Below are positions 1 to 64,000 of a stretch of DNA of 64,000 nucleotides, piece by piece (position 1 is the stretch's first letter; the number at the start of each line of letters is the position of its first letter). A program made the position numbers and the translations under genes. The notes under the pieces are model-generated. The model searched no databases and was not told the DNA's origin. It saw only the letters and a list, made by a program, of their open reading frames with translations. The stretch is taken from the NCBI GenBank assembly GCA_018292915.2, contig JACVVK020000381.1, positions 452,001 through 516,000 on the forward strand, written 5' to 3'. This DNA comes from Batillaria attramentaria. Lineage: Eukaryota > Mollusca > Gastropoda > Batillariidae.

Positions 1-7
1 TTATTTT

Positions 8-44
8 TGGGTGGGTGAGTGGGTGGGTGGGTGGGTGGGTGGGT
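8..44. repeat. (GGGT)n simple repeat
   Basis: About nine GGGT units with one GAGT variant. Runs of three or more G at regular spacing could form a G-quadruplex on the plus strand; this is inference from composition. Confidence 0.85.
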
Positions 45-114
45 ATGCCTATTAGCTGCTTTATTTTGAAGGGGCATAGGTCCAGTTGACCACTAATGCC
101 AGTTCCACCTCCCT

Positions 115-149
115 CCCCCCCCCCCCCCCCCAAAAAAAAAAAAAAAAAA
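115..149. repeat. Compound homopolymer C(n)A(n)
   Basis: A run of about 17 C is followed directly by about 18 A. The same C-then-A order recurs at 16332, 23296 and 58731. Its complement, T then G, occurs at 2750 and 12479. Confidence 0.85.
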
Positions 150-1768
150 CACCAAAAAAAATCAACAACAACAAACCACCACCACCAACAACAACAAAAA
201 CACCCCAAAACAACAACAAACGCCCCCTGGTACCAAAACAAACCAGAAAACAGGGGGAAAGGGGAGGTAACACCTTTTAGAACAGTAGAAGATCTGTGTC
301 TCTCTCTGTTTTGTGGACAAGTAGAGAGTGGAAAAAAAGTGGAATGTGTGCCACAGTAAGAGGGTCAAAGAACTTTTTCTCCACTATGTTTTATGAAACA
401 ATGGTTCTCAGTCTCAGGAAATGTTCTCATGTGAGTAGTACAGTATGTCTTCTTTTCGTTTCACATTGTTCTGTAAAGATTCAAATTGAAACAAGTGCTA
501 AGTGACTTGTGATATATTGTTTGTGCATTTCCGTTGTTTTGGTTTTTTTTGCTCTTAAAAACTGAGTAAGTGGTGTTGTTCACATCATCCACGAAAGCCC
601 AGCCCTCAAATAAGGAAAATGTGATCCGTACCAAAGCATACTTTAATAGACTCACTGATGCAACTTACCGCTAGTCCAAGAGCAGTGCTCACAACATGTA
701 TACCAACTGCTCTTTCTGTGCCTGATACTAACAAGTAAAGGTTACTAAACAAACTTAACTAGCCGTCTAATTTCAACCTTCTGTACGTTTTGAGTGTTAT
801 TTAAAAATTGTCATTTTATATGCATGCATATTTTTTTTGCAGCTGTGTTTCATTGATGTCTGGGATTCGGTTTGTTCATTGCCCTGCCTCAGTGGGTGGT
901 AACAAGAAGTTAATCTCCCAACCAACCAATGATATCTCTAAGTGCAGATTAAATTAATTTTAAATAAAATCAGTGGTAGAGGGGACTGAACACTTTTTAT
1001 TTGTGATGACGTGAAATATATGATATAGGAATGTGATACGTGTATGTCCAGTCAGGATTGCCCAACTGTATGCTACCCATAAAAAAAAAAAAAAATCATT
1101 TACATATTTAATTATACTTTCACTGGAGTGTTCACATTTTCATAATACACTCATTGGTGGTTTTGTTTGTGTATGGATGTAACTGCATGCGTGTGTGTTT
1201 TTTTGTGTTATGATATAAGTTTTTGTTTTTATGTAATTGTAGAACATTTGATATAGTTTTTATGTCCATGTATAGTGTTTTTGTCACCTGCAATTGTGTA
1301 TGTAATTTGGGGGGGGGGGGGGGGGTATTTACAGTGTAATAATTTCCTTGCTATGTTCTTAGTGATTTTTTTTTTCTTCTGACATTGTCAGTGAACATCA
1401 CAGTTAACCTGAAATACGTAAAATGTAAGTAATTACATAAATTTCAGTTTTGGAAAGAGATTATAGAACATTGTACAAAATGTCATATCAAGAGCACATG
1501 ACTGAGAGCAGAGAATGGCCATCTTAGCTTCTGTCTACACGTGTGTAGTCGCTGGCACTGAAATCCTAGCTTGGTTCACCTGTCTGACGTATAGGTCCGT
1601 CACTGCTGCTCATTGGCCCACTAGACTTGAATCGTGGGAAAATTATTAAATTCCTTTTGGCCGTCATCATCAGCTTCTCAGTTTTGCTCCTGGAGTCCCA
1701 TAACTCTAACGGAAAATGGCAGAATTTATGCTGGTACCCTATGCTTGTGTGCAGTGCAGTTTGACATT

Positions 1769-2186
1769 GGCCCCGTTTACATTAGCTTAAAATACCGCCC
1801 TGAGAGCGCTCTGAGAGCGCCCTGTCGCGTTTACACTTGGACAAACCGCTCCGAAAGCGCACCGCTCTCAGACTACCTACAGTGGATAGTTTGAGGGCGC
1901 TCTAGCTTACGGTGCTTTCGTCACGTCACGTGGGGCCCTGTGTCACCATAGCAACAGGCCATTTTTGCAAATGGCGAAAGATCGTTTTTTTTCTGCCAGG
2001 CATACAAAAACACGTGCTTTCTGGGCGCTGCCATCTTGAATATATGTCACATTCCTCGAGAGCACGTGACATAATTATCAGCTGTCCTTCCACGATTGTG
2101 TAATCTAAGTGTAAACGCCATGGAGCGCTCTCAGTACGGTGCGCTTTAGGGGCGCCCTCAGAGCGCTCTGTAATGTAAACGGGGCC
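1769..2186. mobile_element. Fold-back MITE-like DNA element
   Basis: A 16-bp perfect terminal inverted repeat begins GGCCCCGTTTACATTA at 1769 and ends as its reverse complement at 2186. Inside each end are further palindromic GAGCGCTC motifs in mirrored order, so the inverted repeat extends imperfectly for about 100 bp. A trinucleotide ATT flanks both sides (1766-1768 and 2187-2189) and may be the target duplication. There is no transposase ORF. The length of 418 bp and 3-bp flank fit a non-autonomous Harbinger-like MITE, but the superfamily is uncertain. Confidence 0.7.
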
Positions 2187-4269
2187 ATTGCTGGAGAAAA
2201 TGATAAAGAAAAAGAATAAAAGACATCAGTTTGTGCAGGCATTGAAACTGGTCAAACTGAAACGTACACAAACACACACGGCAGAAAGAGGTTAGACTAA
2301 CTCTTCACTCATTTCTAAACCAGGAGTTCGACCGATGGCTCCACAGCCGAATACAAGGTACATGTAGAACTCGCAGCCTACATGTAGCCAGATGCAGTAG
2401 GAACCGAGACCAGAACCCATATGTTTGAAACACTACATCATCTGCAGGCATTTTGCTGTTGAAAAATTATGGGGTTGTGTCCACTTCAGTGTTTTGTTAC
2501 TTGCCATTGGGTCGATGAGTGTGACACACAAAGGGGAGGAACCCTAGTTTCCCAGCACCCTCAGCAAGCTTAGTTTTCACCTGGTCTGTTAACAGCTGGC
2601 CCTGTTTTATCTCCCTTGGCTTGAGGGCTATAAACATGTGTGGGCAGACCAGTAACTAGTTGGCTATTCTCTGTAATGTGCTTTTGGCCATATACTTCAA
2701 TCATGTTTTGTTGTTGCTGTAAGTTTTGTTTGTTTGTTTGTTGTTTTTTTTTGTTTTTTTTTTTTTTGGGGGGGGGGGGCATAAGTGTAATTAGGAGGGT
2801 AATGGGCGGATTCTTTTGTCTTATTCAGTTGTGTCTTGTTAAAGTCAAGGCTGGTCACTGCTTTGAGAAATAGATCTTGTGCTTGTTTGGCCTGGTATGA
2901 CGGGGCAGCCCTAGGTCCCTTGTGTTTGCGGCCATACTGATCTCTAGTGGGAATTAACAGATTGTACTGATTCTTGAACGCGACTGTTTGTTCAAGAAAA
3001 ATCAGTTGTCATCACATCTGAATTGAATAGTGTTCAGCTGGACTTCTTACTTAGGGGTAGCTGTCCCTCTCCTCAATGATTTTGGCAGAAATAGCACATT
3101 TTATTCATCTTCTCTCAGCTGGTGGCCAATCTTGACATTTCAGACATGCAAGATCTGTTACCTGATACCAGAATGTCACCTACAAGTTGCTGAAACCTGT
3201 GAACTTCTGTTCATACTTGTCACACTTGATGGGACGCTGACCAAATTTTAAAAAGTCGGGGGGGGGGGGGGGGCACACAGTGTGGCATATTCAGATCATG
3301 GAATTGGTTTTACTTATAAACTGCTTAACTGGCTGGAGGCTTACCTCACATGTAGATCTAATGGTCACCAGGGTAATGGGTTTTTGGGAAATTTAGATCT
3401 TTTCCATCATATTTGCAGGGCTTTTTTAACCAGTTATATCTCTGTATGTACCGCAAAACCAAAAGCTGTAAAGCTTAGACTAACGCCAGAGTATTTCTGG
3501 GGGCACTCAGACTCACTACTTATTGCATGTATTAGTCATTTAGTGAATGCTATTGTACTTACCTGCTTAACTGAATGTGTTTACATACATGTACTAAATC
3601 TGCTCTGGTATGTGTGGGAAGGGGGAATGAGGGAGGAGGGGAGCATTATCATATGATCATGCTAAATCTCTAATTTAATATTGGTTTCATGTGCAATTTT
3701 CATCCAGCTGAATGCTGTTTCCATTTCAGGTTTTGCAGATGTAAATGTACATTTCTGTTGACGTGTTCTGTCTGTGCCTTCTGTGTTTTCCTTACTCAAA
3801 ATCATATGTATCCCTGCATGCTCAGTGGATTGGTATTTGAGTTGTTTGTGTGTATGTTGCATTGTAAGCATGTTCAGTGTTGCTAGAACATGTACACTGT
3901 ATTCACTTTGAGATCTGAAGATATTTCTGACATTAGATGTACAAAATGTGAAAACTTTAAGTCGTAGATCTGATGTAATAACTGTTGTTTATGAGTTTAC
4001 ATGTATTAAGATTTCTTTAAAAGCATTAGCTGCTTTAATTGGAAAATGAATTTAGTCGGCCATTTTTTTTAGAGAAAATATTGGCAGAATTGTTTAGCTT
4101 ATTGTTGTTCACTGTCTGAGTTGCTGAATTAAATGTTTTGCTAGTAAACAGCGCATAACTGTCTTGGTTCATAGGCACTCTAGTGGCGTTTCAGTGATTT
4201 TAGAGGTTGGCAAATTATTTGTTTGTGCCACTTCAGTTGGCCTTACTTTATGTTGCTCTTCTCTAACAG

Positions 4270-7200
4270 CATGACTGGCAGAAAGCTTCACGTGATGAAC
4301 TTCGGGTCCTACAACTATCTGGGTTTTGCTGAGAACAAGACGCTGTGCGCCAAGACCGTTCAGGAAGTTACGGAAAAATATGGTGTCGGAGTGTGTGCAA
4401 GTCGCCAAGAACTCGGTAGGTTGCTGTGCAGTGAGTCTGACTATGTACATTCTGGTAGCAGGGTAGTCAACAACGTAATAGCAAACTTCCCTGCCCTGCC
4501 GCACGGCGCTAGCTTGAGACTTGTAGAGCGGTTCAGCCGTCTTACTCTGGCAGCCATAAACAACCTAAGTGTCAAAGGCTCCAACCTTCGCTTAGTGTAT
4601 GCAGATATCTGCAACTATCATGTTGGTGTCAGCCGGCCTCACCAGCACTTCAAAGGAGTTTGACAGATGTTTGAAAGGAAGCTCCAAAAAGAAAATGTTG
4701 AGACCATTTCAGGGGCAGGTAACTGAAGACATTATTGTTTTGCAGGCTACCTGGATGTGCACCGTCAACTGGACGAGCTTGTGGCGGAGTTTCTTGGCGT
4801 GGAAGCCGCCATCACCGTTCCCATGGGCTTCGCTACCAACTCCATGAATATGCCCGCTCTCGTCAGCAAGGTAGGGCAGGAGTCACATCTGTTTTTAGGC
4901 CATCTTTGGACAATATGATGTTTATGCATCATAGATCATTAGATGTAGAAACATATGGTCAGCAAGATAGTGTCAAGGAAAATTACATCAAATTCATAGA
5001 CTTGTACCATGGTAACGGACCTGTCAGCATTTTAGTATGTGTCGTGTGACGACAGGGTTGTCTGATCCTGAGTGACGAACTTAACCACGCCTCTCTCATC
5101 CTGGGATCTCGACTGACAGGGGCCACCATCCGCGTCTACAAACACAACGGTCAGTTAAACTCTTACAGTTAAACAGTTAAACTTGTTTGGTGTAGGTTTG
5201 ATTTTGTAGCTAAACTCTCTGTCTCACGCTGTCTCCCCCCTCTCTCTCTCTCTCTCTCTCCCCCTCTCTCTCTCTTCCTGCAGCTGTCTGTGTCCGTTTT
5301 TCTGTCTGTCTGTTTTTGATTTCACCCAACTATCCATATATATGTAATTTTGTTCAAGTCTCACAGTATTTGATATGCTAAAGAGGTTTTTGCAGCATCA
5401 GAAGCATGTACAAATTAAATTGAATTGGATGTTCTTGTTCACAGACATGAAAGATCTTGAGCGGCGGTTAAGAGAGGCGGTTTGTGAGGGCCAGCCGCGA
5501 ACTCACCGACCGTGGAAGAAAATCTTGATCGTTGTTGAAGGTGTTTACAGGTGCGTTTTGCCCACAAGAGTCACACACATAAAATTATGGCCCGCACAGT
5601 GGCAATGTAAGGCAATCCTCTTGATTTGACCAAAATGTTGTGTCAAACTCGCAAATCACATTCTCTGTTGATTCTGCTGACTAAGGAGACATCAATTTGA
5701 CCTTGGTGTTTAGTTCAGCCCCACATCTCCTCAGTAAACTCATGTGACGCCACATCTGAATGTAGACAATTTTGTTTTGTTTTGTTTTGTTTCAGTATGG
5801 AGGGGTCGATCGTGCGACTACCAGAAATTTTACGTCTGAAGAAGAAATACAAAGCATACGTTTACCTGGATGAGGCTCACAGCATCGGGGCCATGGGTCC
5901 TCATGGCCGCGGGGTGGTCGACTATTTCGGCCTTGACCCCCGCGACGTTGACATCCTGATGGGCACTTTTACTAAGAGTTTTGGCTCTTGTGGCGGGTAC
6001 ATCGGAGGAACAAAGGTAAGTGCGTGTGTTAACAATCAGGTGTCCCTGGGTCAAAATTTGCCAAGAAGCATTTAGTTTGTTCACATTGTTGCAGAGGTTT
6101 ATGATGAGTAGAGCTCTACTTGCATGGGAGTAGTGGCTTATGGCATGAATATGAACAGTTGGGAACAAAACACACTCAGTAATTCTTACTTCGTCAAACA
6201 GTGAAGAACGGTATGGTTCAAATGGTAGACATTGCTGAATAAGGTTTTAGTTTAGTATCATACTCCTTTCCATTGCTGCTGCTTGTCAAAACTTTATTAA
6301 TAAAGTTTTTAATACAGTTCTTGCCACCTAGGTTATACAGAAACCCTGCCCACTTATCATCAATATTCATTATTCATCAAAGCAGAAATGTGAAATTTCC
6401 TGATCTGTCCAGCAGTGCATGTAGGCAGAGTGTTCTCCCTTGCATAACAGCTGTTAAAGAACCATTACTCTTGAGAGAGTTTTGCATGTAGTGTTTTTTA
6501 AGACGGAGAGTATGTGGACAGTGGGAGGAGAACTTGTAGGAACAGGGAATCCCTCTGTGTGTGTATAACATCCCATTATTGACTCCACTCAGCCAGTCTG
6601 AGGCCAAAGTTCCGCCTCTCTACTCTGCCGTGTATTGGCAAATCGCTGTATGTCCATGACGTCATTTTGTTGGAAAAGGGGTGATTTCATTATGAGAGCG
6701 GCTGACGTAATGGTCTTTTTCCTCTCCTGACGTCACTGGCCTTACTGTTTTCTGTACATGTGTCAGTCATATCAAACTACACACGCTTCCTTTTTTTGGT
6801 AGCGTCTGGCAAGAAAGTCTGCCAGTCCATGCTGCGTGTTGTGCTCATTATGCTGTGGCACGCGATTGGCTGAATTCTTGGGGCTTGCCCGCTTTGACTG
6901 ACAGGAGTGGAGTCACTGATTCCTGTTGGCCATCTGAGATTTAGCAGTAAACAGAGCATTGGGAATATATCAGATGTGAATGCTAGTGTGACAGAGCCTT
7001 CTAGTTGTAGTTATACTATCATGCTATCAAGCTGGATGTGTTTCTGTTTGCAGCGACTGATCAACCACCTGAAAGTGCACTCTCACAGCGCCATCTACTC
7101 CTGTGCCATGGCGGCCCCCGTCACCCAGCAGGTCATCTCCACCATGTCCATCATCATGGGTCGCGACGGCTCGGGTGAAGGTCAGTATCTACTCAGGTCA

Positions 7201-8823
7201 TGGTTAGATAGCGATCCAACCAATTAAAACTTTATAATCATTGTAGCATGTGTTAGATCAGTGCTGAAGTATTTGTCGTGATCAGTATAATTATATGTGG
7301 ATGGTATTCTGTAATTTGGTTATTAATTATCATTGTTTTTGGGGGGTGTTTTTTGTTGGAATCCCCATTGACATGTACACCACCTTCTCTCTGACCTTGT
7401 TTCGTGGTACCTCACGCTCCAGTGAACGGAATTAACGTCACTGCCTCAAATCTTACACTTAAGTGAGTTAGTTCCCTTTGCCTGAGAACCATAAAATGGG
7501 TTATTGCTGGTGGTCACTAGAGGTCACTGGGTTAGTATACAACTTTAAATGAAAATAGTGGATTTTTTAAAAAAAAAATTCAACAAAATCACATTCTATT
7601 CCAGTAGTCACACGACTGTCATAGATGACATTACTGGAAAATCTTACACTTAAGTGAGTTAGTTCCCTTTGCCTGAGAACCATAAAATGGGTTATTGCTG
7701 GTGGTCACTAGAGGTCACTGGGTTAGTATACAACTTTAAATAAAAATAGTGGATTTAAAAAAAAAAATTCTATTCCAGTAGTCACACGACTGTCATAGAT
7801 GACATTACTGGACATTTTTCAGGTCGACGCCGCGTCCAGCAGTTGAAGTGGAATACGCGCTATTTCCGCAAACGCCTGCATGAGAAGGGCTTCATCATTT
7901 ATGGCAATAAAGACTCGCCCGTTGTGCCTTTGCTCATCTACATGCCATCGAAGATCGCGTGAGTCGTGGTCAAGTATTGCTGTTTTGCCATTTTAGCAGT
8001 TTTAACTCTTTGACGACGGAGCACAATTTCTGACACACGATTTCCTATAGGAAATCGTGTGTCAGAAATTGTGCTCCGTTGTCAAAGAGTTAAAAAATCA
8101 GTGGCACTAGCAGGTCTTGCCTCCTCAGTTCCAAGTCAGTGTTAGTTGCTTCCCTTCGCAGTGGAAACATGAAACTTAAACCGGTAGGTGCCCCTTGCTC
8201 GAGATGCATCGAAAGTTTTATAGTTTTCTTCAGTTCTTGTCCGGTGAGGAGGATGTGCAAAGAAAACTAGGATTTAAAAAAAAAAAAAAAAAATTAATAC
8301 TTTATTGTCCCTTTCGTGAAATTTGGGCTGCTTCCCCCAGGGGAAGCATGTCACCATAGTGCTGCACCACACAACAAACCTATCCTTTTTTTCATTTTTG
8401 CTGGGGGGAGGAAAGCCGGATAACCCGGAGAGGAGCCCCTGATGAGCAGCCTGGTAATCAGGAAGAACGGATAATACATGTCATCATAGAGTGTGGTGCT
8501 GCTGTCCTCAAACGTATTGGCATTTTACAAAAGTGTGTCATGTGATTTTATGTTGATTATGAATTTCAGCTTGTTCAGTCGCATGACTCTAGAACGTGGG
8601 CTGGGCACAGTGGTGGTTGGCTTCCCGGCCACCCCTATCATTGAGGCCCGAGCTCGATTCTGCCTGTCAGCCGCACACAACAAAGAAATGTTGGATCGGG
8701 TAAGGATTTTGGCACATTAGGAGGGCCCAAGCGTGTATGCGCACACACACACGCGCACACACACACGCGCGCACACACACACCCCACACCACCACCATAC
8801 ACACATTCTCCTGCCATGCCCCC

Positions 8824-8854
<31 letters not shown>

Positions 8855-9773
8855 ACACGCCCTCTCTTTAAGACACAGACATATCTCCCACATACCCTGC
8901 ATTGTTGAACTTGTTCAAAACCACTCTTTAGTTGTGAGACACTGTCTTAACACTGTACTCTAACTTTGTGTGTGTGCGCGTGTGTGTGTGCTGCAGGCGA
9001 TCGACATTGTTGATGAGATCGGCGACCACCTGAAACTGAAGTATTCTTCCATGCCTGTGCCAAAATGGACGGAAGAGGAGATGCCCGTACTCCAGGTACC
9101 CTGCTCAAACATCTAAGAGAAAATTTGATGTCTTTTGCTCGTTCTGCACTGATCAAATTCGGGCGTTAGAACTGTTTGACAAGTTCTCGATTTCTGCTGA
9201 AGTCTCTCAGGGTTCATAGGCCAAAAGGCCTGTTCTCCTGTGCTGTTCCAGTATCAACACACATTTGAATTCCTTGACCAGTTCAATTTCTTCTTTCTAT
9301 TTTATAGTGTGTGAATGCACAATGTTTGCACATTGTTTTCCTGGAGACAGAATCCACGCTAAATGACAGAGTTTAAGATTATTTTTACTGTAAGAGCATT
9401 GGTAGAGCAGACACAAGGACAGGTACCAACCTCGACCTTAATGTAAATAATGTAAATGTAAGAAAGAAAAAAAAAACTTTGATGTTGAGGTTATCAGTTA
9501 TTATAAAGAAAGTTGACGATACCAATATGTGTGAAGAATCGACACAATCCAGATTGCATAAGACACACCAGCGCTTCTGAGAGACCTTGTGATCTTTACA
9601 TCATTTGATGAAAGGGTATAACGATCATGAATTGGACTGGCTTTTGGTCCCTTTTACCCATTGAAAATAAGATTTTTCGGTCACATGTTCACCGTTTACA
9701 GGTGAGTCATTAGCCAATCAGCTGTTGACGTTTCTCTGACTTTTGCAATACTTTTATTTTCTTTCAGCCCTGA
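4270..9773 (+). CDS. SPTLC2: Serine palmitoyltransferase subunit 2 (3' part, 10 exons)
   Basis: This is the large, PLP-binding subunit of serine palmitoyltransferase, which condenses L-serine with palmitoyl-CoA to 3-ketosphinganine at the ER membrane, the first step of sphingolipid synthesis. Exons read from splice sites: 4270-4415, 4746-4870, 5056-5149, 5445-5550, 5796-6015, 7054-7180, 7823-7958, 8570-8699, 8997-9095, 9768-9773. Phases agree across all junctions and give about 396 residues, matching roughly human residues 180 to the C terminus. Visible landmarks are [11 protein letters not shown] at the start, the DELNHASL block, [16 protein letters not shown] (Asp and His contacting PLP), and the PLP lysine in [15 protein letters not shown] and [10 protein letters not shown] follow near the end. 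The N-terminal exons are missing. The last exon adds only one Pro codon before TGA, so the C terminus ends differently from the human protein. The exon at 5796 begins after a clear TTTCAG and carries the catalytic lysine. No frameshift is seen. Confidence 0.93.
5231..5276. repeat. (CT)n microsatellite in SPTLC2 intron
   Basis: A CT-rich run with CCCC interruptions. It lies in the intron between the exons ending at 5149 and starting at 5445. Confidence 0.8.
7448..7813. repeat. Two-copy tandem duplication next to an SPTLC2 acceptor
   Basis: About 190 bp at 7448-7637 is repeated as about 176 bp at 7638-7813 with near identity. The difference is mainly a short deletion beside an A-rich run. The second copy ends only about ten bases before the acceptor of the exon at 7823. 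No coding sequence is inside. Confidence 0.85.
8002..8093. mobile_element. Near-perfect palindromic MITE flanked by TTAA
   Basis: Almost the whole 92 bp is one inverted repeat: TTAACTCTTTGACGACGG on the left pairs with its complement on the right around a TTCCTATAGGAA centre. TTAA at both ends suggests a piggyBac-type target duplication with CTCTTTG termini. A second copy lies at 40859-40928 in a Dicer intron. It sits in the SPTLC2 intron between the exons ending at 7958 and starting at 8570. Confidence 0.75.
8293..8480 (-). mobile_element. SINE family B, truncated copy
   Basis: This shares its tail with copies at 16585-16815 (plus) and 36520-36790 (minus). The shared parts are a TTTATTGTCCCTTT block, a GCTTCCCCCxGGGGAAGC hairpin, and a later block around CCGGATAACCCGGAGAG. 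In the other copies this body is joined to a tRNA-like head with a B-box-like GGTTCAAGCCC. The head is missing or decayed here. The family assignment is by comparison within this window only. Confidence 0.6.
8741..8860. repeat. (AC)n and poly(C) low-complexity tract
   Basis: AC/GC dinucleotides are followed by about 22 C and more AC. It lies in the intron just after the SPTLC2 exon ending at 8699. ORFs across it are artefacts of the repeat. Confidence 0.9.
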
Positions 9774-10807
9774 AGAGGAGGCAGTTCCTTTTTCGTCAGC
9801 CGTGAAAAGACAGCCGAGAGTATCACGTCACCATGTAAAACTAAAAGAAGAGTGTTAATGGCAGATTTCATTGCCTTGTGTTTGAAGGGAATGTGAGCAG
9901 TTTTGACGTCCTACTCCTTGTGGCCTCCCGTTGTTCTATTTATAATACATGTACCCTCCTGTGATGTCACGTTTGTTGTTTGACTGCTTGATAGGGTCGG
10001 AATTCCAGTGTGTGTTAGTGCCGTGAGATTCCATTTCTTGTGCAAGGTTTTCTCTCATTTTGTTGGTGTGCAGGTTTCTACATTTTTTAGATGGTTTGTC
10101 ACGAATCATGAATGTGATCTAAGAGAAGTATAATTTATTTGGGTTTAAAAAATGTTTTTTGCTTGTTTTGTTTTTGTTTGTTGTTGGGTTGTTTCGTTTG
10201 TTTTTTTTTGGTTTTTTTTTATAAACCAGTTCTGAATGAGCACAGTGCAGATTTAGTTGGTTTTTTTGTAATGTAGACAGTCTTGATTGTTTTCCAGATT
10301 TCTCAGGATTACCACATCATTGTACTGTACTGTAAAATATATTGTATCGACGTGTTTTGATTATAATGGATTTACTTGGCAGTCACCATTTCATACGAAA
10401 CTTTTCAGTTTGATAAAGCGTCCTTCTTTTTGCCCCCTCTGTCTTACTTAGTATCTCCGTTACCGTCATTTTGAATTGGCTATACGTGTACCTATGTGTT
10501 TGCTCAAGATTGCCTCGTAAACTTGAGTGTTGTGAATTCACCCATGTTTTATCTGCCTTAATGGACTGCACGGGAAAAACTCTTGCTTCTTTTTCCAAAC
10601 TTAACATACATTTATATAGGTCTTCGTTAAAGGGATGGTATGCATTTGAATGCAGGTCAGAAAATGCATGGCAAAAATCTTTTCTTTTTTTTTTATTAAG
10701 AACCACACACACAAAACTTTTTTTTGTTTTAAGTCACCCATTGCACTTACATTTTGTAGCGTTTGTCAGGATGGCTCAGTGATTCCTGTCCTCATCAGGG
10801 AAATTTA

Positions 10808-10813
10808 AATAAA
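10808..10813 (+). terminator. Candidate poly(A) signal for SPTLC2
   Basis: An AATAAA about 1.0 kb after the SPTLC2 stop is followed by T-rich sequence. Other AATAAA sites exist further on (near 15956 and 16519), so the choice is uncertain. Confidence 0.3.
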
Positions 10814-11092
10814 AGATATGTTTTAGTCCCTTTTTACATCCGTACATCTACCGTAGATGCTTTTTATTGTCATATTGCTTTAAGAAAGCACAGCATAATT
10901 CGACATTTGAGTTCATTCCCAGTAATAGAAGTTTTCCTGGAAAAGTACAAGCTAGTCATTTGCCCGTTCTATTCTGTCAGTGAGTTTCATTGTCATAATT
11001 GTTGTAACCGCCTCTTGTGAGCTACACGGAGTGTTGGTTGAGGGTTTAAACTGGTACGTGTACGTGCCTCACTCTTTCTTCGCCTCATCAAC

Positions 11093-11374
11093 GTAGCCAT
11101 GTGCTCTGCTAGGGTAAAGTTCAGCACACACAAACTCCCGTAATTCCAGTAGCCATGTGCTCTGCTAGGGTGAAGTTCAACACACACAAACTCCCGTAAT
11201 TCCAGTAGCCATGTGCTCTGCTAGGGTAAAGTTCAACACACACAAACTCCCGTAATTCCAGTAGCCATGTGCTCTGCTAGGGTAAAGTTCAACACACACA
11301 AACTCCCGTAATTCCAGTAGCCATGTGCTCTGCTAGGGTAAAGTTCAGCACACACAAACTCCCGTAATTCCAGT
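11093..11374. repeat. 56-bp tandem array, 5 copies
   Basis: The unit begins GTAGCCATGTGCTCTGCTAG and ends CTCCCGTAATTCCA. Five nearly identical copies differ by single A/G changes. Confidence 0.9.
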
Positions 11375-11414
11375 GAACTGTTGCATTGAGGTCGACTCAA
11401 AGATATTTTGCTTT

Positions 11415-11480
11415 GTTTAGAGATCTCTTTTCACCGGCACACAAAATGTTTAGAGATCTCTTTTCACCGGCACACAAAAT
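11415..11480. repeat. 33-bp direct duplication
   Basis: Two identical copies of a unit starting GTTTAGAGATCTCTTTTCAC lie side by side, 40 bp beyond the 56-bp array. Confidence 0.85.
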
Positions 11481-11867
11481 CTAGTGAAAATGCTCACACT
11501 TCAACAAGGCAGCAAGACAAAAATGTTGGCTCGTTGGATCAAACCACCAGACTTTGTTGTAATCAGATACATGCCACCGCCTGCTTTCTACATGAAGTCC
11601 AATCAAATGGAGCATATCTGTTGTGTTGTATTTGAATGCAGGCATTTACATTATTATATAATTATATTGTTTAACGTGGCTCTGCCATATTGACCATACG
11701 GTATTTTTCTGTATGTGTGTGTGTCCATCGTACATATGTGCAGTACGTTCTTGGAAAGTGACCACCATTTTGTCGGCATCACTCACACAATCATATGTAG
11801 CTTGTGTGAAGTTTAAAAAAAAAAAAAAATTGTCCTCAGTCCAACATGTCTCTTGTTTTCAGTCGTG

Positions 11868-12038
11868 TCCTGTGATTCTGTGTGTCCTGTGATTCTGTGT
11901 GTCCTGTGATTCTGTGTCCTGTGATTCTGTGTGTCCTGTGATTCTGTGTGTCCTGTGATTCTGTGTGTCCTGTGATTCTGTGTGTCCTGTGATTCTGTGT
12001 GTCCTGTGATTCTGTGTGTCCTGTGATTCTGTGTGTCC
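11868..12038. repeat. 17-bp tandem array, about 10 copies
   Basis: The unit is TCCTGTGATTCTGTGTG. One copy is shortened to 13 bp. Confidence 0.93.
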
Positions 12039-13010
12039 ATCTTTCAGTACATGTATATCAAGCACAAGGAGTTTTGTCATTCAGCTTTTTTTGGGGGGGT
12101 GGGGGGGGGGGGGGGGGGTGGGGGTGGTAGTTGCCTGGAGTCAGCCTCAGGGCTCTGACCATTCTGTTATGTGCTCATGGTCCGAAAACACATCAGGTTT
12201 TTCCAAACTTTGTTTTTGTTGTTAAATTTGTTAAATTTCCTGATTTTGTCAGAACGGGACTCTTTTAGCCGCGAAATAGTCTCTGTTGCTTGCGTGGCGT
12301 TAAGCCCTAAATAACTAACTGATGTTTGTGTTTTGCAGTTTTGTGAGAAGTAGATCAGTGTCCAAATTGTTCTGCTTGTTTTAAAGTTTGACAAATGGCT
12401 TACGGGACTCCTTGAGCCAGACTGTTTGGTGTTGCATGAAATAAGCTGCCATTAAGGCTTAAGGCTTCCTCTGTTGGTTTTTTTTTTTTTTTTTTTGGGG
12501 GGGGGGGGGGTGGGGGGGTCTGTAGATTTTATGGCTTTCTTTTTTTGTCTCTGCCGCTGACTGGAGGAGTGAGTGGGACTTATCTTCAGCTCCATCTGTC
12601 CGTCTGTGTGTTCGTCTGCAAACACTTTTTCTTGCAAACTTATTGCCTGGTATTGTTTTTGAACATGTGGATTTGATTTCTCCATTTGCATTATGTATGT
12701 ATGTATTTTTTTGTGTGTTTTTTGTTGTTGTTGGGTTTTTTTATGGGGTGGGGGGGGGGGGGCACCATTTACTGCTGATTGTTCTCGATCAGCTTATGGG
12801 TTTTTTTCATGTTTTTTTTTTTTTTTAATACATGTTGCAGTTTGGTGTGTATTTCATTTGCTTTTGGATATATATATCAGCAGCTTGCAGAGTGAGAGAG
12901 AGAGAGAGAGAGATGGACAAACGGGAGTATGTGTAAAGATGCCATGTTCACTTTCCAAATTAGGGAAAATGTAGGTAATGAATGCATAACAAAAAAGCTG
13001 TTAGACTTCA

Positions 13011-13258
13011 CACTTGACTGTCAGAATGAGAGTTTCTTCACACTTGACTGTCAGAATGAGAGTTTCTTCACACTTGACTGTCAGAATGAGAGTTTCTTCA
13101 CACTTGACTGTCAGAATGAGAGTTTCTTCACACTTGACTGTCAGAATGAGAGTTTCTTCACACTTGACTGTCAGAATGAGAGTTTCTTCACACTTGACTG
13201 TCAGAATGAGAGTTTCTTCACACTTGACTGTCAGAATGAGAGTTTCTTCACACTTGAC
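13011..13258. repeat. 30-bp tandem array, 8 copies
   Basis: The unit starts ACTTGACTGTCAGAATGAGA and is perfectly repeated. Because 30 is a multiple of three and the unit lacks stops in several frames, long ORFs appear on both strands; they have no start context or family match. Confidence 0.95.
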
Positions 13259-14161
13259 TTTGATTTTTGAATTCATGCTAATGTAAGAGTGGTGGTCACA
13301 GTTCGTGTTCCATTTCTTCCATTCACTGGTGCATCTGTTTATAATATTTATCATTTATTTGTTTATTTATTTTTATTGTTTTTTTGGTTTTTTTAAATGG
13401 CAAATTGGTATGAAGCGATCATTCATGAGCATCATTAGCTGAGTTTTGAAGTGGTGGTTTTTTTTTAATCATTTTGCTTCCATGGTGAAATTACTATTCA
13501 ACTTGTTTTTGAGCATTTTGTTGTTGGTTGGATTGAAATTTGTATCACTTTTCTTTTGTTTTCCCTGGTCGTCACTACTCCTTGATAGACTGACTTTAAG
13601 CTGTTTTCTTGAGTGTTTTGGCATAATCTTACATTTGCTACATTTCTTTCCTAACCTCTTGGATAATTTTTTTCTATAGTATTTTTTTTTCTTTTGGTAT
13701 GTATGTCTGGTTATTCCATGTATCTAGCATATTATGTAAATGCAGATGATATGTATATATGTTTATGTACATTTACCTGCAGACTCCAGTTTGCATGTTT
13801 GTCATGCTTACAATTTTTTTTTTAATGAACTCCGTGTGCGTATATATATATAGGTGCGCCTACAGAAGTAAGCAAGCCTCTTTTGTTTTCTTCAACTTAC
13901 ACCTTTTTGTTTGTCCCCCTAATTCAGGTGTTGAAACATCCAGGGCTGAAAATGTTCCACGTTTTAATGGATTTCCACTTTGGGCTCAAATTTTCCTAAT
14001 CTGAAAAAGTGTGTTTCCTCCTCTGAAGTACTTATGATCATGTCAAAATGCACCAATTTAAACAGATTTTAGTACTTAAAAAAATAAAAAACTCAAGGGG
14101 AGCATCCCTCCGGACCCTTTAGCATAACACGTCTGCTTTGCAGATGCGCACTCCTGGCTTT

Positions 14162-14827
14162 GCCACTTTGACACTAAATCATGCTACACTTTGTCACTAA
14201 ATCATGCTACACTTTGTCACTAAATCATGCTACACTTTGTCACTAAATCATGCTACACTTTGTCACTAAATCATGCTACACTTTGACACTAAATCATGCT
14301 ACACTTTGTCACTAAATCATGCTACACTTTGTCACTAAATCATGCTACACTTTGTCACTAAATCATGCTACACTTTGACACTAAATCATGCTACACTTTG
14401 TCACTAAATCATGCTACACTTTGACACTAAATCATGCTACACTTTGACACTAAATCATGCTACACTTTGACACTAAATCATGCTACACTTTGACACTAAA
14501 TCATGCTACACTTTGTCACTGCTACACTTTGTCACTAAATCATGCTACACTTTGTCACTAAATCATGCTACACTTTGTCACTAAATCATGCTACACTTTG
14601 ACACTAAATCATGCTACACTTTGTCACTAAATCATGCTACACTTTGTCACTAAATCATGCTACACTTTGACACTAAATCATGCTACACTTTGTCACTAAA
14701 TCATGCTACACTTTGTCACTAAATCATGCTACACTTTGACACTAAATCATGCTACACTTTGTCACTAAATCATGCTACACTTTGTCACTAAATCATGCTA
14801 CACTTTGTCACTAAATCATGCTACACT
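14162..14827. repeat. 23-bp satellite-like array, about 29 copies
   Basis: The unit is ACTAAATCATGCTACACTTTG followed by AC or TC, giving two variants (GACAC and GTCAC) interspersed along the array. One copy near 14515 has a short deletion. Homogeneity is very high. Confidence 0.95.
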
Positions 14828-16154
14828 TTTCCTCCTTGTGGATCGTGGACAATTTTAAGCCCTGGACATTTTTTGACAATAGAGTCTGAAAGTATGATAA
14901 GTATGACTGTTACGTTACACTGTACCATCTGTAACCCTGTAACAAATTTGTTCGTGGTGCTGCGTGGCGTCACATTTTTGTATGCAGCCTCTCAACAAAT
15001 TTGTTTACATTTCTCTCAGCGTCACCATGTAGATGGAGGTTTTGAAATCTCAGCGGGTTTCTGCTGTAGGTGAACAAGAAAACAATGCAATCCACAGATT
15101 CCAATGTATTTTCACGTTTTTGACTTTCCGCGTAATAATAAAGTGAAAATACTTTTTACTACCGTTGTAGTTTTGAACTGTCTTGTAAAGAGACATGTTT
15201 TGTACAGGTCCTGTATCAAATATATATTTATTCAGCTTTCGCAAGGCTGAATTATGTTAAGGGATTACACTAATTTGCGTAAAATGCTTTCTAAAATTAT
15301 TTTCTGCCAGCAAAAGAGCTGAATCAGATTTTTTACAGACTTTGGTAGTGTCTTTGATAGGACAGGCTATATTCATTATTTTGCTGATTCACTGTAAGTG
15401 TTCTGTAACATTATTTTCTGCCAGCGAAAGAGAGATAAGTAATAGCTTATTCACAGACTGTGGTCGCCGCTTTGACAAGACGGGCTGTGGTACTCACTTT
15501 GAAAAAAAGGGAAAGAAAGTAGTGTAAGAATTGTATCCTATCCCAAACAGCAAGAAAGCCAAGTGTGTGTGTGTATATTCTCGGGGGACTAAGTGACCGT
15601 GTTAATGAAATCGCATCATAATGTCCAGGCGTCCGTTTTACAGATTGAAACACAACTGTTGAGGTCAGCAGTTCGCTTTCTCCGGAGAATGCTTGCTTCC
15701 GTAGTGAACAAATATTGTATTCAACTTCTTGTATCAGTTCTCATATTGCCTGCAGTGCTTATCTTCAAACTTCTTATGGGCTTGTCTGATTGTTTTTTAT
15801 GATGACACTGTATTATGATCACTTGCAGTACTGCGAAATACATGTACATATTTTGATGTATTTTGGAAAAAAAAAAAAACAGCTGCATGCTCTATTTTAT
15901 CATAATTTATTATTATTTTTGCTTTTTGATATCTTCACGTTTTTCTTTTTTTTTTAATAAAGAAGAAACGGAGGTTGTAAACTTCCACTCTGTGTGCCTG
16001 TGACTAGGAACTGCAAGTTGATCATAACGTATGAGAAGCCCATTAGAAGTCGGAGCCAGATAGGTTTTTTTTCCCCCTTAGTGAACGAGTCAAGTTTACA
16101 CCAGCAAGTGAACAGCTGGTCTGTGTTGTTCCATGTCTGTGTATTGTGACAGAA

Positions 16155-16382
16155 TTAACCCATTTATGCCCAGCATCCCAGAATAGGACCCCTTATAGCG
16201 TTTGTGCACGAAAGTTTTTGAAAAAATACAACATACTGGTTTACTGGGAGGAAGAACATGCGGACATTCTCCTTCGTTCGGAACAAGTTGTGTTTTGTAG
16301 TAGAGCTGCAGTTGTCAGTTACCACTTTAAACCCCCCCCCCCCCAAAAAAAAAAAAACCCAATTCAGGCATAAATGGGTTAA
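16155..16382. mobile_element. TTAA-flanked fold-back element
   Basis: A 16-bp perfect terminal inverted repeat, TTAACCCATTTATGCC at 16155 and its complement ending at 16382, bounds 228 bp with no transposase. TTAA plus CCC termini fit non-autonomous piggyBac-like elements. A C(n)A(n) compound homopolymer lies just inside the right end. Confidence 0.7.
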
Positions 16383-16584
16383 TGTACTCTTTCCTAAATC
16401 CAATGCAGCTGACTGTGTGTACTGTGTGAACTTTGGTTTGCCTGTTACTCTGCCTTTTGTATGCTTTCAGTGCATTGTACTAACTTCTGTGTTGATATGT
16501 GGAAAGCTGAGCTGCGAATAAACATGCTGTTTTTAATGAATTCCAACTGCTTGTGGTTTGTGATGTCAAATGAAATATAGCACA

Positions 16585-16815
16585 TTGCTGAGCTACTGAG
16601 CGGACGTCACCGCTGTTACAGCGAAGAGTGGGTTGAGCCCAGGTCAACCGGCTTTTTCGTGGCTACCAGGATGCTCATGGGGGATTTCTTTCTCATCTAT
16701 CTGGCTTTCCTCCCCCAAGTGAAAAATGGGATAGGTATTTGGAGTGGCGCTGCACCGCGGCGATGCACTTCCCTTGGGGAAAGCAGCCCGAATTTCTCAA
16801 AAGGGACAAAAACTG
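16585..16815 (+). mobile_element. SINE family B, plus-strand copy
   Basis: A tRNA-like head with a B-box-like GGGTTGAGCCC at about 16630 precedes the body blocks found in reverse orientation at 8293-8480 and 36520-36790. It ends AAAAGGGACAAAAACTGG. This is a fairly complete copy for the family as defined in this window. Confidence 0.65.
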
Positions 16816-17283
16816 GTTAAAAAAAGCAACAAAAAAGGTAGCACACATATACAGTGTCACACACACACACAGTCATCATTTTTTAAAAACTTTTTAATGG
16901 ATATCCATCATGACAGGAAACATTCACTCACAAGATGCACAATATGAGAATTGTTCTGTACCCAAAAGCCAAACGGAAATTTACTGACAAGGAGTAAATT
17001 CAAACTATTTCTGCCCTGGACGTTGTGATCCAAAATCAGTCAGTAGTGTTTATGTCACTGAAACTGCAATATGTATGATGGCAGATGTCAAACATCTGAG
17101 TTCACTTTCTATATAATTATTAGTTGTGGTAATTCATTAATGTTATACAGAACAAATGATTGCTGATTCCTTTGCTACAACAATATAAGCCACAATCCCT
17201 TACTCCACTATCATGCAAATCTCAGCATGAAGTGACAATGAAAGCAGATGGGAGAAAATATGCTTGCGCTCTATCAGGCTGGC

Positions 17284-17438
17284 CTCGCAACAGCTGGAGG
17301 CGGGACACTGAGGCAGAGCTATGTAAGCAGGGGACCAACTGGACTGGTGTGGCAAGAATAGCCCAGAACAGAGTGCGATGGCGAAGGGTTGTCGATGGCC
17401 TATGCTCCACGTGGAGCCAGGGGCCTAAGTAAGTCAGT
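17284..17438 (+). mobile_element. 5'-truncated LINE end with 13-bp target duplication
   Basis: The translation includes NSWRRDTEAE and RVRWRRVVDGLCST, the characteristic C-terminal end of a non-LTR retrotransposon ORF2, followed by a short AAGT-type tail. The direct repeat CTATCAGGCTGGC occurs at 17271-17283 and 17439-17451, as expected for target-primed insertion. A related copy in reverse orientation is at 51470-51631. Confidence 0.75.
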
Positions 17439-18029
17439 CTATCAGGCTGGCACGTTGTTTTTCTTTAGCAGTGGCTGCTTTTCATGGTGGTAGCTTCAGA
17501 GTTGAAACCTGGTGGTGCTGATCCCGGAATATTCGATCCCGGAATATTCGGGCTACCGCTGGGGCTTTTTCATAATACAAATTAACTCGGTAAGACCAGG
17601 GTTAATGTACTTTTGCATGGTGTATACGCAATACATCTTCTGAAGATGGGGTAACAAGGAAAAGGGCAGCATCAAATGATAATTAGGCTAGCAGGTGGGA
17701 ATCAAGCTCACCATCTGAGCACTGATATTCCAACTGTCTACCAGCTCCACTATCATGTCTCCCTGAAAGCTGACAGGGGAAAACTAAACCTGCACACTTC
17801 CAGTGCACTAGACTGATGAACTTCCATTAACGTGTAACCATTGCCTCAAATTTTGTGTGCTGCTTTCCATTCATATTTCTGTGTCTGAAGTAAATCAATT
17901 ATTCACTGCTGCCCCCACAAACAATTTGTATTGTTATAAAAGAGTTCATAAGCATTTTACATCCAACAGGTTTAAAAAAAAGAAAACAGAAGAAGAAAAA
18001 ATGTGAAGATTTCTCATCCTGAAAAGCAT

Positions 18030-18165
18030 CAGGGGTATGTGGGTGTTTGAGGGTTTAATGTCCTTTTCCACCATATGCGGGCGGTATCATAGACAGGGCA
18101 ACAAAGCCAGCACAAATATCTGGCCCAGCCGGGATTCGAAGTCAGGACCCGAGCATTGAAAAGCA
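18030..18165 (-). mobile_element. SINE family D copy
   Basis: On the minus strand a B-box-like CTTCGAATCCC is followed by a body ending near GGTGGAAAAGGACATTAAAC. Related copies are at 30005-30125 and, as a fragment, 52838-52883. The ATTAAACCC end is typical of tRNA-derived SINEs; the family is defined only by these copies. Confidence 0.55.
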
Positions 18166-18430
18166 TGAGGTACTGTATCCCCAATGTGAGGGTATAAAGC
18201 TCAAAGGTGTAGGAAGACAATATTTGTTACAACGTAGAGTTTACCAACACTAATGTCATGCCTAAAAACAATCCCTGCAAGTAGAGTGCCGTGTGCAAAA
18301 ACACAACACACGTGTGAGATGCACAGTACTCCTCTGGGGGTCAAAACGAGCGATATCGCAGAGCCACATTGGTGCGTGCTATTCGCGTGCACATGTGACA
18401 GTGTAGACAGTACACTTCTTGTGCCCCTGA

Positions 18431-18450
18431 AATTCTAGACCCCCCCCCCC

Positions 18451-18477
<27 letters not shown>
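18431..18477. repeat. Poly(C)-(AC)n tract
   Basis: About 11 C are followed by 13 or more AC units. Confidence 0.9.
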
Positions 18478-18481
<4 letters not shown>

Positions 18482-20124
18482 CAGTTTCGTAGTGGCTCAG
18501 AGGTTTTATTTTTATGCTTGACATCATTATGAAACGACCCTATTGTGTGAGCAAATCACAAATGAAGACTCCACATGAAACACTCTGATGCAAGACACAG
18601 GATTCAGCGGATATCCAACATGTTAACCACAATCTACAAACAAGGTCAGACAATTCCTACCATAGTTACAAAAATCAAAATGTGTGACAAATTGCACCAA
18701 TTCAGACTTTGTAGCTTGACAACACAAGAACACGAGACAAGCAGACAAGGATAAGATGGAGGAATATTTCTGTTTAGCACCTGACCAGTAGCCAGGGCTC
18801 AATGGATTAAGTTAAAACTACAAATGAAAACACAAACAAACTGCAAAAGGTTTGTGATTTGTAGGATATGCAGAGAAATAGAGGATAGAGATGGCCAAAG
18901 TGTATAAGGTGGAATGGAGGCTGGATGATCGGTCATCATTCTCTGTACACAGAGATTATCACTGCACCCCCCAAAACATGAAACAGGTTTGCATTGCAGT
19001 AGTGATGAAACTGCATCTGCATAACGCGAGGTCCTACTTCCACCCAGCATGCATACAGGTACAGAGGTACAATATAACTATTCTCCATGTAAGATGCACT
19101 TACATCACGACTGCTCCACAATGAACATGTTCCACACTGCTGGAGGTCAGTAACGGTCTCTGTGTGTGAGGAGAGTGAAGGTTGTGTAATCGACTACATG
19201 TGGTCTGTATTTCCAAGAGAGCGACAGAAAAACAACATCAAATTCTGCCAAAATGAGCACTGTCAATATATTCTGAAAAATGAATGCATTTTGGTTTGTG
19301 TCGACTAGCTGTCGCAGACAAAGCCTCCGAGCCTTGCCTGCAATGGGGTAAAGTTACAAACTGAAGATACAAGTACGCAAAATCCGACGGACTTTTCACT
19401 GGTAAACTGTACTTTGCAAAACCACAAGACAATGCCTCGACTACGTACACTGCGGTACAAAATACAGACTTGTATGACAAAAGAACACATGACATGATAA
19501 TTGATCCAGAAAATTACTGAATGCGGCCACAAACACCAGCACTATGCAGTAAGTGTCTGACAAAACAAGGGATGAGTATTTCATCCAAAGAAAATACACA
19601 AAGCAAATTGTCTTGATCAACATTAACTGGTAAAGACTCAAACCCACACCCCCGAGGAAGTCCAAAGCCAAATATACTCATCTATTCTACACCTCTGCTT
19701 GCATGGTTTTCTTTCCTTCTTTTTTTTTTCTTGGGGTCGGAGGGGGGGGGGGTGGGGGGGGGGGGATTTCGACGCCCTGAACTGCTATGGTACACGTATG
19801 CTTCATTTTGCAACGTAAACTATACATGTGTACCTAACACTTTTCTTCCCCACCAAGTTTCAAAACTAACTTGCTGTACATACACTGTGCATGCCTTTCC
19901 AATCAAATTCAAGACAAAAACAAAGGAAGTACACGCTGATATGCTTGAGAAGTGGATCACGTTGATAAATACAAAACCACATTTCAACACTCTCACAAAA
20001 ACAAAAGTAGGTAGAGTATCACTCTCTTCAACCATGACCAAACCGTAACATGATCACAGGAATTGGACTTCACCATAAACACCACCATGTAATGTCTCTG
20101 TGACTCGCATCAAAACTTTTCACA

Positions 20125-20617
20125 CAATAATAATAATGACGATTTATAAGGCGCCTATACATGAAATAAAACAGGCTCTAAGCGCCGTACATCATAAATA
20201 CATACACCACTTTCATACACACAGACTCACACGGAACATTCAAAGTTAAACAATATCTCACAACAAGCAGGCTGACACGGTGTGGAAGGGCAGAGTAAAT
20301 CAGTAATCAGTTTTAAATAAGTGGGTTTTGAGGCAGCGTTTGAAGCTGGCACTGGACTCTGTGTGTCTAAGTGATACAGGAAGTTGGTTCCAAAGAGCTG
20401 CAGCCTGAGAGGAAAAGGATCTCTGACCATATGTTTTAGTTCTCACTGAGGGGATGCACAGAACTTTAGTGTCAGAGGAGCTGCGTAACTGCCTGGATGG
20501 AGTGTAACAATGAAGGATTTCAGAAAGGTAGGAAGGACCAGTGCCAGAGAGAGGTACACAAGCCACTAAAAGAACTGAAGTATGACAATATGACAGTTCA
20601 CACAGACTACCACGCAC
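20125..20617 (-). mobile_element. 5'-truncated LINE, ORF2 C terminus plus ATT-repeat tail
   Basis: The minus-strand translation contains GPSYLSEILHCYTPSRQLRS, then SFSSQAAALWNQLPVSLR and SFKRCLKTHLFK. These are the standard end of ORF2 in L2/CR1-group LINEs (clade assignment is approximate). The 3' side on the minus strand carries a short GC-rich stem (GGCGCTTAGAGCC), then AGGCGCC and an (ATT)n end at 20125. The same kind of tail is on the SINE copies at 28338 and 57666. The 5' part of the element is missing. Confidence 0.75.
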
Positions 20618-20816
20618 CAGACAAACACAGTCACGTCAAAACTGCACTAACACAAAACACTCATACATTTTGCATACTACAGATCATATGTCAGTGTGTT
20701 TGGGGTTGCACTTGCTGATATTCCGCTGTAAATTTTCATGAAGCCACTTTCATATACCAATCGCAAAGAGAAAGTTATTCAGGATGCAAGGACTTCATAT
20801 ATTACATGACAATCAG

Positions 20817-21110
20817 TGTTCTCTGTTTCTTCTCAACATATTACTACTGCTTCACTTTTTTTTTAAGAATGCAACTCTTTAAGCTTTCTTTAAAATATTT
20901 TTTACATTTTTATTTTGCTCTGTTTCTTCTCAACATATTACTACTGCTGTTTTTTTTTTCAAAGAATGCAACCCTTAAAGCTTTTTTTTTTTTTTTGTCG
21001 TCTGTTGCTTCTCGACATACTACTACTGCTTTCTTTTGTTTTTCTTTTTTTCCCCCAAAGAATGCAACCCTAAATCTTTGTTGTTGTTGTTGTTGTTTTC
21101 AAGGGATGTA
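20817..21110. repeat. Imperfect long tandem repeat, 3 copies
   Basis: The phrase CTTCTCAACATATTACTACT followed by a T-rich run and AAGAATGCAAC recurs three times at about 80-115 bp spacing with variable homopolymer lengths. Confidence 0.7.
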
Positions 21111-21948
21111 ACCTTAACCACAGTACCAGACACTACTACTTTGACATCATTCACGTCGTTCTTTCGTACAGTCTGATGAAGGTTAACACAAGCTCAATCC
21201 TTTGCACTTTATATTCTTTATATTCTTCAGCTTACATTTTCAATGTAATTATCACTTATGCCGCAATCGTCAGCCTGCTCATATGTCTATGGTTGAAAGA
21301 AATTAAGGTCAGAGGTTTAAAATTCTTTATTTCTCTGAAATATCGCCAAACTAACAAAAATTAATTTCAAAAGAATATCTGGAAAAAAAAATCACTGCCA
21401 AATGCAACCCTAAACGCATTACATGTATAGATTATCACAAACCAGAAGAACACCTAAACAAAGCAAAACCGCCACGAAATGAAACACTCATTTGCATAAC
21501 ACAAATCACATTAAAAGTCACACCTTAACAACAATCAAACACGTACTTCAAATTTCCCGTTCTGTACATACACATGTACAATTTGACAAGCACACGCACA
21601 CAGCTGCTTAACACATGGAGCAGTCTGTCAAAATGGCCACTAAACATCTGAGCTGAAATTTTAAGAGAAATGGAAGCAGCAAAAAAGGTAGCTTTGGGGC
21701 TACATGCAACTTTTAGTTAACTGTACGCCACAAACGTTCAGTGTTTTTATCTGGAACCGCTCAGACAACATTCTGGCTCAAGTAACATACAGGGTAAACA
21801 ACATCAACAACAATGAAAAAAAAAACCCACATGTACCGGACAACACATGAACATCACTTTCATAGCTAGTCCCACACCGACAAATGACTGTTTTTCTAAC
21901 AACTTTGTGGAGTTACAATTACCCGAATGTTATTGTCCATTCATAATG

Positions 21949-21951
<3 letters not shown>

Positions 21952-22006
<55 letters not shown>
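21952..22006. repeat. (AC)n microsatellite
   Basis: About 27 uninterrupted AC units. Confidence 0.95.
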
Positions 22007-22007
<1 letters not shown>

Positions 22008-22596
22008 CAAAAGAATAAATTTGGCAACACACTTGCATAAAAGATGTGTACAGTGTTAGACTCTCTCAACACAAGATACTGGTGAGTCACCCCACCAGAC
22101 CGACCGACAATTTCTTCTAACATTCTCATGATTTCATCTAGATTTCACAAGCAATAAAACAGGAAAAAAAAAAAAAAAAAGGAAAGAAAAAGCAGCATCT
22201 CACAAACACATACAATGTAAGAGGCAAAAGGGAAGGGAAAAAGTAAGAAAAAGCTTGATATGCCAGCTATTGTATTGCACTACAAATGCATTGCAAGATG
22301 TCAATGATATATACATGTACAAACACCGATAATGAAGAAGACACGAACGTCATCAAATCTCCGGGGGAATTGTGAAATAACACAGAGAACGTAGAGCTGC
22401 CTATGTTGCGAGAAACACATCAACAAAACCTGTGAAAACGGTTGGGTGGGATGGAAGTTAGGCTCCCCCGCTTTTCCAAACCACACCTCTCCTCACTCCT
22501 TAATTAACCGATCTCACCCCTTGCCCTTTGAATTATGGCGAACATGGCCACAGAGAAGCAGCCTTTGCACACGCACAACGGCTTTCAGAAAGCACA

Positions 22597-22665
22597 CATC
22601 ACACCACACACACCACACCACACCACACCACACCACACCACACCACACCACACCACACCACACAC
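22597..22665. repeat. (CACAC)n pentanucleotide-type repeat
   Basis: Alternating CACAC and CACCA units. Long His/Thr/Pro ORFs over it are artefacts. Confidence 0.9.
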
Positions 22666-23488
22666 AAATGCACTGTCACACCATCATGGAATTCTGGCAA
22701 AACTAGACGTAACACATATGTTTTTTTCCTAACCCTCGAGAAGGGCATGATTCTATTTGGTCTTCAATGCTGCATTCCCTCTGTCAAATGCAATCACCTT
22801 TTTATCATTTTCGTGCCACGTTCGTGACGTCTGAATCAAAACCATTGTCACGAGTTAAACCAAAGTTCACAGACGACGTCAACATGCATTTTTTTCTTTC
22901 CATACAAATAATTATTTCTCTATGACGAAGGAGGAGATACATGTATGTACAATCTATCACTTTTCCTGATCACAAAGTACATCCACAACAATGTCACTGG
23001 AATAGCACTCTCTAGGCACCTGATACTGTGAGGAGAAAACATCACTAAACAAAACTGCCTGCGCAGAAGACAGACAGAAAACCAGTACTGTGTCTCCAAT
23101 GAACAAATTCACAGTGGTAACTCTATGTCAAGAACAGGCCTGGGTTATTGCACAAAACCATCAACATGAACTGACTGCTTCTTTTCTTCTGAGCAAAATC
23201 TCAAGTCACCAAGCATGGAACATGCATAGTGTAACTTGGCCTATGATCACCAGCTCCTTCACCTTTGATCCTTCAACCTTTGATCTGAATACCCCCCCCC
23301 CCCCCCCCAAAAAAAAAAAACCAAACCCCAACTACCACCCCAATAACAGACATAAATTCACGGCATCTTTCCCTCTCTTGTCAACGTCACGTCCTGAAAA
23401 AATGAGATTCAAGGTTCTGACCCCTTTAAATTTCTGAGATTTATTAAGTACATGTCAACTTGTTTGTTAATATATGCTAATACAACAA

Positions 23489-23632
23489 GTGAGGGACACA
23501 CTTCATGATGTCACGCTGAGCGAATTTAGGATTGTAGCGTTATGCAAGACAAGGCTATTAGTGAGGGACACACTTCATGATGTCACGCTGAGCGAATTTA
23601 GGATTGTAGCGTTATGCAAGACAAGGCTATTT
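23489..23632. repeat. 72-bp direct duplication, 2 copies
   Basis: Two apparently identical adjacent copies start GTGAGGGACACACTTCATGA. Confidence 0.9.
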
Positions 23633-24931
23633 CGGCAGGGAAATAATCAAGCCTACATGCTACAGTCAAGACCCTGAAGCACGAACTTGATACAATGTCA
23701 CTACTGGCTCGCTCGATCACTGAACTGATCATACCATGATGTCAAGTGTAAGTGAAGTTTGTACGAAAACTGCATCCACACTACAGGGCTCTTGCGGCGT
23801 GATTATCAATTGGACATGTCATAGCATATTACGATCCCATACCCGTACAAATATGCATTATGCTAGCTTGTAGATCTGTGACAAAAGATGGAAATGGACA
23901 CCGGGCAAAGATACAGAAAGACGACACTTAAAAATTTCATAAGCATGGAAATAAGTACCTGATACTGTGTTAATTGTGGGGTAAAATGTCACCTGTACTA
24001 GATGGCAAAGCGATTTTCCAAGTCTGTTGTACTCATCCAAAAATCTGCAAACTCCTTTCCAAGACAGCCTGGTGCCAAAAAAAAAAAAAAAAAATTAGAA
24101 AAAAGAAATGCTTGTCAGCTGGACAAGTAAGAAAAAAAAAAAAAAGGTCAACTTGCCCTGATGCGTTTCACCCATTTCAGACGAGCAGACTGACTTTTGC
24201 CAGCCTCATACGTCAGTACCGAGGGACTGATTGGCTGAAACGTTTCTTCAAGGACAGAGCCAGTTACAGGGGGGAAAAACTGTAGCACCCTACCTCTTAT
24301 AAAGCACCCTTCGCACCCTTCGTATAAAAACCAGTGTGGTTTGTTGCTTATCGTATACCCGGAAGAGGCCAAAGTAAAGTCACTAAAGATCTTTTAAAAA
24401 ACACACACACACACACAAAAAAAAACACACATGAACATGAGCTGAAAATAAAATATGCACCGCAAAATAGATTCATATTCTGCACAATTTGCAAACAAAA
24501 CTTGAGGCGGATGTTGATAGAATGTGTGGGAATGTGAACATGTACCCGATGCATGTAGCCTCACGAACAACATCAATATATATATATATATATATATGTT
24601 TTTAAAACTCAAATCCCACATTTCCGGCCAGCAAACGTCACAGATCAGAACAATAACCACGGCTTTTAAATCCTAATTCCAAGGGGAGAAAACCCTCTCC
24701 ATAACCAACGGATCTTCAACTTTTCACTTAGAAGACGAGAGCAACATTAATTTCATGACAAAAACAGACAGGCATCACGGCATTTTTATGGGGAGTCATA
24801 TACCAGTACTGGCACCAGTGCACAGTTCTTGATGCCTCAAAAGTGGCCACAATCAAGACATCATAACAATAAAATCGTTTTTCTTATTCAACCTCAGAAT
24901 CCAATCAAAAACACACAGAATAGCCAGCACT

Positions 24932-24995
24932 CCCCATGACTGTCACTTCCCACCCCATGACTGTCACTTCCCACCCCATGACTGTCACTTCCCAC
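24932..24995. repeat. 21-bp tandem repeat, 3 copies
   Basis: CCCATGACTGTCACTTCCCA is repeated three times just downstream of the Dicer stop codon, in its presumed 3'UTR. Confidence 0.9.
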
Positions 24996-25029
24996 CAGCA
25001 CATGGTACATTCTGCTGAACTTCCTCGAC

Positions 25030-28000
25030 CTATGCATCTGAGTGCAAGTTACGGATGAAGCGCAATGCCTTCTTTGCTGCCGCACTCTTCGCAATGCGGT
25101 AATTGCGGCCAACTCCGTAGAACACGCCCTTGCCGACCACATTGACCGTGACACGAATCTTGCCATCAAGTGTACGCTCAGGTTTTCTGTGAACACAGGA
25201 AGAAAATCAAGATTTAAGAATTATGAAACCAACTGAGTATGAATATTTGTGCGCAGTGCACTGTTATCACTGACAAGAATCACTGAAAATAGCATGAGCA
25301 TGTTTACTGTATTCACCAGTAATCAGATATGTGCCAAATTTTGGCAAAATTCAAACTTACTCAAACTTGGCTGTCTCTGGCTCCATCTCTAACAGTTCTC
25401 TCACTGGTGACTTGGGAATGTCCTTCAGATATTTGTCTGTCGAAGAAAAGAGACACAGATGGAAGAAAAACTACAACAAACTGTAAAAAAAAAAAGAAAA
25501 AAAAAAGCCCCCCCCCCCCCCCCCCAAACAAACAAACAAAAAACCAACAACCAAACACCCCCCCACCCCCCCCAAAAAAAAACAAAAAAACTAAAGAAAC
25601 ATACCCCCCCCCCCACCACCACCACCACCACCACCACCACCACCAAAAACAGAACACACTAAATAAATAAATACACAAAATTAAAAACGTGTAGCAGGTT
25701 TTTTTGGGGGGTGGTGTTGTTTTTACAAACATGATAAACATAACAAGGGGATTTGGCTTAGTGGTGAAGGCACCTGCTATGGATCTTGATGCATGGGTTC
25801 CAATCCCCTGATAAGCAGGAACTTAGTTGGGAGTTTTCCTTACCAAACTGCATCAAAATTCATGTGCAGACTTGTTTACGACGCCTGTTTTGCTTTCAAG
25901 TGCACGCCCACGCATAAATACCAAGTGTGCACGACAAACATGCCATACCATCCTGAGGGGCCATGGAATGGAAGCAAGTACTAAATATATATGCATGAGG
26001 AGGGGAAGTAACAAACATTTATGGCAGTACATACATAAATAGCAACTTGCTTGCCCATGAAGAGGAATCTGAACTTCCCTCACTAAGGCAATGGGACAAG
26101 AGGGAAGTACGCACTATAGATGAAACTGAAGCACTGGTACTGACAGAGATACGACACTCACCAATATGCGGCTTCATCATGTTGTAATAGACGCGCCACA
26201 CTGTATCCAGAGACACTGGTACTGACAGAGATACGACACTCACCAATATGCGGGCTTCATCATGTTGTAATAGACGCGCCACACTGTATCCAGAGACACT
26301 GGTACTGACAGAGATACGACACTCACCAATATGCGGCTTCATCATGTTGTAATAGACGCGCCACACTGTATCCAGAGACACTGGTACTGACAGAGATACG
26401 ACACTCACCAATATGCGGCTTCATCATGTTGTAATAGACGCGCCACACTGTATCCAGAGACACTGGTACTGACAGAGATACGACACTCACCAATATGCGG
26501 CTTCATCATGTTGTAATAGACGCGCCACACTGTATCCAGAGACACTGGTACTGACAGAGATACGACACTCACCAATATGCGGGCTTCATCATGTTGTAAT
26601 AGACGCGCCACACTGTATCCAGAGACACTGGTACTGACAGAGATACGACACTCACCAATATGCGGGCTTCATCATGTTGTAATAGACGCGCCACACTGTA
26701 TCCAGAGACACTGGTACTGACAGAGATACGACACTCACCAATATGCGGCTTCATCATGTTGTAATAGACGCGCCACACTGTATCCAGAGACACTGGTACT
26801 GACAGAGATACGACACTCACCAATATGCGGCTTCATCATGTTGTAATAGACGCGCCACACTGTATCCAGAGACACTGGTACTGACAGAGATACGACACTC
26901 ACCAATATGCGGCTTCATCATGTTGTAATAGACGCGCCACACTGTATCCAGAGACACTGGTACTGACAGAGATACGACACTCACCAATATGCGGCTTCAT
27001 CATGTTGTAATAGACGCGCCACACTGTATCCAGAGACACTGGTACTGACAGAGATACGACACTCACCAATATGCAGCTTCATCATGTTGTAATAGACGCG
27101 CCACACTGTATCCAGAGACACTGGTACTGACAGAGATATGACACTCACCAATATGCGGCTTCATCATGTTGTAATAGACGCGCCACACTGTATCCAGAGA
27201 CACTGGTACTGACAGAGATACGACACTCACCAATATGCGGCTTCATCATGTTGTAATAGACGCGCCACACTGTATCCAGAGACATGCCGCTGTCCAGGTA
27301 GATGGCGCCAGCGACTGACTCGAAGATGTCTCCTAGCGCCTTGGGGATCTCCAGCTCCACCTCATCCTCCTCCGGCCCCCCACCGTCCTCCTCTGCTGTC
27401 TCCTCATCCTCATCTTCCTCCTCCTCCACCTGTCAGACAGGAACAGGTGTGCGTCTTGTAGTCATAACAACTTGTCTGTTTCATCAATATCCAACAGTAT
27501 TTCTCTGTCTCATCCCTAACTAAACCCAGAACGAGCCTCAAAGTTCCTAACAGAGCCCCAAGTTCTTGCTGTCAAAATCATAGCATGAGCTTATTATGAC
27601 ATTAAGTTTCAAGAGTATATTTCAGACTGCCCCATCATTTTACTTGTCTGGTCTGGTCAAACACTTAGCAACAGACATTTGGTGATGTCTGGTCGAAAAG
27701 TAAGATTTATCTTTCCTAACTTTCCTAAATTCTGTGCTGAGACTAAAAAGGAAAGGCAGTTAAAAATTTAAGAATTTTTTACATGATTAAAATTTTAATG
27801 AGGTACTGTAGGCTTATGAAAAATATTCTTTTGTTTATTTATGGCAAAACCTCAACACTGAAACTAGTGAAAGGCTCAAAACACACTAAGGAGATTTTTT
27901 TTTTTTTTTTTTTTTTTTAAATGATCTGCTTGTTACCAGTGTTTATTACTGAACACCAAACCAAACCCAGAATCATCAGATTAATCATCAAATTAATGCG

Positions 28001-31000
28001 ACAGCCTTAACTTGCAAGTCATCTTACCTCATCGATTTCATCAAACTCGTCCTCTCTGTCTTTCTGTCGCACAACAAACTTGTCGATGACAGCGAACAAG
28101 GATGGGGAGATGGCCTTGAAGTATTTATGGAAGTCCCATTTGACTGCCAATGCCGCGAAGATGTTGTTGTTGACCAGGGCAGAGCGCAAGTCGGTCAGAA
28201 TCCCAGGTGAGTAGCGCTGTGAGTCTTCGTACAGGTGACGTGTGATCACATAGTCCAAGATGGCATCACCCAGGAATTCCAATCTGCAATTAGCAATGAC
28301 AGACAACTCGTTGATGAACATGTCACAAGTTTACATACTACTACTACTACTACTAATAATAATAATGATAACAACTACATGTCGTACAGGCGCTTTACCC
28401 AATATCTTGAACTGGCTCAACGCACCGCGAACTCAACCCAACATGCACGCTCACGTGAATCACACACATTCTCTCACTGGACACACTGGACATTACAATC
28501 ACATGGTATGCAGGGTCAGCTCAGCTTTAATTATGAGTTTCAGAATTTGGAACTGCATTTATAAGCATAGATATGTCAGAAGATGGGCCCTTCACACGAC
28601 CAACATAATCTACACAAACATCACTAATACACCTGTGCAGTAACAAAAAACAAGAACAAACCAAAATACAACAACAACAAAATATAGATTTGAGGATTTC
28701 AAATGTAGCCACCTCTGGTAGCAATCTGTGATGTAGTTGTAGTGATAGGACGCATGGGTAAACGCCTGGAGAAGATAGGACCGATCACGGAATGTGTAGT
28801 TGATCTTGGATTCGAACTCCGAGAAGCCTTCTAGCAGTCGGTTCAATATATCTGTTGCTCCTGGCACGCTCTTGATAAGAGGGGATGGCGGACACTGGAG
28901 TTCCTCGAACTCATTCATGTTCACCTGGTGTAGGTGAAAATGAACAGCATAGGGTTTTCATTTTAACGCCCAACAAAAACTACAACACCAGTACACAATG
29001 TTTAATTGCCCCATCTGAAAATACAGAGACATACATACACAAAGATGGGAAGCAAATTACACTTGTGGTTCTGACAGACCACACTTCTGGAACTGTTTAA
29101 ATAATCCTCACATGGCTTAATCACTGGTTTTACTCCCTCATGTACGCAAATCAGAACATTTTGAGGCATTTAGTTTTTCTCAATTCATGCCAGGTCTGGG
29201 TAATATTGTTTAGTATTTGAAGCTGCAGCATGCCACGAAGTACCAACTCTGGAATTCATTGAAAAATTTCTGGTACAATTTTTGGTCCGTGGCCTACTTC
29301 AACATTTTGTCTGGATACCCTCACCCAAAACATGTCTGGGTCTTTTGGGGATCAGCTGGAGGTGTGAGTGTTCGGCTACGTACACAATTCACAACATAAG
29401 CAAGATCCCAGTCTATACAAGGGTGAAAGCAGCTGCACGAAACCTTCTCCTATTCTTCCCTATGTTTATTCCCTGATAAAAAAAAAAAAAAAAAAGGTTG
29501 GCATCCACCTTCTTCCAGTCATCTTACCTCATCACTGCGCTTTGCATCAGAGTTGACTGTCCGTTTCCTTGGCAACACTTTCAGGCCCAGCCATGACATG
29601 AACGTGAGCGCGGCCTGCTTGCCGCATGTGGTGAGGTAACAGCCAATGAGCGCCTCCACGCAGTCGGCCACACTCTTGTCAGGGATGCCGTGATGAAGCT
29701 GCAGACTGTAAGGAACCATGGCGTGCTTGGTGCTGCTGCTGATCTCATTCTGCTCGTCCACCGCCTGCTGTCGGTTGATTTCCTCTACCTCCTGTTGGAA
29801 GGCCGCTGTCTCTCGTTTCTGCTGGTCGTCTAAGGAGAGCACAGGCAGAATGGTGAGTTATGACAGGGTAGCTTCAAGTTCAAGCCGCAATGACCTTGTC
29901 TGGCTTACAACGTTGTGGAAAACTTTTCATTGAATGAGATTAACTCCTTCAGTCCTTGTTTCAAAACAGTACTTTAACACAACAGACCAACGTGAAGCCT
30001 CCTGTCGTGGGTGGGGTGGGTGTTTGGGAGTTTAACACCCTTTTCCACCACATACGGGTGACATCAAAGACGGGGCAACAATGAAAAAGCCAGTACAAAT
30101 ATTTGGCCCCAGTCAGGAGCTCTTGTCGTAATTTTGCCCCAAGCTTAGTACAAAGCGTACATCCAAAACTGGTAAACTTGGATCAAACATGGATCCACCG
30201 TGGAACTTGTTGTTTTCCATGAATTACGGAATTTGTATTATACCAGCAAACATCATACTTTCATACTGGATTCCAGAAATCGTAAAAAAAATGTAAAATA
30301 CAATTGATTGGCAGCTATGGGAAACTACGATGTTTTACAGGAGGCATCCTGCCTGTTGGTTTAGGGTTCGAATTCCACATGGCAGTGTTGACGCCACTGT
30401 GTGATAATGATACAGATAAAAACTTTACCTGCTTCGGTTTCCTCCTCCTCAATGACGAAGTTGACTGGTGCGGCCGCGGACAGTTTGGGATTAGACGTAG
30501 CAATCACAACCTTCGGCACTGGTCCCCGTCTGCGATCCTCGCTGATTATGTAACCAGGTGGTAACCAGTTTTCATACGGCTCAAACTTGGTGGACACCAT
30601 TCTCTCAGCGAGTCCTTTGCGTCTCCCGAGCCGATACAAGTTGTAATTACTGACCTGGAAACGATCTTGTGGTGATTAGAATAAACACTGGAAGGTGTGG
30701 TGGATTATTCATATTAGCAAGAATCTATCTAACAACTATATGAAAAAGTACCAGCAAATTCCTTGGAACGCTGGATTCAAATAAGCTGGCCCCCCGCACT
30801 GTAGTGGTTAGCACTTTAGACCATGGACTGGGAGACCCCGGTTCGAGTCCCAGCCAAGGCAATCAGGATTTATCCTACCTAGGTCAGCTCCTACCCAGTG
30901 CTATGGGCCCAATGGGGAGGCTGTTGCTACACAGCCGAGACTCATCCACTTCACAGGTGCGACTTTGATGGTGGTTTCCTTGTTATGACACATCTCACGA

Positions 31001-34000
31001 TGTGGATGATTACACAACCACTTCTTGAATTGTGCAGCAACACCACCAGTGACAGGCAAGATGAACAGTTCCTTGACAGCTCTTAGTCTTATTGCAGCAA
31101 AAACAAGTATCACCGAAGTGCAACATTCCCATTGAGCCAAATTAGGAAGCCAAATATCTTGGAATAGGCGCGTTTTACAAAAAAATTTAAATATAAACTG
31201 GAGAAAACACAGGAAGACCAAACACACTCAATGACATACCTGTTTGCTGCGCAGGTAGCTGAGTTTGCCCTCGTGTGTGCCCGGGTAGCAACAGTACAGG
31301 TAGACTGTGATAGCGTACTTCAGGAAGGAGTCGCCAATCGTCTCCAGGCGCTCCAAGCTGAAAAAGTCATTAGCGTTGGACATGGTCAGAGCCTGCAGCA
31401 GCAGACACGGGCTTGGTCCCACAAACGTTTCAAGGTCGTGATCTTTGTCAAGGCTGATGGGTGTCCTTGACCTTGGTACTTCAGCGTCAGCGTCATCGTT
31501 TGAAGGTGGCTGAGGTTTCTTGACCGGGGGGTTCCACACTCCGATATCAAACCTGTCAGTTGTGAAGTCTGGAGTGTCGCTAGAACTACAGGCCTCTGTT
31601 GACATGTCACATGGTTTGCTTCTGTCAGTGTCGGAAGTGTCACCCCTTCCCTGAAAGCCGCCTGTCTCAGGTGATGCTTCAACTGTCTCGTCCAGGGAGC
31701 AAACGTTCGATTGTGTTTTGTCCAGGGAGCAGTCGTCTGATTTTGTTGAGCTAAGCTCTGCTTCCGGTAATTCCATTTTCCGAAGTTTATGGCTGACTAG
31801 GCCCTGATGCTGTCTGCCTGTTGAGTCAGCTGGTTCTTTTTCTTCCAGTGCTGGTTTGTCATCACTACATGTACTCCTCTTTGGTCCGTTCTGCTCTCTG
31901 CTGGTACTTTCGTCCAACACCTTCTTGTTGTTCGTTTCATTCTGCAGTACTGAACGCTCCTGGACTTGTGCAGCAACACCACCAATGACAGAATCTTCAA
32001 CCTCAACTACAGTTTCATCCGTACGTTTCTGTGCATCTATTCTTGATGGGGTGGTTTGATTTTCATCATTTGTTTGGTGGGCAAGCTCAATAGGGTTCTG
32101 AATAGTACAATTAACATCTTTTGTGGATTTTGCATCGGCGGTGGGATTTTCAGTCTCAGATCCTGCCTTTTCAAGCACAGCATCATCAAACGGTTCTGTT
32201 CCGCTGTTGATCTGAACATCAGCAAACTCAGGCATGTTCCCACTGACTTCAAACGTAGTCAGTGTTTCCTCAGGGGCCCATTCTTTGCCTGACGTTGCGC
32301 CTGAGGTGTTGGACCAGTTCAAGTCCAGGCCGACTGAGTTGAGATTATGCGCCGTGTCAAAGGTCAGCTTCACTTCATCACGAGGGTCGGCAAAATGCGA
32401 GATCTCAGGATCCACGGGGAATGTGGTTGAAAATGTTTTGTCTGTGCGGTGGTTGGAGTTGGACCCTGTAACATCGAGAAAATCATCACAGCTGTCTAAA
32501 GTTTCGTCCGCATCCTGAAACGATCGCTCGGTTGCCTCACTCTGGGTGTGTGAGGTGCTGTGCTTGGCGCTTTCTTGTGCATGGAAGGATGCGGAGGAAT
32601 CGTCACTTTCTTGACTAGAACTACACGCTAAATCACTGTGTTTGGCAAACTTCAGACCCTGTTCCATCTCTTTTTGGCAGGAGTGGTTGCATGGGTTTGA
32701 CTCAGTGAGATCATGTGAGAGGACACCAACGTGCAATACATCATTTTTTTTGTCACCGGCAGGCTGCATGGCTTTGGCGTCACCTGTGTGTTGCGATATG
32801 TCATAGATATTTTCAGGCCCTTGCTGCCTGCACTGTGAGATCTGTGCGTTGTGTGGCAAGGTAGGTGGCAATGTCGTCTTTACCGTTGAGTCTTGATTCT
32901 CTTGGAGCACCGAAGGTGAGAGCGTAGATGATGATCTGTCTTCGATGAGGAGTGAAGAAGATGACAATGATGACGACGACAAATGGTGCAGAATGGATGA
33001 ATCTGATTGGCTGTGGGTCTGATTGTGCATTTGGCAGGCAGTATCACAGTTTTCGCCTGACGCTTTGTGAGATGAAGTTTTGATGGTGGGTGATTCGTCC
33101 TCCCTGAAACCCTTCCCAGCATCTGATGATTCGTGAACCACACATGGCGTCGAGGAGGTAGCACCACGCAAATTAGCACCTTGGCATGATTTCCCTTGTT
33201 GCAAAGAGTTTTTCTTGACTTGTGATTTGGGTTCACTAGGGATAAATGGACTGGTTCCATCTGACGAAGAATATGGAAGTTCCTGTTCTTGATGTGCAGC
33301 TGAATTTGCATCACGCTCGGTGGAGTCTTCGTCCTGAGGGTGTGTAACCACATCCTCACAGCCTGGCTTTGAGACGGACATATCGGTGCCTTCCAGGCAT
33401 GTGCTGTCGCTTTCACTGAATACGACTCCAGAGTCACTGTCTGACGAAGCACCAGTATCGCACTTCTCCTCTTCCGGACTGGCACCTTTGGCAGAGAACT
33501 GTTCGCTTTCATCTTGAGAATTTTTGCACAAAACTTGTGCGTCTTTGCCTTTCTTGTCATCAGACTGTGACTGTGTAGCATCCGATTCCTTTGAGGATGG
33601 TGTGGCGTCACTGTCTTCATTCTGACCAATACTCTGCAGCTTCTCCGGATTGGTTTCAAATCCAAAATCCAGCCTGGGAAACCGGAAGTCTGGATCGAGA
33701 TTCACTTTCCCAATTCCTGTCGCCGCTGCGATAAGCTTGCGGAGCTCTTCAGCCAGGAGCAGGTAATTCATGCGATACAAGATGGCCGGCAGACAGACCG
33801 CTTTGCGCCAGAGGGAGGCAGAGAAGACATGAATGTCACACAACTCCGGCACCAGTATCTGCTTCTGCTGAAGATTTTCCCGCCGCGCTCGTTTGGTCTC
33901 CAGGCTGCTCGTGGGCAGTGCTCTCCCCTTCTGGTTCATGTAGCGTGGCGTGAGGAGGTTCAGTCGAGCCGACGTGTGATCAACATCCAAAAGAGGCTGC

Positions 34001-37000
34001 TCCATGTTGGTGAGAACCAGCCCATACTTGGTGGTGTAATACGCTGCGAACGTCTTGTACAGCTCCGGAGACGGGAAGGGACTTAAGGGACTGAGGTCAC
34101 TACGGATCTCAGCCACGTAAAAATGCTGCGGCTGGTCAATGTTTCGGTAGGAAGGCATCACCACCGCATCCTCAAAGTGTTCCTTCTCAAAGCAGAACAC
34201 GTCTCGCTTGCCGTCAAACACATTACGCTTTTGCACCACGCTTGTCACATTCACCTGATCAACGAACGACCATTCGATGTCCAGATCAGCGGACCCTGCA
34301 GACACAAATACAGAAATTGACAAAAGCTAAATTTGTAGTTTATTACAAAGACTGAAAGAGCGAATATCTGCATAATGCAAACTTGGGCAGATCTATGCAA
34401 CAGTAATGTGAAACAAAAGCATAAGAGCCATGTTTCTTTTCAACTGTGAGAAATGCAGGGTAATGGGTCTGCTTATATTTCAGAATGTGTTCAAGATTTT
34501 TACTTCAAATTTTGTGTGCAATGTGTGTGTGTGTGTGTGTGTGTGTGTGCTTTAAGCGCAGCGAGTCCTTGAAGCTGGAGAACAGCGCTCTATAAAAGCC
34601 ATGTATTATTATTATTATGTCAAAGGGACCACGTTTTCTGGGGCACAGAGTTTCGGCAAGCATATACCATCATACCTGGGGCACACGTGGTCGGTCAAAA
34701 AGTCAACAACACTGATCCAAACTTTTCTGAGATCTCTCGTTTTCATTTGCCAGGATTGGAGTCCAGCCTTCATCAGAATAATCACTCAACTCTTCGTCAG
34801 AATCATATTCTGGCCCTGCGGTGTCTTCGTCAGAATCATATTCTGGCCCTGCGGTGTCTTCGTCAGAATCATATTCTGGCCCTGCGGTGTCTTCGTCACC
34901 ATCATATTCTGGCCCTGCGGTGTCTTCGTCACCATCATATTCTGGCCCTGCGGTGTCTTCGTCACCATCATATTCTGGCCCTGCGGTGTCTTCGTCACCA
35001 TCATATTCTGGCCCTGCGGTGTCTTCGTCACCATCATATTCTGGCCCTGCGGTGTCTTCGTCACCATCATATTCTGGCCCTGCGGTGTCTTCGTCACCAT
35101 CATATTCTGGCCCTGCGGTGTCTTCGTCAGAATCATATTCTGGCCCTGCGGTGTCTTCCTCACCAAATATTAGGTGACAACTTTGGCTGCACCGAGTTGT
35201 TTTCTCTACCTCGCCACCATCATTATACGCATGATTCATCATTATACGCATGATTCATCATTATACGCATGATTCATCATTATACGCATGATTCATCATT
35301 ATACGCATGATTCGCTGGTCAGGAAGGGACGGAAGGTTTGTTTTCTCGGTCTCGCCACCATCATTATACGCATGATTCGCTGGTCAGGAAGGGACGGAAG
35401 GTTCTGCCCCACGTGTTTAGAAAAACTTGAGTTGTACCAAAATAAACAAGGTCGAGGGGTGAAGGGTAGGGTGTGGTGAAGATATGCTTGGCAAAACACT
35501 GTACCCTGTAAAAAACGGTCCTGTTTCTTAAGACTTCAAGGCAACTAAAGTCGCCTGTGGTGGCCGAACGGCATGTTGACAGAAGTCGCCTGTGGTGAGT
35601 GAAACGGAAGTCTTACCATCATGTGCGTTGAGAGGAACAATAATGAAGCCAATGTCCGCAGCATCAGGAGAAAACAGCATGGGATCTTTCTCCAAATGCA
35701 GCACGCTGGAGAACACAAAATGGTGGAACCCTCGCAGCTTTTCCAGCTGTTTCTCAGAGTAGTGGGCCTTGCGGAGTAACTCCATCACCACAGTCACCTC
35801 CCCTGACCTTGTGTACACTGGGAAGCTAGGCACCTATAGAAATAAAGCCACGGACAACAGTAGTGAGTAAAAAATGTTGACAGACGGGACGAACATCAGC
35901 ACTGGAGGGGGGACAATGGACACAACGGCTCAGACACTCCTCCATCCAGTTCAACAGAACAACAGCTGTATTTTTGTAAACCACTCAGTTTGCTGGTCGC
36001 AGACTACATCATAAAATAATTCTTTGTTCATGAAAGTAATGTGTTTTATACCATTTTATTATGCGTAGTACAGCTGCATGGCCTGTTCGCACAGTAACTC
36101 CCTCCGAAAATTAAGGCCCAGAGGGGTTAAAGTTTGGAGCATCAGTTTCAAAGCAAAATCCCTTACGTGTGGTATTTCTGTCGACAGCAACACTCCGAAC
36201 GACTGAAGCGTCTCCTCCGGTGCATAAATCTTGCGGCCGCGTGTGTTCTGCTCCTCTGTGATTGGCCCTGTTAGCAGCATAGCCACCTGATACAGGTAAC
36301 ACTCTGCATTCTCCCTGGGATGACTGCTCACAAAGGCATCTGCTGGCTGAAAAAACAAGGGCGAATATTGTTATTATGACTTACTTCATGAACTCCCACA
36401 ATTTCCAACACCAAAATGTTTCTTGGAGTTGACTCTGAGCCACTTACAATCTTTCTTTCCTCTTGACTTGTTTGGTTGTTGTTTGTATAATTTGTTTTTA
36501 TTATTATTATTATTATCATTATTTTTTATACTTTACTGTCCCTTTTAGCAAAATCCGCCGGCTTCCCCCGGGGAAGCGCTTCAGCGCCATCCAAAAACAT
36601 ATCCATTTTTAAATTTTGCTGGGGAAGGAAACCAGATATTCCGGAGAGAAACCCCTGAAGAGCAGCCTGGTAGCCAAAAAGGACCGGTATCAGGTATCAC
36701 AGCTCGACCCGGGGCTTGAACCCACACTTTGCTGTGACAGCGGTGGCGGCTGTTTTGTAGCACAGCAGCTAAGTCAAACACGCTACTCAGGGAACGCAGA
36801 AGAAGAAGAAACATGCTACCTATTGGACCACCGCTCACCCCTTTATCAGTATCATTTGGGAGTGGGGTGGGGGGTGGGGGGGGGAAGGGGACACCACTGA
36901 CCAGGTGAACTGAAGCCAATACAAAATGACAGGTGTATAGACTGACCTTCTTGATGTAGTACTGTTTGCGTTTGGTGGTACCTGGTCGTGCCTGACCCAA

Positions 37001-38136
37001 CGGTTCATCCTCATCGTCCTCCCACTCCTCCTCCTCCTCACACACAAACATTTCCTTCCCCACCGGCTGCAGCTGATTGTCCAGCTCACCTGGTGAAACA
37101 GTGACAACCATCAGCAGTGCAACTCTCCCTCCTAGTACAAGCAACAATACCTCCCCATCGTGTGGTTGGGCAAAAGAATTTTTAAAAAACAACAACAACA
37201 ACAACAACAAAAACCAGTTTCTGACCATACCAGTCCAAAAAAAGTGGGTGTGTGGTGGGGGGATGGGAGCCACATAACTTATGTTAAAGTGTCATCACTA
37301 GTAGATATATAGTCATTTAAGAACATGTCCTAAGTCGGCTCAGCTCGTTCAAGCTATTAAGAACAATAAAGTCAAAGGGTGGACAAACTACACAGTAGTA
37401 TACAAGTTAAATTGCGATAACCGCCCATCACAGTGAGAGCAAAGCATAATAGAAATTTCTTACATGCACAATCATTTTGATTTAAACTTTCAAACAGTGC
37501 AACCGCAAGTTCTGATTTCTACATTCATTACTGCTGTTAACGTGCCATCGAGATGTGCATTTGAAGAGGAGACAGAACCAGTACATCTCCAAACATTATG
37601 AGAGTTAACGCCGAAATGTGCACCTTAAAGGTGATCAAGCACCATTACAGACTTTTCACCACATTGTACACGACGCAGAATAAACAAGACGGAACAGACT
37701 TAGAATTTTGGCCAGCGAGAACAGATACAGAAAAGTCTGTGCAAAAAGTAGTCACTGGTACATCAACACCATCACAATCACGGTGCACCGTGAAGTGGAG
37801 CAGAGAATCGGAGTGAAATTTCCAGCGCACAACAGCCAGCACGCCACATGTGACGCGTCATTACCGTAACGCCTGATGGCTCGGCTATCGAGTCTACTCA
37901 GCCACCCCCCACAGTGTAGCATGAAGCGTAGTTCCAACCACATACCAGCTTTATACAGCAGCTCGCACATCTTCAGGGCCACCGCCATCTTGGCAAGCTG
38001 TCGACTGGGCATGGGGACACCCTGAAAGTGGCGAGAAAACCTTTAGTGCGTTGTACACTTGGTCAACTCAACAATAAACGTTAAGACAGCACACGGCTCC
38101 ACAATTAGTGAGTGCTTGCAGCGCTTAGGGAGAGGT

Positions 38137-38194
<58 letters not shown>

Positions 38195-41100
38195 CATAAC
38201 ACACAAACCTGTTCCTGGTTGCCTTTTTGTGTGTTTTTTTTCTTCTCTTTCTGTGTTATGTGGACAATACAAACCATGACTTCTTCTTTGATAGGGGAGT
38301 TGACTGGCAGGCGTAGGTAGGCAATGAACTGACTAGGATCTTCATCTGATGGACACACGCGGCAGTGAGGGGTGAGGTGGGTGAAAGCGTCACTCGGCAG
38401 CTTAGCGCAGTATCTGTTTTGGGCAAAACAAGTGGAAATTTCTCTAACCATATATAAATAATCGATGTGCCTAGACCTTTGATACCCAACAAAAGTAACA
38501 TCAAAAGCGCCTACAGCAAGCTGCAGTTGTGGGTGTGATGTGTGTTTTGAGGTTTAACGTAAGCTGTCAAGCGCAAGAGTGATGTTAAAGATGAAGGCAC
38601 TAGAAATTTTCAAGTCTGTACAAAACTTGGCTCCTTCAGGGGTTTGAACTTCCTAGGAAGTCACAGAAACTGTTTAAAAAGAGATCAAAGTTGTTTGCAC
38701 TTCAGCTATTGTCTGGTTATAAAAGAAATGCATCACTGGTTTAATTTTTAAGAGCACTACCAGTGCCTATCCACATGTAAATACCTGTTGACCAGAGCAA
38801 TGGCATTTTTCATGGAGACGGCCGGAGCACCTGGCTGACCCAAGGGACAGAATGGTGGAAGGGGAGTGAACTGCAGCTTATCCAACTGCTGCACCTCTTG
38901 GGCGTCTTCAAGATCTTGTCTCCCACGGCCAGAACCAATCAAAACCTGACACACATCAATTCACATCAGGACTATTACATAGTTGTAATATGTACACATC
39001 TTACAGTTACATTTGCAAAGTGCAGATCTCCAATTCCAAAAAAGAAAATCACGTTTTTCAGTTATAATGCACAGTCAAAATACACACCTGTTCAATGCCC
39101 TTGAACACCTGCAGCTCCTCTGAGAAATCTTCCATCAAATCCTCATCCACAAGGATCACATATTCCGCATCACGAGCCCGAGCTCGACCCTACAAAATGA
39201 AACACAATATATAACCACTGTTTGGCAGATCCTGTATAAGACCATTTTCATGGGGAAACTTGTCAGACAAAACTTACATAAAAGCAAAAGCAATGAGGAA
39301 GCTTGAAGGGGTGCAACTGAAAAGAACATCCTGCACTAGTAAAACGAGCGATGCACAATATAATCTAACACTACATTTTTCTGCTATTAAATCAATGGAA
39401 ACTTAGACAGAACAACTTACTTTGGATAATGTGTAAGAACGGTAGTCACGGGGTGGATCAAATCGGACGACTAAATTGCACTTGGGTATATCAACTCCCT
39501 CCTCCAGAACACTGGTTGAAATGAGCAAGTTTCGTTCCTGCATGCGGAACTTGCGTAACACTTCCTCCTGACGACGGCTGGCTTTGCTGAGATCCTTCCT
39601 CCCATCTGGCCTGTGAATACCCTGACCCGTGATGTGACTGCTTTTCACAAAGCACAGATTCTCATCCCACGAGCAGACTTCTTCAATCATCTTGTTTAGA
39701 GCGAACGCAATGTAACGGTTATCCACGAACACAAGAGCACACAGCTTCTTTTCATCGTCGAAGGGGTAGTCGCCATCATTTCTCTCCACTCTCTTTTTCA
39801 CGGCGATGTGGATGTGCTTCGTGCCGCCACTTTTGCCCTCCTCGTCATCTGAGCTGGAGAGATCCAGAGAATCATCATCACCGTCATTGCCGTCATCGTC
39901 GGACATGTCAGACAGTGCGTCGTCCTCGCTTCCTTCTCTCGTGATGATCATGAAGTCCATCTCTGGTTTAAACTTTTGCAGAATTTCCACAAACTCTCTC
40001 ACTTTGGGAGTGGTGTAGCTCAGAAGTTCCTCGACCACATACTCGGGCGTAAATCTCATTTCAAACACCCTTACGACCAGTCGCAGCTGAGTCATAGTGT
40101 AGCGCAGGAAATTTTTCAATGTTGGATTGGACTGATGCTTTACAATCTTCTCTAGCTGGCTGATCAAATTTTCTGCGATGGAAGCCGCACACCAAGGACC
40201 TAAAGTCTGAAGAATATTTATGCACTCGGATATCGCAAACTTGGGCACATGCAAAGGGTCTGATTTGCCGGGATGGTCTTCTATTTTAATCTGGCAGTCA
40301 GACAAGAAATGCCAAGTGCTGTATAGTATAGAGGACAGTTCTTCGCCGAGTCCTGTGGTATCCTCGTACGTCTCACACTCCACGATACTCTCTTTTGGCC
40401 GGCACCCAAACCTCTCGGAAATCACCAGCATGGAGGTCTCCGCCTTCGAGTGCAAGACTGACTCCAGGCTGGCAATTTTGGATGCAAGTTCGTCCGGATT
40501 GCTCGACTCGTTGCCCAAGATGGAAGCTGTGAGGCAGAGCAGGTGTGGCGCTGCATCCCCACTCTTCCTCACATGAGACATGATGCCGACGTACGCATGG
40601 TCACCCACAGCCAGGTGACAGTTGTCCAGGACTAACAGGTTCATGGAAGACAGTGTCAGCCATCTGTTGACCAGACAGTTGAGGAAAACCGTGGCTGGTA
40701 GAACCAGGATGTTGTGTGTGTTGACAAACTCTGCCCACTCTTCCTCTTCCCAAGTTTCCGTTTCCGCGCACGTTGCCTTGCCAACCCGTAGATCGGTGTG
40801 GTGATATAGTGTGCTCCATAATGTTTCCAGGTCCTCATCTGCACATAAAGTTGGTAGGTTAACTCTTTGACGACGGTTCCTATAGGAAATCGTGTGTCAG
40901 AAATTGCGCTCCGTCGTCAAAGAGTTAACTTGCTGCCATTCACCAGCAAGGCTGCACATTTTGTTGGTAAAGGTTAGAAAGGTTCTTCTCAATGCAAGTC
41001 AGCTATGTGGCTTGTAAAATGATAACACACACAGTTGAAACATTTTGCTATGATGGCAAGACAACTACAATCTTTCAGTTTATGATGGTAATCCAAAGTA

Positions 41101-43336
41101 AGATTGTCTTGCGTAATTTATCTTGATTGCTGCATTTAGTCAGCTCTGCGTACGGATGTTCACAGGGGTTCAGAGGGTCACACAAAGGGACAGACAACCT
41201 TAAATGTATAATTACCAGTGTCTGCCAAGTAAACGCTCCTCTTTCCACCTTCTTGAAGAGAGGCACGTATCTGATGGGACATCTCACGGATGACCATGAG
41301 ACCCAGGAAAACCTTGCTGGAGCCGCTGCCGAGGCAAGCGATTGTGTTGCCACGCAGTGCCGACTCCAACAGCTCCACCTGGAAAAAAACACACACTTTC
41401 GCAATCATGATTTAACTTGATTAATGTTGGTCAAACCCTTACAGGGTAACTTTGTGCATGCAGCAATTTGGAGGTTTCCAGTTTAAAAGAGGGGAATGGA
41501 ATGGAACTGTTGAAGTTTTCTACATTGTTACAAAATATATCAGTCCCCCCCCCCCCCCCCCTCAGTTTTCAAATCAAGACAACTTACCAACTCATCAGAC
41601 ATCTGTTCGCCTTTTTTTTCTTTTTTTTTTTGCTGCCACAACTCTCTTTGCCGGCTCCAGTGGTGTTCCTCCCTGGTAATGGGTGGAATCCACGGAGGGC
41701 TCGGATTAAGTCAGGGCAATTTTTATTATGCATGATGATGGAGATGAGGATGATGGTAAGACGATGCTATGGAGGTCCGTGTGGTTTGGGACTGCGGGAC
41801 AGGGCCGCATTCCACGCTTCCTGTCATAAATATCCCGGCATAAACCAGGCCCGGGAACTACGGCACCTGCGGTGCCGGCCGTGTAATCATCCACATCATA
41901 AGACGTGTCATACCAAGGGAAGCACCCCCAAAGTCGCACCCGTGAAGTGGGTGAAGCTCGGCTGTGTGGCAACAGCCTCCCCACTGGGCCCATAGCACAC
42001 CCGCTCTGGGTAGGAGCCGACCTAGGTAGGAAAAATCCCGCTTGCCTCGGCTGGGACTCGAACCCGGGTTTCCCGGTCCATAGTCCGAAGTGCTAACCAC
42101 TACACTACGGGGGCCGGTTTCTGTTCGCCTGTTAAATTAATGAATAAGTGATGAATATAGCCAGAAGGTTGAAATAAATCATGAATGATACCCACATATG
42201 ATGTACCAGTTTCCAGCAAATCATCACACTATATGTAGGATAGTATAAACAAAGACATTACATTACCAAGATGCGCCACTCACTATATAACGAGTGACGT
42301 CCGCCAAGTGGGTTGCGTCCCTTTGGTCTGTCAGGGATACCGCGGGTAATAATATGTCTTTGCAATAGCGCCGTACGTGTGTTGTCGCTCACTGTGACGC
42401 AATTACAGCCGATATAATCGGTGTAAATTTGTTCACTAGGGTTCCGGGGGTGGGGTGGGGGTGCATTTTCACATTTTTCAGGTTTTAGTTCATGTGGTTT
42501 CTCTATCATTGTCTTTTGTCTCTTGGATGTTACTGATCTGTGACTGATCAACATCGTTTTGTGCTGTTGTGATCACTGATGTGGCGGTGAAATTTTGGTT
42601 TTGTATCAAGGTTGTTTCCGTCTTACCCTGTTTGACAGGTCATAAAAATTATTTCACCAAGTGTGTCCCACATCTGACGAATAATGCAGGTATTCTTTGT
42701 TTTTGTTTTGATATTCCCTGTCTACATGAGTATACTTGAACATGTGCCCAAATTCACACACAGGGATTCACAAACATTACGTGCAGTACGAACACTGACA
42801 TGGGGAGAGTGACAGAAAGACAAAGAAGGTGAGGGATACATAAAACAGTAAAACTGAAACAAGAGTGGATACAATCTACTTTAATGATGTCATGAAATCT
42901 CCGACAGAACCATGTCAAGTGTCAAAACAGCAGAAAACCTCATCTGCTTTTATGGCAACATTATTTTCAACCTTGACTCAAGTACCCATCAAAGGCGCTG
43001 TATTTCATGTACGAAGATCCAGCCGTCTGACTTTAAAGAAGTCATGAAATCTCTGACTGAACCGTTTCAAAACAGCAGAAAACCTCATCTGCTTTTATGA
43101 CAACATTATTTTCAACCTTGACTCAAGTACCCATCAAAGGCGCTGTATTTCATGTACGAAGATCCAGCCGTCTGCAGTTTTCTACCCATCGACTGCACCT
43201 GAAGTACAATATATACGCCCGTTAATGTTGATATTATACACCATGGCCCATTAATGCCTAGTGGCCCCGCCACGATGATCCATGCAAACAGCGTGGGTCT
43301 CAGTCACAGAGCCACTAGGCACTAACAGGATCATCT

Positions 43337-43378
<42 letters not shown>

Positions 43379-44219
43379 CGTCTTGGTTGACGATCTATCA
43401 ATCCATACTATATATACTCTATTGGACTATGATGATCAACCATCACAGGATGAAGTGCCGAATAGCACCTAACGTGTTTCCTGGGGATTCACACCCTATT
43501 CCGCACGACGAAATCAAACAGGATCTAGTGACGGTTCGAAAAGTGATTCACTTTAAAAGTGTTTGCTGTATACTGTATAATTATCGTCGGATAGCACTCA
43601 CACACACACACACAAAATAAAAATGGAACAAACACTTCACCCTTTAAAGTCCAACCCTATTTCAATCCACAAATGTAAGTACATCATTTGGATAATTTAA
43701 TGAAGAAGGCGGCTGTTTCTTTACCCCGCCGATCACTTTAGATCTAGAGGAAAGAAACCAGGCTACTTCAGTCTTCAATTTCTAACCTAAAAATGATGAA
43801 ATAATGGACAGAAACTTACCTTTCTTCATCTCTTGGGAAACGAAAAAATGACATTCCTTGACAATCGCTCTTGTATCGCGCATTCGAACAGTTAATCGCG
43901 CTGCAGGCGTCACCACCCCAGTGCAATTTCTTGCTTGTGGCCATTGTGACGAGTGGCGTTATCCCTGATCAAGCGAAGGGACGTCACTCCGTCAGCGGTC
44001 CCGCAAAAACGTCGTGAGTGGAACATCTTGGTAATGTAATGTCTTTGGTATAAAGGAAAGCATCACATACACACTAATGAAAAATATTGAAATCTAATGC
44101 TTCTCTCATTGCCGTACACCTACCTGATAGGTGGGTGGAGTGAATGTATCGGTGGGGATGTCATCATACCGCACGTGCTTTGAGATCCTCTTGGAGGAAT
44201 CCGGTCCGAGCCTAACCAT
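25030..44219 (-). CDS. DICER1: Dicer, ribonuclease III (18 exons, full length)
   Basis: Dicer cuts double-stranded RNA or pre-miRNA hairpins into about 22-nt small RNAs. Exons, 5' to 3' on the minus strand: 44219-44124, 41378-41216, 40838-39421, 39189-39088, 38945-38785, 38413-38275, 38021-37946, 37089-36947, 36346-36167, 35833-35617, 34295-31240, 30654-30429, 29829-29528, 28924-28713, 28283-28028, 27429-27231, 25436-25361, 25186-25030. Together they make 7179 nt, 2392 codons plus stop, in frame throughout. Domains: degenerate DExD helicase (Walker A at 47-56 [10 protein letters not shown]; box II at 158-161 DNCH), helicase C to about 570, DUF283 (about 640-720), platform and PAZ (about 830-1110). 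A roughly 745-residue acidic/Ser-rich linker precedes RNase IIIa ([13 protein letters not shown] and [13 protein letters not shown], about 1855-2075). RNase IIIb ([11 protein letters not shown] and [12 protein letters not shown]) follows at about 2094-2315, then the dsRBD. Catalytic acidic residues of both RNase III domains look intact. The ATG lies directly after a TTTCAG acceptor, so a 5' non-coding exon is likely upstream. Human Dicer is 1922 residues. Confidence 0.93.
25491..25643. repeat. Poly(A)/poly(C) and (ACC)n low-complexity tract
   Basis: A-rich, C-rich and ACC-repeat blocks sit about 50 bp upstream of the Dicer exon 25361-25436, i.e. near its acceptor side on the minus strand. Confidence 0.9.
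25745..25985 (+). mobile_element. tRNA-derived SINE in the Dicer intron
   Basis: It starts with a tRNA-like head (an A-box-like TGGCTTAGTGGTG and a B-box-like GGGTTCCAATCCC) and continues into a body of unknown origin. It is not a tRNA gene because no cloverleaf closes. The 3' boundary is approximate. Confidence 0.55.
26132..27282 (-). repeat. 82-bp tandem array carrying a Dicer exon end and its 5' splice site, 14 copies
   Basis: On the minus strand each unit reads TGTCTCTGGATACAGTGTGG, then the codons for [11 protein letters not shown], then G|GTGAGTGTCGTATCTC and TGTCAGTACCAG. The copy nearest the exon body (donor at 27230) is the true 3' end of exon 27429-27231. Thirteen further copies follow in the intron at 82-bp spacing. 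Each has an AG acceptor-like site (ATCTCTGTCAG) and the GTGAGT donor, bracketing TACCAG...ATATTG, 60 nt with phase 1 at both ends. Copies starting at 26243, 26572 and 26655 have one extra base (83 bp, 61 nt between sites). The copy at 27066 has one substitution. The 22-nt space between adjacent units is too short to be an intron. Confidence 0.95.
28338..28590 (-). mobile_element. SINE family C, partial copy
   Basis: It lies in the Dicer intron 28284-28712. The (ATT)n-type tail at 28338, an AAAGCGCCTGTACGAC block and the body around CTGACCCTGCATACCATGTG correspond to the fuller copy at 57666-58066. The tRNA-like head is not seen here. Confidence 0.6.
30005..30125 (-). mobile_element. SINE family D copy
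   Basis: It is similar to 18030-18165, including GTGGAAAAGGGTGTTAAACT on the minus strand and a block around GGGGCCAAATATTTGTACTG. It lies in the Dicer intron between exons 30429 and 29829. Confidence 0.5.
30789..31018 (+). mobile_element. SINE family A (tRNA-derived), plus-strand copy
   Basis: The head GTAGTGGTTAGCAC (A-box-like) and GGTTCGAGTCCCAGCC (B-box) are followed by a body shared with 41705-42117, including CTACCTAGGTC, GGGGAGGCTGTTGC and GATGTGGATGATTACAC. It lies in the Dicer intron 30655-31239, antisense to Dicer. It is not a functional tRNA. Confidence 0.75.
34520..34620 (+). mobile_element. LINE 3' tail with embedded (GT)n
   Basis: (GT)n is followed by a GCAGCGAGTCCTTGAAG block, a GAACAGCGCTCTATAA block and an (ATT)n end. 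The same order occurs at 61361-61560, downstream of LINE coding sequence. It lies in the Dicer intron 34296-35616. Confidence 0.65.
34793..35155. repeat. 33-bp tandem array, 11 copies, open on both strands
   Basis: The unit is CTTCGTCAGAATCATATTCT followed by GGCCCTGCGGTGT. Three A-type copies (CAGAATCAT) are followed by seven B-type (CACCATCAT) and one A-type. On the minus strand it would encode an 11-residue acidic repeat [11 protein letters not shown] and continues into [13 protein letters not shown] before a stop. It lies in a 1.3-kb Dicer intron. No splice sites join it cleanly to the flanking exons, so I treat it as a repeat, not an exon. Confidence 0.9.
35213..35400. repeat. 19-bp array and nested duplication
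   Basis: About five copies of ATTATACGCATGATTCATC are followed by a second arrangement: CGCTGGTCAGGAAGGGACGG repeated twice with the same CATCATTATACGCATGATT lead. Confidence 0.85.
36520..36790 (-). mobile_element. SINE family B, minus-strand copy
   Basis: Reading the minus strand, the tRNA-like head (GGGTTCAAGCCCCGGG) is at about 36710-36725 and the body ends at the TTTACTGTCCCTTTTAGC block near 36530. It lies in the Dicer intron 36347-36946. Confidence 0.65.
38139..38190. repeat. (GA)n microsatellite
   Basis: About 26 AG units in the Dicer intron 38022-38274, within 90 bp of exon 38275-38413. On the transcribed strand it is a CT-rich run. Confidence 0.95.
40859..40928. mobile_element. Palindromic TTAA MITE, second copy with left-arm deletion
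   Basis: It has the same termini and centre as 8002-8093 (TTAACTCTTTGACGACGG ... CCGTCGTCAAAGAGTTAA), but about 22 bp of the left arm is missing. It sits 20 bp upstream of the Dicer exon 40838-39421, inside the acceptor region of that intron. Confidence 0.75.
41705..42117 (-). mobile_element. SINE family A, long minus-strand copy
   Basis: On the minus strand it starts CCGGCCCCCGTAGTGTAGTG with a B-box GGTTCGAGTCCCAGCC. Its first about 250 bp match 30789-31018, then it continues with a further body ending in an ATT/ATG-rich tail near 41705. Orientation is the same as Dicer, in Dicer intron 1. Confidence 0.7.
42896..43178. repeat. Two-copy direct repeat inside the THAP transposon
   Basis: About 130 bp starting GTCATGAAATCTC is repeated with small differences. 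Both copies contain AACAGCAGAAAACCTCATCT and end near CGAAGATCCAGCCGTCTG. Confidence 0.85.
43820..43944 (-). pseudogene. Isolated THAP zinc-finger first exon of a transposon
   Basis: The minus-strand ATG at 43944 opens 41 codons ending at an AAAG|GTAAGT donor. The peptide has CSAINC, then [11 protein letters not shown], matching the start of a THAP C2CH DNA-binding module (C-x4-C and the FRFP block). The second half, with the Cys-x2-His pair and the AVPTIF box, would be in a following exon that I cannot find within the element. It is therefore either a broken transposase gene or a remnant able to splice into downstream sequence. Its strand is the same as Dicer. Confidence 0.7.
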
Positions 44220-44916
44220 CTGAAATAACAAAATCCACACCTAACTTCATACATGACAGTCTTTGACACTTGCCAATGTGATGATTCAGATTCAAAGAGG
44301 TGTGAAGGGGATGGATGGGGGACACCTTAGTCACTTAGTAAATCCGAGTTACCCCGAATCATTTAATCTTTGTGTTATATCAACGCACGATATTGGCTCT
44401 AGGTCACACTCAGACCAAAATTCATTCAGATGCACTGTATGAGGTCCTACACCAAAGACACCAAAACACAGTACAGCATGCCGTCTGCAATTGTGCAAGG
44501 AGAAAACGAGCTGGATCATGATTCATAAGAATACAGTGTTATGCAGGCTTAGAAACGAGGAAGCGCACACCTTGATGGAAAACACAAAATTCTGATGCTC
44601 AAAATCGAGATAATTTTGCAGACTAAACCATTTAATTGTGCAGATGTGTGACTGCACGGCTTAGAAAGCCCAGCAGCCTGCGCCTTGTTTAGTCCCTGGG
44701 CACATGCGCAAGCTTGAGGCTGCCAAAGAGCCATGTCAAAAGGCCTTTCATTGGTTCCGTCTGAAAATAAGCCAATCACAATAGTTGTTGCAATTGACAT
44801 GACCCCATTTCCCACCCGGAAGCATGTGCTCTGACATTGGCCTCAAATGACCTAGTTTTTTTTTTGCACCTGACGGCATGGTCAAAAATCTTATATGTTT
44901 CTGGTAGATCTAATGA
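44220..44916. promoter_or_regulatory. Putative bidirectional promoter region of Dicer and ALKBH6
   Basis: Only about 700 bp separate the head-to-head ATG codons of Dicer (44219, minus) and ALKBH6 (44917, plus). Transcription starts for both must lie here or in the ALKBH6 first intron for a Dicer leader exon. No strong TATA box stands out. That this is a shared promoter is inferred from spacing only. Confidence 0.4.
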
Positions 44917-47900
44917 ATGATGGCAGTTGAGCTGGAGAAGTTCAGGGTCACGAATGTAAGTCGCTCATTCCTTGGTAGTCACTGACGTTATTTTCCCCAT
45001 TCCAACTGCAGATCAGCATACAAACAGCGGAACCAACAAAACAGAAAGTAAATTGCAAGGCGTTTGATTTGGCTGACCAACCCCTCGTACATCACAATGA
45101 TCACGTGTCTTTCTGTGTGTTGTAGAGATCGCGAAAAGTCACTGCATTTCGATGGAAATTTCTAGACCATCCCAGAACATGCGAGTGCAGTAACGTCAGC
45201 AGATTACGTAACCTTGGAAAGATTCCGTACTTGCCAGTATGTTACAGAATGTTCTAGATCTGACCTGTTAGTATATAAGCAGCACTGCACAGCGTTCTGG
45301 GTTCTTCCTCTTTCATGAGTTTGTTCTTGCGCATCTTCTGTTAATAAAGTATTGGAGTTCCAGCCTGTTGTATCCCGTGTCTTCTCTGCGAGTGCACCGA
45401 GAGAGCGACATAGCAGGAGAAAAATACAACAGAAATATTTGGCGTCGCCGACAGGATTCGACATTGATCTACCTACGAAGGGACAGTACTCTCCAGTGCT
45501 CAAGAAACTCCAACTACAGAAGTTGCACCCCTTCAACTGTTGCAGCAGCGAAAATTGACGACTGACAATGGCAGAGACAGCGGAGCTGATAAATTTGCTT
45601 AGAGAGCAATTGGAACAGCAGAAGGAACAAATGGAACAGCAAAGAGAGCAGATGGGTGCGTTGATGAAGATGATTCAAGTTCAGACACCGACTGGGGATT
45701 CCAGCGCAAGTACCCGTCCTCACACGTCTACTGTTTCGACTGCCGCTATTCCACCTTTCGCTGCCTTTGACTCCACTTCAGAACTGTGGCCTGACTACTG
45801 GTCAAGGTTCTGCACATTTCTTGTAGCCAACGCCGTTCCTGACGACCGCAAGGCTCAAGTCTTCCTCACTAATCAGACTCCGGCTGTCTACAAGCAACTG
45901 GCAAATCTGGCTGCTCAACAGAATCCAAGAATGAACATCAACGATCTGACGATGGACCAAATTGTTAAGTTCATGAAAGAACAATTTGACCCAAAACTGT
46001 TCATAGTGCGAGAACGTTTCAAGTTCTGGAGCAACATGGAACGGAAGCCAGGCGAAACACTCCAGGAGCTGGCAGCCCGTATACGTCAAGACGCGGCTAC
46101 CTGTGACTTTCCTTCGATCCAAGATCCACAAGATGAAGCTCTTAGGCAGAGATTCATATGTTCTGTCAACAACGAAGCTGTCTTGAAGGCTCTTTTCAAG
46201 GTCAAGGATACCGAGTTGGATTTTGCCAAGGCTGTCAAGATCGCCATAGAGACTGAAGACGCGGCAAAGGTGGCCAAGGAAACTGTCTACGGTTCCAAGC
46301 CCAGGCCGGTCAACAAAGTCAAGGCGAACAACAAAGGGGGTCAACCAAAGAACCACCAGCAGTCTAACTCCACGACCAGCAATTCAGCAAAGTGCTACAG
46401 GTGTGGAAAGGCTCATAAGGCAACAGACTGCTTCTACAAAGACTCCAAATGCAACTTCTGTCAGAAGATAGGACATTTGGAGGCTGTCTGCAGGAAAAAA
46501 CTGCATCAACAGCAACAAGGGGGACGACAATCTGCAAAATCTTCAGTGAAAAGTATCACAAAAGCAGAGCTCGTCAAAGCCATCCTCGGCGAAGTTCCCC
46601 AAGATACTCCTAGGTTGGACGTTCCAGTCACAATCCAGGATCAACAGTTCACGATGGAGCTGGACACTGCAACCACGGGAAATTTTGTTTCTGTGCCAGT
46701 CTGGAAACAACTGGGAAAACCGAAGCTGGATGACGTCACACATCGGTACGAGTCTGCCAGCAAGCACGACCTACCCGTGCTGGGCACCTTCATGGGCCAA
46801 ACAACGGACCCAGTGACTGGTAAACAGAGCTCCATTCCCTACATCGTCACCAAGATCCATGATCTCAACCTACTTGGACGAAACGCGATCCAGGCTCTGG
46901 GAATTTCAGTGGACAATGCCCTTGGACTGAAGAGCATAGAGAGTCAAGTCAAGAGCGAGGGTGCAAAAGAATCGCATCCGAAGACCTCCAGCACAACTTA
47001 TGCTTCTCTTCAAAAGGATTGCCACACTCTCTGCGACAAGTTCCCAGATCTCTTCAAGGAAGAATTGGGATGTCTGAAGGATTTTGAGCTGGAAATCAAG
47101 TTCAAGTCCGACGCGAAGCCGGTTTTTCACAAGGCAAGGCCGGTTCCGTTCGCTCTTCGTGATGACCTGACGAAAGGCTACGAAGAAGGCATCGCCAAAG
47201 GAGTCTGGAAGCCAGTCCAGTTCAACGACTATGGAACACCAGTGGTTCCAATTCGTAAGACAAACAGTACAGGCGCCCTGAAGCCAAAACTGCGGATCTG
47301 TGGTGACTACTCAGTCGGGATCAACGATCAACTTGCTGATCACCGTCACCCAATGCCTCTCCCAGAGGAACTGATGCAAAAGCTGGGAGGAGGATTCGGT
47401 TACACAAAGATCGACCTCGCTGATGCCTACAACCAGATCAAGCTGGCACCAGAAAGTCAACGCAGACTAGCCCTCAGCACTCACCGTGGGGTACTTCTGC
47501 AACAACGACTACCTTTCGGAATCAAGTCAGCACCTGGTTATTTTCAGGAGATCATGGAAAATCTGACCAGTGATCTACCTGGAGTTGCCGTCTTCCAAGA
47601 CGACATACTCACCAGCGGGAAGGATGCCAAAGATCATCTGAGCAACCTGGAACGACTACTCACGCGTCTGAACGACAACGGACTCAGATGCCGTCGTGAA
47701 AAATGCCTGTTTGCTCAACCCAGTGTGGAATACCTTGGACACACTCTATCGGCTGAAGGAATCTCCAAAGGATCCAAAGTCGAGGCAGTCTTGAAGATGC
47801 CACCACCTACGGATGTCTCAAGCTTGAAGTCTTTTCTGGGCTCAGTACAATTCTACGGGAAATTCATCCCAAACCTGGCTACTATGGCAGAGCCGCTCTA

Positions 47901-50900
47901 CCGCCTGACAAAGAAGGCAAATCCCTGGAAGTGGGGAGAAGAGGAACAAGCAGCTTTTGAACAGCTGAAGAATGTGCTTTCCTCTGATCAAGTCCTTGTA
48001 CACTTCGACCCAGAAAAGCCTGTGGGGCTGGCTTGTGACGCATCCAACGTTGGAATTGGAGCAGTACTGTTTCATCGCTATCCGGATGGAAGCGAGCGCC
48101 CAATTGCCAATGTGTCCAAGACTCTTACAGCTGCAGAAAGAAACTACAGCCAAATCCACAAGGAAGCCCTAGCCATCATCTATGGTTTGCGGAAATTCTA
48201 CCAGTATCTGTACGGACGACAGTTCATACTGGTGACTGATCACAAGCCCCTGACGGCGCTGTTCGGACCAAAGAAAGGGACACCACTTCTTGCAGCTAAC
48301 AGACTAGCTCGGTGGGCCCTATGGCTGAACCAGTTCGACTACACGATCGAGTACCGGAAAACTGCAGATCACGGCAATGCAGATGCCCTCAGTCGCTTGC
48401 CTTCTGGAGACGACATCGACTTTGACAGGGAGGAGAGTGGGGAAGACACGGACATGGTGTGCGCCATCCGAGTTCTCAGTCTTCAAGTCAAACCTTTCGA
48501 CGCCAACATCCTTCGTCAAGAGTCAGGCAAAGATCCAGTGATAGCTACAGTGATGCGCTACGTGCGTGAAGGGTGGCCGCTGAAGCACGCTGAGATCAAC
48601 GAAGAAGTCAGAAAGTTCCAGAAGTTGTCAGATTCTCTCAGTACCTGCCACGGATGCCTCATCTATGGTACAAGAGTTGTGATTCCACAAAGCCTGCAGC
48701 CCAAGATCCTTGATCTTCTGCACATCGGACACTTCGGCATGGAACGCATGAAGCAGTTGGCAAGAACTGCAGTATACTGGCCCGGTATCGACGCTGCAAT
48801 AGAGATGACGAGTCGACGATGTGACTCCTGCGGCGAACATCAAAACAAGCCATCCAAACCGCCAGTTCATCCCTGGATGTTACCAGAGAAGCCATGGAGC
48901 CGAGTTCACTTGGACCACGCCATCAACTTCATGGGCACCAACTGGCTGGTGATCACGGATGCTTACTCAAAGTACCCATGCATCCACCCAACGTCATCCA
49001 CGTCCACTAGAGCTACTCTAGACCTGCTGGAAGAAGACTTTGCTCACTTCGGATACCCACACACGTTGGTCTCCGACAATGCAACCACCTTTGTTTCTGA
49101 AGAGTTCCAGAGCTTGTGCAAGGAACGTGGGATCACGCACCTAACAGGAGCGCCCTATCATCCTGCTACCAATGGAGCTGCAGAACGGCTGGTGCAGACT
49201 TTCAAGCAAGCTCTCAGGAAGTCTTCTCTGCCCCCGAAGCGAGCACTTCAAGAGTTTATTATGCAGTACCGGAGAATGCCGACATCCTGCGGATTCTCTC
49301 CGAGTGAACTCTTGATGTCCAGGCAGATTCGGACAAGGATCGACACTTTGCTTCCCTCGCCAGCACACATAGCTCAGGGCAAGCAATCCAAGGAGGCATC
49401 TAAAACTCAGGTGACTCCAGACTCTGGAGGTGTCGCCAAGGTGACCAGGCAGTACAAGGCCGGAGATCCAGTATACGCACTGTACTATGGACCTCACCAT
49501 GCCAAGCAGCCCAGATGGGTACCAGCAGTGGTCAAGAAGTCTACAGGTACTCGCTGCTTCAACGTCAAGGTAGTTCCTCGTGGCCCAGTTTGGAGACGAC
49601 ACTGGGAACAGTTGCGCCCACGTTACGCTTCTGAAGAGGACAGCGAACCTGGTGATTCAGCAGATGCCTCTGAGCTCCCGATCGACCATCCGATGGAGAT
49701 TCTGGAGAATGTGCCACCGACACAGAACCAGAGCAGACCACGACTGCCCAGGACCAAGCCACCTGTTCCAGAGTATGGTCCAGACAACCCCAGGCGATCC
49801 AAAAGAACACCAAAACCCAGAGACAGACTTTGTTGTTGAAGTTTGTTGTGAAACAACAATTTTGGTAGGGAGGTGTTGTAGAGATCGCGAAAAGTCACTG
49901 CATTTCGATGGAAATTTCTAGACCATCCCAGAACATGCGAGTGCAGTAACGTCAGCAGATTACGTAACCTTGGAAAGATTCCGTACTTGCCAGTATGTTA
50001 CAGAATGTTCTAGATCTGACCTGTTAGTATATAAGCAGCACTGCACAGCGTTCTGGGTTCTTCCTCTTTCATGAGTTTGTTCTTGCGCATCTTCTGTTAA
50101 TAAAGTATTGGAGTTCCAGCCTGTTGTATCCCGTGTCTTCTCTGCGAGTGCACCGAGAGAGCGACATAGCAGGAGAAAAATACAACACTGTGTGTGTGTG
50201 AGTGTGTGAGAGAGAGAGAGAGAGGTTGTACGCCGTGTACGACACATCACCAACAGAAAGAGAGGCCGGGACCATTCCACCCATATGAAAGAATGATCCC
50301 AACTCCACCTCAAAAGTAGTCGATATCAGTCAGATGACTGGGCAATTAACGAGAAGAAGAATAGGACTGACAGTATGTGAAAGCTGTTAAAAGATGGTGG
50401 GGGTGAAAGCTGTTAAAAGATGGTGGGGTGGGGCGGGGGGTGGGTAGGAGGGGCCAGAGATAAGAGCCTAATCCGCTTTTGACCGCAGTGACTAGTAAAC
50501 ACAAATTACTCAATTTGATACAGATTCCAGCTGCTAGTCATATATATCACATCCTCATCGGATTATCATTATAGTTGTCATATTCAGTGAAAACTGGTGT
50601 TTTCTTTCAACATGTAGGCACCATGCACAGTGTTCTACATTCCGGACTTCATTACAAGAGAGGAAGAACAGACGCTACAGTCTAAGGTGTATGGTGCACC
50701 TCGAACCAAGTGGACAGTCCTGTCACACAGGCGTCTACAGAACTGGGGTAAAGTTTTAGTCTATTGTTCAGAACATTAATTAGTGGACAACTCCATGGTG
50801 CACCTCGAACCAAGTGGACAGTCCTGTCACACAGGCGGCTACAGAACTGGGGTAAAGTTTTAGTCTATTGTTCAGAACATTAATTAGTGGACAACTCCAT

Positions 50901-52684
50901 GGTGCACCTCGAACCAAGTGGACAGTCCTGTCACACAGGCGTCTACAGAACTGGGGTAAAGTTTTAGTCTGTTGTTCAGAACATTAATTAGTAGACAACT
51001 CCATGGTGCACCTCGAACCAAGTGGACAGTCCTGTCACACAGGCGTCTACAGAACTGGGGTAAAGTTTTAGTCTGTTGTTCAGAACATTAATTAGTGGAT
51101 AACTCCATTCCTGTCAATCAAAAGGGTTGAGCCCCCAGAATTCAGCCATTTGCTTCCCGCGGCATGCGGATCGAGCACAACACATGCTCTGGCAAACTCT
51201 TTGTCGTACACTACAACGAAGGAAGCACGTGTAGTTTGATATATATGACTGTAACATGGAAAGAAAGCAGTAAGTCCATGAGGAAAACAACCTTTACGTC
51301 AATCTCTTTCATCTTGAAACACCTTTTCCCATAAAATGATGTCATGGACGTACTGTGTTTTGCCAATACACGGCAGAGTAAAGGGGCGGAGCTTCGGCCT
51401 CGGGGTTTGCTGAGTGGAGTTGTCTTTTGTACGTGTACAAACGTGCAGCTGTAGGCCTTTGGTATTTATTACTTACTTACTTAGGCCCCTGGCTCCAAGT
51501 GGAGCATAGGCCATCGACAACCCTTCGCCATCGCACTCTGTTCTGGGCTATTCTTGCCACTTCAGTCCAGTTGGTCCCCTGCTTATATAGCTCTGCCTAG
51601 AAGGGGGGTCGGCCTTGTAGCTTCCTTTCGGTTTGGTATTTATGCACCATAGAATAGTTTTGTCAGGTGTAAGTATGTGTGTTGATATATTTATTTTTGC
51701 ATGCGCCTGCTTTCTTCACTAATCTTAATACATGTCATGATGTGTCTGTATGTCTTCCACCTGGTTTGTATTTTCAGGGGGACTACCAGGCCCTAAAGGG
51801 ATGGTTGGTGAAGATTTGCCCAGTGTAAGTTGTACCACTCAACACAGTTTGTATTATAATTTATTCCCAAAAGTAGCCTCATTTTAAATCATCAGGGAAA
51901 ATTAATTTCAAAAGATGCACCAGCGTTAAAATGTTTAACATTTCTTGAAATGCGAATGCCCACCAAGTGAGACCTCTCTCTCTCTCATGATATGTGATCT
52001 GTCGTGGCAAAGTTGCGATAAATGAATGTTACTGAGCATATTATAAGCTGATCTTGCTAATGCTCAACACTGTTCCCTTGTATACGCAGCGAAATAAATC
52101 TGTTGAAACCTTCTTAAAGGGTATGGTTAGGCAGAGAAGGTTTGCCAGTTGAGGTGTAATTTGATATCATCATAATTATGAGGCACATTCTGGTCAGTAA
52201 AAATGATTATGAACCCACATGCAGCTTGTAAATTGTCCACCCATATCCCTTAAGGTAGACTTCTTAAAAATATTTCTTTGTAAGAGAAGGGGACATTTTT
52301 CAGAAAAGGACTGATGCAACTGACACTTCGCCACATGTGATTGACGGGTGTGAATGACCAATCAGTCACTGTGTGGATGCATCATGCATCTCCTCATTTT
52401 TCCACCTACTCAGATTCAGATTCTTTGCTGATAAGTTTGTATTTTGGCGAGGCTTATGGAGGGCTTTCGAAGATTGATCTGGATTTATTCTTCTCATGTA
52501 GTGTTGTTTGTTGTACATGCTTGTGTTCCAGTGGCTGGCGACTTACGCAAAGAAGATCTCAGATCTCGGGGCTTTTGAAGGCAAAGTTCCAAATCATGTG
52601 TTGGTGAACGAGTATGAACCCGGCCAAGGTATCATGGTTAGTATTTCCTGTAACCTTTCCCTTATTTTCTAGTGTGCGTGCATG

Positions 52685-52716
<32 letters not shown>

Positions 52717-52720
52717 GTCA

Positions 52721-52790
<70 letters not shown>

Positions 52791-53846
52791 GGTATACATG
52801 ACACATGTTATAAGTGTAGTGTGTAAATGTGGCTCTTGTAATGGGTGGGTTTTGGGAGTTCAACGTCTTTTTCCACCATACACGGCTCTTGTATGTGTGT
52901 TTTTGGTGAACTGACATGGCCGTACCTTGCCAGAACTGGCTACTCAGATCAGTTTCTAATGTTGCTGGCTCCATTGTGTCGTGCACATGCTACCCAGCAG
53001 CTTTTAAACCTGTGCTGTGACCGTTGACTACTCTTATGACCCTTACCGATTGAACAGGTCACTGCATTGTCCATACTAACTTTTGCCATTGGGGATCAGG
53101 CATCCTGGAGTCCTCTCTGGGATGGATTAAGGGTGTAATGGAAAAAGCCTTTTTTTTTTTTTTTGGACACCCATCAAAGGAGCAACATTTGCGCACCAGA
53201 CTTTTAACCTGAACACTCAAATAACTCATAATGATTTTGTCATTGCATATTAAGTTTCTGCAATGTCTTCCGTCCCTAGCCTCACGAAGATGGTCCAGCC
53301 TTCTACCCAACAGTGTCCACCATCAGCCTCGGTTCTCACACACTGCTGGACTTTTACTACCACCTGAACACTACCCAATGTGAGGAGAGCCAACCGCTCG
53401 GTGCAGCCTCTGAATGCATTGCATCAGACACCGCTGTTAACGACCTTAAACTTTCTAGTCAAAGCATCAACAACTCCCATCAGAAGACAGAGCTGGCAAG
53501 TGATCCACCAGATGGCGCTTCACTTGCAAGGAGTTGTGGTGGCAAAACTGGAACGGAGATACCTTCACAAGAAAACGACAGTTCCTCGTCATTTGAAAGT
53601 CGCCATTTCCTGTCGCTGCTTCTTCAGCCTCGCAGTCTTGTGCTTCTTCAAGATGACATGTACAAAGTTCACCTGCATGGCATCAAGGAGGTGAAACAGG
53701 ACGTCATCACGGACAGAGTGGCCAACCTTGACCTCAACCTAGGTGTGTCCATCGGTGATGTCATGGACAGGAGCACGCGAGTGTCGCTTACCATCCGTTA
53801 TGTACCGAAAGTTTTGAAGTCAAAGCTGATTTTTGGTAAACGGTGA
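44917..53846 (+). CDS. ALKBH6: ALKBH6-like 2-oxoglutarate/Fe(II) dioxygenase (5 exons)
   Basis: This belongs to the AlkB-homologue family of 2-oxoglutarate- and Fe(II)-dependent dioxygenases. The ALKBH6 substrate is not settled. Exons: 44917-44955, 50618-50747, 51778-51824, 52532-52636, 53280-53846, in frame, 295 residues. The first exon gives MMAVELEKFRVTN, matching the LExFRV start of the human protein; a second ATG follows at 44920. Signatures: FYIPDFITREEE (about 20-31), RRLQNWGGLPGPKGMV, NHVLVNEYEPGQGIM, then PHEDG with iron ligands His109 and Asp111. The likely distal ligand is His240 in LHGI, and 2OG-binding arginines are Arg274/Arg280 in TRVSLTIR. Between LDFYYHLN and LLLQPRSLVLL there is an extra stretch of about 80 polar residues, much longer than in human. 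Intron 1 contains a complete LTR retrotransposon, and the exon 2 end is tandemly duplicated into intron 2. Confidence 0.93.
45118..45431 (+). repeat. 5' LTR
   Basis: 314 bp, TG...CA-type ends. It contains a TATATAA box at 45272-45278 and an AATAAA at 45343-45348, giving an ordinary U3-R-U5 order. Confidence 0.95.
45272..45278 (+). promoter_or_regulatory. TATA box of the LTR promoter
   Basis: TATATAA lies 65-71 bp before the LTR poly(A) signal; the same site is in the 3' LTR at 50028-50034. It could also drive transcription into ALKBH6, because the element is in sense orientation; that is inference. Confidence 0.6.
45568..49839 (+). CDS. Gag-Pol polyprotein of the LTR retrotransposon
   Basis: 1423 residues in one frame without a gag/pol frameshift. 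In order: a coiled-coil-like Glu/Gln-rich N terminus (about 5-35), a capsid-like region, and two CCHC zinc knuckles at about 275-310 (CYRCGKAHKATDC and CNFCQKIGHLEAVC). A retropepsin-type protease follows at about 345-450, with the active-site motif LDTATTGN rather than the usual DTG/DSG. Reverse transcriptase (about 540-760) has catalytic motif FQDDIL and a FGIKSAPGYFQ block. RNase H (about 830-950) and an integrase HHCC finger (about 1050-1095) follow. The integrase core has Asp in HLDHA, Asp in SDNATTF and Glu in GAAERL. A C-terminal RRHWEQLRP block is typical of Ty3/Gypsy integrases. The order RT-RH-INT places it in Metaviridae (Ty3/Gypsy), near the K02A2.6-type group. The start ATG is the first after the leader, 136 bp past the 5' LTR. 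Confidence 0.93.
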   Translation: MAETAELINLLREQLEQQKEQMEQQREQMGALMKMIQVQTPTGDSSASTRPHTSTVSTAAIPPFAAFDSTSELWPDYWSRFCTFLVANAVPDDRKAQVFLTNQTPAVYKQLANLAAQQNPRMNINDLTMDQIVKFMKEQFDPKLFIVRERFKFWSNMERKPGETLQELAARIRQDAATCDFPSIQDPQDEALRQRFICSVNNEAVLKALFKVKDTELDFAKAVKIAIETEDAAKVAKETVYGSKPRPVNKVKANNKGGQPKNHQQSNSTTSNSAKCYRCGKAHKATDCFYKDSKCNFCQKIGHLEAVCRKKLHQQQQGGRQSAKSSVKSITKAELVKAILGEVPQDTPRLDVPVTIQDQQFTMELDTATTGNFVSVPVWKQLGKPKLDDVTHRYESASKHDLPVLGTFMGQTTDPVTGKQSSIPYIVTKIHDLNLLGRNAIQALGISVDNALGLKSIESQVKSEGAKESHPKTSSTTYASLQKDCHTLCDKFPDLFKEELGCLKDFELEIKFKSDAKPVFHKARPVPFALRDDLTKGYEEGIAKGVWKPVQFNDYGTPVVPIRKTNSTGALKPKLRICGDYSVGINDQLADHRHPMPLPEELMQKLGGGFGYTKIDLADAYNQIKLAPESQRRLALSTHRGVLLQQRLPFGIKSAPGYFQEIMENLTSDLPGVAVFQDDILTSGKDAKDHLSNLERLLTRLNDNGLRCRREKCLFAQPSVEYLGHTLSAEGISKGSKVEAVLKMPPPTDVSSLKSFLGSVQFYGKFIPNLATMAEPLYRLTKKANPWKWGEEEQAAFEQLKNVLSSDQVLVHFDPEKPVGLACDASNVGIGAVLFHRYPDGSERPIANVSKTLTAAERNYSQIHKEALAIIYGLRKFYQYLYGRQFILVTDHKPLTALFGPKKGTPLLAANRLARWALWLNQFDYTIEYRKTADHGNADALSRLPSGDDIDFDREESGEDTDMVCAIRVLSLQVKPFDANILRQESGKDPVIATVMRYVREGWPLKHAEINEEVRKFQKLSDSLSTCHGCLIYGTRVVIPQSLQPKILDLLHIGHFGMERMKQLARTAVYWPGIDAAIEMTSRRCDSCGEHQNKPSKPPVHPWMLPEKPWSRVHLDHAINFMGTNWLVITDAYSKYPCIHPTSSTSTRATLDLLEEDFAHFGYPHTLVSDNATTFVSEEFQSLCKERGITHLTGAPYHPATNGAAERLVQTFKQALRKSSLPPKRALQEFIMQYRRMPTSCGFSPSELLMSRQIRTRIDTLLPSPAHIAQGKQSKEASKTQVTPDSGGVAKVTRQYKAGDPVYALYYGPHHAKQPRWVPAVVKKSTGTRCFNVKVVPRGPVWRRHWEQLRPRYASEEDSEPGDSADASELPIDHPMEILENVPPTQNQSRPRLPRTKPPVPEYGPDNPRRSKRTPKPRDRLCC
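49874..50187 (+). repeat. 3' LTR
   Basis: 314 bp, read by eye as identical to the 5' LTR. It provides the polyadenylation signal of the element and a second potential promoter 430 bp upstream of ALKBH6 exon 2. Confidence 0.95.
50691..51106 (+). repeat. 104-bp tandem array spanning an ALKBH6 exon end and donor, 4 copies
   Basis: Each unit holds the last 57 nt of ALKBH6 exon 2 (from ATGGTGCACCTCGAACCAAG to AACTGGG), its GTAAAG donor and the next 47 nt of intron. Copies begin at 50691, 50795, 50899 and 51003, with only a few substitutions. Only the first copy is contiguous with the exon body. The intron part contains in-frame stops, so use of a downstream donor would truncate the protein. Confidence 0.95.
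51470..51631 (-). mobile_element. 5'-truncated LINE end with 12-bp target duplication
   Basis: This is the reverse-orientation relative of 17284-17438: the minus strand again gives the CAGGGGACCAACTGGACTG block and a (TAAG)n tail. TTTGGTATTTAT occurs at 51458-51469 and 51632-51643 as target duplication. It lies in ALKBH6 intron 2. Confidence 0.75.
52686..52790. repeat. (AC)n microsatellite
   Basis: About 50 AC units with one GTCAG interruption, about 50 bp after ALKBH6 exon 4. Confidence 0.95.
52838..52883 (-). mobile_element. SINE family D fragment
   Basis: A 46-bp match to the 3' end of the copies at 18030 and 30005 (minus strand TGGTGGAAAAAGACGTTGAA). Too short to place on its own. Confidence 0.4.
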
Positions 53847-54818
53847 CTTGCAACACTGGTTTGCAAGTGATGCATGCCATCAATTACGTACCCAAAGTCT
53901 GGAAGGCAAAGCTTATTTTAAATGTATGTTTGAGACTTATGTAGTAATTCATGCACACTGCAGTAACTTTTGGTCACCCTCCGTGGTGTGCTTTAAAGTC
54001 TTAAACATAAAACAGAATGCAGAAAACTTTTCATCAATTGCACTTAATCCGTGCATCAGAATCTGAGCAGACAACGTCATTTGGTTGGTTGCAGACTCAA
54101 GACCAGGTCGATGTCGTTGATTGGTTGCTATTTTTAGAAGATTTCTCAAGTCCCGGTCAGGAATGGACCATAGGCTCAAAGGAAGTCGTATTTCTCTGAA
54201 CGTAGAAGAAGTCACAAAGTCCCCCAAACAGTCACGATGGCCAAATCAAACATCCTTTTATCAGGCAGACAGACTTTGAACGCGGTAGTTTTTGTTGTTG
54301 TTGTTTTTTATTCTTGTTTTTCAAGGTACATGAACATATACATGTGTTCCATACATACACACTACATTTTACATAACACCACATGAACATATATGTATTG
54401 TAACAGATTCGTACTGAGTACATGTATAACAAACATACCTGCTGTACATGTTACACATACACCTAGCGTACATGCACACAAATAACGCGGTAGTTTTTCA
54501 TCTCGGTGGCATTTGAAACATAGAGGTTTTAATGCCACAATTATTTTGTGAATGGTGATGTTTGTTACAGTTCGTCCACTCTGACTTTTGTTCTGGGTGC
54601 AAATTTACAGCTTCAAAATGTTTGGTGAATGAATGGTGTACAGATGAATGGTGTAATAAACAGCGTGTTTTTTGTTTGTTTTTAGCTGCACTGTTGCATG
54701 TTTATGTTTTTCTCATTTTCTTGTTGTTATTATGTCTGTTACATGATCGGTGTGAGGTTATTGTTTAATGACAATTTGATGTAAAATGATGATTGGATCT
54801 GTTACCGCTGTGATCCTG

Positions 54819-54824
54819 AATAAA
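54819..54824 (+). terminator. Candidate poly(A) signal of ALKBH6
   Basis: An AATAAA about 970 bp after the stop is followed within 15-40 bp by GT/T-rich sequence (GTTTTGTTTGC), a good downstream element. An earlier AATAAA is at about 54655. Confidence 0.5.
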
Positions 54825-55715
54825 TTTTGTGATCAGTTTTGTTTGCTTTCGTCTTTATTGTTTGTTTTCTGATCTTCCATGTTTGCTGAAACCCTGTTCT
54901 GGAAGAAAATCAACAACTCAAAAAGTAGATAAATAAATAGATAGATCCATGTATTAATAATGATAGATGTATTAATAATGATAATAAAATATAAAATTAG
55001 AACACCAATAATCAACAAATAAAATAAAAATAAAAAGGACGGGTCAAATGGTTTTCTTTAGTTGTACATTTTTCATTGTCACTGTCATTACAAAAGTTTT
55101 TTTAAGAAAGTATATGTGTCTCAGTCCCGGGGGGGGGGGGGGGGTTGAGGAGGAGGAGGGAGAGCGAAGTGGGTATGTGTATAGTCCCAAAAAGCTGACC
55201 ACTTTTGTTGTTTTGTTTGGTTATTTTTGTCTGGACAGAACACTTGACTCAAGCGAAAGACGTATCGATTGTTCAGCTTTTCCTTTCAGGCAGTTACATA
55301 CACTGTCGGCCACTCCCCTACATTCTCAGACAAGCCTTTTATTCGAAGCAGTTGTGCGCTTTTATTACAAGCCAAGTGTCAGTTCAGAGACTTAACTTCT
55401 AAATGCAATTCTGGCGTCTCACTGCACATGCGTAACAGACCTTCATTGTTCCTGACCCCCGTACAGGGTGCAAATGTAAGGATGTGTGTTTGAATGCCGC
55501 CTTTATGAACGTCAGATATCTTTTGGGGGACAATGCATGCGGATTTAATGTCAAGAAATGGGAGAACGATAGTAACGCGAGCTGGATTTTTTTGGGGTCT
55601 GTGCACAGGTTTTGAGAAGCCTGTTTTCTCCTCTGTAGTCTGTACTATGCTATGCGATTTGAGTGTGTTCAGGATTGTTGTTGTTGTTGTTGTTGTTGCT
55701 GCTGCTGTTGCTTGT

Positions 55716-55770
<55 letters not shown>

Positions 55771-55900
55771 TGTGTCTGTGTGTGTCTGTGTGTGTGTGTG
55801 TCTGTGTGTGTGTGTCTGTGTGTGTGTGTCAGTGTGTGTGTGTGTGTCTGTGTGTGTCTGTCTGTGTGTGTGTCTGTGCGTGTGTGTGCGTGTGTGTGTG

Positions 55901-55992
<92 letters not shown>
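55716..55992. repeat. Long (GT)n microsatellite with CT/GC interruptions
   Basis: About 275 bp of GT units interrupted by TCTG and GCG variants, preceded by (GTT)n at 55677-55700 and followed by (GC)n at 55984-55996. A further short GT tract is at 56036-56072. All Cys/Val ORFs here are artefacts. Confidence 0.95.
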
Positions 55993-57035
55993 CGCGCACA
56001 TGTGTGTTATGAAGACAGTTTGGTCGTGCGTGCGTGTGTGTGTGTGTGTGCGTGCGTGTGTGTGTGTGTGTGAAACAGGCCAAGGCCGGAAGGCGAGTAG
56101 TCAATTCGTTCTGGTATCAAGAACAACAACAGCGTACAGCATCCTGACAATCACAACAACAAAACTGCACCGGCCATGTGGCAGTGCTCTGTACAAGGAC
56201 GGAACATACACGCCAGTCGTTAGTCACAAAATCTGTTGTCGCCGGTAATATTAATATACGAAAGGTGTACGACCTCACAAGAAACAAAATCATTAAGAAC
56301 AGGCGCATGTGTGTGTGTGAGAGAGAGAGAGTTTTTTGTTTTGTTTTTTAATTTTACGTAGTTCTCAGATGTTGATCTGAAAACTTCTGACCGCAGTGCT
56401 CTAACCCCAAGAAGACTGGCAACAGATTTTGCTGTGGGAGTTGAACACTAAACCCCTCAACTATTTCCATCTCACGTACAGCCTGCGTGTACTCCATTGT
56501 AGTGACTCTTAATTGAATATCGACTGCTTGGGACCCGCCTGCCCTCCTTGAGGACACGTGACCCCCAAAACACAATATTACTGGCTGCATATGAACATTG
56601 AGAAAATCATTAACAAAAGCGAGGCATAAACACCTCGGGAAAGCGGGGTCGTCAGCGGGCAACAATGACTTTCGAGAAGTAACTGACTGAGCGAGATAGC
56701 AGAAACCAAACTGTGCGCGTTGATGATCAGAAGTTGGACTTGACCAAAGGTTTGCGATGTTTTGTTCAGTATTTGAGAAACTTCTATTCAAGGCGGCCAA
56801 TCCCGGCAACTCTAGTTTCTTTTTCTTGAGTATTTTTAATCAGATAGGTTTACCCGAACTAGTTCAAAGCATGCCATACGGCACAGGTAGAACAAATGCA
56901 AAGAAGAGGTTGTCAGTACTGACGGTGTCTTTAAAAACTTTAGGGACGGCGTCCATGACTTGTAAACCACGTTATTTGCCTTATTTCCTTACAGAGCTGA
57001 CGAAATCTGTGCGACCTGACTTAACAACGGCGATC

Positions 57036-57350
57036 AAAGGCTGCGTGAAGGTTATCTTCGATCTCTGTTCCTCAATTTTGTGTTGAAAGTTTTCTTGGCT
57101 GCAGGTGTGAATGACTTTATGAAAAAGCAGGGACACTAACTGTCTGGGCACTGTTTTCGTTTATTATCGTTGATCATTGCTGAAAATTCTCAGTTTCGTG
57201 TTGAAGTTTATTTCTGACCTCGATGACTTCATAAAGCATCAGAAACACTTACGTCTCGGATTTCTTGGTTAAGGCTGTCTTTGATCGTCGCTGCAATTCC
57301 TCAGTTTTGTGTTGAAGTCCTGACGTCGATGACTTCATAAAACAGAAGGA
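57036..57350. repeat. Imperfect about 100-bp repeat upstream of CNRIP1, 3 copies
   Basis: The phrases CTCAGTTTTGTGTTGAAGT and TGACTTCATAAA recur three times with variants (57070-57125, 57190-57240, 57300-57345). It lies just before the CNRIP1 start codon, so it may be 5'UTR or promoter. Confidence 0.65.
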
Positions 57351-57416
57351 AACTGAACTGAACCTTATCTCTCGGACATTCTTGTGGTAAAGACTGTGGT
57401 TCGTTTTCACCTTGCA

Positions 57417-57666
57417 ATGGCATCTCATTTCGACACCTCGCTGGAACTGAGGTCAAAGCGTGGAAGCAAGCCAGTCTTCTATAAGCATGACGGGACCAGA
57501 TTTTCCAACAGCGTTACCATCAAGCTGTGCGTGGGACAAACCTACACCATGTATGTCTACTTCAGGCCTTCTCTCGTGTTGGAGTAAGTATGTACTTGTT
57601 AGAGTGTCTCGAAATCATCGTCGCAGTCATCGCTTTATTATCATCAATGATCGCTACTGATATCGA

Positions 57667-57698
<32 letters not shown>

Positions 57699-59285
57699 TA
57701 ATAATGCCATTGATATAGGCGCTCTATCCCAAAATGTGTCTCAAAGCGCCGCGACCTAAACCCGACACGCACGCTCAAGTGAAACACACGCATCCTCTAA
57801 CACGTTGGACATGCACACATAACAATCACGTGTTGTAAAGGGCCAGCTCAGCAATTTAAGGTCCGGAATTTTAGAACTGCATTTAATTTCGATTTTTGTG
57901 GGCAGAACATTTCCAAAGCAGGGGGGAGAGGGGGGAGGAGGAAGCCGGAGTCGGCCCGAATGAACGGTGCCAAATACGAGAAAGAAAAATTCTTTGCCCC
58001 GAGTGGGACTCGAACATAACCTCTCGCACTGGTGACAAAGTCTTAACCATTGTACCACCGACCGCCCCATCTTGTCATTTACAATCTCTCAAACAGTCAC
58101 CAACGCCTATACCTTTGGAACAACAACTCACAACAAACGGTGTTGAGAATATATGCTGAACATTACTACTGCCTCCACTGATGAGCTTTCCAAAGTAGTT
58201 TTACCAATTTTAAATATCTTTTATGATCCTTCCTTTATACGCGCGCATTCCAAGCATACCAGTAGAGCTGTGCGATGTACTGCCGTCTGCAGGCTGCAAA
58301 TATTCAAAAAATATTGTGTAGCCTAAGTCTTCCCTTCAGCGGTTGACCGCAACACTACTGAGCTGACTCCTCGCATTTCGCTTTGCGTTTCGCCTTTTCT
58401 TAGCTCACCCTACAATAGGCTCGTACTCTACATGTCTTCGTGGTACAATGTACTCGTTGCCCCATCTTTCATATCACCCGCACGTGGTGAGAAAGGACGT
58501 TAACTCCTAAGAGGCCAAGCCCGGCTATATAATCAGACTTGATGACTGAAAAGAACAAACCACTGCACGCCAGTAGGAGCCACTTCAAGCCACTATTATG
58601 CAAGGTGCGGGCCTTCCCGCCAGGCCCAAGGCCGCTGCAGATTACGTAATAGTGGCTTGAAGTGGCTTCTGGTGATCTGAAGATGTCAAGTACAATTGCG
58701 ATTTTTGCATGGGCTTTGAAGAGATACCCCCCCCCCCCCAAAAAAAAAAAAACCTTCAGTACCCACCCACCCACGTGACAGGATGCTAGACAGCACCAAA
58801 CCAGGTCAGAACAATTTGTAAAGAACGTTGGACGATGGACATCTAGTTGTAAAGACCGCAAAATAATCTTCCGCAGAAAATGGCTGATCCAGAGCGAAAG
58901 AGTCAATTTCTCCCAAGTGCAGCTGCCCCGGAAGTGGGTTAAGGAGGACGCCTCCGTGTTTTCTGCTGACTGGAGCACGGAACACTTCAAGGTCAGCAAG
59001 AAAGGTCAACGGGAAGAGATCGCCCTCCATTTTGAGGTCAGTTGTCAGTCTGTAACTTGTTCAGGAAAAAATAGCAAACATTGTTTAAAAACACCAACAA
59101 AAACAACAATGACAAAAACAACAATGAGAAACATCTTTACGATTAAAGAGGCAATGAACAGTGGTGGTGGTGGAATGCATTCCAGCGTTCCAACTACAGA
59201 AAAATAAACAAACAAACAAACAAACAACAAACCTACTTATACTTGTGTAGCGTTTGTTTCAGTTCTTGCCTAACTTGGTTCCCGC

Positions 59286-59358
<73 letters not shown>

Positions 59359-59533
59359 CACTTAACGACAGTTGGAGCGAGGCCTGATCCTCAACACATC
59401 CATCCAAGTCAAGTTCTACACGGGAGACAACCACGCCACTTGGGGACAACCCATGCACGCCCTCGAGCTTTCCTGCGACTCCCCAGCCCAGGGTCAGACC
59501 AATGTCAACGTCAGAAGGGGAAGCATCGTTTGA
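57417..59533 (+). CDS. CNRIP1: CB1 cannabinoid receptor-interacting protein 1-like (3 exons)
   Basis: CNRIP1 is a small cytosolic beta-barrel protein that in vertebrates binds the C-terminal tail of the CB1 receptor. Exons: 57417-57583, 58877-59036, 59372-59533, in frame, 162 residues against 164 in human. Matches to the family: PVFYKHDGTRFSNSVTIKL (human PVFYKVDGQRF...TIKL), then RPSLVLE at the first exon end. KKGQREEIAL aligns with SGERQPIQIT, and IQVKFYTGDNHATWGQP with VQVKFYNYHKRDHCQWGSP; the end ALELSCDSPAQ aligns with VIEYECKPNE. The middle is more diverged. An in-frame GTG upstream (57384) is not used because the ATG gives the family length. Molluscs lack a clear CB1 receptor, so the partner is unknown. 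A (GT)n tract abuts the third exon's acceptor. Confidence 0.82.
57666..58066 (-). mobile_element. SINE family C, long copy with tRNA-like head
   Basis: The minus strand starts GGGGCGGTCGGTGGTACAAT (A-box-like GGTACAATGGTTAAG) with B-box-like ATGTTCGAGTCCC. It continues through a body shared with 28338-28590 and ends AAAGCGCC...AGAGCGCC and (ATT)n at 57666. The tail resembles the LINE at 20125-20617. It lies in CNRIP1 intron 1. Confidence 0.7.
58578..58667. repeat. 21-bp perfect inverted repeat (hairpin)
   Basis: AGCCACTTCAAGCCACTATTA at 58578-58598 pairs with its complement at 58647-58667 around a 48-bp loop rich in GCC/GGC. It lies in CNRIP1 intron 1. It may be a small fold-back element; no target duplication is clear. 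Confidence 0.75.
59287..59357. repeat. (GT)n tract abutting the CNRIP1 exon 3 acceptor
   Basis: About 35 GT units end 14 bp before the exon start at 59372, so the repeat occupies the polypyrimidine/branch region of the 3' splice site (TTCACTTAACGACAG). Confidence 0.95.
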
Positions 59534-60095
59534 ACTCTGACCCTGGGGCACACACAGCTACTAACCAAACACACACCACACTACCTTTACCTGTCGTCTC
59601 ACTACGGCTAAAACAACATCACAGTGGTATAGTTTTGTCGACAAGTCACGTCTTTCAGTTTACGTTCCCACGGCCATCATACGTCAACGTATCGCATTCA
59701 GAGCTGTACTAATTAACCTTCGCCGAACACCCGTAGCTTTGTCAATGTTTCCGCTAGATCCACAAAACTTTGTGACTTTGATGACGACAATAATGACAAT
59801 GATAATTGGCCATTTTTCGGGCACAGCAAAAAGTAATGGCGCCTTGGGGGGAGAGGGGGGGGGGGAGAGGATAATGAGAAGGAAAGACTTTGTCAAAAAG
59901 AGTATTTGGAATGTGCTCACAAACATTTGTATGACTTTCTTCGTAAACAAACAGGCAAATAAGCGACAAAAACATTGGAGAAGGTTGGCCATTTCGAGTG
60001 AACACGAGCGCTTACAAGAGACGATCTGTTCTAAATCTGTTTCATAACGACACTTGTTTACGGTGTACGTACGTGACATCCCCCGTCCCCAAACC

Positions 60096-60206
<111 letters not shown>

Positions 60207-60672
60207 GACACACACCCCTATCGACGAGAAAATATCCCAAAGGGCAACTGACGTTCTGTTTATGCATATAATGATGTATGCGTCCAATTGTTTTCACACA
60301 TGATCATATATTTGTACATATATAATTTTATCGCTGCGCGTGTTACAGCACTGGCGATGTAGAAGATAACAATCGGAAGTTTAATGTTGCATCTGTCGTA
60401 AACATTAGAAGCAGTACAGTAGTGTGTAAGGAACAATATTAAGGAAGTTTTGCCTCGTGTCTGTAAATTTGCCTTTCTGCCAGCTGTTCATTTGTCTGGC
60501 CCTAATGACGATTTAGATTTGATTGCACTTAGCACTGACTGCCATGTTTCTCTATGTTTTATGGATCAGATGTGTAGGAAATGTAAACACCGTTGTGCTC
60601 TACACGCACATAGCCTACCTAGTCGCCTTGTTTTAGGGGTCCGTTTGAAATATGATAATTTTTGTAGTTGCT

Positions 60673-60678
60673 AATAAA
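60673..60678 (+). terminator. Candidate poly(A) signal of CNRIP1
   Basis: An AATAAA 1.1 kb after the stop. The downstream GU-rich element is weak, so this is tentative. Confidence 0.3.
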
Positions 60679-60714
60679 ACATAAACGCGGAAATGGGGTT
60701 GCATTGATGGAATT

Positions 60715-60960
<246 letters not shown>

Positions 60961-61184
60961 ACACACATTAGAATATTAACACAAGGCCATTAGAGCCGAA
61001 ACTAAAACAAACCTTGAAGACTGTCAGTAAACGTACAAATAGAGTCCATGCATTTGCAAGGAGACGTGAATCACCGTTGTTATGGCCGACAACAGTTAGC
61101 TAGGCTTTTGGGTTTTTTGGTTTTGATTTTTTCTTTTCTTTTTACTGGTTTATCGAGTGTGGCTGTCATTAAGTGCCGTTACAT

Positions 61185-61560
<376 letters not shown>

Positions 61561-62329
61561 TTTAGTTTCCGTCTTCTCCCTTCTTGTCATGCTTGACGCT
61601 ACATAACTATGTTTATCTTGAAACGTTTCAAACGGATATTCGTTTGTTGGTAAAAAGGCGAGAACGTTCGACATTAAATATTTCGGAGCAGTTTGTGACA
61701 TTTACTTCGCTCTTTGCGTTTAAAACCAAACATTAAACGTGGAAAGATATCTCTGATCTAACCACGTGTTCAGTTTTCTGGGTTCCCTTACTGTATTCTT
61801 CAACAAACAGTAGAAATTTCCTGAAAACAAATGAAGCATTATCATTGCATCTTAGCATTCGTCGGTAAACATATATTCTTTTTTTAGCTTCAGAAAAGAG
61901 GAAAGCCCGTGATCATGGCGTGACAGATACGTGCGAAATAAAAACAACCTGATAAATTTGATCATGCGTACTTGTAAAGTTTCTCCGGACTCTCAGATCA
62001 ATTTACATTTCTGAGAGCAAATAGAAACCTTTCAAAAGTTTGGGCTTTGTTCCTGGTCTTTATCTTACACAAACACAGACGCTTTCAAGCCCTTCCGAAG
62101 GGCGGCATCGCAGGGGATAAGCACGTGACCAAGACTAGTGCTATGGCCGACGAAAAAGTACTCATCTGATTTTCACGAGATAAACCCGACCGAGGTAAAT
62201 AACAGCGAGTTTGTGTGAATGGTTTTTGATCTCCTCTTGTGGGCGGCTGATCCCGGCGATCAAACGTGTCCTGCAAGTGACGCTCATTGTTCCTTCGCTC
62301 CTCATCTCATTCCCGCAGCCTGTTCATAC

Positions 62330-62490
62330 CTGGGTTTCATGACAACACCACAGTGAAACGCTTTTGAGCTCGTTCCTTCAAGTGCTCTGCTCCTGCTCTG
62401 TGGAACGCCCTGCCTGCCGCCATCTTTGAAATCCAGCACCTCCACCGAGTCTTTCAGGTGCCACCTGAAGACCCATCTTTTCTCAAAGTT
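62330..62490 (+). mobile_element. Decayed LINE ORF2 terminus with a frameshift
   Basis: SAPALWNALPAAIFEI in one frame continues in another as STSTESFRCHLKTHLFSKF, the same ORF2 end as at 61200, so a 1-nt shift separates the two halves. It is followed by poly(C) and (AC)n at 62501-62569. Confidence 0.65.
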
Positions 62491-62500
62491 CCGTTGCAGC

Positions 62501-62511
62501 CCCCCCCCCCC

Positions 62512-62569
<58 letters not shown>
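62501..62569. repeat. Poly(C)-(AC)n tract
   Basis: About 11 C, then about 28 AC units. Confidence 0.95.
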
Positions 62570-62573
<4 letters not shown>

Positions 62574-62923
62574 TTTTCCCGTTTCTCATCCCCCCCCCCA
62601 CCCTCCACCCCCGCCACGAGCATGCTGTACATGGAGGTGTTTACCAACGCATCATCATCATCATCATTGTCTTTTAGTGTTAGTCGCCCTCGCCCTGTGA
62701 ATCATCTCTCGTGGGTCGTATCTCGCGTCAAGTATTCGGGTCCTTTTCGTCGGCCTCTCCTAATACTGCCCACTCTTCATCGTACTGCACCAGTCGAGTG
62801 TTTGTCCCCCGTGAAGAAGCGGCATAAAACTGTGGCTTTGTCATGCTTCATTTTTGTCTGGACCCCAGGATTTGTCATTTGCTCGGCGGAAAGAAGAAGG
62901 TTGATTCGGGTGATTTCAAAAGC

Positions 62924-63801
62924 ATGGCGGGCCCAGGTTTGAAGCTGGCGTTTTATTTGTTTCTGCACTTTGTGCACTGCGGGTTCCCGGTGTATGTGAC
63001 TCAGAACCGAAGCACGACAAGTCACGGTAAGCATTTATGAAACACTTCATGAGATATAACACAGACTATACTCTGCAATGACTGTTATCATTTTTTATTA
63101 TTATTAATTACTTATAAAATATTCAAGCAACATATGTTTATAGTTAACCATCAACGGCATCGCCAATATATTTTTGGCATCGCCAAATATTCAATAAATA
63201 AATAAATTGATGATAAATATATAATAAATACATAAATACACAAATACAATGAATACATAAATAAATATATGAATAAGTACATAGGCATTGGTAGACTAAT
63301 GCAGGTGCATCTTTCTGAATTAATATCTAATATACAATCTTTTTTCCCAATACATTTTCATGACAAGAAAATCTTTAACAGCTACTGAGTTTAAACTAAG
63401 TCTGGCCCTGGCAGCAAGAATTGTCACATAGTTGAAAAAGCAGCAAACTCGAGCATGCGTTTTTTTTGCATCTGAAAAGCTGTCTACATTCTGTCACTCG
63501 ATCTACTTCATTTTGAGAGAACGAAACATCCTGAAGTTCTAGAGAACGGGAGAGTCCTGGCCTTGCGAAAATGAGGACGAAATTTTCAGAATAACGAGAC
63601 GATAGCAGTAAAAGTATAATTTCGAAATTGCGCGAAAACAGCGACGTAAGTGTAAAGTGTTTGGAAAATTTTTAACGCTCAACAGAATAACGTCAAACGA
63701 CCGTTCTTTTACAGAAGAGGACACATTTTTGATAGACTTCCATGGACCTGCATGGGAAGAACACGTGGACAGGATGCACTGTGCTGGACAGAGAAACTTT
63801 A
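62924..63801 (+). CDS. Putative signal-peptide protein, first two exons, unidentified
   Basis: The ATG at 62924 opens 34 codons with a basic start and a hydrophobic core (LKLAFYLFLHFVHCG), like a signal peptide, ending at 63026 before a consensus GTAAGC donor. A strong acceptor (CGTTCTTTTACAG) at 63714 opens a phase-compatible second exon. That exon encodes EEDTFLIDFHGPAWEEHVDR followed by MHCAGQRNF. The second exon end is unclear: GTAGTA at 63802 is one possible donor, while reading on gives a hydrophobic stretch and a stop at 63897. I do not recognise the family. Nothing upstream argues for or against a promoter. The gene would continue beyond the window. Confidence 0.4.
63027..63714. other. 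AT-rich putative intron
   Basis: It contains ATAAATA-rich low-complexity DNA at 63190-63270 and nothing else recognisable. Confidence 0.5.
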
Positions 63802-64000
63802 GTAGTATTTTAACTGTTGTTGTTTTCCTCTGCTTGCTTGTTTGTTTTATTTGGGGAAGGGGGTGGGGGTCGTTGGTTGCTCTTACGTTTTCTGATTGAG
63901 GCCTAAAGTTGTCATTTTTTTGCTACAAACAAACAAACAAACAAACAAACGGGATCTTAAGAGTTAATGCAATACTCGGTCTACGATACATGTACAAAAC

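Follow-up and report, generated by a model that had tools for sequence, protein, structure and literature searches.

In the 64,000-nucleotide window of Batillaria attramentaria DNA (the whole stretch that was analysed), the 3′ end of a Dicer exon and its splice donor form a tandem array on the minus strand (26132 to 27284; period 82 bp, 14.0 copies, 99% matches, score 2265 by TRF). To judge from its sequence, the array is probably a young minisatellite seated at the donor, nearly neutral in effect and leaking some truncated or NMD-bound transcript. A previous sequence-only reading of this DNA had given 14 copies at 82 bp, which is borne out, and an array end at 27282, which is corrected here to 27284.

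Gene model and canonical junction

A Dicer gene on the minus strand (25030 to 41378) was modelled with 17 exons (a to q) from Dicer chain matches, Pfam matches and exon joining, in agreement with the gene, strand, phase and repeat unit proposed earlier. Exons b to q (16 exons), joined at GT-AG sites, gave a single open frame of 2,319 residues, and a pseudogene reading was rejected for these exons, in which the frame is unbroken and the only stop is terminal. Exons a and b can be brought into one frame with an AG lying 17 nt deeper, which sets the exon start at 40862 (VYLADT-VNLPTL, judged by eye); their joint is uncertain, and hence so are the first five of the 2,319 residues. No N-terminal exon was found upstream of 41378, the single match of a motif scan there being attributable to chance. 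When pieces of the gene were scanned apart, Pfam matches were obtained to Helicase_C, Dicer_PBD, PAZ, Ribonuclease_3 (the start of RNase IIIa, and RNase IIIb in the spliced end) and Dicer_dsRBD. The gene therefore carries the domain set of an animal Dicer (helicase C-terminal domain, partner-binding domain, PAZ, two RNase III domains and dsRBD), the DUF283 dimerisation domain being recognised by eye only, and the best PDB matches of its protein pieces were Dicer chains.

Two regions of the gene stood out apart from the array. Exon j (31240 to 34295, minus strand, 3,056 nt) contributes about 800 residues that separate the PAZ match from the RNase IIIa match and that, by eye, contain much Ser, Asp and Glu. 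In the helicase region (39421 to 41378, minus strand), exon a reads GSGSSK where the Dicer helicase motif is GTGSGK, and DNCH and YTLSK are found against DECH and YVQSK in the aligned Dicer chain; from these residues the helicase looks degenerate, perhaps that of an ATPase-dead Dicer.

The last 228 residues matched Endoribonuclease Dicer chains (E = 1.4e-88) and Dcr-1 (E = 1.4e-77). The gene model closes with exon o (27231 to 27429, minus strand, 199 nt, the end of RNase IIIb), exon p (25361 to 25436, minus strand, 76 nt, the linker and the start of the dsRBD) and the last exon, q (25030 to 25186, minus strand, the dsRBD and the stop). The joint of exons o and p was ungapped in all five printed alignments, every one of them to a chain named Endoribonuclease Dicer. 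Because these alignments cross the joint without a gap, the canonical junction was taken to run from the donor at 27230 to the exon start at 25436, and the junction 27230/25437 given in the sequence-only reading is thus correct. The intron between them, which bears the array (25437 to 27230, minus strand), measures 1794 nt, more than any other of the 16 modelled introns, and removal of the 13 extra units would leave 725 nt; the shortest modelled intron of the gene has 142 nt.

Two further features lie in this intron. A stretch resembling tRNA A and B boxes by eye (25747 to 25812, plus strand), perhaps a SINE, gave no ARAGORN call and had no second copy in the window by blastn; the only ARAGORN match of the window was a tRNA with an undefined anticodon at 42043 to 42114 (minus strand), perhaps a tRNA-derived repeat. 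Near the acceptor, long C runs and (CCA)n were seen at 25509 to 25645; read in the direction of Dicer, they are G runs and (TGG)n.

Structure, age and origin of the array

Each 82-bp unit consists of the last 52 nt of exon o followed by 30 nt of intron beginning with the donor GTGAGT, and the end of exon o itself (52 nt, or 54 nt with a shared TG) is copy 1. The 14 donors claimed earlier were all found on the minus strand as one identical 9-mer, TTG/GTGAGT, so that every unit carries the exon's own donor (14/14), a trait shared with the splice-donor VNTR of ABCA7. With head-to-tail units in the range of about 10 to 100 bp (82 bp, 14.0 copies, 99%), the array belongs to the minisatellites. The exon is probably the source and the intronic copies derived, because the exonic share of the unit codes for part of a conserved domain. 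No relative of the unit was detected elsewhere in the window (no exact 14-mer, no ungapped match above 41/82), and none of 4,227 known RNA families reached its gathering score in 24500 to 28500. The clustering of 14 near-identical 82-mers is far beyond chance.

The 13 donor-to-donor spacings were 82 nt in ten cases and 83 nt in three, each 83 being due to one extra C (copies 8, 9 and 13, in mixed order). Among the 13 units, nine were identical, three had the extra C and one had two base changes. The identity of 99% and the presence of only three unit types argue for a young array, and the 2-bp match (TG) common to both break points fits an ordinary origin by slippage or end-joining. An alternative, that the genome holds one or few copies and the unit was multiplied by the assembler, draws on the identity of 9/13 units and on the place of the one-base gain of three units in a short C run, length change in such runs being a common long-read error type. 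We consider an artefact of this kind very improbable, since the three unit types occur in mixed order, unlike the copying of one path, and other arrays of the window are equally regular by TRF.

Arrays across the window

The chance that an array touches an exon edge was estimated with 15 loci picked by hand from 53 TRF rows (period of at least 10, about 2.3 or more copies, overlapping rows merged), and with subsets of 12 loci (3-copy cut) and 8 loci (4-copy, 15-bp cut). Microsatellites and two-copy repeats (including those at 11414, 23488 and 50377) were left out, as were the rows at 131, 59097 and 63226, which have 2.3 to 2.6 copies and might equally have been kept, and the boundaries were the 32 of Dicer exons a to q only, other genes being left out. 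The probability that a founder unit crosses any Dicer exon boundary was 0.205 with 15 loci, 0.189 with 12 and 0.163 with 8; for Dicer donors alone it was 0.108, 0.096 and 0.086, respectively. When the three in-gene arrays were placed within the gene, the values were 0.239 for any boundary and 0.123 for donors; the 82-bp unit taken by itself gave 0.156 and 0.080, respectively. An array crossing an exon edge is therefore not surprising here (P 0.16-0.21), because arrays are common in the window. Overlap with a modelled exon was found for one of nine larger arrays checked, the 82-bp Dicer array.

Several of the other repeats were characterised. Four larger arrays (units of 56, 17, 30 and 23 bp; up to 29 copies) lie within 3.7 kb at 11093 to 14829. 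The intron between exons i and j contains minisatellites at 34791 to 35313 (33 bp × 11.4 and 19 bp × 5.1 by TRF); the 33-bp array (34791 to 35165), which has an acidic frame with an 11-residue repeat, was ruled out as coding, exons i and j joining in frame around it, and the open frames of this region are by-products of the 33-bp period. A Ty3/Gypsy-like element on the strand opposite to Dicer (45117 to 50187) has one stop-to-stop frame of 1,426 residues (RT, RNase H, integrase), and its insertion is probably very recent because the 315-bp direct repeats at its flanks (45117 to 45431 and 49873 to 50187) are 100% identical.

Strength of the donors

Splice sites were scored with matrices that are rough, being built on 15 donors and 16 acceptors of the gene (the exon o donor and exon b acceptor were left out). 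The array donor scored 6.96, the 98th percentile of 566 intronic decoy GTs, and the leave-one-out scores of the other real donors were lower in 6/15 cases and higher in 9/15. By predicted U1 duplex energy it was the best of the 16 donors of the gene (-11.1, the next -9.6). Donor 1 (27225 to 27230, minus strand), the exon-proximal and canonical site, is followed by 13 equal ones down to donor 14 (26156 to 26161, minus strand), the most intron-proximal. Local RNA structure hiding some of the donors was rejected on the similar predicted openness of all 14 (0.26-0.40), with a mean unpaired value of 0.40 at donor 1 vs 0.26-0.36 at the others; donor 1 is thus predicted to be slightly more open, a weak signal only. 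Two exons of this gene reach 1459 and 3056 nt, so a limit on exon size need not protect donor 1.

So many strong predicted U1 sites (14 in about 1.1 kb) could also act as a decoy that recruits and holds U1 and slows the removal of the 1794-nt intron, and retention by decoy exons is an idea already present in the accessible part of the literature. The protein outcome would be the same as under near-neutrality, and we hold such a role to be extremely improbable.

Predicted products of the extra donors

Read-through from donor 1 meets a TGA after 28 codons, which overlaps donor 2 (27143 to 27148, minus strand), in keeping with the stop within about one unit that had been noticed earlier. By translation, the same TGA overlapping donor 2 would end the products of donors 3 to 14 and of intron retention, and splicing from donor 2 to exon p would create a TGA at their junction. 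With each of the 13 extra donors, residue 93 or 94 is the last one read in the exon-o frame before the stop, which lies 75 to 1059 nt upstream of the last junction. These 13 donors, and retention as well, are therefore predicted to converge on nearly one product lacking the dsRBD, with RNase IIIa and IIIb whole and a shared C-terminus (33 residues, with or without a final W) in which 27 or 28 new residues follow RNase IIIb.

This convergence, with RNase IIIa and IIIb left whole, and the best predicted U1 pairing of the gene would suit a leaky truncation switch, in which donor copy number sets the share of dsRBD-less or NMD-bound transcript and so tunes Dicer dose or activity. Such a switch is unlikely: by the 50-55 nt rule the stops lie in the range of NMD, which may therefore remove a product whose stop is at least 75 nt before the last junction.

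Internal AG sites

Thirteen intronic exon-like segments, from an AG to the next donor, were delimited at 26162 to 27208 (minus strand). Measured from CTGTCAG, 10/13 have 60 nt, phase 1 at both ends and no stop (copies 2-7, 10-12 and 14), and the other three have 61 nt and are frameshifted (copies 8, 9 and 13), the splicing in of which would lead to a stop; the segment lengths, phases and extra base reported in the sequence-only reading are confirmed. The 22-nt gap between adjacent copies was likewise reproduced. Judged by length alone, it is too short for a new intron between neighbouring copies (22 nt vs 142 nt for the shortest modelled intron), a verdict that does not extend to joints of non-adjacent copies. 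Since copy 2 is only 22 nt from donor 1 and not plausibly joined to it, nine in-frame copies (3-7, 10-12 and 14) are reachable from that donor; the ten usable copies stated before hold as arithmetic only.

The main AG before each copy scored 1.32, the 82nd percentile of 403 intronic decoy AGs, with 2/16 real acceptors scoring lower (range of real acceptors, -1.61 to 12.57), which leaves its use conceivable; two purine-preceded AGs (AAG and GAG) in the stretch ahead of it speak against use. Two further AGs per copy, 6 and 21 nt on, scored 0.83 and 2.88. Overall, the array multiplies a good donor and an at best weak acceptor.

Frame-preserving cassettes, in which non-adjacent copies would each be spliced in and add 20 residues between RNase IIIb and the dsRBD, had been put forward from this arithmetic. 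The arithmetic stands, with ten of the 13 extra segments passing stop-free from phase 1 to phase 1, and the further AGs would also keep the frame (54- and 39-nt cassettes), the one scoring 2.88 exceeding 5/16 real acceptors. The main AG, however, is in the range of decoys, the shortest intron linking non-adjacent copies by that AG would have 104 nt, below the shortest modelled intron of the gene, and by eye no branch point is free of AGs between itself and the acceptor. Moreover, 3/13 copies are frameshifted, and a segment spliced in after residue 151 of the 228 would interrupt the Pfam Dicer_dsRBD match, which spans 139-225. Taking these points together, we see a very slim chance that the copies serve as cassettes.

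Comparison with known systems

The closest precedent found is the VNTR of intron 18 of human ABCA7, which, according to the accessible part of its description, is built of 25-bp units that begin with the donor of exon 18 (PMC5954066). As in the Dicer array, a minisatellite from an exon's donor multiplies that donor in the intron, and out-of-frame donor use gives premature stops; the ABCA7 unit starts at the donor GT, whereas the 82-bp Dicer unit includes 52 nt of coding exon, and VNTR length was measured and RNA tested for ABCA7, whereas the Dicer array is known from one DNA sequence. In the same partial account, the isoform retaining one unit amounted to 2 ± 1% across the tissues tested, independent of VNTR size, and skipping of exon 19 increased with VNTR length (PMC5954066). 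By analogy, these results suggest that the donor nearest the exon prevails in spite of numerous copies, and that consequences may instead be seen at the next exon. As skipping of the next exon grew with length, an effect on Dicer level is possible; this tracking would favour the leaky truncation switch, against which the size-independent retention speaks.

Truncated Dicer has a counterpart in a human splice variant of neuroblastoma cells that, in the portion of the report available, lacks the dsRBD and one RNase III domain (PMC4482082). The existence of this variant would lend the switch some support, and both cases involve a frame change near the 3′ end that gives a dsRBD-less Dicer; the human variant arises from exon skipping and also loses one RNase III domain, unlike the predicted array product.

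New introns can arise, as far as the parts consulted describe, where exonic or boundary sequence is duplicated in tandem and supplies splice sites (PMC4974935, PMC2891723). There as here, a segment spanning or supplying splice sites is duplicated in tandem; those duplications gain a new intron, whereas the many copies of the Dicer array, 22 nt apart, are too close for introns between neighbours. In oyster AOX, exon 10 is duplicated and both copies are present in mRNA, by the accessible part of the report (PMC5589949); the likeness lies in a duplicated exon of an invertebrate that is used there for variants, but in AOX the whole exon is duplicated, and in the Dicer array the 3′ end only, with no inherited acceptor. 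The array differs from these known cases in the large coding share of its unit and in that all its extra donors lead to one stop. No comparable array in Dicer is described among the matches listed, as judged from titles and abstract openings, subscription papers being outside the scope.

Discussion

On the preferred, near-neutral reading, one 82-bp tandem duplication would have chanced to span the boundary of exon o and its intron, and slippage or unequal exchange would recently have expanded it to a 14-copy minisatellite. The exon-proximal donor at 27230 would be used mostly, giving normal Dicer, and the 13 further identical donors would compete weakly. Where an extra donor was used or the intron kept, translation predicts that the frame ends in a TGA, either at donor 2 or where exon p is joined, and the transcript would lie in the NMD range or encode Dicer with both RNase III domains minus the dsRBD. 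The net effect is probably small, so that near-neutrality of the array and differences in its copy number from one individual to another are expected. Among the effects weighed in the sequence-only reading, neutral growth of the array, with more donors in competition, is better supported than cassettes.

Several points tell against near-neutrality, among them the length-dependent exon skipping in ABCA7 and the two long exons noted above. Among identical donors, an intron-proximal one could be favoured instead, as work on duplicated donors suggests; searches of the open-access literature for such work found none. The donor is middling on the matrix, with 6/15 others lower and 9/15 higher, and the copy number could be an assembly error. 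It is also conceivable, if quite improbable, that natural copy-number alleles act as a dial on the share of transcript with the shared dsRBD-less end, changing Dicer output and small-RNA processing.

The array represents a natural experiment on the choice of the spliceosome among many identical donors, in near-identical local context and in a dose-sensitive gene. If copy number varies, individuals would yield a dose-response curve that would otherwise need built constructs. If the array is neutral, a core gene can bear 13 surplus donors, and a strong preference for the exon-proximal site would gain support.
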